Positions 1 through 64,000 of a stretch of 64,000 nt of DNA are shown one piece after another. Position numbers and translations under genes: made by a program. This DNA comes from Antitrichia curtipendula. Lineage: Eukaryota; Streptophyta; Bryopsida; Hypnales; Leucodontaceae. The first letter of the stretch is position 1. Each line of letters opens with the position of its first letter. The stretch covers positions 3,100,001-3,164,000 of the forward strand of contig OX579639.1 in NCBI GenBank assembly GCA_951230915.1, given 5' to 3'. The notes below the pieces were generated by a model. It saw only the letters and a list, made by a program, of their open reading frames with translations, was not told the DNA's origin and did no database searches.

Positions 1-968
1 TTTGGTAATTTTATCACTTGAATTGAAATTATTATGAATTTTGGGAGGCAAAAAGTGCTCTCAAATGTCAAAACTCTTCTAATTCCAATCATTCAAGAAC
101 TACTTTCCTGCTCATTGCTTCCTACTTTCTTACTCACTACTTTGGGACATGTGTCATGAATTTAATAGTCCAAACCTTAAAAATAAGAAAAAGCACATTC
201 CAAGCTTTCTTTGGAAATCTGTTGCAACCTTGGTTGGAAATACTGCACCCTATTGGGGCGCCTGTTAGTAAAGGGTGCTTTCACCTTAGTCAAGACTCGA
301 GTAGTGAGTCTTGAAACCCTAGTGGATGTGTCCTCAGTAGCAATCCATCGCCACTGTAAATCATCGCATCTTTCGTAATCGCCCGGTTGCGAACTCTCCG
401 ATTATCACCGAGGTTAGTGACAGGCTTCAAATTTCAATGCGCATTCGGATAATGGCGCCTCAACGAGGTTTCTTCTGGTCTTTATCTTACGATCTGTGTC
501 AATCGGTCGGTGGTTTAAGATTGTCGAGGGTTTGCCATTTTAGTGGAATGGTGGACTGATTGCAGCTTTTCGTGGTTAGCTTTTTCATCTTGATCAAGAA
601 TTGTGTGTTTCTGTTTGCTGTGGTTTTCCGGTGAGGTGTTTGCGGTTTCTGGCAAGGTCTGCGGAATAGGATCCTGCTATCTTGCATTGAGGATTGTGCT
701 ATTCCGGCCCTGAGAGCTCGTTGATTGTTTCTGGAGGGAAATTGATTCAGCCATTGGCGCTTGCGGGATGTATTGGAAGTGTAGTTGTACTGTACTCTGT
801 TTTTCTGTCGTTTTGCAGAAGCCGTTACTTGGAGCCCACATAACTCGTGAATCGCCTCTCATTAGTCTCCGTTGGTCTGGACTTCTCTCTCTCCCTTCGC
901 CGCTTGCCCTCCGGATCGCCTCTTTCGACCACAGATCTTGCGCATGAGGTGCACGACGAGGCGTCACA
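1..968 (+). promoter_or_regulatory. Upstream region and probable 5' leader of SEC8
   Basis: This stretch precedes the inferred SEC8 start codon at 969. The part from about 300 to 968 is more GC-rich than the intergenic DNA elsewhere, as expected for a promoter and 5' leader. I see no clear TATA box, so the transcription start cannot be placed. Bases 1-165 resemble, in inverted orientation, a segment near 52395-52565 (shared blocks such as GGGACATGTGTCATGAA and GGAGGCAAAAAG), so the left edge belongs to a dispersed repeat. Short open frames here are on both strands, overlap one another and match nothing I recognise. Confidence 0.4.
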
Positions 969-3900
969 ATGACTACAGGTTCCCCTGGATCGGTGGATTG
1001 GAGTGTAAGCATTACTCATCATTTTCTCTTCTACATTGGGTACAATTTGGGATGCTTGAAGGCGTGGCGCCCCTTTCTTTGTGCATAGTAGTCCTGCTAT
1101 TGTTCATTTTGTTGACGATTCAATAATCGTTCGCTACAGCTGTCTTTGAGTGTCCAAATATGTCCATCCAGGGGTAGGCTGGAAATTGTTGAATTTGTTA
1201 ATTTTACATGAATAATTAAAGGGTAGTGTAGAATCTAGCGTGGCCTTTCAGTTAGTTTCTTCCTCGCTTACAATGAGTAATGCTGCGGTTTGTATAGAGT
1301 GTATATCACCTTTTTGTAGTTCGTTAAGACCGTACTGCAATGAATAAGGTCTGTGAGAGTGGAATCTTAAAGCTACCTCTTTACCATTACATATTACAAG
1401 CTAGGATAATACTCATGTTCACCATCACATGTCTGCTTCTTTATGGTTTTCCATATTGAATGAGATAAACACTATCTGCAATGACAGGTTGACTGCCTTT
1501 TATTACAGTATTTTCTTGAGCTACTGCAAGCGGTTTAGGGTTTAGTGTCAACCTCGATCCGGATCCGGATCCGGAAGTATGGCTAATACTTATGCGGGTA
1601 CAAGTTTAGGTCGTCACGAACCGAGATCCGCAGGTTGGTCTTGTAGCGACAATGAAACGTCAAGCAATCAGTTGTGCTGTTTGGTTTGACACATGTTAAT
1701 CTTCATGTCTTTTGTACTGTTTGCAGGTAGTTAAGCAGGAGCTTCAGAATATAGATGATGCGTGGAAGCAACCTCGGTTTGATTCTTTGCCGCATGTGGT
1801 TGGAGTTTTGACCTCTCGCAATCCTGAAGCCGCTTTGGAGAAATTACGTGAGCAAAGGGATGCAATCGAGGAACTCGTGGATGATGTTGTCCGTATCTAC
1901 CACAATGGCTTCAACAAAGCCATTCATAACTACTCGCAGGTTTGTATTATGAGGCTTATTGTAGAATTTTCATCAGCTCTCCAGTTACGAACCTTCTGTT
2001 GATTTGCATCTAGTCTGAAATTATCGTTTCCTAATCTTGAAATGTTCATGTATTGGTGCATTGGGTAGATTCTACGGCTTTTTAGTGAATCTGCTGGAAG
2101 TATAAATGGATTGAAGGATGATCTAGGAGAAGCTCGACGATTGCTAGGGGCTCGGCACAAGCAATTGCATCAGCAATGGTGTCGTTCCGTAACTTTGCGC
2201 CATGTCATCACCCTGCTTGATCAAATTGATAAAGTTGCCCAGGTTTCTCAACTCTACTCTTGACCTAAAGCGTCACCATTGTTAATTCATAAGCCTCAAA
2301 GAATACTTTCAACTGCTAAAGTATCTAGGATCTGCGAAATTGAATTCAAATTTGTTATGACTTCTTATCTTGAATTCCAGCGGCGCGTGAAACTTTCAAA
2401 CCTGGGTAAGCGATTTTTGAGTTGGCCACGGTAGGGTATAGGATAACCACAACGCGGTCACTTATAGCTGCAGGGGTGAAAATGTAAAGGAAGCTAGCTA
2501 CCAGTGTGTTTCTCCTTATGGCTCTGAATGCTGGTAATCCATGCTTTCTGCAGTTGACGTTTGAGCTTGTCTGACCAATTGCGGTTGACAGGTTCCCGCA
2601 AGGATTGAGAAGCTGATTTCTGAGAAGCGTTATTATGCAGCTGTGCAACTCCACCTTCATTCTATCAGTATGTTGGACCGTGAAGGCATTCAGTCGGTGA
2701 GTTTGGGGATTTTAATTCCTGATGTTGGATGAACATTCAAAATATCAGAGACTCAATGTCTAGACCAATTCATGTAATCGCTAATGCAAAACAGAACCCA
2801 CGTACACAATTTTCTTAGTCTTCATAAAGTTTAAATTTGAGCAGATCCTGAGATCATTCAGAGCTGAAAATCCACATATTCCATAGCTACCTTGCCCTCT
2901 CTCGCTCATGGGATCATCTGTTTCCCAAAACTGGGTAAACATTACAGTTAGAAGTCTGATGAACGTCAGGAACTTCCACTAAAGAGTCTAAACTCTCCTC
3001 TTGAAAATACATTCAATTATAAATCAAGCCAAATAGAGTTACTACTGTGGAGTCTCAAATATGCTCAAATTGTAGTATACATGGTCACTGTATAGGTGCC
3101 GGATAAATGACAGGTTTGCGATGATCCATAATACTCAGGTAAAATGATCTGTAATTGATTTTTGATATCACTAGTGGAGATACTGTATACTAGATGGTTC
3201 AACTTGATGACCGTTTGATTGTATCTTGTGTAAAACATGGTCTTTAAACATTAACCCTTGAATTGGTGTCTTCAGGTAGGTGCGCTTCAGGATGTGCGCA
3301 GTGAGTTGTCCAAACTTCGTGGCGTGCTATTCCATAAAGTAGTGGAGGAATTACATCTTCATCTTTACAACAAGGGTGAATATAGGTGTGTAGAACTCTT
3401 GGATCATTTTTACTGTAACCGGAAGTTGTGTCTTTGGGATACGAAAGCTCTGCAAGAGGTGTCTTTCCCAGCTTTGTTAGATAGTGAAATTCTCTCCATG
3501 TTCTTTGACAGCACACCAGATTATCGGTACCGACTGCATTTAAAAGAAAATATGGTGTTTGATAAGCAGTGTAAACTTGGCAACCACACACGATCAGGAC
3601 GATGATATCTCCAACATAGCCCCCGCTCTAGTCCCAGTGAGTGGAAATTTGACAATGTCTAGACGCACTCGAACCATGCGTCAGATGTGGAAGTCGGGGC
3701 TAGATCGTGTCCTGGAGGCGAGACGAGCAGGTTCTGTCGACGGGTAAGTATTCAAATGGTGTAAGTTCATCATTTACTGTGAATGCCTTTGCCATCTATT
3801 TGAAACTATTTTGGAAATTGTTTGTTTCGTTGTTTTTTATTATGGTCTTGGTGACATGCGGGCTGATGATGGTGTTCTTGGTACCCTCGGAAAGCTGTCA

Positions 3901-6900
3901 AGATTTGGAGATTTCTTCAAGATTTGGACCTAGCAGAGTTGAGATATTGAGTTTCAAAGCATTTTTGTCATTGGAAATTTCTGAAATAAGAAAATGTAGA
4001 CAATAGTGTGATTTGAGCATGAGTGGGTCTGTTGTAGTTGTGAAAACGGCACCTGCCCTACTAGGCAGTGCTGTAGGTAATTTTGTTTCTTTGTTTGCGA
4101 ATACACCATAACCCATTAGGACTGTGAGGCTATTTTTGAGCACTTGGTACCGGTGGAGAACCCTTGATGAGGTTAGTTGTATATTTGTTGTTTTATGCAG
4201 TTTGGATATACTTGGCGAGATTTATTGGGTATTGTAGATAAAAAGAGAATTTGGCCCAAAAATGAGATGCTTTTCCACAGGGCGCACCATGAATTCTAGC
4301 TGAGTTTAAGATCGGATGCACCATGGGCTTTGAGAATGCGATTGACTACTTGCTTGGCTTTTTCTTTCTTGTTGAATTGGGTTTTGATGAGAGTTGCAGC
4401 GTTTTCACTGGTTGATGTAGTGACTTCGGCTACCTTTCAGAGTTGGGAGCACTGTATTTTTGTGTCCCAAATTTTCGTATGCAAAGTTGAAGTGTGTTCT
4501 TGGCTGAGTTTAGGTCGTCAGTTGATGGTGAAAGCTTGGCAAATGGAGAGAACGAGCAGTCCGAAGTTCATCGAGGGACAACTAATGGCAATGACGATGG
4601 TCTCCTAAAGGAAGACGGAAAATTGTCGCGGGTTGCGCCAGCTTGGTTAGCGGAATCAACTCCAAACGAATTTACGGTGCGTTAATTTCTTTATCTGGGA
4701 ATCTTGGTTCAGTTATCGATTGCTTGGATTTTAGTCCGTGGGCGTGAATATCTGTATTCTGTTCTCACATGCTATTTTGCAGGAAATGCTCCTGAAGAGC
4801 GATTCTCCACAAGGGGTGAAGTATCTGCAGACAATGGTGGAATGCCTTGCTTTGCTTGGGAAGATCACTGCCGCTGGAAGCATCATCAGGTGGATTTAGA
4901 ATCGCTATCCTCCATTGACGTCCTTCTGGTTTGGATCGGTCTCAAGGCTGTTCGTGAAATAATATTGATGCTTACTTTAGTTTCTTGATTATGCAGTCAA
5001 AGGTTGAGACCGACTGTGCACGATATGATTACTGCTGAAATCAAAGCTCGGGCAGCTGCAATAGAAGCTTCACGACCAAGGGTAGATGAAGTCTCCAAAC
5101 TTCTTAAAGGGGGCAGTATTGGGATCTATCTCTCACAGAAGAACGGGAAAATTGGAAGTATATTGATTACTGGTCAGCAGGAACCAACTGCTGAGCTGAT
5201 GGGAAAGGCTCAAACTGCAGCTCGTGATCTCCTTCTGTCTATCCTAGATCTTGTCACTCATATTCTTGGTAATCCTATCCTTCCTACAGATTGCTTTCCT
5301 TCCTCTTAAAGATTTTCATTCAGAATTAGTTCGACATTCTCATGTGTTTGGTGTGCCTTGTGCCCTGGTTTTGTTTTACCTGGGCGATGATTATGATTAT
5401 AATTTACCCAGGGCTTAGCTTAATACACCAGTGGCATGTACGTCTTGTGTCATTTGCAGAAAATCATGTGCTGGTGGGGGAGTTAATGGAGGCAAAAGCT
5501 AATGTAGGCGATCATGGTGGTGCTTCTGGTACCCAGGGTAATGGTAATCCTGCATGGCTCAATGATGCTGACATCAATGGAGCTACTGGAGGTTATAGTC
5601 TTGGGTTTGCGCTGACTGTAATTCAGGTACTCTGACGGATTTAGCACTTTCGTTTTTCCTAGCTGGGCTGCTATCGCTGTGCTCTTGTACCGTTGGTATG
5701 AAGGTCAAAATGAATGTAGAGAGTTATGCATAGCATTCTTGCTTCCGTTTGGCGAGGTATTCCTTGAATACATTGGCTTATCTGAAGCTTGTGGTCATTG
5801 TCCTCAGAGTGAATGCCAGCAGCTTATATGCGACATATTGCGGGCAACACCTGATGCTGCTTCTGCTGACGCAGCTGTACAGACAGCAAGATTGGCCAGC
5901 AAAGCTGATCCTCACATGGCTAAGTATGATTCTTCTGTATATGTTTGTTTGGAATAGCAGTTACTGATGTTATCTTCTATGGGATAAGGTTAAAGTGATT
6001 ACAAAGTAGTCGAAGATTCGAAGGATTGAAGGCGTGAAAATACATGAACTACTTATGGCTAGGTTTGTGAAGATATATCTAATTATTAATCCGACATTGC
6101 AATTGCTTTCTCTGGCCAGCTCGTATGTTCTTGGATGGGTTCTGTAATTCCCTGCATTGCATGTGTTTGGGATAAGCATTCCTCAGTATTGACCTTTTGT
6201 TTCTGCTTAGATTATGTTACAGCAGTTGTTGTTAGGTTGATTTGATTTTCTTTCTTTTCACTTTCGATGTCTTTGTACATTGAAATACTCATCTCTCAAC
6301 CCGATATGTTCACGCAGGAAACGGCATGCAGTGCACAAAAAGGACGAGGCCAATTCAGACACAAAGTTTGCTAGTCTTTCTCCTTTCCTTTTCTTTCTCC
6401 TTTCCTTTGTTGTTGTTTATGTGGTTGTTGCTGTAACACTTTGGTTCAAACTCTTTCTGGATTGGAATAACATTTTATGATGTACTTTGCAGAGTGGCAT
6501 CTGAAGAGGGGTTGTCATTTGCATTCCGTTTCACTGACACAGTACTTAGTCTTCCTGGTATGTTGTGAAAGATTTTAAAGAGCGGAGCCCTAACTTCTTT
6601 ACCTTCCTCGGAAGCGTTGTTACTTTTTGTGTAATTGTTGGATAACTCCATGTTGTCATATTGGAGCTTGTTTTCTAGCTCAAGACACAGGTCATCGTTG
6701 GTTCAGTAGTTTTGCTTTGCTTCAGGTCAACTAATTCTCTGGACGGTTACTTTCATTTTCATCCGATTCCCAGTGAATAAGAACTTTGGTTTTGGTATAC
6801 ACAATCTCTATATCAAGCGGTTGACCAATTGTGGCACCTTGAGCTGTGTAGAAGCAAATGACCGTTTAAGTGGCGAGAGTTTGCGCAGTGCGCGCAATCG

Positions 6901-9900
6901 AAGGTCCTCAAATGTCTCCCAAGAAGGTTACGGCACAAGTGCTGTTCTTCCAGAACGTGGCATTTATCTTACGTCTGCTGTTTATCGTCCTATTCTTCAG
7001 GTATAATTGTCAGTATCAAACTATTATGCTTTCGTTTTGTTTATGCTTTTATTTTTGTTAATATCCTTGGGCAACTCTTGTTGGGTTTTTGCTTGACATT
7101 TGATTACAAGTAATGATTCATGAAATAATCATTAATAATATCGTGAACGACATTGTTAACCAGATGTTAATAATAAGTGCATAATGGTTGTATCAGTCAT
7201 CTTCCACCAGAAACCAGCAAGAAACGTATATATTTACTAACCGTGTACATATGCAGTTTACAGATAAAGTGGTGTCTTTGCTGCCTAAGAAGTACGCAAA
7301 CCTTGGGTGAGCCTTGATACTAAGCTTATTGACTTTTCCCTGAAGCTTTATATTTTGGTGCTGTCCTCTGTCCTCTCTGTTCCTGCTACTACCAAATGTT
7401 TACAATATTTTAAGAAAATCAAGTAGAAGTTAGAGGGGACAGAACCAGAAATTATTCGTCTGACCTGCTGTGTAATATTGACTTCTGATTGCTGACACAG
7501 AAACGAAGGTCTTCAAAGTTTCATTGAAAACTTCGTCAAAGACCAATTTCTTCCCATTGTATATGTGGACTATCGTACTCGTGTGGCGGACGCACTTGCA
7601 AGTAAGTTTTGCAATTTACAGTACAGCTTCATATGTTTACTGTTCAAACAATTGTTAGATTACATGATAGATCAAGTAGACCTTATGAGGCTTTCGTTCT
7701 CTGAGGAATATCAGTTGAGTTTCAGTGTCGTCTTTATTTCCATATCCATTTTTGGTAAAATTCCGGCATTTTGGAGATTTCATACAATTGTAGCGGTTAT
7801 TGCATCGTGGTGAGCCTTTTCAATTTCACAGACAATTCAAAATTTGATGAAATGTTCTGATTCTTTTTTGCAGTAAATAGAACCAAGTGTATTATGTATT
7901 ATTTAGGTTTCAAAAAGTCAAATTTAAGGAGGGAATTTGTGATATGCTCTGAAACTTATCTCGTCGTTTTGGGGTCAATCTTGCAAGATACTTAAGGTAA
8001 TATTGCAAACGATGTTCCATTCTATTACAGGCCCTTCCGCTTTTCGCCTGAAGGCTCACCCAGGGGCTGTGTACGAACCATCTCTGGAGCGGGGCAGGCC
8101 TGTACTGTATGGCCCTTTGGCAGCAAATCAGTTGATAACTGAAGTGGGTGTTGTTTTCAACCATGTTTTTTTATTTAGTGTTGTCTGAATTTTATACACT
8201 AGGCAATGCTTTCCTGAACTGTCTGTTAGTGAATCCTAAAGCCGCTACGGATTGAACTGCTCCTATGTACATGTTTGGAAGGATTTGAGATTACACCTAT
8301 TCTCGAGTTAATTTTAATTTCAATGGTTTCATCTATTAACAGGTTCTTGGGTGGGCACAAGCAATGCCCATGTATGCTGGGGAGATTTTGGAGCTTGTTC
8401 AAACACTTCTTGAACGCACACTAGAGCGTTGCCGGGCTGCTTACACTGAGGTGTTTTTTGTCCTAGTATGCTTCTTTATTGCTGATTGCCAAGTATGTTA
8501 GCATGCTATAGTTGTTTTGATTTGTATAGCTAGGACTAGAATCTTACAAACTTAGTGAGAGGATCGAATGTTTGATTATGCAGGCAGTTCTGGGTAGTCT
8601 GAGCTCAAGTGTGATTGGGAGACCAGATATTGCAAATTTGATGAAGCAAGAACCAGCTAATACCCTCCTGGATGCACCGTATCTCTTACAACTTGGTCAG
8701 AAAGTCACTGTAGATGGGCCATATGATATGGAAGGATTGGAAGTAGAAATGGAGCTGAACAACCTCTTGCTCAGTTTGCGACCCATTAAACAGGTGAGTG
8801 AACTTGTGAGTTGCCTATTTTGTATGCGTGTCTATAGCAGTCTGAAATGTCTTGCTGTTTCTATCAACCAGACTTTCAACAATTTCTTCTTGTTTTAAAA
8901 AAATTCTATTGGACTCTACAGTTTGGTGGTTGGAAATGTTCCAGCTCCTTTATCTTTCCAAGTTATTTTATTTCAAGCATCTCCAACCTGGATATTGCCC
9001 TGGAGCATCTCCTTATGAGTTGGGCCTCTGAATGCTTAGGTCTCATAACATTTGCACCGGCTATTTCTCACAGTATTCTTTGAAAATTCTGAGTATAGTC
9101 TCTAGCCTCTAGGAACTTCTCAAGCCATGCTGCCTCACTTGGTCTTTCTGACGAATTTGTCATGAAGAATGGCATGACTGACACAGACGAGAGTTTATAT
9201 GTGAATCAGGAGCAGTTGATCACTGACAATCATAAGCTGGTGTTGTTGGCTGCTTTGAGTGATTCTCTGGACTTTTTGTCTGAGTCGGCTCAACAGTGAG
9301 TCTTCTATTCATTCTATTATTGCTTTTGACCTATTTTGAATACCGGTGTAGTTGTCTTGTAAATGGGAATTGCGTTGCTTCATCACTAGGTAAATGCTAG
9401 TTTTATTATTTCTTTCGGTAAGACACAGTTTTATGATGTTATCCGGGTATATTTCTCTTTTTTGACGACTAATCCTTGAAATTCTTTCATGGGTTGCTGT
9501 GGGCATGCACGTTTGTATCCTTTGTACATCATTATTTAAAACCTCCGTTGCAATCATATATTCCGTATCTGACAGATTAGGTCAACGACAACCTACTACT
9601 CCTGGATCCCCAATGAAAAGGAAAAGTTCAATGCACAGAGTCCATCATCATCGTCGTACCAGCAGTGTTCTTACTGCAGGCCTGGGCATTTTAGCTGAGA
9701 AATACAGTGCTCTATCTGCTGAGTGCCTCCGAACACTTCGAGTCGAGATGCAACTAGAGGCTATATATCATCTCCAGGTTAAGCCCCACGAGTTGACTTG
9801 GGGTATCTCTGGGATGTGCTTCCTCGATCATTTTAAAATTGTACTTTACTGGATTGTCTGGTCATATTTTTGCTGCCTTTTAAGATTTATGCTGTGGACA

Positions 9901-11543
9901 CAAGTGCAGAGCATGGCGGGAAGAGTCTATGTCACTGACCAAGACGCTGAAGAACCAGAAGACTTCATTGTTGGCCTCACGACCCAGGTATAAGCTTTAT
10001 CATGGCTTTGTTCACTTATTATTTCTGAGGGTGCATGTACTGAACTGAAACTGAGCATGTATTACTAGACTGTGTTAGAAATACCTCTAACGTGCATGGA
10101 GGGAGTGTTTCCAGTTCTTGATTATTGAGGCTACTGGTAGATTAGAGGATTTTTCTATTTAGTGCCCAATTTGTTCTCTTGATTGTTTTACTAAGCAGAT
10201 TGCAAGGAGGGATGAAGAGATGGCTGCCTACGTCCCACCATTAAAGCGTAGTTACATTTTTGGTGGTATCTGCAGTGTGTCAGCTACAGCTTTCATCAAG
10301 GTAGAACCCACTCACTTCCTGTACGAAGTTTGTTGTGCTTCATCTTGAATAGTCTCAGACCTGACAAATCATTGCAATTTCAGTAATTACAGTCGTTTGT
10401 GTAGTGAAAAGCAATTTAATGTATTCAATGCTGATGGGGTAATGCTAGTTCAGTATATGGTGAGGACTTTCTTTTGTTACCACCAATACAAGGAACCGTG
10501 GCCGGCTTCACCTAGTTGCCAAGATTTCAGTTTAGCTTAGGGCACATCGGCTCTTTGCTTTGAATGTGGACCACACTCTAATAGCCCTATATGGAGTGAT
10601 TTTCTCTCTTCTGATTTGTATCTAGGATCTCACCTGCATTTCAACTTCCCAAATGATTCGATGTTAAGTATAAGTGTCTGACAACTATCGGAAAATTGTT
10701 TCGTTCCTCTCAACGGGGACATCAGGGCCTGAATGAGATGGAGTCCGTGAATATGCTAGGAGTACGCCAAATCTGCCGCAACTGCATTGCACTCCAACAG
10801 GTGATTATCCTTCGTGAATATAGTTTTCTTTCGATACAAGAAATGTTACCTACCATCCTGTGATCTAATGATGGTTTTATGTATGTAGGCATTGGCTTCC
10901 CTGGCCGCAAGCAGTGGTCAATTTCTCGAAGAGCGTCTAGATCGTGTCCGGACATATTATGAATGCTTAAACCTTCCATTCGAGGTACTGATCGGTTCTC
11001 CTGGTGTTAAATTTATTATTTCTATATTTTCTATTTTACGATAGTAGATCTGTTGGTTATATGTATCATTGTGCTCGATTGATCTCTTTTTCTTCCTGTA
11101 AATTAGAATAATGGGGCGGGTGTTGTTGCAGGCACTCCTTGCATTTGTCACTGAACACGACGTCCTCTTTTCTTTTTCGGAGTACGCCATCTGGGTGTCT
11201 TTCCACTTTGTATTTTTTGGTGGCTAATCTTGTCTTCGTAAATGTGTCATCCTTGTCTTTGTCAATCGAATACCTGTCCATGAGGTTTGCCGACGCTGTG
11301 ATTCTCATAAATTTTCACTGAAAAGGTCTGCTTAATAGTGTTGGTCAATATTAGCATCATTTAATCTCTTCTTTCTCCTTGCAATGCTAATTATTAGCCT
11401 AACATCCCAAGGCACTCCTAACAAATATGTTTTATCTTGAATTCAGGTATTCAGCTCTACTGAAGGTGAATGTTCCCGGGAGAGAAGTGCCCCCAGATGC
11501 AGTGCAACGAATTGGTAGAATCTTAGCTCCCGGGAAGTTCTAG
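969..11543 (+). CDS. SEC8: Exocyst complex component SEC8 (EXOC4), 27 coding exons
   Basis: SEC8 is a rod-like subunit of the octameric exocyst, which tethers secretory vesicles to the plasma membrane. Inferred coding exons: 969-1004, 1727-1939, 2069-2242, 2592-2696, 3276-3385, 3570-3743, 4514-4676, 4783-4889, 4997-5268, 5460-5626, 5808-5923, 6318-6365, 6493-6557, 6852-7000, 7257-7306, 7501-7601, 8031-8143, 8343-8450, 8584-8793, 9099-9295, 9576-9777, 9910-9987, 10199-10300, 10726-10800, 10889-10984, 11132-11181, 11447-11543. They sum to 3,378 nt, 1,125 aa plus stop, slightly longer than the roughly 1,050 aa of angiosperm SEC8. Every junction is GT-AG and keeps frame. Recognised plant SEC8 blocks include RFDSLPHVV, GFNKAIHNYSQ, HKQLHQQW, VGALQDVRSELSKLRG, ILRATPDAASADAA, VLGWAQAMP, LSLRPIKQ, LRVEMQLEAIYHLQ and, near the C-terminus, LLKVNVPGRE. 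The start gives a 12-residue first exon joined in phase to VVKQELQNIDDAW. The least certain splice is the weak acceptor before 9099, chosen because it alone keeps frame. No lesion was seen. Confidence 0.95.
1552..1576. repeat. Short GGATCC/CCGGATC repeat in SEC8 intron 1
   Basis: The unit GGATCC repeats three times head to tail inside the first intron, just after a stretch ending in CAACCTCGATCC. It is palindromic and short. I see no associated feature, and it is recorded only as local structure. Confidence 0.5.
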
Positions 11544-12186
11544 TTGAATGCTTTTGAATATAAAGTTTTATTTAGTGCGATTATATGTGCTGTAAGTCTT
11601 CATGTTTTAGAAAGTTTTCAATTGTCGAAGTTGAATTCTGTCAATTGCGCTGTCCTGGAAGTTTGGTGTGCAAGCGAATTAAGATTGGTAGATAGGTACA
11701 CCCTGAATTTTACCCTGCTTCCAGCATCAACATGTACCTCTGTTGAAGGATAATATTTTTGTATATCATTTTCATATGTAATACAAAAGTTATATTTGGG
11801 CCAAAGTTGGCAATTGAAAAAATATATTTTATAAAGAATTAACTAATTTTTTATGACCTTAGAAGAAGAAAAAAATTTATGAGTGTTTTATCTTGTTGAA
11901 ATGTTGTTCAAAGTTGTGCAACAACAATAAAATGGTTGATTGGGTTAAAATCTACTTGAAAACTACAAATAAATAAAAATTGAAACTATAGATTATTATA
12001 AGTTCAAAAGACTGCAAATTAAAAAAAATAAAACTTTATATGTTTGAAAATTCAAAGAGACTTAAAACTTTCATCAATAGAAAATCAAGATATATCAATT
12101 AATTCTTAAAGGACTACGATTTCTTTTTTAAGCCAAAATCCAAAGAATATTATTTTTTAAATATTATTTAATAACAAATCCAACCA

Positions 12187-12667
12187 TACCTATGTACCTA
12201 GAAGATGCAAACGTATCTTCTGGGTATTAATTAGCCTCCTCTCGTTCCTCCAAAAATCAAGAGCCATTGATTTTTTTGAAAAAATAAAAATAGAACCCTT
12301 CTCTACCGCCAATCTTGAAAAATAAGGGATATGAATATGAATATGGAATGGATATGGTATGAATACGGATAAGGTATGAATATGGATACGGTATGAATAT
12401 GAATATGGATACGGAAACAACATATGAATATGCGATCATATATCCCATATTGTTTGCGATTCCTCCCCACCTCCGAAAATTACAAATTAGAGGGGAGGGG
12501 GAGTTGAAATGTCACAAATTTTTTTGGAGATAAAATTTTTTAAATTTTATAATAAATAATTTGGGGGGGATAATTGGAAGACTTGAGTGAGGTGACTTGA
12601 GTGACTATGTACCCACTATGTACCCAGAAGATACAAACGCATCTTTTGGGTATTAATTAGCCTTCTG
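12187..12667. repeat. Pair of ~53-bp direct repeats flanking ~370 bp
   Basis: A block reading CTATGTACC..AGAAGAT then AAACG.ATCTT and GGGTATTAATTAGCC occurs at about 12189-12240 and again, with a handful of differences, at about 12613-12665. Each copy contains a small internal inverted repeat (AGAAGAT..ATCTTCT). They may be short terminal repeats of a decayed element, but the inner DNA is mainly a microsatellite and no primer-binding site or coding region is visible. Confidence 0.45.
12328..12430. repeat. Degenerate GAATATG / GGATACGGTAT microsatellite
   Basis: Repeated hexamer- and heptamer-like units (GAATATG, GGATATG, GGATACGG) run for about 100 bp. They create the repetitive tyrosine/isoleucine-rich open frames on the minus strand, which are therefore not genes. 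Confidence 0.75.
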
Positions 12668-15302
12668 TATTAATAACCATACAATCCTTTATTGAACTTG
12701 TTCGTGTACATCTATCAAACTTTTTAATCCAAAATATATATTTTCTACAAATAATTCTTATTCTTCAAAAAAATGATTATTTTCTAAACTACATAGGCTG
12801 CCCATATTGAGAAAGAAACTACATATTATATACTAGTAATAATTATTTAACCATGTAGTCAAAAGTTAATAAAAGTGTTATGCCTTAAAGCTGCTCTTCA
12901 ATCAAATGTGTAAAATCTTTACAGAAAAAGAACGAAAATTCCGTTTCTAAATAAATGATTGTTGTATTTCCAAAAAATGCTATTAAATCTTTTAGGGGTT
13001 AAAAATTCAAAGTTTGTTAAGGAACACAATTTGTTGACATGACCATTCAACAAGTTTAATTTCATGAACAAAAGTATTGATAAACTTGCAAAGGTAAAAT
13101 GAAATGTTGAATAATGGAGTTCAAATTTGGATTAAAAGTTAAGAACAATGCTACCAAATGAATTAAATGACAAGGTGCAAATATAGATACTAAATAATAC
13201 ATCAGTGCCTTTCCAGTCAGAATTATTGAAAAAGAAATAATTTTTTTCTTAAGCCTACAATGGTAATTGCCTTAATTAATTGAGGCATAACCATCAGAAA
13301 TTATCACCAATTGCAAGTTTATCTCTTTAGTTTAAAGCCTTTAGTAGTTGTCATTGCGGTAGTGCATAAAACAACAAGGTCCTAATTCTTCATTTAAATT
13401 ATTTAAAAAATATACAAATTATATTTAGAGTTTTACAATTACAAATGAATTGTAAAAAAAATTACTCTAAAATTGTAAATACTCAGGATTTAATTAATTT
13501 TAAAAGGAGTTTGCAATTTTAGATTTTCAAATTTATTTATAAAGATTGGTGATAGACATTCTAAAACAAATCATTCATAGTTTATTCAAAATTCAAATTT
13601 TCAAAATCTTTTTTATAAATCAATACCAGAATCATTTCTCAAAAACTTATTGCTGACATAACATTCAGTAGCATTCAAAGAGATTGTTTTTTCCTCTACA
13701 TAGTCCTCATCTACATATTGATTTATCCACATCATTAATGTAAACTTTAGTATTGGGATAGTGTCAATACATTTACAATGTGCTCCATTTTTTTTTCTAA
13801 TTCTAAGACCAAACATACAAATCAATAAATAATTGTAAAGAAAGGTGGATTATCAAAACCCCAAAAAATCCATTGAATAGATAACCAATGCAATTATGCA
13901 ATTTAACCATTTGCAGTCTAACCAAAAAAAGGTGGTTTGTCAAAAATAAAAATAAATAAATAATTTATAAAATAATATTTTTGTTAAAAATATTTGAAAA
14001 TATTAAATAGTTAATTAAATATTATTTGACGCAACATGATCACAACCACGTCAGATGGCTGATTTGGCAAAGTTCCCATTGTTCCCAACTGTTCAAGAAT
14101 TCCCGAGAAGTTGCAATCTTCTTTTGACCACAAAAATCATCTAATCTAACATGTGAGCTAAGGAATGAGAGCCTATGAGCCATTGAGCCTACAATAAAGG
14201 TACCTATAACATAAATGCCCTGCACCATCAAAAGTATACATAACATAGGCACCTACAATATAGGTAACTATCAAAAATATATGAACTCTATAACTATAAA
14301 AACTGTCTATAATATAGCAGCACCTATAACATAGGTGCTTAGGTTTCTAGGCTCATGAGTTCATGATTCTATGCTCACATAATAGCACCTCTAATGCTTA
14401 AGGAATCACATTTTGGTGTTGTCATGACAAAAATTTGGACTTAAATGCAACCATATCCAATTATTATTCTAAAAATAATTTATTTCCTTAAAAATAATAA
14501 ATCGATTTTGAATACTTGATTTAATTTGAGAAACAAAAGTTTCGATTTTAAAAATGAAGTTTTACTATTTTTCTATTGAAGATGATGTACACAGGAGTTC
14601 ATTGCAAATCTTCATACAAATGTTGAGTAATCATTCTAGTGATGATCTTTGGGTTGAAGTTGGTTTACGCATTGGGTCTCCATTTCTCCAATTTTGAATG
14701 AACATGGGTCCATTTGAAACCATAGATTTTTGCAGCTATACGACCAAATAAGATTTTTTTAGCTAGCCAGTTCCTCTTACATTCCTACTCGTTTATAAGT
14801 TCCAACATATTTACAGAACATGAATTGATTTCTATTTATTCATTATCTTGATTCTAATTTTGTAAGTTTCATGATTTTCTGTGATTTGATCACATAACTT
14901 ACTTCAAACTATCAAACTTTGCTAACTCTAAAGCTTTTAGGGACAAAACCCCAACTATAAGTTGATAAGTTCCACTTATTTTGCATCCAACTTGCTTTTA
15001 AATAGTTTCCTACACATAAAACTTATGAAACTTGCCAAACGTTATAAAAAAAAATAGAAATGGTAGTCCAAAGTAAATACTTTGGAATTCTTGGGAGGCT
15101 TAACCCCTTTAAGCGGACCAATGTTCAAATTTTGGACAATTGGATGAATGCAAACAGATCCCAAGCATACAAAAATATATTTTTTCATCCATCAATTGTT
15201 GAAAAAGATTCTTGTGTTAGTTCTTTAACATTTGTTTGGTATAGATTCTGAGGACTTTGCTATGCAAACATTCTATAATTTAAAAGGTAATTGTAGATTT
15301 TG

Positions 15303-16038
15303 GGATCATTGCAAGAAACACCAGTCCTATTCTTTGTCACAATTGGAGTGATGTTGTTATTATCCGCTACAACTTTTGATGCAAAAATTCAATAAATATG
15401 AAACTTGTACTGGAGATGTCTAACTTAATGGTAATCAGATTTGTTATTTTTTAGAATTAAAAATAAATAAAATCAATTTATATTTAAAATTCAATTTTGT
15501 TAATTTGTCAGACTTTGAGGTTTAGGGGTTTTCACTACGTTTGGATTACCCAAATTGAATGATCAATTTTGGTGCTCTATTCTTATACTAGGTGAACATA
15601 ATCTTATTGAGGGGCATCTAAAAATATATTATTTTATGTCCTCTAGGTTCATGCAATTAGCAGACTCCCATGTACGAGTACTTCTAAACATTGAAAATGA
15701 TGTCAACTTCATTTTTTTGGTGAAATTTGATCACCACCAAGTCCTTACAAATGATAATTTTTAATTTTTTAATTCATAATTTTCTATTTATTATTAATTT
15801 ATACCTCATAGTTTTTATTTTCTATGACAATTTGTCTTTATTTTTCCATAGTACTATTTTAGTATTGACAAGTAGTCGATAATACTTGCAACGATACTTT
15901 TAGCCATTGATTTTTCCAATCAACGGCTATGATTTTTCCACTATGTAGTACTAGTCTACTACTCTTAGTACTCCAGGTTTGAAATCCAGATTTAATCAAA
16001 ATGCTACAAAAAATGCATAGTGTTTCGTGCAATAACCC
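15303..16038. mobile_element. MITE, family C (ATTGCAAGAAA ends), longer copy
   Basis: The left end reads ATTGCAAGAAACACCAG and the right end, inverted, ATAGTGTTTCGTGCAAT. The interior matches the copy at 16772-17286 in order: the TCACAATTG.AGTGA block, a block around TTTGTCA.ACTTTG, ATTTTATGTCCTC, and the TACTTG-rich part before the right end. It is about 736 bp with no transposase reading frame. The exact ends are uncertain by a few bases because no clean target duplication is visible. Confidence 0.55.
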
Positions 16039-16216
16039 TTGGCCTCAAATATAAACTATTTTTTGTTAAAAAATGACCCTTTTCAAAACAACTTAAAAAG
16101 TTAAAAATTAAAAAATTCTAAAGTAAAGTACTCCAAAAAAATTCACATGTACTAGAAAAAGACAACAAATTAGTAGGTGATCTTCTAATCAGTATTCATT
16201 TTATTTACAAAAGTTG

Positions 16217-17656
16217 ATTATCCCCTGAAGGGTAAGGCCATTTTTCTACCAAACCACTCAATATTGTCATTTCTGTTGCCTTCATTCAAGAAAAAAAATG
16301 CTTTTTCTAGAATCTAACTATAGGATCTTATACTTTACTTGTCTGAGATCATGTGGTAAATTTTTTATAAAGTTTGACTGTATAAATTAGAAGATATTAG
16401 CATTCAAAGTTGGAAAAAAAAAATTTGAACACTGGCTTGCAATATTAGATCATTAGATGACACTGACCGCCATTTGTGGAAATATTTTGTACTATGGACT
16501 TTGAATTTTTTTTAAATTGGGTTGAAGAATTGGGTTGAAAGTCTAAGGAAAAAATTCCAAGAAAACCTTGCTTGATTTTTAATCTTTAAGAAATTATTAA
16601 GTAGAAGTAGGTCCAATATTGAAAGAAAAACTAAATTACTAATAGCTCTAAGATGGGATTAAAACATAGTAATTCCAATACTGAGATTGTTCTAACAAGA
16701 AAATTTAACCTTGTCAAAGAGGATTTTTTTGAAAAATTGTGAAAATTGCATTAAAAAATGAATTTTATAAGGGTGATTGCAAGAAAGACTGGTACTATTT
16801 TCCGTCACAATTGAAGTGACGGAATTGCCATGGGCTATAACTTTTGGAAAATATAATGAAGCTAATATACTTGAAGTTTTTACTAGAGATGATTAGTTTG
16901 GAATTCATGAGATTCCTTTATTTTTTTAAATTGAAAAAAAAGTCTATAATTAAATTTTAGTTTAGCTAATTTGTCACACTTTGTGTTTAGAGGTTTTTAG
17001 TATTGAGGAATATCCAAATGAATGATCTAGAGCTAAAATTTTTGTGGTCTATTTCCAAAGTAGGGGGATATGTAACCCACCAAAGAAAATCTAAAAGCAC
17101 ATCATTTTATGTCCTCAATATTTTAGTACTTGCAAGTACTCAACAATACTTGTAATCGTCGATTTTTCAAATCAATGGTTGAGATTTTTCTGTTTCATAG
17201 TACTTGTAGTACTCATAGTATTGAACACAGAAACTACAATTCTGGTAAAATGCTACCAAAATCATTCAGTCTTTCTTGCAACCATCTATAAGTTATTTTT
17301 TCAAGAAGATGCTTCAATTGCTTGAAAAACGAGATTGTTCATAACTTTCACATCATTAATTCAAATGGAACAAATCAAAGCTTCACATATAGACAAAAAT
17401 AAGATATGTAAATTTTATTTATTTATAATTATTCTTAGTTTTTTGACAATTTCTTTTTTCTGCCTGCCGGTTTGAAAATTATGTTTTAAATAGAAAAACA
17501 TTTGCTCCCAGGCATTGATTGGATAAAAAGTTATATTTCCACAAAGCTAATAAGTTTTTCTATCTTATCAAAAAGTTTCACCAAAAATTGAGGTTATAGG
17601 AACTTATCTAAACTCCTCAGAGTTCCTCGAGGAGACTCTTAGTCTTTTAGGGATTA
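16217..17656. mobile_element. Degenerate family-B TTAA-type MITE with nested family-C copy
   Basis: The left end (ATTATCCCCTGAAG) and right end (CTTTTAGGGATTA) are decayed versions of the TTAACCCCTAAAG terminus seen in better copies. Interior landmarks shared with 31416-32883 include TAGGATCTT..ACTTACTTG, AGATATTAGCATTCAAAGTTG, CAAGAAGATGCTT, CATAACTTT and CCTCGAGGAG. A family-C element at 16772-17286 is inserted inside it. No coding potential is seen. Confidence 0.6.
16772..17286. mobile_element. MITE, family C, nested copy
   Basis: The element has a terminal inverted repeat GATTGCAAGAAAGACTG at the left and CAGTCTTTCTTGCAACC at the right. It is flanked on both sides by TATAAG (16766-16771 and 17287-17292), which may be the target duplication. 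At about 515 bp it is shorter than its relative at 15303. It has no open frame and interrupts the surrounding family-B element, so it is the younger insertion. Confidence 0.65.
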
Positions 17657-17956
17657 TGACAACATACAAAATTTAGATTCTTTGGATTTTCTAATTCAAA
17701 ATCTTCCTAACTTAAATAGACTATGGGTCTTCTAAGTTTTTTGTAAAGCAATTAAACCATTGTCTAAGAATTGATGAGCTACAATAGATCAACCTCTACC
17801 GATTTAAAATTTTTGCAAATAGTGTGACTTTGCTACATTAGTGACACAATCACTACAGAGTCGGACAAATAGAATGCTCATAGAATGTGGCGTTTGGCTG
17901 TTTGACTGAAGAACCCAAAAACTGTGAATCCATTGTGTTACAAATTTGGTTCTTTA

Positions 17957-18139
17957 ACTCTTAAAGAACCAAATACCATTTTGAGGGGCAACATAGCAAT
18001 TTGGGCAGTTCACTATGAATGAAATTTTTATTTTTATTTTTTGAAATTTTTATACAACATATGCCCAAGGATTAGCTTAAAGGCCCAACAATTTTCATAA
18101 CTTTTGACTACATGGTTCAAATTCTTAAAAAATCATTGC
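17957..18139. repeat. Truncated family-A MITE end next to a full copy
   Basis: The sequence repeats the first ~180 bp of the adjacent full element: CTTAAAGAACCAAATACC, then GCAACATAGCAATTTGGGCAG, then the CCCAAGGATTAGCTTAAAGGC block. It ends abruptly where the full copy begins at 18140. It is either a tandem remnant or an older truncated insertion. Confidence 0.55.
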
Positions 18140-19093
18140 TTAACCCCTAAAGGACCAAACACCGTTTTTTGACAACATAGCGATTTTGGGCAGCTCACCA
18201 CGAATGGAATTTTTAATTATTTTCTTTTTAAATTTTCACACAAGATGTACCCAAGGAGTAGCTTTAAGGCCCAACAATTTTCTTAACTTTTGACCACATG
18301 GTTAAAAAGTTATGGTATGATCTGTGGTTTTCATTGTTCGGTGGGCAGCCTGGGCAGCAAAAAAAACTTCTTTAAAAATCATTTTTCTGAAAAATAAAAA
18401 TTTGAAATTGGTTCTCTAGATTTATATACACAAGGAAAGATTTGAATCATTCCATTTTGATTTATGAGATGAAAGTTATGAGGAATTTTAGTTGTGGGTA
18501 GTTTGTGGGTAGTTATGGAATCTCTACTCTAAAATAAACTTTGAAGTCCTTTATTTAACTCAATTTTCAATATTTTTGGAAAAAAATATAAACACAAGGT
18601 GTGGATTGAGTATCACAACATTACAATCATTGGGATTGGAATTTTTCAATTCCATAACTAAATTGTTAACAGTTTAGTATTTTGAATCATTTTCTACTTC
18701 TTTCTACTTATGGTTTTTTTCCTATATGTTGTACAATTCCAAATGATCTGAAAATTTTCAAGCATGTAGACAACTTACCTTGAAGAATGAATCCAAAGAG
18801 TTACAACCATTTTGGACATTTTTTCATACAAATGTGACCATGTGAAGTGCAGCTGCCCGGTTTTTTGCAGGGACAAAAGAAGGGTTTCTGTCACTTCAAA
18901 TGCTCATATCTTGCAATCTACACTGTGGAAATTTCTGAAATTTTTTCCACATCTTCTCAAACTAGTTTACTACAAGATCCTATGGTTAAATGTGTCCAAA
19001 ATTTTTTTTTTTCCAAAATTTGCTACTTGTACTAGAAATAGCAGTTTTGGACCGTTTTTTGTGAAAACATAGTCAAAAACCTTTAGGGGTTAA
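18140..19093. mobile_element. Family-A TTAA-flanked MITE (954 bp), complete
   Basis: The element starts TTAACCCCTAAAGG and ends CCTTTAGGGGTTAA, so TTAA is present at both edges and the termini are inverted CCCCTAAAGG. TTAA target duplication with C-rich termini is the hallmark of piggyBac-like elements; Kolobok elements also use TTAA. The copies at 56165 and 22127 run in the opposite orientation with the same interior order. A long open frame inside (18812-19072) lacks an ATG and is broken in the 22-kb copy, so it is not annotated as a gene. Confidence 0.8.
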
Positions 19094-19184
19094 GAAATAA
19101 AAATTTAAAATTGATTTTCTATATTTATATATATGTGAAAAATTTGAATCATTCCATTTTGAATAATAGATGAAAGTTATGCAT

Positions 19185-19930
19185 TAGATAAAATCCCAAG
19201 CCTGTAGATGGTCACTCCAAAGCAACTGAAAGATCTCCAGATTACATTTAATTTTGCTTAAAGATTGTTTTTCCCCTATTGTGGCTCACCCTACATTGCA
19301 ATGTTGAATGACTGTCAGTGGTTCAAAATTTGAGTATTAAATAATCAAGGTTAAAATATTGTAATGCACTTTAATCAATATTATTGTATATCTTGTACTC
19401 TAACCAAGTTGTGGAAGAAAAAGCACATGTCACAAATAGTCTTTTAACATCTATAACCAAGAATTTTTTTAATAGCAATGTGAAAGGCTTGATTCATTGA
19501 CAATTGGTGAGAACCAAGGGTGAAGATGTTTTTGTAGAGAAATAAATTGTCCATAGTGAATCTTCAAAGGATATGGGATATTTTGAAGAGAGATCACTCA
19601 TTGTCAAATGCAGGAATTATGTCAAATTCAAATTTTAGACCCCATTTAGACATAATAGAATACTTTTTTTTTTTTAAACTTTGAACTAAAAGAAGGTGTA
19701 GAATCAATATAATTTTCATGTAAAAAAATCAATTTCGGATTTGGAAACTCCAATAAAAAGGTATGGACAAAATTCTAAAAGGGGTTGGAAGGGAACTTTT
19801 CTTTGACATTTTCAAACACCCTCTCCGAATTTTGTCCATAACTTTTTACTGGAGGTTCTAAACTTCAAACAGATTTCTACAGATGAAAACTAGATTGATT
19901 CAACTTTTTTTAGACTTCATGAGGGCCGCC
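19185..19930. repeat. Left arm of a large imperfect inverted repeat
   Basis: Read in reverse complement this arm matches 20340-21295 in order: TTACATTTAATTT, AAAGATTGTTTTT, GGCTCACC, TAATGCACTTTAATC, CAATTGGTGAGAAC, GATCACTCATTGTCAAATGC and the CTCCAATAAAAAG/TTATGGAC blocks. The block from about 19486 to 19630 still reads like degraded protein in one + frame, with two in-frame stops, and matches the better preserved frame at 20817-21104. Confidence 0.65.
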
Positions 19931-20422
19931 ACAAAGTGACCAAACTAGTCTACTAATAAAAATAGGCATCTTGACAAATATAGGTGCAATGCATTGTCAG
20001 CTTGTGTGAATTTCACAAAAGGTATTGAGACTTAGAAATGAGGGTGTAGCAAAGATATGTTTAATAATCACCGGCATCAAAGTACACAATGATTAATTGA
20101 TAAAAACAACAAATTAAGTCAAATGAAGAGGCTTTTGAAGAATTGAATAGAATAGAAACATTGATGAAATTAAAATAACTTCACAAGCCATTTAATTCAG
20201 TGCATTTGAAGTTGAGATGGGGAGATATTTATACAAGTGGGATAGTAGTAGGTAAAGCAATCTATGTGGGATATGTAAATTAGGATTAATAGGGGCACAA
20301 CCGCTCATAGTTAAGTGAAAAGTAAGAATTATGTTTAAAGTCAAATTTCAGACTTCATTTAGGCATAGTATAATGAATTTTTTTCAAAAAACTTTGAACT
20401 AAAAAAAATTGTAAAATCAATC

Positions 20423-20578
20423 TAAGGTAAACTACCCCATTACAGAATAAATGGGAGCAAGTCCATTGTAGGCTGAAAATTAATGGTGTACATTCAAAAC
20501 TTGAATGTATACCACCATTAATTTTCAGCCTACAATGGACTTGCTCCCATTTATTCTGTAATGGGGTAGTTTACCTTA
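20423..20578. mobile_element. 156-bp near-perfect foldback MITE with TA edges
   Basis: From TAAGGTAAACTACCCC to GGGGTAGTTTACCTTA the two halves of about 73 bp are almost perfectly complementary around a centre at AAAACTTG, so the RNA or single-stranded DNA would form one long hairpin. TA on each side is consistent with a TA target duplication. The element at 54757-55274 shares the AGGTAAAC terminus and is probably a longer relative. It has no coding capacity. Confidence 0.85.
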
Positions 20579-20816
20579 ATTTTCATCTTCAAAAATCCGT
20601 TTGAAGTTTAGAGCCTCCAATAAAAAGTTATGGACAAATTAGGAGAGGGTGTTTGAAATTATCAAAGAAAATTTTCCTTCCAACCCCTTTTAGAATTTTG
20701 TTCATAACATTTTATTGGAGGCTCTAAACCTCAATTTGATTTTTAAAGTTGAAAACTAGGTTGAGTCTACAACTTTTTTTAGTTCAAAGTTTAAAAAATA
20801 AATTCATATACTATGC

Positions 20817-21104
20817 CTAAATGAGGTCTGAAATTTGACTTTGAACATAGTTCCTGCATTTGACAATGAGTGATCTTTCTTCAAAGTATCCCATCCCCTT
20901 TGAGGATTTACCATGGACAAAATTTGGTTTCTCTATAAAAACAACCTCTTCACCCTTTGTTCTCACCAATTGTCTATGAATTAAGTCTATCACATTGCCA
21001 TTAAAAAATTCCGTAATGGTAAATGACATTGGATTGTTTTCAACATTTTTTTTCCACAACTTAGTTAAAGTACAAGGTATGCAATAATTAGGATTAAAGT
21101 ACAT
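20817..21104 (-). pseudogene. Unrecognised degraded coding fragment in inverted repeat
   Basis: A 95-codon open frame on the minus strand contains blocks QLVRTKGEEV, KSSKGMGYFEERSLIVKC and RNYV. The same blocks are readable on the + strand of the left arm (about 19486-19630), where two in-frame stops interrupt them. Similarity at the peptide level between the two arms suggests a once-coding segment, perhaps from a transposon. I do not recognise the family, see no catalytic motif, and see no ATG-led complete gene. Confidence 0.35.
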
Positions 21105-21406
21105 TACAATACCTTAATCCTGATTATTTAACAACTTGTATTCAGATTTTTAACCACTAATAGTCATCCAACATCGTGACGTAAGGTGAGCGACTATAGG
21201 AAAAAAAACAATCTTTAAATGAAATTAAATGTAATTGTGGGGTCCTTTCAACTGCTCCGGAGTGGCCCTCCGGAGGCTTGAGGTTTTTTGTAATAGTACA
21301 TTGCAAGAAATTGCTTTGATATAAATGTATCAATAAGGATTACAAAGTGCAAGAAGTGCCGAAAAAAATTAATCACTCTTGTAATCTTGCTACATGAAGT
21401 ACGTCT

Positions 21407-21654
21407 TTAACCCTTGAGTGCCCAGTGCATGTCTACCAAAATCTAGACCCTTGTGAACTAAATCCAATCAAGCTATCACCTAACAAGAGATCTATGTAAA
21501 TTGACAGTACCAATTGGTAGTAGAGACAAGCCTGGAGCTCAAGAAAAAAGGACACGTCCTTTAACCGTCCTTTTGAAAAGATTAGAATAGTCAAACAAAA
21601 AAATCTTTAAAATTTGGGAGACGGGATCTTGTCGTTGGGGCACTCAAGGGTTAA
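21407..21654. mobile_element. 248-bp TTAA-flanked MITE with perfect 13-bp ends
   Basis: The left edge reads TTAACCCTTGAGTGCCC and the right edge GGGCACTCAAGGGTTAA (after one G). The TTAA duplication and inverted CCCTTGAGTGCCC are exact. It resembles piggyBac-type termini but is a different family from A and B. It is too short to code for anything. Confidence 0.85.
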
Positions 21655-22126
21655 TACTACTTCACATGCAATAACCATCAGCGATATTTTGGAATCCAAA
21701 AAATGTGATGTTTATCACGACTAAATTCAAATCTTAGGCCACAAACTGAGATTGACTGTCTGGTGTAGATTTTGGTTTCAAAGTAATGGATTGTTACTAA
21801 GTTAACAAAATTATTGGATGTTAATATTATTGATTAGAACATGTGAGTATAACAGAATTGATATTGTTATTAGAATACATTTTGAGCTCCTCATTGAGAT
21901 GTGACAATAAAGAGGGAATGTGTATCCGATCAAGCTATAAGAAAAAGGTTGGGGTAAATTAGCCCCCCAAAAATGACAATTTGAATTGCACTTGTGGAGT
22001 AGTTGTGGTGTCAATGTTTTGAGCTAAATTAAATAAAACTCTAATAAGTACTACATATCCATTCTTTGTCATTCTTAGGTTCCTGGGAGGGTCATAACTA
22101 ACCTCTAACCCTACATCCTCACCTAA
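21655..22126. other. Intergenic, no feature seen
   Basis: AT-rich DNA with no convincing open frame, inverted ends or tandem structure. Confidence 0.5.
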
Positions 22127-23076
22127 TTAACCCCTAAACGTCGGAGACTATGTTTTCACCCAAAACAGTCCAAAACTGCCATTTTTGATACAAGCACCAA
22201 ATTTAGATAAAAAAACATTTTTGGACCAAGTAACTGTAGGATCTTGTAGTAAACTAGTTTGGAAATATGTGGAAAAAATTTCAGAATTTTTCACCGTGTA
22301 GATTGCAAGATTTTAATGTTTGAAGTGACAAAACTCATTTTTTTAGCCCTGTAAAAATACGGGCAGCTGCACTTCACAAGGTCACATTTGTATGAAAAAA
22401 TCTCCAAAATGATTGTGCTTCTCTGGATTCATTCTTCAAGGCAAGTTGGCTACATGCTTAAAAAATTTCAGATCATTTGGAATTGTACAACATATAGAAA
22501 AAGTATAGCAAGTAGAAAGAAGTAGAGAATGATTCAAATTTCAAAACACTAAATTGTTAAGAATTTAATTATAAAATTGAAAAATTCTAATCCCAACGGT
22601 GGTAATATAGTAATAAACAATTTACATTATATGCTTCTTTTTTTTTCAAAAAATATTAAAAATTGAATTAAATTAAGGACTCCAAAGTTTATTTTTGAGT
22701 AGGGAATCCATAACTACCCGCAAACTAGAGCACCTCAAAACTTTTAACTCATAAATCAAAATGAAATGATTCAAAGCTTTCCAAGTATATATAAATCTAA
22801 AGAGCCAATTTCAAATTTTTATTTTTGAAAAAAGTTTTTTTTTAGATTTTTTAGATTTTTTGGGGGGCTGCCCGTCGAGCATTGAAAATTACAGATCATG
22901 CAATAACTTTTGAACGATGAAGTCAAAAGTTATGAAAACTGTTGGGCCTTAAAGATAAACCTTGTCCCCATATTGTGTGAAAATTTTTAGCAAAAAACAA
23001 TAAAAAATCCATACGCAATGAGCTGCCCCAAATCGCTATGTTGCCAAAAAAGGCAGTTTGAACGTTTAGGGGTTAA
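22127..23076. mobile_element. Family-A TTAA-flanked MITE (950 bp), variant ends
   Basis: It starts TTAACCCCTAAACGT and ends ACGTTTAGGGGTTAA. The variant bases (ACGT instead of AGG) are the same at both ends, so the inverted repeat has been kept matched. The interior follows the family-A order, inverted relative to the 18140 copy: ACTATGTTTTCACC, TAGGATCTTGTAGTAAACT, GGGCAGCTGCACTTCACAAGG, GATTCATTCTTCAAGG.AAG, then the GGGCTGCCCG block. Confidence 0.8.
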
Positions 23077-24229
23077 TATCCAAGGTTTCATTACCGTGAT
23101 GGTAAACTCTTAATATTGCCTTGAGCAACGAACCCCCAAGCGTAGCAACGCGCTTGACAATTGCCAGAACACAAGGGACCAACCAGAACCTCCCTCCAAT
23201 AAATTGCTTGATTAAAAAATTAAAAATAGTCCAGTAGTTAAGTACGTCCCCGACTCAGTGAAGTCTGGACACCACGCGTATTCATTGGCTTTCTTCCTAC
23301 GGTGGCGTCGATACTCGATAGGAAGCTTCGCTCAGCAACTTCGTGATCAACTAGCAGGAGTTTCGAGGCAGGTCCGATTCGAAATGAACTCGGTCCTTTC
23401 TTTCGGTCTGTGTGGTCAGTGTACGTACGTGGTGTTGTACTGTTATTCATTGGTATCAATTTCAATTACTGTGAATGCCAGAAACTCTGAAAACGAAAGA
23501 CGTGGGTTTCGAAAGCAAGTCGCGGATTGCGGACTGGGGATGGGCGGACTGCAGGTAAACCTGTGCATGAACCTATAAATTCTATACTAGAATGGAGTCC
23601 GTTACGTTCAATGCAACAACGCACGTTTTTTAACAGAATTAAAGAGCAGGGTCTCCCTCGCAGGAGGCATGTTCGTGATTGCAAGAAAACCCTTCTACAA
23701 GATATCATCATATCGCACTTTGAGTGAATAGCGCTGACAATGCGGAGGCAAAGAAAGGCTCCCGGCCACCGCGCCAGGCCTACGTAGGAATCACCGCTAG
23801 ATCTTGAACCTCGATACATTCCATCATCATTACTACCGGACCGTTATGCACCGCCCAACTGCATGCCTGTTTTCAAGCCGCCAATACCAAACCATGAATT
23901 AGAAGGTCGGTGCCGGATATTTCGGAATTGCGGCGCCTATGTGGACGGCAAGGAAGCTTCGGTCTGTACATGTTTGACAATATCATGCATGAAGCTGGAG
24001 TTCGACACGGACAAGTAGGAATTAATGCGTTTGGGAGGGGGGTGCAGTAAGGAATACGCACGGACACATTGAAACTGAATTGAATGGATGCATTCTAAGG
24101 TATGTGAAGCACTAGTACGTGCATTGCATGTACAGACTACATCCGTGGCAAGCTGCGATTTTAGGTGCACATGACTTGAAATGCACGCAATGTAAGATTG
24201 TTGATAAGAATTGTGACTGCTTTGCATCA

Positions 24230-24585
24230 ATTATCGGACTGTGTCTGTACATGATTTATAATAATATACAGTAAGCCATACAGACCTTCAATTACCTCGC
24301 TCTGTCATCAGTTAGGCAATCAATTGCCAGCTCGTGCATTACGTGTTTTCTGGCTTTTGATTGCAGGGGAAAGAAAGCCACAGTCTGAGAGATGAAGCTC
24401 CGGTTGATCGGTCTGTACGAGCGAAACACACTGGAAACTCTTCCGAAACACTTGTCCGGTTGCGGTGCGGCCACCGCAACAATTTCGACGCCTCTTTCAC
24501 ACAGTCTGGAGAACATGGCAGTCGAAAGGTTGAAGATCGCACTTTTGTGTCAATTTCGAGCATTTCAATGTATGACTTGTGTGTG
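24230..24585. other. Strongly conserved block of duplication unit 1
   Basis: This block matches 28670-29013 far better than the rest of the duplicated units: in the ~210 bp after the GATTGCAG|GGGAAAG junction I count seven differences. Open frames exist on both strands (for example LIGLYERNTLETLPKHLSG on +, and a cysteine-containing frame on -), and both stay open in the second copy, so coding strand cannot be decided by eye. TTGATTGCAG before GGGAAAG looks like a + strand splice acceptor. It could equally be a UTR or a noncoding RNA. Confidence 0.4.
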
Positions 24586-25572
24586 GGATTGTAATTTTTG
24601 GGTACAAGAACCAAATCTCTTGATTTATTCGGATTTAATTACTGCGGATGATTAGTACTCACCAATATTCAACAATATCTGCCTCATTCCAAATTCATCG
24701 GCACGTCCATTGCACGCCTACGTGTGTGATCGTGTGAAGCTGTTTCGTACTACACGTCGTCGAAATTGCAACAACACAAATAAAAACTGATTATCGCCCG
24801 AATGGAGAAATTGACGCAGTTTCAGTCACCTCAAATCTCCAGTACAAGCCCCAGTTTTTCGAGCACTTGAATCTCATAAGTACGTAGAGCGCTTGGAACA
24901 CGCCATTTTTCTCAGCGGATTTGTATCGCTAGGCTTGGCCACCCTTACCGTCTACAATTCCCTCATAAACACGAACTCAGGTATCAAAAATCATAACCCC
25001 CGTTTCTATTCCAAGAAAGGTCTGTAGCCATAGAGAATTATTCAAATGATACGAGCACTATTTTTTGATTGAAAATGTATGTCAAATTGATACATAAGTT
25101 GGGGAACGAGACCAAGTACATGTGATTCACCCAATTTCACCCAAGTATGGATAAAAGGGAGGGAAATGATGAATATGCGAGTAAGCTTCCATCGAGCTTC
25201 CAACCATGCAGGACTATGAAAATCTCCCATAATTAGTGCAAAACGTCCTAATTAAAGGACAGTGGATGTCGTTTTACCATTCCCTTGGAAAGATGGTCCT
25301 GAAACCATACATGTATCAAAAAATTAACTCCAAACCCACTCACAACCACGGGTAGACGACGTCTCCAGCTTAAGAACACACAGGAGATATCCAAAATGGA
25401 AATTGGACAAACGCTCTATTGTGTTTTCAAATTCCAGTGATTCCAGGAGTTTCAATTCCCTGCGTATCCTATTCTATCATCACTGGACATTGACTAAGGA
25501 ACTTTTAAGAAGTTCATAGACGGACACAATTTTGGGTTCCTCCTGTGAGATGAAGAGAGAATTCTGCCGTGC

Positions 25573-25713
25573 TCATCCTCGACGCTGACGCTGTCGAGGC
25601 GGCGGCACTGGCGGCGCAACATTCGTCGATGGACCGTAAGTCTTCGGCTTGTACACACACTGATCAGGATGCGTGTTGTCTCGCTCATCGCAACTTCCAT
25701 GCCCGCCGTCCAT
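25573..25713 (-). CDS. Short proline-rich conserved protein, copy 1 (46 aa)
   Basis: The frame starts at an ATG (25711-25713) and ends at TGA (25573-25575). It contains CDERDNTHP, VYKPKTYGP, NVAPPVPPP and a basic tail. The paralogue at 29579-29755 keeps ERDNT.P, VY.PK and PPVPPP in the same order although the DNA has diverged, which argues for coding. A consensus acceptor, GATGTTTCAG before GGGGG, lies just upstream and is also conserved, so this is probably a downstream exon of a minus-strand transcript that starts near the TATA box at 26434-26443. There is no signal peptide or membrane segment. I do not recognise the family and propose no function. Confidence 0.5.
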   Translation of the reverse strand: MDGGHGSCDERDNTHPDQCVYKPKTYGPSTNVAPPVPPPRQRQRRG

Positions 25714-26433
25714 GTGTTGCACTTCGGCCTCCCAGTTTAATCGAAAATTGAAAAATAAATAAATCGCCCCCCTGAAACATCAAAGCAACTAATTAAGCTC
25801 AACACGTTAAACCAAATTCATTCCTTGAGTATGCACATAGGCAAAATCCCAGTATGTACTGCAGAAAAGTACGTCTAGCGCAACCACAGATCTACTCGAA
25901 ATCATTTCGCGATCGAGCACAATAATTACAGACTTCCTCAATAACAGTCGCAATCATCTCCCAAACTAGCCGTTCTAGAATTGGCGTGGACGAAACTCAA
26001 ACTAAGCGCATGACGAAGACGCCATCTAGACCAGGCTAAGTCGTGACTCCCGATCTTACGTTTAACAAACTTGTAAGGGTTCCAAAATGAACTGTAATTT
26101 GCACCTCAGTCTGAGTGTGTAGTACGGAGTACATAATTACTACTTCTCAAGTGGATTGAGTCGTCCATAACCTTAAGCCCCAGAAAACTCAATGTACAGT
26201 GGCATGCACAGCATCGAATATGCGAAGAAGAATCAAACTCGCAGTTACAGTAAAACTTACCACCCTTGAGGCACTTGAAGATTTCAAGCCTGTATTAATT
26301 CGACGAAGTGAGTGCGTCTCTCTTGAAGAATTGCAGCCCTTGTTGCAGCAATTCTCTCGAGAACCTCGAGGAAGAGGAAATCAGAAGAGAAGAGAGGTTG
26401 AATGAAAGTGAACGACATCAGGGACTTGGCTTT

Positions 26434-26443
26434 CTAATTTATA
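26434..26443 (-). promoter_or_regulatory. TATA box, minus strand, duplication unit 1
   Basis: Minus-strand TATAAATTAG is followed by AAAGCC and, about 20 bp on, CGTTCACTTTCATT. The paired site at 30479-30486 keeps the same arrangement, and GGACGGTCAGGATG is conserved just upstream in both. Conservation around a TATA box within otherwise diverged copies supports a minus-strand promoter driving the proline-rich gene. Confidence 0.55.
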
Positions 26444-28263
26444 GTGGTGTAGGGGATGATTGGACGGTCAGGATGACGCCATCCGGGGGGCACGTATGCA
26501 CAGACTCTTTTGTCGTGTCTGCACAGACTCTTTTTTGTCCTGTTATGCACAGACTGACGGTCTTGATTTTCATTCAACGTTTGGCTGGTCTTTGCCGGGC
26601 AGGGGCTCGACTGTGTTTTTTTTCGTTTGATTTTTAACTTTCGAGGAAATTTCAAATGACAGAAGTTCTTTTCAGGTTGTTAAATTTGGGTGGGTGCTGC
26701 CTTTGAGGATCAAGTCACTTCTGAGTCTAGGTGAGTGAGTCAGCTCAGGTCGAAGGACCTGCAACCAACAAGCTACACTTATCATTTTGTCTAAATACAA
26801 GCAATTCCAGACTTTTCTATTTTTAAATTGCCTAATTTTTTGATGAATCTTCTTGGAATTGAAAGAGAATCAATGTTCAGAATTTTCTTCTTGTATTCCT
26901 TTAAGACTCCATTATCTATATGATTAAGCAATGCAAAAAGTATACACTTTGAGGAGTTTGAGTACATGTGCTCATGTGGTACTGTGGAAAGAAAAGATTT
27001 TGCTTTTCCCTAGAAAATCTCTTTGCTAGTTGTTGACCTCAAATTTCTGAAAATTCAAGGTCATTGACTCATAATTTTCTTATTCTAACCAAAAGTAATA
27101 TTTAAATCCCCTTAAATGACAGAAATAGATACCTAGAATTGGTGTGTGTGTGTGTGGTGGTGGTGGGGCCGTTTATATGCGCCTTCCTTATAAACGGGAC
27201 GCGTAATTCACCGGTGATCGGCAGGCTCCACCGGCCCCCGCCCTGCATGGAAGCCCGTCCTAAGTGAAGTCTGTACACGGCACGTAATCCTGGGCTTTCT
27301 TCATAAGCACAACTGTGGGGATCCAGGTCATGAAATTTGGCCAGTGCCATGTATTTTCGAGGTCGAGGAGAATCCTAACATAGAGGAAACTCAAGATTTT
27401 CTTGGATTTTTCATGTTAGAAACTACTGCGAAAGTTTACTTAAAGGTGGCGTGCAGACGAAGCTTCACTCGGCAGCTAAATAATCGACGGCGAGCAGAAA
27501 TTCAATCGGAGTCAGGTCCAAGACGAATTGGACATGAAGTGCTTTCTTTTGGTCCGCCCCTGGCTTCAAATCCTAATTGCGCCATCTATCTACAACCTCA
27601 AAGATTCCAAGCTTGAAATCTTGGACAGCTGTACATAGGTGAGGCAATTAGAATCTTGAGTGTCTCTTTTAAGTGCACATACCTTACGTGGTTTCGTACT
27701 ACTCAATGTCGCCATCGGGAGAGATTTCAAAAGGTAACTGCATTTGCCCAAAAAACGGCAATTTCGTTAAAATGGCGGTATTCCGTATGCCATTTTCAGA
27801 GCGGCCACTTTGAACTGCGAAAGTGACATCTAAGAGGGGTGTAGATTATATAAATCTTTGTCTTATATAGATTTCTTAAATCTAGCACCAATGTACATTT
27901 CAAATTGCACGGTCTGAACTTCGAAAGCAACATCTATGACTATTGTAGATTTCAGACATCTAGAAATGATTTAGATTTCAGAAATCTAGGACAGTTGAAC
28001 ATTTCAGAGCGGCCGCTCTGAACTGTGAAAACTGCCAAAGTTATGGAATTTCGCCATTTTAACGAAATTGACGATAAAAGTAAAAATAGAAAACAATGAC
28101 GTGGTTTCGAAGATACAGACTGCGAATTAAACTGCAAACTTGTTAATCTATTCTAGGCCGGAAGAGTGTGCTCCGTGACTCTTTCTAGAATCACCTACAG
28201 TAGAATTAATCTTGCACCACGATACATTCCATTATCATTAATGAGCAGCGGACCGTTACGCAC

Positions 28264-28387
28264 CGCCCAAGTGCATGCTGTTATCAAGGACCCGAAGTCG
28301 GTGCTGGATATTTTGGAATTGCGGCCGCCCAAGTGCATGCTGTTATGAAGGACCCGAAGTCAGTGCTGGATTTTTTGGAATTGCGGC
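28264..28387. repeat. 64-bp unit repeated twice in tandem
   Basis: The unit starting GCCCAAGTGCATGCTGTTAT and ending GGAATTGCGG is present twice head to tail with a few substitutions. Unit 1 of the large duplication has only one diverged version, so this is a later local event. Confidence 0.8.
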
Positions 28388-28669
28388 GTCGACTATGAGG
28401 CCGGGCAAGGAAGCTTCGGTCTGTACATGTTTGACAACTATCATGCATGAAGCTGGAGTTCGATATGTACGGACGAGTAGGAATTAATGCATTTGGGAGG
28501 GGGGTGCAGCATGGACACATTCAAACTGATTTGAATGGATGCATTCTAAGGTATGTGTACCAAGAAGCACCACGTGAATTGCATGTACAGACTCCATTCG
28601 TTGTAAGCTGAGCTTTTAGGTGCACATGACTTGAAATGCACGCAATGTGGCTCCTTTGCATCAAATATC

Positions 28670-29013
28670 GAACTGTGTCTGTACATGATTAATAATAATA
28701 TACAGTAAGTCATACAGACATTCAATTACCTCGCTCTGTCATCTGTTAGGAAATCAATTGCCAGCACATGCATTACGTGTTTTCTGGCTTGATTGCAGGG
28801 GAAAGAAAGCCACAATCTGAGAGTTGAAGCTCCGGTTGATCGGTCTGTACGAACGAAACACACTGGAAACTCTTCCGAAACACTTGTCCGGTTGTGGTGC
28901 GGCCACCGCAACAATTTCGACGCCTCTTTCACACACTCTGGAGAACATGGCAGTCGAAAGGTTGAAGATCGCATTTTTGTGTCACTTTCGAGCATTTCAA
29001 TGTATGACTTGAG
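28670..29013. other. Strongly conserved block of duplication unit 2
   Basis: This is the partner of 24230-24585. The same GATTGCAG|GGGAAAG junction and the same long open frames on both strands are present. The ATG that would open the + strand frame in unit 1 is TTG here, which weakens the + strand coding reading. Confidence 0.4.
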
Positions 29014-29578
29014 TAGTTGTGTATTGGATTGTAATTTTGGGGTACAAGAGCCAAATCTCTTCAAATCCGGATTTAATCATTGTGGGTGATGGTTTCTTAA
29101 GAAACCCCGTTTCCATTCCAAGAAAGGTCTGTGGCCATAGAGAATTATCCGAATGATGCGAGCACTATTTTTTCATTTAATTTATTCGTCAATTGATCGA
29201 TACGCAAGATAGTGCTGAGAAATTGAGAGACCAAGTACAATAAACCCAGTTTAAACCATGTATTGGTAGAAGGGCAGGAAATGATATTTACATGTGAGCT
29301 GATCCTTCCAACAGAGCTAGACTCTAAACAGGCTACGAGTGACTACGAAAATCACCCACCAGTTGAAAATGTAATTAACATCCTAAATGACGTACATCCT
29401 AGTAAATGACATTCGGATGTCATTTAAACACTCCCCGTAGACCCTTTCCTAAGGGAGGTGGTTTCGAAACCATGTGTCACTAAAATAACTATAATAACTA
29501 CTGTAATAACAACCACGGCGAGATCACATCTCCAGCAACAGAACACGCAGGAGACATGAAGGGAGAAATCTGCCGTGC

Positions 29579-29755
29579 TCATCTTCGTCGCTGCTGCTGC
29601 TGTTGCGGCGGCGGCACCGGCGGCTGCACGTACGTCGGACGAAAATCCTTCGGCCTGTACACGGACAACTCAGGAGGCGTGTTGTCTCGCTCACCGTCGC
29701 CTCCATGCTCACCGTCACCCATGGCTTGCACACTTTCGAAATCAGTCTTCCCCAT
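29579..29755 (-). CDS. Short proline-rich conserved protein, copy 2 (58 aa)
   Basis: The frame opens at ATG (29753-29755) in the strong context ACCATGGGG and stops at 29579. It contains GERDNTPP, VYRPKDFRPTYV and QPPVPPP followed by a glutamine run and arginines. A second in-frame ATG (29720-29722) aligns with the start of copy 1, so translation might begin there. The upstream acceptor GTGATGTCGCAG before GGGG matches copy 1. The probable promoter is at 30479-30486 with at least one intron between. The protein is unrecognised and likely disordered. The overlapping + strand and other-frame ORFs are byproducts of CAG/CGG-rich sequence. Confidence 0.5.
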   Translation of the reverse strand: MGKTDFESVQAMGDGEHGGDGERDNTPPELSVYRPKDFRPTYVQPPVPPPQQQQQRRR

Positions 29756-30194
29756 GGTTCGAGAAAATTCCAAAAAAACTCCCCCTGCGACATCACAATA
29801 AACAAACGCAACACGTTAAATCACATTTACACACGCTCCTCCATCTTGTAAACAAAATCCCATTACGGGGGAAAAGCCCAATCAAGTTAGGAGGGCGCTT
29901 CAATTCCTGTGTGTAGCTACCGACTCCCTCGCTCATTTACAACTGGTGATCCTATACATGGCCTGGGCGATACCCAAACTGCTTGAGCACACAGACAGGA
30001 ATTGAGGCCGTCTAGTCGACCAGGCCAGTAACGGTAATAAACTGTAATAACCTGATCGAACCTGAGTCGTCTGAGGATGCAGCACTACTATACTTACCGT
30101 TCAAGTGGACTGAGTCCAAAACTGTAACCCCCAAAAAATGCAACAGTGGCATGCACCCCAATCGAATATCTTAGCGAACAAAAACTCGAGGTTA

Positions 30195-30300
30195 CAGGAA
30201 TTGAAACGGAACCAGACCGCAGACTCACTTGATCGAAACGGAACCAGACCATAGACTTACTCGAAACCAGATCCCAGACTTACTTGATCGACTTGATACG
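30195..30300. repeat. Short degenerate tandem repeat in 5' region of unit 2
   Basis: About three copies of a unit containing GAAACGGAACCAGACC..AGACT.AC occur here. They lie in the presumed 5' UTR or first intron of the minus-strand gene and are absent from unit 1. Confidence 0.5.
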
Positions 30301-30478
30301 GTCGAAACGCGACTGTTCCGTGCGTCTCTCTCGATGTGTTGTACGTTGCATGCAGCGATTCTCAGGAAAACTTAGAAGAGGAATTCGAAGAGGAAGAGTA
30401 GAGCGAGAGCAGTCCAAGAGGAGCTCGAGAGAAGGTACGGTGAAAACTGCAATGAAGGTGAACGTCGTCTCGGCCTTT

Positions 30479-30486
30479 GATTTATA
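30479..30486 (-). promoter_or_regulatory. TATA box, minus strand, duplication unit 2
   Basis: Minus-strand GAGTATAAATCAAAGGCC is followed by ACGTTCACCTTCATT, matching the site at 26434-26443. A plausible minus-strand splice donor, CAAG|TAAGT-like, occurs about 190 bp downstream, fitting a 5' UTR intron. Confidence 0.55.
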
Positions 30487-30733
30487 CTCAAGCGGACGGT
30501 CAGGATGGCATCCGCTGCGATGTCTGTTCCAATTTTTTGGTCACTGCCCTGCATGCCCAGCTTGCGAAAGTCTGTCTGTCTGTCTGTCTGCGCAGACGGA
30601 CTGACGGACGTTTCAAAGGGTTGGGCGGTGGCAATCCGATCAGACTTGGTCTTATTACTATTATTTCATTGATTTTTACTTTTTGAGGAAATTTGGAAGG
30701 AAGGCAGCTATTATCAGCCAGGCAACTTCTGAG

Positions 30734-30969
30734 GGCCGGGTTGAACTGACCCCCTCGCTCGTCCCCCTGGGAAAACCCTGAAACTTTTTATTTTCCATGC
30801 ATGAATTCTTTTGCAAATTCTGAATTCATATTTGCAATCAGAGGCCCCAATTTAGCTTGGGAGGCAACAAAAAATAGATTTTACACGAACAAAATAGGGG
30901 ACTTTTTTTTTATATGCACCCTTGGATGGACTTTGGCAGGACGAGCGAGGGGGTCAGTTCTCCCCGACC
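30734..30969. mobile_element. hAT-type MITE with 8-bp target duplication and empty site
   Basis: The 236-bp element has ends of about 31 bp: GGCCGGGTTGAACTGACCCC on the left and, inverted, GGTCGGGGAGAACTGACCCC on the right, both continuing CTCGCTCGTCC. It is flanked by CTTCTGAG at 30726-30733 and 30970-30977. Unit 1 of the tandem duplication has a single CTTCTGAG at 26718-26725 at the corresponding place, which is a natural empty site. An 8-bp duplication is typical of hAT elements. A decayed relative lies at 57365-57587. Confidence 0.9.
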
Positions 30970-31474
30970 CTTCTGAGCCTCAGTTAGGTGAGTCGACTCA
31001 GGTGCAAGTTGAAGGGCATCCTCATGAATTTCTCCTGTCCAATAGAATTTACTTTTTCACTCCTTCGTAGTTAGGACTTGAAATTTCTATCATTGGAAGC
31101 ACATTTTGAAGTACTTAGAATAGGAACAACTGAAAACTCAAATTAGACATTGGATGCAGAAAATATAACGCTTGGAAAGTACACTAGAAGACAAACATTA
31201 TAGTGGTTTTGGCAAATCATAGTTACCCAAAGCACATTACACTCCAAATTGCACCCATTGTCCCATTCAATTCAAGGAAAGAGTTAAACAAATATAAATA
31301 TTAAATTTAAATGGTAAGATGGATGGTTTTTTTTACATTTAGAGGTTACTGAGTGACCTATTTTGACATAACCATCTTTCTATTGGAGACCAAACATAGT
31401 GCTGAAAAATTGGATTTAACCCCTAAAGTCCCGGAGGTGTTTTCTGCCAAAAACCACTCAAAACTACCACTTCT

Positions 31475-31789
31475 CATTAGATGATTTTGGGGGGGTCTGG
31501 AGGGCCGTTTTGGGCCTGTTCCCGGCGCTGTTCCCCCGGCAGCAAAAGAACGGCCACTATCAGAAAAGAAAAAATTTAAAAAAATTTAAAAATTTAAAAA
31601 AATCTTAAAATGGAAAAATGGAAAAACAAGATGAACAATTTTTTTTTTGAATTTTTTGAATTTTTTTGTATGATGTGGCAGTCGCTGTGCCATGTTAGGC
31701 AGCTGCTGCGGCGCAGTTCCACACAGCTTCAGACTCTGGGAATCCTGGGGAACTCGCAGCCCTCCACAAGGGCTGAAAAACATGTAATG
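31475..31789. mobile_element. MITE family D (CATTAGATG ends), nested
   Basis: Its ends are CATTAGATG..TTTGGGGG and, inverted, CATTACATG. The interior GGCCTGTTC..GGC.CTGTTCCCCC and CTTGCAGCCCT/CTCGCAGCCCT blocks match 61643-61916. The element at 48971-49716 has similar CATTAGAAG..TTGGGG ends and may belong to the same superfamily. No target duplication is obvious. Confidence 0.65.
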
Positions 31790-31802
31790 GTTGTATTCAC
31801 TT

Positions 31803-32359
31803 TTAAGTGAGAAAGCATGCTACCGCCTACCACTTTTGATGTCACGATATCACATTTGAGGAACTTATTTATTTTAAGTGTACATAAATGAGGAGAGTTA
31901 CATGCATAAATTTGGTGTGATGATTGACATTACAAATGGATTCTAGGATCCAAGCGCATTTTTCAATTTGTAATCAATATCTAGTTTTATTCACTAATAT
32001 ACATGTTTTAGTTATTATTTTATTTTCTTACTTTAAATATAAATTTTAATATTTGAATTGGTTGGAAGAAGAAACTAGCATGATTTAACAAGTGGGCCTA
32101 ATTTTCTTATTATTTAGTTCCTTCTACAAGATATATTGTGGAATTAAACAATAAAATGAGTTAAACAATATAATAAATAAAAACAAACAAAATTATTAAA
32201 AAATTAACTTCAAGACAAATTAAAAAATATAAAAATTTGGCCCACCCGTAGAATCTTGTTAGCTTTTTTCACCAAGAATCCAAAGTGTTAAAAACTTTAT
32301 TTATATTTTTTTATTGAATGTGCCAGAGCAAGTAGACCGTAGCATGCTTTCCCCCTTAA
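31803..32359. mobile_element. Nested MITE with AAAGCATGCTAC ends and TTAA edges
   Basis: The left end is TTAAGTGAGAAAGCATGC followed by TACCG, and the right end inverted is TTAAGGGGGAAAGCATGC followed by TACGG. TTAA at both borders suggests the same insertion preference as families A and B. The interior is very AT-rich with no reading frame. Confidence 0.65.
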
Positions 32360-32883
32360 GGAAACCAATTTTTTGATGTTTTTTTGAAATTTAACCGTAG
32401 GATCTTGTACTTAACTTGACTCAGATCATGTAGTAAAAATTTCAACAAATTCCATCATACGGATTGGAAGATATTAGCATTCAAAGTTGAACAAAAAGTT
32501 TTTTTCCAAGAAGATGCTTAAATTGCCCAAAAAACTAAGATTGTCCATAACTTTTTCATCCTTAGTCCAAATAGAATGAACCAAAGCTTCACGTATAGGT
32601 AAAAACATAATATTTTAGGAAAAAAATTCAAAAAATTTATTTTGACTTCTTGTAATTTTTTGGGGGCTGCTTGGAGTGCCCACCTATCTCCATTTCTTAC
32701 TCATTGTGCCATAACTTTTTCATCCAGCATTCAATTGAAACAAAAATTATATATCCACAAAGCTCTTGCAAAGCTACACAATTTTAAAAAAATCTCAAAA
32801 AAATTCACTTCAAATTGAGACAATAGGAACCTACCCGGACCCAAATTGTCCCTCGAGGGGTCAAGCGGGGCTTTAGGGGTTAA

Positions 32884-33807
32884 TTTATGGTAAATTGAGA
32901 TGCCGGTAGGTGCCGTTGAATATATGTTAAATATTTTGTATCCTTTAGCAAGGTCTTCACAGCTTAGTAAGTTAGTAGAAAGATTGGTTAAGTTTCAAGC
33001 CCTTTCAAATTTCAATAAACACAACTTCTCTTCAAAGAAGGAAAATAGACTAAACTTAGTAACCTTATGGATTTTATGGATTTTTTACATTTATAAAGCA
33101 ATCACCTTGGTATTTATATTATTTTTCATTTTTCATTTTTCACTGGATTTTCTTAGGATACAGATTATTTTTATTAATATTCTCTACACTATTCAATTAT
33201 GCCACGTTGTAATTTTTGAAAATTTCATTTTATGCCATGTTTTATTATTTAAAAATAATAATTTAACAGATGTGATTCTAATATAGGGTACGGAAAAAAA
33301 TCTAAATTGTAAACATAACATTAGATTGAGGATCAAGTTATTTATAAGCTTTAATTTATTTTAAATAAATAAATAAAAATTACAAAATATTAATATAATC
33401 CTATATTACAAATTCCACCATGATTCTATTATAGCAATAATACTTAAAGAATTTTTTAAATAAAATCAATTTAAAATAAATATAAAATAAATATAAAATA
33501 TATGATGTGAATTTGTACAAGTGAACTTTTTAGTATTACTAAAGATATTCTAGCCTAGATAGTTAGCTTGCACAAAAAATTTGAATATAGATTTGTAAGT
33601 ATCTATATTTGTGAAAGAAATTTTTTTGTCATTTTAGATGGCATTGGAAAGCTTTGCAATAATAATATCCTCTAAATGCCACTAATAACTTTTATAAGGA
33701 ATTGAAAATTGTTAATTCCAGTGGCGAGAATGTTTTAGAAAATAATTAGTATCATATGTTTTTATTTTTATATGAAAATTTTCAAAATTGAATTTCAAAA
33801 ATAATTA

Positions 33808-33862
<55 letters not shown>

Positions 33863-34488
33863 TTATTTTATTTTATTTAATTAAAAAAAATTTCAACATT
33901 CACTGCTTGCTAAATAAAATTCTTTAGAAATTTCACCTCATTATTTGTAATTGAATGGTTCAAATGTTTTTGAGTAGTTATCGATGTATACAATCCAATA
34001 AAAAAAATTATTTTTTATTTTTATTTTTATTTTTTTTAAATACTTGTTTAAACTTTATATATTTAGTTGCTTGATTTGACATGAAGTCAAAAAAACTTTT
34101 TAATGTTTGCAACATTTATCAGAATGAAGCAAAACAAAGCTTTACACGTAGATTTAGATGATTAGCATCTATTCTAAAAAATTCATGCAAAAATTATAGA
34201 TTATGAAATGAATACATCTTATTCGGATTTTCAAAAATTCTAAAGTGATGTCCTAGGTGCTTCAAGAATTAAAATGTGAGGAAAGATTATATTGAAGAAA
34301 TCGGAACTTGTCATTTATACGTGGGATTTTTTTTTTAATTGAACTTATTATTATACATTTATGAAATAAAATTTATTCATACACATCAAAACATTCAAAT
34401 TATATTGGTTAATTTGAATTTTGATCAAATTGGCTAAAAGTATGAGATTTATGATATAATAAATTTGTTGATTAATGTGGGAATCATC
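32884..34488. other. AT-rich intergenic DNA, no gene seen
   Basis: The sequence is extremely AT-rich and contains the (AT)n run at 33811-33855. The open frame at 32900-33286 is hydrophobic (phenylalanine, isoleucine and leucine from T-rich DNA), lacks a recognisable domain and is not supported as a gene. Confidence 0.6.
33811..33855. repeat. (AT)n microsatellite
   Basis: About 22 uninterrupted AT dinucleotides. Confidence 0.95.
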
Positions 34489-34703
34489 TTAACCCCTAAA
34501 GTTCCATTTGACTAGTTTTTTAAATCATATACCCTCTAAATCTAACATTTCCATTTGCTTAGATCTAAATTTGAAAAATAAAAAACAAAAATTTTAAAGC
34601 GTTTAATCTTGAAGGAGTTGAAGGATTCTATTGTATCCAGGTAGGACAAAAAATTCAACATCTTTGATCACACAAATTAGAAGATTATAGTGTTTGAAAA
34701 TCA
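34489..34703. mobile_element. Left half of a family-B MITE split by the 17-kb element
   Basis: It starts TTAACCCCTAAAGTTCC like other family-B copies and runs to GATTATAGTGTTTGAAAAT, where the Mutator-like element begins. The continuation (TAGGTCAAAG) resumes after the element at 51692. Its last 11 bases, 34693-34703, are the left target duplication. Confidence 0.65.
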
Positions 34704-34880
34704 ACGACGCTAGCAAGCGAGCCTAGAGCAGCGAGCTTGTGAGCCCCGAGCGTGGAGCCTATGAGCCTAGAGCCCCAAGCACAATTTTTTCTTTAATTTT
34801 AGATTTTTTTTAATAGAAATAGAAAAAATCACTATTTGTAATAAATTTTGAGACCTATGACCATGATTTCAACTGTGGCC
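34704..34880. repeat. Left terminal inverted repeat of the Mutator-like element
   Basis: This end is GAGCC-rich for the first ~75 bp, then AT-rich, then GAGACCTATGACC followed after a few bases by AACTGTGG. It pairs with 51560-51680. The GAGCC motifs are sub-repeated and could be transposase-binding sites, as is usual for MULE ends. Confidence 0.75.
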
Positions 34881-35234
34881 CTATTACCGTGTGGTTTAAT
34901 TTTTAACCTTTTTAGCTTGTAATTATTATTTTCTGTGGAAGAATTTTGTGAAAGTTTTATACAATTGCATGAACACTTTGATTGGCCCTACTATATTTGA
35001 TATGTGTAATCAATTAGAAAAATCCACTACAAAACAATAAAATGTATACCTTCAATACATAGATTTTACAAAAAAAGATTGGAAAAGAACAAGCCTCTAC
35101 TACAACTATACTAAACCTATTTGTTTAGTTGTCATTTACCTCTGAATAGAGACAATGACTAATGGCATAATTAGTAGCCTTGTAGTATTTGAATGGCCAT
35201 CAAATTGTAGTCTTATTGACTTTTTGTAAATATA

Positions 35235-35318
35235 TACTCCTTGTCTCAAATAAATATTGGTGATTTTTTGCAAAATACAAAAAAAGCATTCATTTGGTAT
35301 TATTTTGAGACAGAAGTA
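35235..35318. mobile_element. Small Stowaway-like MITE
   Basis: The left end, TA then CTCCTTGTCTCAAATAAATA, and the right end TATTATTTTGAGACAGAAG then TA match the Stowaway consensus CTCC.T..GTC(C/T)CAAA. It is only about 80 bp. It lies inside the Mutator-like element near its left end and is a later insertion. Confidence 0.7.
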
Positions 35319-35788
35319 GTACCAACCTAATGGAGTGCCTCCCCCCCCCCCCAAAAGAACAATATAATATGCAAGACATAAAAAAATCCACCAAAAAAAA
35401 AAAAAAATGAAATAAATGGTTATTTATTTAGGATTTTTATTAATAACTATTAGTTATTAGCCTTAGGTTTGTGACATAGAATCTACCTCCAAAAGTAGGT
35501 AGCAAGGATAGACCTTATTTTTGATATTTTTGATAATTGGCAAGTTCAAATACCTCCAACAAATTCTTCATTCATATGGTCTTTACACCAACATCCTTGT
35601 TACATTCAATGTTGAAGTAAAAGGTTCCATTAATGTTTTGTCACTTCACTTCAGTGATTGAATTGACAAAGGCAAATACATAATAAAGGCAAATACTTGG
35701 TCCACTACATATAATTTAGGAACTTTGCACATCTAATTGCACATGAGCGCTATGCTGCTCATGAACTACCCTTAGTTGTGGTCTATGC

Positions 35789-38700
35789 TTATTCCAAGAC
35801 ATTTATGATTCCAGCTCGGACAAGGAGAAGCTTCAATTCATTGAAGCTGTAACTAGGTGCATGAATGAACTTGTCCTCAAAAATGTCCATTTTACAGAAG
35901 TACATAACAAGGTAGTATAAATGCTTGCAATTCACATATTGTTGACGTCCTCCTATGGCGGAGACAACCATATTCACAAAGTCCGGGCATGTACAGGCCG
36001 AAAACATGCCCACTGTAATTTGATAGACATTGGTGTTTGCCATTGACCCGGTCTCCAAAGATACTATAGCACCAAGGCCCGGAAAGGGAAGCAAGGTGAC
36101 GCCTAAGATTGTCCCTTTGATATTCCCCGCACTCTCCCACTTATTTTGTTGTTCAATTGTAGGTGCATTTGCAAGTCGACGGATGGTTTTGTTATTCCTC
36201 ACAGTCGGATACGCATCCGGGTTGAAAAGTGGCAATTGATCATACAAAACGGTCTCAAATATCTTTGACATTGTGAAGAGACGGCGGGGAGACATTGTCA
36301 ATCGCTCTTGTAGACAAAAGCCAGGATGTTGCAGCATCAATGTCTCTTCCCTATTTAGGTTCGTCCCTGTCAAAACAGGCCACACCTCTGGAACTTTTGG
36401 CCAATCGATGACCCAAGCCCACTTTGTTCCTTTGACACATCTTTCAATATCATCCCAACAAAACCAAAAGTCAGTCACCACCTCCCAACGGGTACCATAG
36501 TCCTCTTTTCTCCCGCAATAAGTTGGGGCAGGTCTTCTTTTTGGTCCCTTTGCAATTTTTGTTGTGCACTTCATATTTGATCCACGTTGTTGAGCTTGAC
36601 ATCTACTGTTGGATTTGTGATTGATCCTTGCTATATGCCACTTCGATGTATCACAGTCGCTCTCCAAGGCCTTTGTCATGTGATGCACTTCTGCATTTGT
36701 TTGCTTTGGGATTTCCACGCTTTTGGAAGACTCTCCTTCTGCCCTTGTGGATCGTGTTTGAACTCGACGTTGGGAGAAGTTCACTTTGTCTGGGCGATGT
36801 AAGTCTCCTTCCGAGCCAATAGGAAGATCTAATTTTCTCTTTGTACTTCCAAAGCCCTCCTCCCCTTCCAAATGAGGAATACGAGTCCCAACATTCTCAG
36901 CCCCAGATAAGGTATTCAATGCCTCTGCAATCTTCTTGGGATCTCCACTTTGCCTTGCGGCCCGCAACTTCAACTCCCCCTTTGATGGACCAGATCCAGA
37001 TGCGTGGCCCTTCAAATATGCCCGATAGTTTGTCATTTGCATCCATGCGCGAATACTATCGTCGCAAGTGGCATCAAACAAATTGTTCCCCCAATTTCCA
37101 GACAGCTGCAACCACTTGTTGTGAACGGTTTCCGATAAGTTGCAAGAAGGCATGTCTGCCATTTTGTCCAAACTCAAATCCTGTTAAATCATTTGATATC
37201 CCCGTTTAGTATACAAATACAATCTGCAACTTCATATAAAATGAGACATTCTAATTTCATATCCAAATTCAAATGTTAAAAATAAAAACTATATACTAAT
37301 AGATCTTTCCAAAACACCTTTTAGGATGAAAAGATGTTTTAGAAAGACCTGCTAGTATTTACATTTTAAATGCTTTTACAATTTAATCATCTTTCCACAA
37401 CACAAAAGAAATGAAAAATAATGAAAAAAATAAAATATATTGAAAAAATAAAATATGATAAAATAAAATACTTTAATTTAATGAAAAAAATTGAACAAGG
37501 AAAATTTGGACCTACCATTTGCATAAAGCCACCCCACTGCCTATAGCAAAAATGCCAGAATGCAAGCTAGTGCTCTAAGTGATGAAGAGCATCTTCTGTT
37601 GCAGCTCCGGATGAAAGCTCCATGATCGAATGGCAAGGTATCGTGTCTCTGCCTCTTCCGTAGTTGTCGAATCTTTGTATTGTTTGCACAATCGAGTATG
37701 TTGATGCTGTAAATCCTCCTTGATGTACTTTTGAGTGTGCTTTTGTAGAGAACTACTCCAATGTAACAAGCATGTCCTTTCACGCTTCACCATTTTGTCT
37801 TCTGCAGAACCAGTGCCATAAACAATGCGAACTGCATTCCAATTGGCCATGGCGCTGTCCGCCATGAAGCCTTTGAAGTTTGGATGATCGAGTCCACATC
37901 GAGATATGACTGCATTCAAGCACTTCCAAAACTGCACTTGAATCTCTGTATCCTCAGATTGCATATCACATACTGCAATAGTCATTACCTTCTTGTAACC
38001 AGGGTCATACACGTGGCACGCCATTGTTGTCCATTCTTTTACGTGCTTCACGTGGTCAAACATAACCCACGCATTTTGGAGGTCCCCTCTTGGTTGCATG
38101 CGCCTCACCAAGTCTACCCCGCTGCCCGGTCCCTCCGTTAGCATCTTGAATATGTACACCTTCTCCTTGCCTTGACCAGAAAAGACGCTATCATGTATGT
38201 ACTCAAACTTTGAGTCCTTCTTCATGGTCATGATGTTGTCGATTACACCTCCACGGTTGTTTGAACGAAAGGACGAAATTACGTTGCGTATGTTTGGACT
38301 GCTCAAGAATTGAAAGCGATCCATAACATCCTCCAATTGATCACCTCGTAGCATCTCCTTGGGTCCTTCTTTGTTGTGAAAGAGTTCGTTGCTTAAGAAT
38401 TGTTTGCTTGCAGCCAGAGCAATTGCAGAGTTGGTGGCCGTAGGTGTTTTGACCACCTCCTCTGCAATGAGACCAGAGATAGTCTCTGCTGAATCTCGGC
38501 ACATACCTTTGGCAATAGGATGTGTGTGGTCTCCCAAATGAATAGCTGCTCTAGTCATTTTGGAATTGCTGCCAAAGCAATAGTAGATCCTAGCATTGCA
38601 TACATTCAAATAGATAGGAGATGTTTTGCAAACCTTGCATACGAGAGTAGAATCCTTGGGAACACAATTGCCTATCGAAAATGGATAGGTAGTGCTACCA

Positions 38701-39674
38701 CTCCACTCCGTTTCATTTATCTTTGAAGATCTCTTCAAGTAATCACAATCTTGATTTGTACAAGCAAGATGGCCTGCACAAAATGACTTCCTGAACTTGA
38801 GGTGGTCATTGTTGTGAATGTTGGTCGTGACAAGTTTGCACCATGGATGACCATCGTACCGCTTGTCCATTCCCTCCAAGTTCCTTGCAGCCGATGAAGA
38901 AGCCGACGATCGACATGGAGGCAACTCAAATATGACATCCCCGTTGAACACTGGAGGTAGAAACTGTAATCGATGGTGTTGCATGCCTTCAAAATTGATT
39001 GTAGACAATTTGTTCCTAGAACGATGCACAGAAGAAAGTCTCTTCAAGCAATCTAGGATGGACACTTGGTCAATTGGATTTGGATGTAGTGGGGGTCGAG
39101 AGAAGCTTGAATTTGTGGGACTACAAGATGGAGTGTGAACCACATAACTACAAAAAGGCTTGACATCACTAGCTATTGGAGAAGGAGAACTCTGTGTGAG
39201 AGACGGTACATTTGGAGACTCTCCTTCTGATTCACTTGACAATAGAATGATGGGTTCTAGAATCTCTTTCTTCACAGAATATAGTATGCTATTTGACACA
39301 ACATGGTCACCGTCATTTGAAACAAGACTGCTAGACACTACTAGAGGCACGTATGGCATATCCACGGTAGATGTATCAGACTGACGATTGCGAATCTTAG
39401 TGGAAGCTACAAGAAGAGATAGAGGTAGTCCATAAACTCTAAAACTACCTTCATGAAGATACCAACAGTGTCCATCTTCTTCAATTGTCTTCAACACAGG
39501 CACAGATTCCTTCAATTCCAAGCTCTCTGACTTCAACTCTTCTTCAACATAGATGGATGATTCTAAAAAACAAAAACGAACATAGAGCAGGTGAGTGGAT
39601 ACTCTAGCTAGTCCTTCGTGGTTCAAAGGGAATACCAATGGCACTTCATGCCCGTCTGCTTTAATTGATGCCAT
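35789..39674 (-). pseudogene. MULE-type transposase (zinc finger, DDE core, SWIM), damaged
   Basis: The gene is read from the ATG at 39672-39674. Exon 1 runs to 37516, the intron is 37181-37515 (donor ATG|GTAGGT, acceptor TTTAACAG), and exon 2 is 37180-35789. The order is: a Ser-rich N-terminal part with an acidic SUMO-interacting-like motif (IILLSSESE, residues ~142-150); a Cys/His finger at ~299-389 (C..C..C ending DHTHP), like WRKY-GCM1 fingers of MULE proteins; and a transposase core at ~530-680 with candidate catalytic Asp in MFDHVKHV (~540) and FMADSAMANW (~606), plus CLLH (~635-638). Exon 2 ends with a SWIM finger, CTC..23 residues..CKH (about 35920-35995). Lesions: after SWSF the frame ends early at 37575. 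A one-base shift near 37616 re-enters a frame with GAATEDALHH and FWHF.YRQWGG, which itself holds a TAG at 37567-37569 before the splice donor. The family is certain as a DDE transposase, and the assignment to MULE rests on the SWIM finger and the element's ends. Confidence 0.85.
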
Positions 39675-40318
39675 TTCAAAACACTCAAGAAGACTATGAA
39701 TAATGAAGTAACTTAAGAAAAAGACTAAGTTTAGAAAAGATTGAACCATATATGATATTTGGAAACTGAAAGCATCATGAGCATTAGAGACGTGTCTCAA
39801 ATGTATTTGCAGCATAATCATGGACAATTACAGTTAAATAAACTAATGAATTTGAATTCAAATTGATCTTTAAGAATTCTATATTCAAATTAGTGTACTA
39901 GCATATATCAGAATACTATTAAATACAAGGACTCTTCTTAAATAGATTGGAGGCTTTATTAGAGATGGATCCACATCACTGAATAATGAGCCGTCACTAG
40001 CATGACTAAAAGGTCATGTTGCTAGGTGGAGAATTTTAAAGCAGCTATTTTTAATGAAATGGACATTAAAACTCGCTACGTCGGCGATGACAAATTTAAA
40101 AAGGACACCTTCACCTTGATTTGAATAGAAGTTAGGAAAAAGTGGTTTAATTATGTCAGAGACTCTCTCAATTGTTTTGATAACTGCACCAAGTGCCAAG
40201 TGGTTCTTCAAACTTCTTTTACAATGCAATTACTATATGTCGTACTTCTGAGAGTGCTATATAGTATTCTATATTTTAAGATGACCCTCACAGTTCATTG
40301 TGAAGTTTGTTAGTTTCC
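39675..40318. promoter_or_regulatory. Divergent promoter region of the Mutator-like element
   Basis: The 644-bp AT-rich spacer separates the start codons of the transposase (minus) and the cargo gene (plus). A TATATAG at 40258-40264 lies 55 bp before the cargo ATG. No equally clear TATA box was seen for the transposase side. The arrangement would let the two genes be switched on together. Confidence 0.45.
40258..40264 (+). promoter_or_regulatory. Candidate TATA box of the cargo gene
   Basis: TATATAG in GAGTGCTATATAGTATTC lies 55 bp upstream of the ATG at 40319-40321. In AT-rich DNA such a motif can arise by chance. Confidence 0.35.
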
Positions 40319-43116
40319 ATGTTCTTAGAGAATCAAAGCGTCATAGATTTGTATGATAATAGTACGAGGAAGAGGCGTAGAAGCAGGTCCTTTTTTTTTT
40401 CCTCGTTGAGGATACTAAAGAGATCTAGAATGAAAGGAAAGAAATTAGCGTCAAAGAGTAGGCAATCTAGTCCTGGAGACACTTGCAAGGTTCTTTGCTT
40501 TAGTGGGCAAGAGCGGGAAGAAACTATGATCACTTTTCAAAATACTTTAGAGACGCTTCACCAGGAGGCAATAGAGAGCGAGGGAAACCTCACCATTTCT
40601 TTGCAAGAAAGAATGCCACAGACTACAAATGTAAGCACTTCTTACCACTTCATCTTGCTAAGTCCATTACTAACCTACCTTCAATCACTTCATATGTTGT
40701 ATTAATATTTGAGGCATTCAATTAAAGTTTTGGTACATTCCAGTCAACCAACCTTGTTTAGGAATTGTTGTAGGACATCCCTAGCATAATATACACAATG
40801 GCCAGTGCATTCTGAAACCACTTTACTCCACTTTTATGTGATACTAGTGAGAAGTGATCCAAGGGAGGTATTTTTTGTCCTTCTTAGAACAAAATTGTAG
40901 ATGTTGATTGTTATTGGCATAGAATTTAGTTTAAGTTTTATGTTCAAATTGTTTGCTTGATTTATTTTGGTGAACTCATCATTATGATTATTAATTGGAA
41001 CTTTAATTTTTGAGTATATATTTGAGCATCAAATGCACATTCACTTACTTCTGCTAGAATCAACACATTGTCTTTCCAATAAGACAATCATATGATCAAA
41101 GGGTTTATTGTGTTTTCTTTCTTGCTAAATTTTACTTGAGTTTTTTAGATTGTTTTTTTAGTTTATGAGGCTTTTAAATTTGTTCTTGATATTGCAAATA
41201 TATGAGTCAAATCATAGTTGGCAACAATCTAATAGGTTTGATTCAAGGGTCACTATTTTGTCCTATCACCTTTGCAATATTAGAAGAAAATGGAACAATG
41301 TTCAAAAAATACAATTGAAGATAATTTTTTTCTATTTTTGTGCGAGTAAGTGAACAACTGAACATCTCTAAACTTCTATAACATTTTTTTGTTAACTAAA
41401 TGCTGACTGTGATATTGGACAGTCAAATTAAATGGATTATAGATAAAATTATAAATACACGCAATGGTGAATATTGTAAAAGATACACATTTATTGTAAT
41501 GCATTCAAAAGTTGACTCAATTGTTACAAACAATGGCAACCCCAAAACTTGGTGAATTGAAAAGAAAAACTTGTAAATTTCAAAAACTTCATGAACAACT
41601 TAATTGTTGTGAAATCCAAAATTGCTTCAATTGAATAAATTTCTCAAATCATTTGGTAGTAGCAATAGAATTTTGAAATCATAAAAGCTGTAAAAGTGAT
41701 ATTACAGAGGTGATTGCAAACTATTACTCTATTTCTGTAATATAACATTGTGTGAAAATATTATTTTTATATATGCATGATTGAAAAAAATTTTACAAAA
41801 TATTAAAATTAATTATTTCAAAGACTTATTGAAATCATTATCATGCATTCTATTCAAATATATCAAAATTTTACTAATATGTGATACAATGAATGTGTAG
41901 CATAGCAAGCATGAGCCCCTATTATTAATGGTAGCATTTGTGATATTACAGAGGGAGTTATGATTTTAGTAGTATGATTAGACTTCCTCTACTTTTGCAA
42001 TATTTAGGATATAATGCTTGGAGAGTGATAATTAGCACTTGCATTGTTTTTAGTGTATCTTATTCAAAATTGAAGAGATAAGGTATAGAAATAGACTCTT
42101 TGAATGGTCATCCTTGAAGCACAAAATGTCTCAATAGTCGTAGCTCTACCTTTGGTCATTTAGATATTTTGTGGTCAAGAGACAATCTATAGAAAGGATT
42201 TCTAGAGTCATATTTTAATTTGTTTTACTTCACTCAATAAAATTTAATTTTTTTTAAATTATTGCTAAGAAATTCCAAAAAGAATTCTCATTCCACTTCA
42301 TGAAAAAATTTCAAAATAATTTATTAGTATTAAAAGTTAAATTTACATTTATAAATCTGATTGAATTACAAAAACATCAAATAGTGTTTCAAAACTTTTG
42401 ACAATTAATCTTACATAAGTGTGTTACTTCATTTACTTGTACTACAGAATATAAATTTTTTGATTAACATTAATATAGAGGCACGCAAGAAAAATCTAAA
42501 ATAAAAGTGTGTTACATCTACCAAGCTTAGTAATGAAATTTTTTATTTAAAAATCCTTATCATGAGTTAAAGCCGTGCACTTCTTATCTACAATGCCCTA
42601 GATTTTAGATACATTGAAATTTGGTTGGCCGTATGTTGTGCATGCATCTGCTCGGTGTTGTTCCCGAGATTTTTGTATGGCGTTGATGGTTGGCGGCTTG
42701 GCGCTCAACCTCTTAATAACTACTACGCGTCTTTAATTACTCAAGGACCTAATACGCGTCTTTGCTCCTCCTCCCGGCCTGCTCCATTGACCCTTCACCA
42801 TCGCATCCTTGATCCGCATCCCTTGTGCAATATCTTGCTTCTATTTTTTTGATTTTGAGCTCTTCCATTGTATAAGATTGTGCAGGTTCACGCAAGAGTC
42901 ATGAGGACCACACGTAGCAAGGGGAAGGCCCAAGAGCAGGAGCAAGAGCAAGAGCAGAGAAAACAATTATGTGAGTATTTTTTACCACAGTTGCTATGAA
43001 ATTGTCATGAAGTGGAAAAGAAAAGTGATTGTGTGTTTGCAGTCAATTGCTGGTAGGAATAGGAAGCATAGTAATGCTCTTTTGAGCTTCAAATGATTGT
43101 CTTTTGGAGATTCCGT

Positions 43117-45645
43117 AAAGGCCCCACCAGATGATCTTTGGTCCCGAAGGTAGACCTTGAGATACCAATTCAAATATACATTTCTGAAAAGTGAGCAAGA
43201 GTCACGTTACTACATATTCAAAATCCGGACTTTTCATAGAGCTAAGGAATGGAATGTAGGGCTAAAGGATGCGAGTATTGTTATTTAGAACTTTGCAATT
43301 TGTAATGCGTGACTGTGACCAGTAAACATGTCCATGAAGTGCCGATTGTGAGCTTCTAGTCTACGTTTCTGTCTTGACTGTACGCCAGGCGGAACCCTCC
43401 TTAATGCACTAGAGCTATAGTATTTTGAGGTTTCTACTGCACTATAGGGTATAAGTAAGACAAAGGATGAGTATGTATATCACATTGTCGTACCTGTCCT
43501 CTCTTATCTTTTCTTCCAGGATCTGAAATATTCAGAAAAAGCACAAAACGTCTTGAATAAGAAAATGTTCCTCTGCGACGATTAGTCTCCTTTGTAAGGC
43601 CTTATTGAGCATCAAGCACGCTTTAGATATTACCATCACCCTCTCTTTTCTTATATCTCTCAATCGAGAAAGAGCCCTGGTGATCGGAAATAATATCAAC
43701 AATATTTATATGAAAGTCCACAACTGTTCAACTTAGCTTTGGTATCCTCTACATGGTCCAAGATACTCATTTTAGTGGGATTTGTGATTTTTTTCTAGCT
43801 CGAAGATGTTGTAGAACATTCTGAAGAGGGTGTTGTTGCCAATACGTTTGTGATTCTTTTCAGTGTAAAATTGGGGGAGTGACTGGGAGATCGTCTTTTC
43901 TACCAAAATGTTGAATCCACGTATAAGGCCTCAAAGTTCTCTTTGTATCAAATACAAACCCAGGACTCGCTCGTAGCCTTGATGATTGAAAACCAAAACA
44001 GCAAAGATTTAGAACAAGAAATAAACTTACTAGGAGATGACTCTCTCTCTTTCTCTCCGTAGATAACAACTGGGTGTAGACATGACCAACAATGTTGGAG
44101 GTGTACTTTCCTCCCCCGCACACAATACATCCAGTGTCATGAGGTCGGAAAAAAGCCTTCATGATTGTTATCAATGTTCACAACTTGACCAAAAGAGCGA
44201 GTAGTGATTGATGCAAATTAAAATTGATATCATGATTCCAAACAATTTGGATTCTCGATAAGTTGCTTGAGTCATAGCACTAGAAAATTAGTATCTTGGC
44301 TTCAATACTTGATAAACGTGTACAAAACTAATGAATCATTTGAACCTAACCATCTACACTTGATTCAAAACTTCCAGTCAATTTTTTTTGTTCTGGAGAT
44401 ACTAGAGGGAACCACTGAGAAGGCTTCGGTCCCAAATGGGGTATCAGAGCTCTAATTTGGTATCCCTAGAACTCAAAATTGTAGGCCCAACTTTTTGTCA
44501 TCGTTGAAATTTAGCTTCTTTCCAAAAGTGCATGGGGGCTTGGATATTTGTTGTTGTGCATTTGTTGTAGTCTAAACCTGCTTGAATTTCCGTTTTAAAG
44601 CTCATTTGCAGTTGCCCTCATAGATTTAGAATGTCAATCGTCACCTTCAGTGTCTCTCTGATTGCTATTGCGGAAGCTTGTAAATGTCAGAGCTCCCTCA
44701 GACTTTTGTACATTAATTTCTAGTAATTGGCTAAGTGTGATTCTAATTGCTTTTCATTTTGGCATAGAAGTCCACTTTTGGTTTACTATGGTCTTCTTTA
44801 AATTGTGATATAGTAGGAAGTCTACCTTGTAGATTCATAGGAAATCCTAAACCTATATATTTTAGCCATAGTTTAGGGTTTCATACATTGAATTAGCTGA
44901 AACTAATTGATCTGTCAATCCCACTGGAATGTGATACTCATCTCAAGAAATTCTTATCATCTTCACCATTGTTAATCAATTTTGACAGAGTGAGGAAAAT
45001 TTCAAATTCTTGGAATACCGTAGTAACCCCTCGGAAAGCCCTTTGGTCCCAAAGGGAGTATTATAACTTTGAACTGATATCCCTATTTCATGAAAAATGG
45101 TATGAAGCTGATGATTTTGAGTGTGGAAGAGTTTGTCATGATGAAGTGCCAATTGAAGTTAGCAATTGTCAACTACATGATTTTTGCAATTATTGAATCT
45201 TTGTCAATATTGATTGAAAGTGGTATAGTCAACAATTGCAGATTTTTGTTTTTATTGTACATGTAGTGATGCTTTTTTGTTGTAAGGTCAATATGGTTGA
45301 CTAGTGAATCGAATTTCTAATAATGAAAACTTTGAATTTTGTCACACAAATGATATTTTCTACAAGATTGATATTATTTTTAACACTTCTGGCGTTTTTG
45401 AATCTTGCATAATTACGGGTTGTCAAAAATTATGATTTTTGGTTTTATATTCTTGAAATTTGGGGATATAAGGCACACCTCCCACGAGGGCCTTCGGTTC
45501 CAAAAGGGGTCCTGAAGGTGGCTACTAGTATCCCTATTTAGAGTCACAAATTCCTACAGTGAACCAAAGAGACCTCCCAAGTGGGCCTTTGGTTCCGAAG
45601 GGAGTCTTGAAGGAGCACTTTGGTATCCCTATATTTTGAATGTCT
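43117..45645. repeat. Scattered ~55-bp motif, about five copies, in a cargo-gene intron
   Basis: Variants of GGCCTT.GGT.CC.AAGGG, often followed by GTATCCCTA, occur near 43130, 44425, 45035, 45485 and 45590. The core is close to a hairpin (CCCTTTGGTCCCAAAGGG). The copies are irregularly spaced and diverged, two of them only ~100 bp apart. They lie between recognisable exons, in the interval where one exon could not be found. The minus-strand open frame at 43860-44174 overlaps this interval and is not recognised. Confidence 0.55.
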
Positions 45646-48600
45646 TTTAGATAGTTGGTACACATTGATTTTTTGAATTCATTTTTTAAACTTGAAGTTG
45701 AATTTTATAATCATCAATTGGAGGTAAGTATGTAAAGAATATTTTGTGCATTCAATTATGCATATGAAAATATTGTAATCATTATACACTTCCTCTAACT
45801 CTATGTTCTTATGTCATTGTGAATTTGAATCTTGCAACCTGAGGTGGAATCACAAGAGCTTCTTCAAACTCAAAGTTCCCCTCTAGCAACTGAGGACATT
45901 GAGATTTCTTCTCCACCTCCAAATCATATTCCGAATACACCCATGGTGGTGAGTCTTGAAGATCAATTGGATGCTATTGATAGGCTGTGGGATTTTCTTG
46001 ATGTGCAAATGAGTAGTTCAAAGAAAGCCACCAAAAAAAAGAAGGATTGTCCAATATTTTCATCAGAGAGCTCTAGCACCAGAGATGCAAGGTTTGCTTA
46101 CTTTTCTAGAGACGATGAATTAGATGGATCGGTATCAAGTCCAATTTTTGAGTCTGAGGTAGAAAAGATTTGACAAGTAGGAAGTTATGGACAAATGAAT
46201 GAAAGTGATTAGACTTTCGGATTCAAAGCATTGATCAGTAGCTTGTATTTTTCTACATGATCAATAAATCTACTTTCTTAAAATTTAGTGACATTCAAAA
46301 ATTGTCATTCAAAATTTGAAGTATATGATAGAATATTAGATTTATACTTACTATTGTATACAAATTGCAACGTGACAGGTCACTTCTACTCCAGAAAATT
46401 CTACAATGGTTGATGTGATGGGTAGTCCTGGAACAGATGACACCGCTCAACCTGAGCTTGGTGGTGAGGAGGAAGAAGATGGAAATCAAATGGAAGTTGT
46501 GGAGTTTGGTGACGAGGAGGAGGACAAAATGACAGAAGATGAGCTTCACCGTTCCCAAAAAGTAGATTTAGTGGCAACTATTGCCAGCTTGAGGGCAAAG
46601 CCAGAGTCATTAACTCGTCTACGCATCCCCCTTTGCCGTATGGTTGCAATGCCTATGGTAAGGCCAACTCTCTCTTGCGATTTGGTAAAACTGGAGCAAG
46701 ATTTTGTTTGTGGATATCGTGAAGGATCATCAGTTTTCTACGTGTCTACTGCAAACGAGGAAGGAGAGAGCATCGAATGGACAACAAAGGAGAAAGAGGA
46801 GTGGGAGCCTCTTTGGAATGCAAAGAACGATAATTTCACAAAATACTTGGATTTACATGAAGAATTACGGCACATGAAGAACTTAAAGTTCTTTGTGTGC
46901 GATGGCAATCACCGTCTTCGAGCTTGGATGAACCACATCATCCGTTTGCATTCATTTGATATGAGGTGGCACTATGCGGTGGATTCAATCATATTGGAGA
47001 CAAAAGGACGTGTTGAAGTTGTCATGCAAATTATGCATGATATAAATAAGTAAGTTACAATTATTTTTTATAATATGTTTCATTTATTTCATATATCAGT
47101 TCATTTTTCATTAGCTTTGAACAATGATTATTCTTATTCATTTATTGAATATTTGAATGTTTTCTAATTTAATTGAAAAATTATGCAGGCAAACAGAGGA
47201 TTCTCACGTGAAGACAAACCTCGTGCACACCCTTTACCGTGTGCAAAAGTATGGTCTTCTACCTATGGAGAAGTTCAATGAATTGCTACGACCATCAGAA
47301 GTAAAGAAGTGTGGATCACAAGGTGCCCGCAGGACTTGGTATTCGATGCCAACTGACATATTTACGTCATTTGTATTTCGGGTAAGTGTAATTGTCTTTA
47401 TATTTTAATTTAAAGATTTATTAAATTGAATTATTGGCATTGACAATAAATTTGTTTTTATGTGTGTATGGTGCAGCAAGAAATTGCCTCTGCTGGTGAT
47501 GCGGCGGTTCGAACATACCACGAGACAACATCTGAAGAAGAAAAGACTGGTGAAGGTGTAGCCAATGCAATGAGAATGGCATCAAAGGGAAAGGCTGCAA
47601 AGTTAGACGCAAAGATGATGAAGTTGTTGGCAGTTGCAAACCCTACTCATGGTCCGGAGTTCTTGAAAGAGGTAATTGAATTTTGTGGATGAGACTAGTC
47701 ATTGGTATTGCATTTTTTTTGTTGTCTAATAAAACTCTAATGCCCAGGTGTAGAAACATTGGAGTTCAAATAGTAGTCCCGAGATGAATTTGGAGAAGCT
47801 CCAACTCGTGGCCACATGCAATACAACACCATACCATAAAGTCAAATTCCTCAAGTGGTGGAACCTTTTAGTACCATCTCGTGAAGCTCGGAAGTTTCCT
47901 CCCAAACCAGTTGGGGAGGACAAACTCACTGCCTTTTTGAATTGATGTGTATAGTATGCTGGGGTAAGCATTGTGATTTTAATTTTATTATATTCAAACA
48001 TTCAATTTCAATTATTAGTATGCTAATTATATTAAGTTCAAATAACTTTGGATTTTAACCAATTTTTGTATGTCTATAATGTTTAGGTGGAAGATGCTTC
48101 TAATGAACTCTTCGATACTGTCATCAAAAATGACTCCATTGTTTTGGACATGGACTCTCCTTTAGAACCTGAGACATTGATTGAGTATATCGAAGGTTGG
48201 AAGATGAAGATTTGGGATCACGATTTTGGATCAATCTTGAGAGGCAATGGCAACTTCAAAAAGTCTGATTCTTTTGCTGCCACGGATGGTGTGGACAAGT
48301 GGTGAAACGTGTGATCTTTCGGTGAGTTTTAAAATATTTTATTTCCTATGTATTTGAATTGAAGAGGGTTGAAATAGGAGATCTCTAATGTTCACATATT
48401 TCCACAGGTACTTTAAACATGAGTTGTTGTCAAAAAAGACAATCACGCGGGTGGATCTTCTTCCTTTTTTGGCTACATGGCAAGACCGTACTTCACCAGA
48501 TTTCATGTTCACGGCAAATCATCTTCGAGTGTGGACCACAGCTCATCTTAGCGGCGTTGCTTGGTACCTTGATTGCTCGGGAGGGTACGTTCATCCATCT

Positions 48601-48970
48601 GAGGTACGATTACATGACACTCTTGAGAAAATGGATGTGCAAGACATTCAGTCCAAGGAGTTTGATGGCATGGATGAAACGGCAAGAGAGAGGGCAATGC
48701 CAAACGTCAAATTGCTGTCAAGAAGAAGATTGATAAAGCAAAGGAAGAGCGTGAGAAGGCAACGGCAAGAGAAGTGGAGAAGAAATTGAAGGCGGCAAAG
48801 AAGGTAGCAGAAAAGGAGGAGAAGGGAAAGGAAAAAGGTAAGAAGAAGGTGGACGGAGATGTAGCAATTCCGGCATCATCTACGGTAGACCAAGCCTCTG
48901 AAATGCAACCCCGTTCTCAAACAAGGTTGAAGAGGAAGGTTGAATTGATGCAGTTGACTAAAAAAACAAT

Positions 48971-49716
48971 CATTAGAAGACTATTGGGGTCTCCAAAAGG
49001 CCCCGCGGGGGCAGCTGTGGTCAAGGGAGAAGGACAGCATGGGCCAACGAGCCCTGTAACTACCCTGGCTGCCAACACTGCAGCTGACCGTGAAATTTTG
49101 AGGTTGTGGCCAATGAGAAGGAACCTCCACTTGCTTACTGGACCGCTGCTGGCCAATTGTCCGTGCTGCCAGACGCGTCAGTACAATAAAACAATCCAAA
49201 GCTAGGACGCTGAAGGACAGCCGCACTTTCGTGAAATACATATTTTAATTTACCATTCTAGTATTTTAATACTAGATTCTAATATTTTAATACTAGAAGG
49301 GACGCTCCTGTCAGCAAAGATAGAGACCGATGCTGGCGGGAACCTTGCTGACTGTGCAGCATCGGCATTGTTAAGGTTCATTATGTGGTTTCAGTGCGAC
49401 AGGCCCCATTAGATTTGAATTAAAAATGTAAGAATTCATTACATTTGCATAAAAAAATGAACGTCTGGAAAGGACAAACCGTGCGGCATACTCACGAGTC
49501 TTCACCATTTTCAACTCCATGTCTTGACTGCATCACGAAATTTGGCATCCACCTAAGCATTGGCAGCACAACTTCTATAACTGATGGAAACAGGTGTCAA
49601 CTGCCCGCACTAAAAGCTTTACAGGTGGAAGCATGCCCAAGCCTTAAAGTCAAACGGCGGAAGCTGCCCACACAGGCCTTAGAGGGCCTTTTGGAGACCC
49701 CAAACTGCTTCTAATG
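48971..49716. mobile_element. 746-bp MITE inserted in a cargo-gene exon
   Basis: The left end CATTAGAAGACTATTGGGG leads into TCTCCAAAAGGCC. The right end inverted is CATTAGAAGCAGTTTGGGG leading into TCTCCAAAAGGCC, about 32 bp with a few mismatches. If the element is ignored, the exon reads on in frame across the junction from LTKKTI to QGVDAIITG, so it is a precise insertion into coding sequence. No target duplication is evident. The ends resemble family D (CATTAGATG). Inside is a small tandem TATTTTAATACTAG repeat (about 49260-49300) and no credible gene. Confidence 0.75.
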
Positions 49717-51559
49717 TTTGCAAGGGGTTGATGCCATTATCACAGGCAGAGATGATGAAGACAACGTGGAGATGCTCATTCTAAACATCTCCATCAATGA
49801 AGTGGTGGAAAACATAGAGAAAGAGGTCCCCAATTCATACACTGAGGTCATGGACTTCTTGAAGAAGGTATAGATTTATGATGATTGTTACGCACTGTTT
49901 TTAATGTTGAATGTTCAAATCTTAATGTGGCTAAATTACTTCTAATTTGAGATTTTTTTGTGTGGCAGTTATCGACTGGAAAGGATCGGATGTTTCACGG
50001 GAAGATGAACCGATGGCCTGGCATTGACCTTGTCATTTTTGATTGTCCTGAGAACTTGCCCGTGCCGGGGGTATCTTCTCCGCCAAGTGCAATACCAGTG
50101 TGGAACGCAAATAAGGAAGATGAAGTGCTTCAGTCTGCATTTGTTTTTGCAGAAAAGCATCTGCAGGACCACGGATGCCTCATTGTCATCCACTCGTACT
50201 CCACCGACTCTAAGGCTAGTCTAGCGGGACTTTGCGAGACGTACCAGATGTTGAAGAAGAGGGAATGGATTTGCAGGAATCCACTTCATTTGACCTCGCC
50301 CTTCGATGTTACTTGCACGGTTAGTTTTTTATAGTATTTTTTAATTTCATATTAAAATTTTATTGTACTATATTTCATTCACTTCTAATGCTTTCATTGT
50401 TTGGATGTTTCAGACTCAAAAGTTTCGAATCACCCTCATGGTGAAAGACCTCGGGGTGAAAGGAAAATCCAATTTCACTTTTAGATGCACTCCGACAATG
50501 AAGAAAGTTGATATGGACATTGGACGGGATGACATGCTCATGAACTTCACTAGCATAGGAGATTTGAAAATGAATGGTGCCAAACCATGGCGAGGTGCTC
50601 AAGAGAAGGACCCAAGGTTTTTGCAAATTCTAATCGAAGCAACAACGGAAGAAGGAGATGTTGTATTTGACGTCACAGCATCCACTGGTAAATTTGAAAT
50701 GAATGTTATTGTATTCTCCATTTTGAATTAATAAATTTGACCATTTTATTGATGATAGTGCTCTTGGAATTTGCTAGGCGGAGCAATTACCGCATGTCGT
50801 GGCACAGGGCGCCACATTAAGGCACTAGAAGAGGATGAGGAGATATTTAATTCTCTCTTGAAACCCATGATGATGATCAAACCAGCCGCGGTGATATTGG
50901 AATCCCTAGTTGCAAATGCGACAACACAAGATCCGGATGCTATGACTGTTGTTCCGCGGAAGTTTGCACGGAAGTCAAAATATAGTAAGTAAGTTGTCAT
51001 CATTTTGTCTATTGGTGTGCGTGACAAATTTTTTGCTCTTTCTTTTTTTTTAACCAAAGATTGTTTCACTTTTTTGCAGTCGTCGTGGACTGATGTCAAG
51101 AGAGAAAAATCAAAGACGTCATATTAGTCCGCAAAAGCCATTTCAATTGCCGGTGTATGCAGAGCAAATGGCATCAGCATTTGTAGATTTTGGTTGTTCT
51201 AAGCTGAAATCTCGTAAACAAACTTATGCGCTTAATGTTCTACAGTTCATAGATGGATCGACATCAGAGGGTAGAGAGTCATCAGATTTGTCTAGTAGTA
51301 GTGATTCATCTACTGAATCCACAAGGACATAGACTCATGAGATTGACATACCTCATGAGTTTAACTACTATGTATTGGTTTGGTTTATGATTGGATTTGT
51401 GCGCTTTATGGCTAATCACTTTACACGTGCATTTTTTGAATTTCAACTATTCTTTAATTAATTACTTGGAATTAGATTACATAGAGTTGTTACCAAAGAC
51501 TTCAATTTAAAAAATAACACTGCCTAAACTTCCTTGAAAATAACTTCTAATTTACTTTA

Positions 51560-51680
51560 TTTTTAAAGACTAAAATCCACAGTCATAGGTCATCTTCTCT
51601 AAAAAATTGAAAAAAAAATTCATGCTCACAAGCTCATAGGCTCATAGGCTCATGCTCACAGGCTCGCCTACTAGCAACCC
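51560..51680. repeat. Right terminal inverted repeat of the Mutator-like element
   Basis: This end is the inverted partner of 34704-34880. It carries GCTCATAGGCTCATAGGCTC and ends GGCTCGCCTACTAGCAACCC, immediately followed by the 11-bp target duplication. Confidence 0.75.
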
Positions 51681-51889
51681 TGTTTGAAAATTAGGTCAAA
51701 GTTTTTTGAGGCCCTACCTTATAGGATCAACATACTTTTTGGGCACTTTGGGATTTGTTATTTTGCACCACGAATATCTATAAATTCATGGAATCTTGTA
51801 TGCTATCATGTTAGATAATTGTATGCCAAGCTTGAGAAGAATTAGATGAATAAGGTAATATGCTCTTAAATTGACCATTTAAGGGTTGG
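51681..51889. mobile_element. Right half of the split family-B MITE
   Basis: It begins with the duplicated TGTTTGAAAAT and continues the family-B order interrupted at 34703. It ends near ATTTAAGGGTTGG, a decayed form of the CTTTAGGGGTTAA terminus. Confidence 0.5.
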
Positions 51890-53586
51890 TTTGCGTTTCA
51901 TAAGCTTCTGTGGACAGAAATATTTTTGGATCATTTTTCAGAGAGAAAAAATTAATGTGAACATTACCTAAGTACCTAACCCAAGTGGATTTGTATTTTT
52001 CCAAGCATTTTTTATTTATTTATAAATTTTCAAAGATCTAGGGCATAGGCACCTATTTGTGAACATAGGTCTTCTAAAATTTGTGCACTTGCAACTTGTA
52101 AAGAGATGTGTGGAAATCAAAGACAATGATTGGCTCTTGCAATAGAAAAATAATTTATCCTCGATGCATTCAAGTGCTAAACTAGTCCATTTAAGGATCA
52201 CCCCATCTCCATTCTCCACCTAAAATTAGGTGCGCTTTCAAGAAGATGGGTGCTTTTAGAGCACACTACCTTTTATAGCATAATTAAGGTAGAGCCACCC
52301 ATTCTTGATTAGTGATCCATACCCAACCAATAAGTGCAGTTATTTCTGACCACATTTTGTAAAGCTTGAAATGTTGTTTTTGTTGTTGAAGCTATTGTAA
52401 TAAGTTCATGACACATGTCCCAAAATAATGAGAAAAAAAGTTTGAAGTAATGAGTAAAAAATTAATTCTTGAATGGTTAGAATTGGAAGAGTCTAAACAT
52501 TGGCTAATGGCTATTGGTTTGGTGCTTTTTGCCTCCTAAAATTCATAGTAATTTCATACCAAGCAATAGAATTTCCAAATTTTTTGCAATCATTTCTGTC
52601 AATGCACTTGTGAAAATACTTGCTTTGCCTTGCACTACCCAAATCAAGTTTGCTATAGCTTAAGTTACTGGTTATTGGTTGTGGGTGACCTTATGACTAT
52701 ATGACTAGACATTGGGCTTTTATAATATTAAAAATATTTCCACTCAGTTTTTCACCAAATCAAAATCTTAACAATGAGCATGAAGTCACAAGATCCATCT
52801 TCATATAGAAAAATTCTTTCAAAAAAAATTTCAACATGAGCTGTTCATTCTTAACCTTTAAATGATGAGCTAGTCACCATGGATATGATATGTTTTGGTA
52901 TCATGTGAATTGTTTGTTTAAGAAAATGCAAAAGCACTCATGGAAGTCCAACTACTATAGAAGACCTTCTCTTTTTGCACTAAATTTGGAAGATTAATAG
53001 TTGCCTTTCTATCCTTTATAGAGAGATTTTTATCATTCATCGGCCAAAAAACACCCTCAACATCATTTATAGATTAAATAAGAATCAATAGACTCAAATC
53101 CTACCCCAGAATTGACCAAAATCTTTGTAGCAACTTACTTTGCTCTCCTAGGCAAGGACAAAATGTTTTATTTTATTTTATTTAGATATTACAACCATAC
53201 CTCTCATTTTTGGCACCGTGGGGTCAGATTGCACCATTTCAAAATAAGTTTCAATTTTCTAGCCTAAAAAAAGTAATTTTTTTTCACCAAAAATTCCTTG
53301 TTTCTACTAAAAATGTGGATGAAGTTGCCAAATTTGGATTTAAAAGTGCAGGAATATGATTGAAAAGTATTTTTTGGTCCAAAAGATGGATGAATGTAGA
53401 AATACAATGCTTCACCAAATTTTAAGTGATAGCCATCTTGTCCCTTTCTCAAGAAGTAAAAAGAAAAGGATTGATTACAACTCTGCACCTTCACACAAAA
53501 ATTCAAAAGTAAAATTTACAATTCACTTTTTAATGCCATGTCTAAGGTTCTTAAGACTTCCACATTAGGCTAAAGAACTTTAAGGT
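51890..53586. other. AT-rich intergenic DNA, no gene seen
   Basis: There is no convincing open frame. A dispersed repeat copy lies at about 52395-52565, matching the left edge of the window in inverted orientation. Nothing else is supported. Confidence 0.55.
52395..52565. repeat. Inverted copy of the repeat at window position 1-165
   Basis: Shared blocks in reverse complement include TTCATGACACATGTCCCA, TCTTGAATG.TT.GAATT, CTTTTTGCCTCC and AAAATTCATA. The superfamily is not determined because the other end lies outside the window. Confidence 0.6.
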
Positions 53587-54153
53587 TTAAATCTTAAAGG
53601 ACTAAGGCACATTTCATGCAGAAATTGTGAAAAAATGCCACTTCTTTGGCCAATGAGAAAAAATGAAAAAAGACTTATTTTTTCAAAATTCAATTGTATT
53701 GATGACTACTATGAGAATGTGTAAAAAAATTTAGAAACTTTGACCGCAGAAATTGAAGGATTATAATGTTTGAAGTGAAGATAAAAGGTTCTTTTCTGAC
53801 CTTGCCTACTAAAACTAGTAGACTTTAACTTCTCCTAGAGTGATATTTTTACACTACACATGGTTATTTTTAAGAAAATTGCATCTTGTCTCTTGTAAAC
53901 TACTCATACCTATTAAATTTCAAAATTACAAGAAGAGTTTGGTACATGTTGTCAAAGTTGCCTTGGCTTACCCAAAAGCTTAGGGCAGCTTAACTTTTGA
54001 TCTCATCATCTGATTGAAAAAATAATCACTAAGGGGATACATGTTCACACCTTGTGGCAAAATTTTGTAAACATCAAACTAAAATTGACTTCATAGGAAC
54101 CTATCCAAGATTTATTGCATACATTGAATAGACACTTGGTCCTTTAGGGATTA
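53587..54153. mobile_element. Highly decayed family-B MITE
   Basis: The left end TTAAATCTTAAAGGACT and right end CCTTTAGGGATTA enclose family-B-like blocks: GAAGGATTATAATGTTTGAAGTG, AACTTTTGATC, and CATAGGAACCTATCC near the right end. Confidence 0.5.
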
Positions 54154-54431
54154 CACTTTCAATAAGAATCATTATCTTAAAATTTTAGAATGTTGCTTTT
54201 GAATAATGGTTATAATAGTAATACAAGATTTTACTTGAGCCAAAATAGGATTCAAAAGGATAGGAGAATAGTTCCCCAGTTGTCCAAAATGGCGAGCTAT
54301 GTGTTTTTTGAAGTAACGAAATATAACATACCACTATTATTTTTCATGGAGTTGATCCAAAAATATTGAAGTATCATACAATTTGTCATTCTACACCAAG
54401 AAGAATTTGAAAACTTGATGAACCTAATTAC

Positions 54432-54705
54432 TACTTCCTCTATCCCAAAATGATTGTCTACAATTTTGTTGAGATATTTTTATGCCAATTGTTTATTGAT
54501 CAATGATCTTATTGTGAAAAATACAATTAAGAAAGGATCAAAATCTTATATCCTTCTCAAGAATCAATGAAGAACATTGCATGATTGTGCTCATTGCAAC
54601 CTAAATAAAATCAGCCATAAAGAAAGTTTCCATATGACCTACTCAAAACAACTTAAGAAAAACATGACATTCAAAATGGACAATCATTTTGAGACGGAAG
54701 GAGTA
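54432..54705. mobile_element. Stowaway-like MITE with TA duplication
   Basis: The left end is TA then CTTCCTCTATCCCAAAATGA followed by TTGTC. The right end inverted is CTCCTTCCGTCTCAAAATGA followed by TTGTC, then TA. The 25-bp inverted ends and TA duplication are the Stowaway signature, a Tc1/mariner-type nonautonomous element of about 270 bp. No coding capacity. Confidence 0.9.
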
Positions 54706-54756
54706 TTGGTGATAACAATTCTACCTTGTGCAATCTAAGGGCCTCCTTACATGTAT

Positions 54757-55274
54757 TAAGGTAAACCAGCCTATGACAGGCACAATGACTGATTTGGTAT
54801 GTTGCCATTAGCAAAATAAAATCAGATTTTTTTCTAGCAGAGACAACTTTGAGAAATGAAAGAAGCAGTTAAAATTTTAGTTTTGGGACAAAGTAGGAAT
54901 TTGTTATGAATTTTTTAAGTATTTTTCCAAAATAGTATGTAGACTATCTAAAATCAATAAAATATGTCTTTATGATGGTCATCTTACCACCTAATGCAGT
55001 CTTCAGATTTCCTAACACAACCACAAGAATTTTTAATGGGGCCATCACACAAAGGAATAAAAACAACAACTCTTTATGATGAGTTTACACTCACAATGTG
55101 TAAGTGTCCTATGACAGTCATTACTAATTCTATTACAATCACCTAATGCACTAATGTGGGCCACTAACCAACCTAATTAAATTGTAGAAGCAAAAATCTG
55201 AAATGGACTGTAATGGGGGGGTTATGTAGATGTCTGCATTAGACAGTTGGCCTGCCATAGGCTGGTTTACCTTA
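54757..55274. mobile_element. MITE with AGGTAAACCAGCC ends (~518 bp)
   Basis: The left end is TAAGGTAAACCAGCCTATG and the right end inverted is TAAGGTAAACCAGCCTATGG, with about 24 bp of near-perfect inverted repeat and TA at the edges. The terminus AGGTAAAC is shared with the foldback element at 20423-20578. The open frame at 55151-55375 runs across its end and is not a gene. Confidence 0.8.
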
Positions 55275-56164
55275 GTCACTGGGAAGGTTTCACATCGAGT
55301 GCTACAGGGAAAAATAGCCCATTGCACTGTTATGTGGACCCGGTGAGTGGGAGGGATCCAATTAGAAATTAACACGTATCAGACTCACTAGTCTCCACCA
55401 ATGAGGCTGTCCACTGATATTGGTGAAACTTCACCTCCTCCTTTCCCGCTTGCCCACCCCAGCAAGACCTTCGGTGGAGCGGTTTTGTCTTCTTGCTTGA
55501 TTTAGTTGTAAACTTGCCCACAAGGCTCACATGCAAGCTGAGCCTAACTTACTATCTCCTCAAAAGAAACAACCCACCTGACCTCCAACCTGTGCATCAA
55601 CTCCATGTTTCTGAAGGGTACCTAAAAATATCTGTTCACCCGTACGTACACTTCTCTCTCTACTAATATAAATATGAATTATATCTATTTCAAATAGAGA
55701 TGTGTTAATTATATACAATTCGCTACACTATGCATTCAAAAGACAGAAACACAACTTCTTCAAGTCAATGGCTTGCTTTGAAATTTAGTTGAAAACCGAT
55801 AAAAAAATTGATGAAATTTTTTCTCAAATGTCCCATGTGTAGCCACATGGTCTACAGTAGTAATTTAATGTAAAAAGTAATCTAGTTAACGCCAGACTCG
55901 CAAGCATGATGTAGATGATGTTAAGGAGTGCCTCTGTTTTACAAAAAATTGCATGAAACTGTAAGCAGACAAGCAGCATTACCATCCCCACAAGTGACTT
56001 GCCCTCAGTTGTGATGGTGGAAACCTCGCCAAAGTGATGATGAGTATGAATCAGGGCTTTTTTTTTGCTTTTTGGTGTCAGATTGCACCAGAAAAAATAA
56101 TCTGACTACAAAATGCCAAAAATATGTCAAAAAAACTTGGATGAAATCGCCAAAAAATTTTGAA
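55275..56164. other. Intergenic DNA, moderately GC-rich, no gene seen
   Basis: The part from 55280 to 55660 is less AT-rich than its surroundings, but I could not extend any frame into a convincing exon and see no conserved motif. It may be the remains of a gene or element. Confidence 0.45.
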
Positions 56165-57107
56165 TTAACCCCTAAAGGTTTTTGACTATGTTTTCACCAA
56201 AACCGCTCCAGAACTGCCATTTCTAATACTAGTGCCAAATTTTAGAAAAAAAACATTTTTGGACACTTGTAGCCGGAGGATCTTGTAGTAAACTTCTTTA
56301 AGAAGATGTGGAAAAAATTTCAGAATTTTCCACCAAGTGGATTGCAAGATAATAGCGTTTGAATTGACAAAAATCCTTTTTTTGTCCCTGCGAAAAAACG
56401 GGCAGCTGCCCTCCACAAGGTCACATTTGTATGAAAAAATGTCCAAAATGATGGTTACTCTTTGGATTTATTCTTCAAGGCAAGTTGGCTACATGCTTGA
56501 AAAATTTCAGATCATTTGGAATCGTACAACATATAGGAAAAAAATAGTAAGTAGAAAGAGGTAGAGAATGATTCAAAGCACTAAATTGTCAAGAATTTAT
56601 TTATGAAATTGGAAAATGCCAATCCCAACGATTGTAATGTTGTAATAAACAATCTACACCCAATGTTTTTATTTTTTTTCAAAAATATTGAAAATCGAGT
56701 TAAATAAAGGACTTCAAAGTTTATTTTAGAGTAGAGATTCCATAACTACCCTCAAACTAAGAATCCTCATAACTTTTGACTCATTGATCGGAATGGAATG
56801 ATTCATAGCCTCCCACGTACATATAAATCTAAAGAACCAATTTCAAATTTTAGTTTTTTTTAAAAGTGATTTTTAAAGAAGTTTTTTTTGCTGCCCCGGC
56901 TGCCCGCCGAACAATGAAAATGACATATCATGCAATAACTTTTTAACCATGTAGTCAAAAGTTACGAAAATTGTTGGACCTTAAAGCTACTCCTTGGGCA
57001 CATCTTATGTGAAAATTTCAAAGGAAAAAAAGAAAAATTCCAGTCATAGTGAGCTGCCCAAAATCGCTATGTTGTCAAAAAATGGTGTTTGGTCCTTTAG
57101 GGGTTAA
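56165..57107. mobile_element. Family-A TTAA-flanked MITE (943 bp), complete
   Basis: It starts TTAACCCCTAAAGG and ends CCTTTAGGGGTTAA, inverted relative to the 18140 copy and collinear with it throughout. It is one of the two best-preserved members in the window. Confidence 0.82.
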
Positions 57108-57364
57108 AAAAAAATCTTGGATGAAATCGTCAGATTGTGGATGAAAACCCAATTAAACATATGTGATATGTGCTAATTTGATATTTTCTATCTAATATGT
57201 GGATGCATGTTGAAATTTGGAGCACTACTATAAATTTTTGTATTGCCACTTTGGCACTTCTTAAAAAATGAAAAAAAATACCCTGATAGGAATGATCCAC
57301 AAGTCCACGACCATCTTCCGTGTACAGACTCCACGCTTCTGATGGATGGCATGCCCTATATTTT

Positions 57365-57587
57365 GGGCCAGGGTGAACCGATCCTCCTCCCCCTTGTCCT
57401 CGAGGAAAAAACACTGAAATTTTTTATTTGCCACACAATATGAAATTTGAAAAATTTTGAATTCATATTTGCAACCAGAGGCTCCAAATTCACTATGTTA
57501 GGTAGAAGATAAATTAATCAAGCACAAAATAGGGGGTCTTTGTTTTTACACGCACCCTTGGAATGACTTGGGGGGATGAACAACTTG
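57365..57587. mobile_element. Decayed copy of the hAT-type MITE seen at 30734
   Basis: GGGCCAGGGTGAACCGATCC at the left and a weak inverted end near GGGGGGATGAAC enclose interior blocks shared with 30734-30969: CCTTGTCCTCG, TTTTGAATTCATATTTGCAA, CAGAGGC.CC and ACGCACCCTTGGA. Confidence 0.65.
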
Positions 57588-57944
57588 TTTCCATTGAGTT
57601 GTTGTAAGCTTGGTACTCCCATCACTCCGCCAAGTCTACAAACAACTTCAGTATTCACTCCCATCAACATTTTAGGTAAGGTAGAGAAGCCTATTACCAC
57701 CTTGATTAGTAGTCTGAATATCTTGAAGCAAACCCAAAGAAGGAGCACATATTTTGGAGAAGTATGTGCTTGATACATTTTTAATTTCTGAAGTAGTCTA
57801 CCCTCAAATTACAAAATTGCTCGTAGAGTGGAGTCATGAAGTCAACATCTTGTAAACAATTCATAACCACTCTCCCATGTATCCAATGGTACTTAAGTCT
57901 TCCATGTATCCATTTAAGGATTGACACATTATTTCTTGTTGGCA

Positions 57945-58873
57945 GTAACCCCTAAAGTCCTATTGTCCCCTCACGGGACAAAATAGATTTTGGACAGGCT
58001 CCTGAGGTCTCAATATTAGGCATGGTTTTCTGATTTTTATTTTTGAAAAGATAGAAATACACATTAGCTTTCTAAAAATATAATTTTTATTTCAATCAAA
58101 GTCTGGGAAGAAAAGTTATGGCATAAAAAGTCCTTTTTTTTAGTTCAATGGGCAGGAAAAAAAATTAAAAAAGGCTTACAGTGAAAAAATTAAATATTTT
58201 TTTGTGTATATTATATTTTTATATATGTGGAAATAATTGATTTATTCCATTTGGATTTCTCATGTAAAGGTTATAAACAATCTTATTTTTTGAGCAATCA
58301 AAAGCATCTTCTTGAAAAAATAACTTGTAGAATTCAATTTTGACCTTAATGTACACAATTTTTTTTTTTTTTTAAATTCACAAAATTAAGATCTCTTGCT
58401 AGAACAATCTCACCATTGAGATTAATTTATTACAATTCCATCTTAGAGCTATTAACAATTTAGATTTTCCTTCAATCTCGAACCTACTTGTCCTTAACAA
58501 TTTTTTAATGAGTGAAAACTAAGTGCATTTTTTGAATATTTTTTCTAAACTCTCAACTCAATTCTTTATCATATAAAATTTAAAACTAAAAATTAGTAAA
58601 GCAAAAATTATAAGTTATGAAGGTTCAAAGCCCAAAAATGTAGTTGAGCAAGGTGCAAAAAAGTTGTTTCCTTCATTTTAAATGCAAATATCTTACAATA
58701 CACACAGTCAAAGTTTGTAAAAACTCTGCCACAAATTTTCATGCTCTTCTATTACAAGATTCTTTGGTTAGATATGAAAAAAATTAAGTTAAATTATTTT
58801 TACTCTTTGCTATAGAAATGGCAGTTTCAAGTGGTTTTTGATGGAAAAGAGGCCTTTGGACTTTTGAGGTTAA
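57945..58873. mobile_element. Family-B TTAA-type MITE (~930 bp)
   Basis: The left end is GTAACCCCTAAAGTCC (the TTAA has one mutation) and the right end GGACTTTTGAGGTTAA. The interior is collinear in inverted orientation with 31416-32883 after its nested insertions are removed, including GTCCCCTCACGGGAC, CAAAAGCATCTTCTTGAAAA and AAGTGGTTTTTGATGGAAAA. Confidence 0.7.
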
Positions 58874-61138
58874 TGTAAGAATTTTGTTAGAAAATTAACA
58901 GATTTGCATGAGTTTTTGGAAGGAATTGGGACCAAAAGTAGGATGATGGAATTTGGTAGCTAGCAAAAGTAGGTTGACTTATCTTAATACTAATCCTATA
59001 ACAACACTGCGACCTAAAAGTGTCCAATGGATGACAAAGAATTCTTTTGTGTAAGATAAAAGTGTAGATATTCATTCTGGAAATTTTGGATAAAAAAGGG
59101 AGGTCTTGTACAATAGTTTATAGTAAGTGATTCACATGGTATGAAAAAAGGATGATTCATTACAAGAAGTTTGAGCCCTAAAGAGGGTTGCCAGTTTCTT
59201 GATAGTGGGAACCACTAGTCAAGAAATTAAATTAAATTAAAAAAGAAAAGAAAAAATTATTAATTTTTACAGCAAATGGCAGGGCCTAGGTGGCACGGGA
59301 TAGTTTTAATTAATACTTTTAAAAACATTCAAAACATTTTTGAAATGTAGTTTTAAAATTAAATCCAAATTACAAAACTCTTACAAGTTGATGTGGCCTT
59401 GCTTGTGCCACATCATATTATTATTATTTTATTATTATTTATTCAAAATAATAATTATTAATTTTTCTAATTTTCTAACTTTTAATTATGAAATAATTTG
59501 GCTAGCACTACGCTTATTCACAACTTGGAGAACCTTCTCTTAACAACCTTTTCAAAGCTTGAAAATTTTCCTAATGTTCTACGCTAACCAACCTAAAATT
59601 CTAAAGTTAATAGACTATAGCTATGTGAATGTGAATCTGTCAATTTGTATGTTCAATTATGCCACCAAGTATGAGCAAAAATTGTTCTGTTTTATTTTTC
59701 AACAATGAAATTGCATATTATTGAGAAATTATAAAAATTTCAAATTTTTCTATGAAAAAGTGGAATTATTGTGAATTCTTGAAGTAAGAGTGAACTCAAG
59801 GAAATTCACATTAAATATAATATATATATTAGATAATTCCATAAATTTCATCATAGGCGTATATTATAATGTGAAGCATCATGGCATAATCCAGATTTTA
59901 GTGTCATTCTATAATTGAAAAATGAGTAGACCATGGTTATTAATCCAAAGGTCAAATTGGTATATATAAAATTAATTTTAGAAATTGTTCAAGTTCTCAA
60001 ATTGGAGTACAAAGTAAACTATATTAACTTTATTTATGTCACTAGTAGAGCTCAAATTCAAATATAGAGCAAGTAGGGACAAGTTGCTTAAACACATTAT
60101 AAAAGCATCCTCAAGAGCATCCTTTGTAAGAAGTTCTTCTAGCATCTTCTTTAGTAGATAAGTCAATAACACTTCAATGAGGGAATTTTGACCAATATTT
60201 AACATACACTCATTCACAAAACTCTTCAAATATGGTTGAAAAATTGCAATTCTTCATCAAATTTTGATGATTCAAAATCATCCAAGTGCAACTTTGTGGC
60301 TCTTTAGGCAGTTAAGGGTTAACCCCAAAAGGTGCTTGCATCAAAAATTGGATGCACCACAACCACACTTGATTTTAATTTTTGAAATATCCATTCTTTG
60401 TATTTGGTTTAAGCCTTAAAAATTAAGTTGAACAAGTTTTGCTTCTAATTTATGTTGAAATGACTTTAGTGAATTAGTGAAATTCAAACTTTTGTATTAG
60501 AATCCAAATAACAGAATATTGTTGTATTTTTCATTCTTATTGCTATTTAAAAAATAATATATACATTTAAATAAAGGATTATTGACTCCCAATCTAACCA
60601 TTATTTCATGTAATAAAAAAATATCTTATTCCAATACATGATAAAATTGATATAATATTAAATGCACATTATACTTTTCAAAATTACAATAATTTTTGTA
60701 TTTCGACAAAAACTTTGAAAGAATCAAAATTTGTAAGAACAATATTTTTTTGCATATACCAAAATTATAAAAATGATCAATCATCTAACTGGGGCAAGCA
60801 TAGTAAAGTGAATAATAATGCTCCTTTGTTGTGCAATTATCATACAAATTTTAGTCAAGACTATACAGTGACAAATAAAACTTGACTATGGATTTCAAAC
60901 TTTTTCATTCAAACAACCATATTATAAGCATCAATGAGCAAAGTCCCAAAAAGATACTAAAAAGTTGTTGTATGCGATATATGACACATTACATTAATAT
61001 AGAAATTTGAAGAAAAAATTAGTTGTAATCAATTTGAAAGAAAATTAATTTCAAAGTTAGTCATGTCTAAAACTTGGTTTTAAGCGCCATAATTTTGAAT
61101 CACTTTACATTTTGATAAAAAAAATTTAGAAATAAAAA

Positions 61139-61190
<52 letters not shown>

Positions 61191-61642
61191 CTCGACATAT
61201 TGGTATACATCATTTTGTATTGCTTAATACAAAAATTGAAGGAAGTTGACATTTATAGAATTTAAAATATTCACAATGTGACAAACATGCAAATAATGTT
61301 GGTTCTCACAATATTTGAATATCTTTTTGGAACTGAGAGCATGAAATTGCATTAGCCATTGTAGAGAGAATATAGCTTGCAACATAAACTATTGTTACAT
61401 CTTTAACGATAATGTAATAATGGTTAAGATTTCATATTTAGTTGATGCTATAGTAAAGAGATTGTAAATCAACAAGAACAATTTTTTTAATTGGTTGAAT
61501 CAATTATGTGCATCATGAACTCTATTCTTTGTACAAAAAATTAGACCCTAAGAATGAATCATATGGCTCTAAAATACAAGTTGAACTCATTGTCCTATTC
61601 AACAAATATTTCAAATGCAAAGGCACTAAGATATAACAATAG
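58874..61642. other. AT-rich intergenic DNA, no gene seen
   Basis: Stops are frequent in all frames. The only structure I can support is the (AT)n run at 61142-61186 and an isolated TTAAGGGTTAACCCC motif at about 60312 that may be a solo end of a TTAA-type element. Confidence 0.55.
61142..61186. repeat. (AT)n microsatellite
   Basis: About 22 uninterrupted AT/TA dinucleotides. Confidence 0.95.
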
Positions 61643-61916
61643 CATTAGATGTATTTGGGGGTTTTGGACAGGTTGTTTTAGGCCTGTTCTTGGCATTGTT
61701 CCCCCTAGCAATTAAAGAATGGTCACTGTCAAAAAAAAATATAAAATAAATAATGAAAAAAAGTTGAAAAAAAATAATTAATTTAAAATTAAAAAAGATG
61801 ACATGGCAGTATCTGAGTATCTTGGCCATATCAAGCAGCTACTGCAGCGTAGTTTTCAGAGTCTGGGAACCCAGGGGAACTTGCAGCCCTCTGTAGGGGC
61901 TGAGAAACATCTAATG
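61643..61916. mobile_element. MITE family D (CATTAGATGT ends), 274 bp
   Basis: The left end CATTAGATGTATTTGGGGG and right end inverted CATTAGATGTTTCTCAG form its termini. The interior matches the nested copy at 31475-31789. No target duplication is obvious and there is no coding frame. Confidence 0.65.
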
Positions 61917-62506
61917 TTCATGTTGCAAATTATACTCTCACTCTACGATGACTAAATAATGCAATATCATGCTCTTTTATGCTCTCAATAAAGAAAAAAC
62001 ACTTAACCTCCAAAAGATTACATCCATGATAGTCATCGTGTAGTCAAATATGAAAGTCTCGCACTCCATATCCTCCATTTCTTTTCTATTTATTTGATTT
62101 TATATTTTAGAGGTGAAATCATATGTCTAATATATGTCATAAAATTTTCAAATTCTTTTGGGAAAATTGCAAATTATCATGAATTTTTGAGAAGAAATTG
62201 AAGAAAATTCAAATCAAATACAAATCATGTTTAAATAATTTAGAAATTTCAAAAGAAAAATTCATTGTAGTGTAGAATATTGTAGTATAAAGAAAATTTC
62301 CACGTCACTTTATATTTAGAAATCTAATTATTGATTTTTGACTTCAAACTTCAATTAAATGCTTATTTTAAGGAATTTTTCAAATTTTCCAAATAGAGTA
62401 GAAAGTACACTTAAGTAAAAGTTGTGTTTTGTTAGTCTTGCTCAAAAGAAAAACAAATCATTTTGAAATCAAAGTATTGAAATATTTTGCACAATGTACG
62501 ATTTTT

Positions 62507-63072
62507 TTAATCCCTAAAGTTTCATGACTATGTTTTCACCGAAAAAGCTCAAGAATTGCCATTTTTAGTACAAGTACCAAATTTTTGAGTTTTTTTTTGG
62601 ACATATATAACCATAGGATCTTGTAGTATGCTGACTTGAGAACATGTAGTAAAAATTCCAGAAATTTCCACTGTGTGGATTGCAAGATATAAGCATTCAA
62701 ATACATTAAAACCATTTTTTGGCCCTTCAAAAAACTGGGCAGCTGCACTTCACAAGCTCACTTCTCTATGAGAAATGTTCAAAATGGTGGTGCTTCTTTG
62801 GATTCATTTTCTTAGATAAGTTTCCTACATGCTTGGAAAATTTCACATTATTTGGAGTCGTTCAACATTTAGGAAAAAAATAGTAAGTAGAAAGAAGTAG
62901 AGTATGATTCAAAATACAAAATTATTAAGAATTTGGTTATGGAATTGAAAAATGCAATTCCCAGTGGTTGAAATGTTGTAATAAACAATGTACTTCTTAT
63001 GATTTTATTTTATTTCCAAAAATATTGAAAATTGAGTAAGATAAAGGACTTTAAAGTTTATTTTAGAGTAGA
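62507..63072. mobile_element. Family-A MITE truncated by a CACTA-like element
   Basis: It starts TTAATCCCTAAAGTTTCATG and follows the family-A order (ACTATGTTTTCACC, TAGGATCTTGTAGTA, CTGGGCAGCTGCACTTCACAAG) to ATTTTAGAGTAGA, where the CACTA-like element begins. The rest of the family-A sequence is not found beyond it. Confidence 0.7.
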
Positions 63073-63332
63073 CACTACAAGAAAACGGGTATTTTATGAC
63101 TGCAAAAATATGACTGAGGATGACTGACGACTAGTTGCAGTCATATTCTTGAAGGCCAACACATTGAGGAAAAATATGACTGCAAAATATGACTGTCAGT
63201 CATTTTTGGACCTTTTACTTCATAAGTATACACTATACGACCATTAGGAACACCAAAGTACTTCATAGGGAACGTAGAAAACATGTTTGGGGAACATTGA
63301 GTCATATTGTCAGTCATATTTTCATAGTAGTG
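63073..63332. mobile_element. Small CACTA-like nonautonomous element
   Basis: It begins CACTACAAGAAAACGGG, the classic CACTA/En-Spm start, and ends GTAGTG. It carries repeated subterminal ATGACTG / CAGTCAT motifs in both orientations, as expected for CACTA transposase-binding sites. The flanking trinucleotides (AGA and ACA) agree in two of three bases. The length of 260 bp means no coding capacity. Confidence 0.65.
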
Positions 63333-63403
63333 ACATTTTCTTGTTTTCGGCAACCCAAGAAAAATACGGGCAATTCAAAAAAAAATTAGAAAAACCATTG
63401 TTT

Positions 63404-63585
63404 AAGATTTTGAAATCCTACTCACCTATTTTTTAGGATTTTGAAACCTAGTCACCACTTTTTTAGGGTTTTGAGATCCTAGCCGCCACTTTTTTTAGGA
63501 TTTTGAAACCCTAGCCGTCACTTTTTAGGATTTTGAAATCCTAGCCGCCACTTTTTAGGATCTTGAAACCCTAGCCGCCACTTCT
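63404..63585. repeat. ~30-bp tandem repeat, about six units
   Basis: The unit AGGATTTTGAAACCCTAGCC then GCCACTTTTT repeats with small variations. It resembles a minisatellite and contains an AAACCCTAG-like motif that recalls plant telomere units, but the spacing is not telomeric. Confidence 0.8.
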
Positions 63586-63599
63586 TTTGGCCCTTCTTC

Positions 63600-64000
63600 C
63601 TTGCCTTTTATTGTCTCTTAGCTCATACTTGTTATTGTTTCTTAGTTGTTGTCTTTTGTTGCATCTTATCTCTTCTTTCTTGTTGCTTTTTAGTTCTAAT
63701 CATGCTTCTTGTTTCTTGTTATTGCATCTAAACTCATTCTTTCTCTACCATTTTAACTCTTATCTTCTTCTTAGTTCTTTTTTTTGTTTCTTCTTGTTTT
63801 TTTTTAATTCTTACTTCTTGTTTCTTTTTGTTGGATCTTAACTCTTGTTTCTTGTTGTGTCTTAGTTGTTGCTTCTTGTTTCTTGTTGTATCTTAGTTGT
63901 TGTTTCTTGTTTCTTGTTGTATCTTAGTTGTTGTTTCTTGTTTCTTGTTGTATCCTAGTTGTTGCTTCTTGTTTCCTATTGTGTCTTAGTTGTTGCTTCT
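63600..64000. repeat. TTGTTTCTTGTTG-rich tandem repeat, continues past window
   Basis: T/C-rich low-complexity DNA becomes a regular ~31-bp tandem unit (TTGTTGTATCTTAGTTGTTG then TTTCTTGTTTC) from about 63845 to the window edge. The leucine/serine/phenylalanine open frame at 63587-63841 is a product of this composition. Confidence 0.85.

Follow-up and report, generated by a model that had tools for sequence, protein, structure and literature searches.

A methyltransferase-like and putatively ParB-like cargo gene with altered catalytic motifs in a MULE-like element of Antitrichia curtipendula

The element and its copies

The window analysed here is a stretch of 64,000 nucleotides from Antitrichia curtipendula (Bryopsida; contig OX579639.1, positions 3,100,001 to 3,164,000). 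It contains a whole MULE-like element of 16,981 bp (34702..51682), the left end of which reads CAACGACGCTAGC and the right end, as reverse complement, CAGGGTTGCTAGC. At its borders the element is flanked by a 9-bp target site duplication, TTTGAAAAT, which is found at 34693..34701 on the left and at 51683..51691 on the right. The transposase is encoded on the minus strand and the cargo gene, which is the subject of this study, on the plus strand. The inverted ends are short and imperfect, and since 8 of 1975 random pairs attained their score of 44, their similarity alone is unexceptional.

Seven near copies were listed in the same 400-Mb genome, and the flanks of six of them were fetched. Both ends and private duplications of 9-10 bp are present in five elements, namely the window element and four of the six near copies examined, while transposase and cargo gene occur together in all six. 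Because of these five complete elements, each bordered by its own duplication, the gene is regarded as cargo of a MULE-like element of about 17 kb, together with which it has been mobilised repeatedly. At least 271 matching pieces were counted in the genome, and the gene is also found in several divergent subfamilies.

Subterminal arrays are located near both ends, with eight GAGC at steps of 7-8 bp on the plus strand (34719..34773) and six GCTC, the reverse complement of GAGC, at steps of 6-8 bp on the minus strand (51624..51665). The former is the densest 60-bp array of the window in a scan for any 4-mer with at least three different letters. Such GAGC/GCTC arrays are present at the ends of the near copies too and may be considered candidate protein-binding arrays. 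A nested insert (about 48970..49713, roughly 743 bp), the ends of which form inverted repeats, is missing in all six near copies examined. Rfam and tRNA searches gave no match.

The transposase gene consists of a first part with 750 open amino acids (37575..39827, minus strand) and a second part with 464 (35789..37183, minus strand), which includes a SWIM-like CxC...CxH motif. Both parts were found in the six near copies examined, one of which covers only residues 1-150 of the second part. Judged by inspection of its motifs, this protein is a putative MULE transposase. MULEs have terminal inverted repeats and generate target duplications of about 8-11 bp. The element had been called a MULE in the first-pass annotation; the duplications of 9-10 bp fit that name, but a Pfam search of the transposase revealed no MULE match and SWIM only below the cut-off (E 0.16). 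The same search also returned CAT (E 0.007), which was judged spurious.

Structure of the cargo gene

The first-pass annotation had placed one exon-joined gene at 46379..51332. The start of the cargo gene probably lies upstream of 46379, as the window copy has a probable upstream exon (about 45838..46158, plus strand), the open frame of which continues in phase into the exon starting there. All further exons are likewise assigned to the plus strand. The exon with the ParB-like motif CDGNHRLRAW (46379..47049), a motif which is conserved in relatives, is followed by a second exon of the ParB-side region (47189..47381) and by a third exon (47477..47671), and these three join to 353 open codons. 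Two decayed exons (47748-47963 and 48087-48321, together 47748..48321) contain five in-frame stops between 47751 and 48314, and the subsequent exon (48408..48969), which ends in a lysine/glutamate-rich linker, has an apparent frameshift near 48.7 kb. The methyltransferase-like part comprises an exon with FDCPENLP at the motif IV position (49969..50319), an exon ending in motif I (GDVVFDVTAST; 50414..50687), an exon with the remainder of motif I and GRHIKALEED (50778..50988) and the last exon (51080..51332). These four join to 362 open codons, in which FDCPENLP precedes GDVVFDVTASTGGAITACRGTGRHIKALEED.

The five other frames of each join contain 9-27 stops, and 5000 mononucleotide shuffles per join gave means of 21.5 and 22.5 stops with a minimum never below 9. 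The GC content is 0.40-0.49 in the exons and 0.18-0.32 in the introns of the gene. Both joined open frames with the named motifs are hence confirmed; however, the window copy is broken and its halves do not form one intact frame. Nine of 21 cargo-gene copies are stop-free in both halves. Summing up the exon pieces, the size of the protein can be estimated very roughly at 1100-1200 amino acids.

The methyltransferase-like half

Judged by profile comparison, the second half of the protein is related to beta-class N4/N6 methyltransferases, as had been proposed from its order of motif IV before motif I. The best sequences found by the C-terminal profile in the PDB are CcrM (1.1e-5) and DpnA (8.6e-5), and profile residues 18-234 are collinear with residues 32-253 of CcrM, with motif IV preceding motif I. 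The N6_N4_Mtase family (PF01555) is matched by four of five members (best E 1e-5), the window copy itself reaching 17.1 bits under a cut-off of 26.7. In hhalign comparisons with 12 hand-picked methyltransferases (11 from phages, one from a plasmid) a score of 78.7 was obtained from alignments that span 63-78 columns around motif I, while 100 column shuffles reached at most 27.6. Single-sequence searches of Pfam, NCBIfam, PHROG and the PDB gave weak methyltransferase matches, the Pfam scores being below cut-off. Retinol-binding proteins, which appeared in the PDB profile search at E 0.026 and above and ranked after the methyltransferases, were read as chance matches.

These low single-sequence Pfam scores, and the spurious CAT match of the transposase, could suggest that the likeness to methyltransferases and that to ParB both arose by chance. 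Given the profile searches and shuffle controls, such a coincidence is very unlikely for the methyltransferase half and possible for the ParB half, and taken for the whole protein we regard it as hardly credible.

Altered catalytic motifs and selection

In the cargo protein the catalytic tetrad (D/N/S)PP(Y/F/W) is replaced by DCPE, and the SAM-binding motif FxGxG by TASTG, which the first-pass annotation had not noted. Among the 19 aligned copies the last tetrad position is E in 17 and Y, F or W in none, S takes the place of the first G in FxGxG in 18 (one gapped), and the second G is kept in 16 (three gapped). The two of 21 copies that were left out of this alignment also contain DCPENLP. Genome-wide, 106 exact DCPENLP-coding sites with synonymous variation were counted, and none for the reversed pattern. 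Decay of the window copy as the origin of DCPE is ruled out by this family-wide occurrence in the aligned copies and at the 106 genomic sites.

For the five exons tested the median dN/dS of divergent pairs (dS 0.3-2) is 0.185-0.205, in a set of pairs which share ancestry and include broken copies, and in which the exon-1 median is that of 6 pairs; for exon 1, 108 of 171 pairs have a saturated dS, as have 109 of 210 pairs for the motif-IV exon. Close pairs show values of 0.26-0.46. As far as can be read from the aligned copies, the altered motifs DCPE and TASTG are family-wide and held under purifying selection. This selection, together with the presence of the gene in all near copies examined and in several divergent subfamilies, speaks against the view that the gene is a captured passenger which does nothing for the element, and this view is therefore very improbable, even if plant MULE-type elements carrying gene fragments (Pack-MULEs) are mentioned in PMC12477816.

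Of the 12 methyltransferases fetched from phages and plasmids, 11 keep the usual tetrad, and the variants DIPY, DPPF and SPPY occur among them. Since beta-class tetrads vary, a loss of activity is not proved, but as DCPE and TASTG are family-wide, ordinary N4/N6 methylation appears doubtful. A methylase with working motifs is not supported, given DCPE in place of DPPY and TASTG in place of FxGxG, and the self-marking by 6mA or 4mC suggested in the first-pass annotation becomes doubtful with the replacement of the catalytic motifs. In its active form this model says that the ParB-like part binds the DNA of the element and that the methyltransferase, despite its odd motifs, adds 6mA or 4mC and so shields the element from silencing. 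The domain kinship, the motif order and the purifying selection would be consistent with it, and it is proposed for the algal relatives in PMC12477816. However, with E at the end of the tetrad, the DCPENLP-coding sites throughout the genome, S (or a gap) for the first G of FxGxG and the usual tetrad in nearly all methyltransferases fetched, we consider active self-marking unlikely.

The ParB-like half

A ParB-like domain had also been proposed for the first half, and ParB kinship of this half is weakly supported by the sequence comparisons. In favour of it, the CDGNHR motif is conserved, with N and H in all 19 aligned copies and R in 17. The pattern DG[HNQ][HRC]R..A, which was chosen after the sequence had been seen, occurs in 5 of 200,000 shuffles and in 4 of 12 fetched ParB proteins. 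These 12 comparison proteins were hand-picked (nine from phages, three from plasmids; one of them truncated where its stretch stops). Against bacterial ParB the 19-copy profile scores 28.9 over 23 columns with a probability of 9%, which none of 100 column shuffles reached (maximum 21.3), and the single sequence scores 27.6, compared to maxima of 22.6 in 150 shuffles and 23.3 in 82 other real ORFs. On the other side, the alignments comprise only 20-23 columns, and a profile search with PF02195 (ParBc) gave no match in six members or the window copy. No ParB match was obtained in a PDB search, nor in single-sequence NCBIfam and PHROG searches. A single-sequence AlphaFold model of one exon piece was unusable (pLDDT 32.5).

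Weak matches were found to DGQHR in two of six members (best E 0.023) and to DUF1015 in one of six (E 0.0029). The ParB-like region could be the active part, as a nicking nuclease or NTPase which the methyltransferase fold merely aims at its target. Besides these two matches, the conserved D-G-N-H-R residues argue for such a role, as do the nuclease and NTPase activities described for the ParB superfamily, including a bacterial ParB-methylase, in PMC5512222 and PMC10853773. The weakly shown kinship itself argues against it, and unrelated families appear at similar E-values in the same scans (LIC_13241 0.019, DUF6909 0.025, DNA_pol3_a_NII 0.029). We therefore judge it rather improbable.

Search for prokaryotic relatives

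An acquisition from a prokaryote or phage, which the first-pass annotation had suggested, is not supported by our scans, which reach close relatives only: no close relative was confirmed for the C-terminal part in IMG/VR and GTDB contigs, and none was found for the N-terminal part in IMG/VR and plasmids. The transposase gave no confirmed match in IMG/VR. A tblastn search of the C-terminal part against phages with E up to 10 returned 241 records, with a lowest E of 0.08 among the matches listed; 15 of the best 30 of these 241 records are annotated as methyltransferase or methylase, and a further two carry a capsid or head annotation. Of the comparison proteins the four largest were checked for a ParB-methylase fusion, and they have no ParBc at E 0.001.

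A proposed accessory factor

Since the catalytic residues were replaced and then kept by selection, the protein probably recognises DNA or performs a new chemistry. On balance we favour, with somewhat better than even confidence, that the cargo gene encodes an accessory factor of the element with family-wide altered motifs, which would no longer carry out ordinary N4/N6 methyl transfer. Such a factor would serve the element by recognising DNA, for which the GAGC arrays close to either end are possible sites, and perhaps by binding SAM, and it may help transposition or counter host silencing. More tentatively, a bacterial-type ParB-methyltransferase may have been converted to another use by this transposon family, and the fold with DCPENLP and TASTG might either catalyse a new SAM- or cysteine-dependent DNA chemistry or read the GAGC arrays in order to protect or mobilise the element.

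With this gene the class of barely described transposon accessory proteins with a ParB-like part and a DNA methyltransferase part would be extended to a MULE-like plant element of high copy number, and to an example of enzyme motifs which were apparently replaced and then held by selection in transposon cargo. Due to the many natural copies and the candidate binding array, it is now directly testable whether such a protein marks, reads or otherwise handles the DNA of its own element.

Comparison with known systems

CcrM and DpnA are beta-class adenine methyltransferases. The similarity to CcrM is collinear over profile residues 18-234, but CcrM has DPPY and FxGxG where the cargo protein has DCPE and TASTG. 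The N4CMT protein of bdelloid rotifers is likewise a bacterial-type methyltransferase domesticated by a eukaryote; it keeps SPPY, is active and is not known to be transposon cargo. With the bacterial ParB-methylases, for example Bce_0392 from Bacillus cereus, in which a ParB-like domain is fused to an adenine methylase according to PMC5512222, the cargo protein shares this layout. No close sequence relative was found in the scans described above, and the ParB part is only weakly similar.

Among the matches listed from the open-licence literature, no transposon with this fusion was found besides the one in the Ectocarpus paper (PMC12477816), and land plants are not represented by any case. That paper describes an accessory gene of Sola1-1_Ec32 which encodes a ParB-methyltransferase of 1104 amino acids, the methyltransferase domain being predicted to make N4mC or N6mA, and it reports ParB-methyltransferase cargo on transposons of brown, green and red algae (citing Iyer 2011 and Petroll 2025). 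By that description similar proteins are carried by green and red algal transposons. Compared by description only, the Sola1-1_Ec32 gene differs in its host, a brown alga instead of a plant, in its transposon, which belongs to the Sola1 superfamily and is not MULE-like, and in that the catalytic motifs are replaced in the moss protein. Both genes are carried by a large transposon and run antiparallel to its transposase gene, both encode a ParB-like domain, a putative one in the moss, followed by an N4/N6 methyltransferase domain, and the 1104 amino acids of the Ectocarpus protein compare with the estimated size of the cargo protein.

The mobile element

The element carrying the transposase and the cargo gene occupies 34702-51682. 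Its left end reads CAACGACGCTAGC and its right end, as reverse complement, CAGGGTTGCTAGC; a 9-bp target duplication, TTTGAAAAT, flanks it. The similarity of its two ends alone is unexceptional (a local score of 44, which 8 of 1975 random stretch pairs also reach), and the case for the element is built on its other copies. The methyltransferase half of the cargo gene (46379-51332, plus strand) matches at least 271 pieces in the A. curtipendula genome (400 Mb, 303 contigs). Twenty copies were taken for comparison. Of seven near copies listed, six had their flanks examined; these resemble the window element closely (blocks about 93-98% identical). All six contain the transposase in the same unit, on the strand opposite to the cargo gene, partially in one. 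Four possess both ends and private target duplications of 9-10 bp (TGTACATTG, CAACATGAAG, TTTTAAGTGG, TGGTCAATTG); of the others, one has its left end beyond the examined flank, and in one no left end was found. Together with the window's own, there are five complete elements, with lengths of 16.1-17.3 kb. The cargo gene has thus been mobilised repeatedly together with the transposase, which bears out its first-pass annotation as transposon cargo.

The proposed MULE identity stands only in part. The 9-10-bp duplications fit, but a Pfam search of the transposase gave no match to the MULE model, and SWIM stayed below cut-off. The label MULE-like rests on duplication length and on motifs that we take to be MULE-type.

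Just inside the left end lie eight copies of GAGC (34719-34773) and just inside the right end six of GCTC (51624-51665), in 6-8-bp steps. By our own count these rank first and third in density among the 4-mer arrays in the window. The near copies contain 5-7 repeats at the left end (in four copies) and 5-6 at the right (in six).

Elsewhere in the window a dispersed repeat occurs in three copies of about 0.95 kb (18140-19093, inverted relative to the others, 22125-23076 and 56163-57107) and one of about 0.57 kb (62503-63072). A direct duplication of about 0.75 kb (23906-24652 and 28359-29090; 86% alike, about 4.4 kb apart) is followed downstream by more matching blocks, and a hairpin with perfect 66-nt arms (20423-20578) lies within a larger inverted repeat (19183-19892/20577-21294). 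Plus-strand exons at 3255-9993 resemble those for the plant exocyst protein SEC8; four ORFs from them had no Pfam match.

Structure of the cargo gene

The exon-joined frames described earlier are present. Three exons give 353 open codons including CDGNHRLRAW, and four give 362 with FDCPENLP followed by GDVVFDVTASTGGAITACRGTGRHIKALEED; the introns are GT-AG and AT-rich. The alternative frames contain 9-27 stops, and shuffling each join 5000 times never gave fewer than 9, so this openness is not due to chance. Between its halves the window copy is broken: five stops interrupt the frame, there is an apparent frameshift near 48.7 kb, and a nested insert of about 743 bp (48970-49713), ending in inverted repeats, is absent from all six near copies examined.

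The methyltransferase half

Single-sequence matches are weak only: E 0.013 for PF01555, 9e-5 for the CcrM model, yet with 21.5 bits where its cut-off is 830, and from 2e-4 for PHROG methyltransferases. Against 12 phage and plasmid methyltransferases the single sequence scored 59.1 (maximum 25.3 in 200 shuffles) and the 19-copy profile 78.7 (maximum 27.6 in 100 column shuffles), in alignments spanning 63-78 columns around motif I. For a profile of five copies, the top three PDB sequences were CcrM (1.1e-5) and DpnA (8.6e-5 and 9.7e-5), and PF01555 was matched by four of five cargo-gene copies. By sequence, the assignment to the beta-class family is secure. CcrM is collinear with the profile across both motif regions, as the suggested IV-then-I order predicts.

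DCPE stands where the tetrad (D/N/S)PP(Y/F/W) is expected, and TASTG in place of FxGxG. The fourth tetrad residue is E in 17 of the 19 aligned copies, K in one and N in one frame-disturbed copy, and never Y, F or W. Two of the 21 copies were left out of this alignment because the ParB part is absent from their examined stretch; both also contain DCPENLP. At 106 sites the genome encodes exactly DCPENLP, in differing synonymous codons; the reversed pattern occurs at no site. Of the 12 phage and plasmid enzymes, 11 have a usual tetrad, and our search expression did not match the twelfth. In each of five exons, divergent copies give a median dN/dS of 0.185-0.205 (6 pairs in exon 1, 32-150 in the rest), and close copies give 0.26-0.46, in a set with many saturated deep pairs and with broken copies included. 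Both halves are free of stops in nine of the 21 copies. Decay of the motifs is ruled out by the family-wide DCPE and DCPENLP and the low dN/dS between divergent copies; the altered motifs are a kept family trait, and the protein is under selection with its catalytic motifs replaced.

The ParB-like half

CDGNHR hardly varies among the copies (N and H 19/19, R 17/19). The pattern written for it occurred in 5 of 200,000 shuffles and in only four of 12 ParB proteins compared. Against these proteins the single sequence scored 27.6, which neither 150 shuffles (up to 22.6) nor 82 other real ORFs (up to 23.3) reached, and the 19-copy profile 28.9 (none of 100 shuffles, maximum 21.3), in alignments of only 20-23 columns at 9-10% probability. 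Pfam ParBc and PDB ParB chains were never matched by the window copy or the family members searched. DGQHR was matched weakly by two of six members (best E 0.023) and DUF1015 by one of six (E 0.0029), with unrelated families at similar E-values in those scans too; we take both to be near ParB, so that they would fit the same signature. The N-terminal half is probably ParB-like, not proved: the motif behind the original claim holds, but the short alignments and missing ParBc match leave it short of an assignment. PMC10853773 assigns DndB to the ParB superfamily.

Possible function and relation to known proteins

The cargo protein may be a DNA-recognition or DNA-handling factor serving the element, and the GAGC arrays a possible site of its action. 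It would no longer perform ordinary N4/N6 methylation. The first-pass annotation proposed self-marking, a putative methylation of the element's own DNA; this has also been suggested for algal relatives in PMC12477816, and for the moss protein we consider it rather unlikely. The cargo protein may still bind SAM, as it keeps the acidic residues on the strand following motif I, with ALEED where CcrM has GIERE.

Transposon-borne ParB-methyltransferase proteins are a kind already known from algal transposons such as Sola1-1_Ec32 of Ectocarpus. As far as the literature found shows, the new features are a carrier element of MULE-like type, the copy number and the replacement of the motifs.
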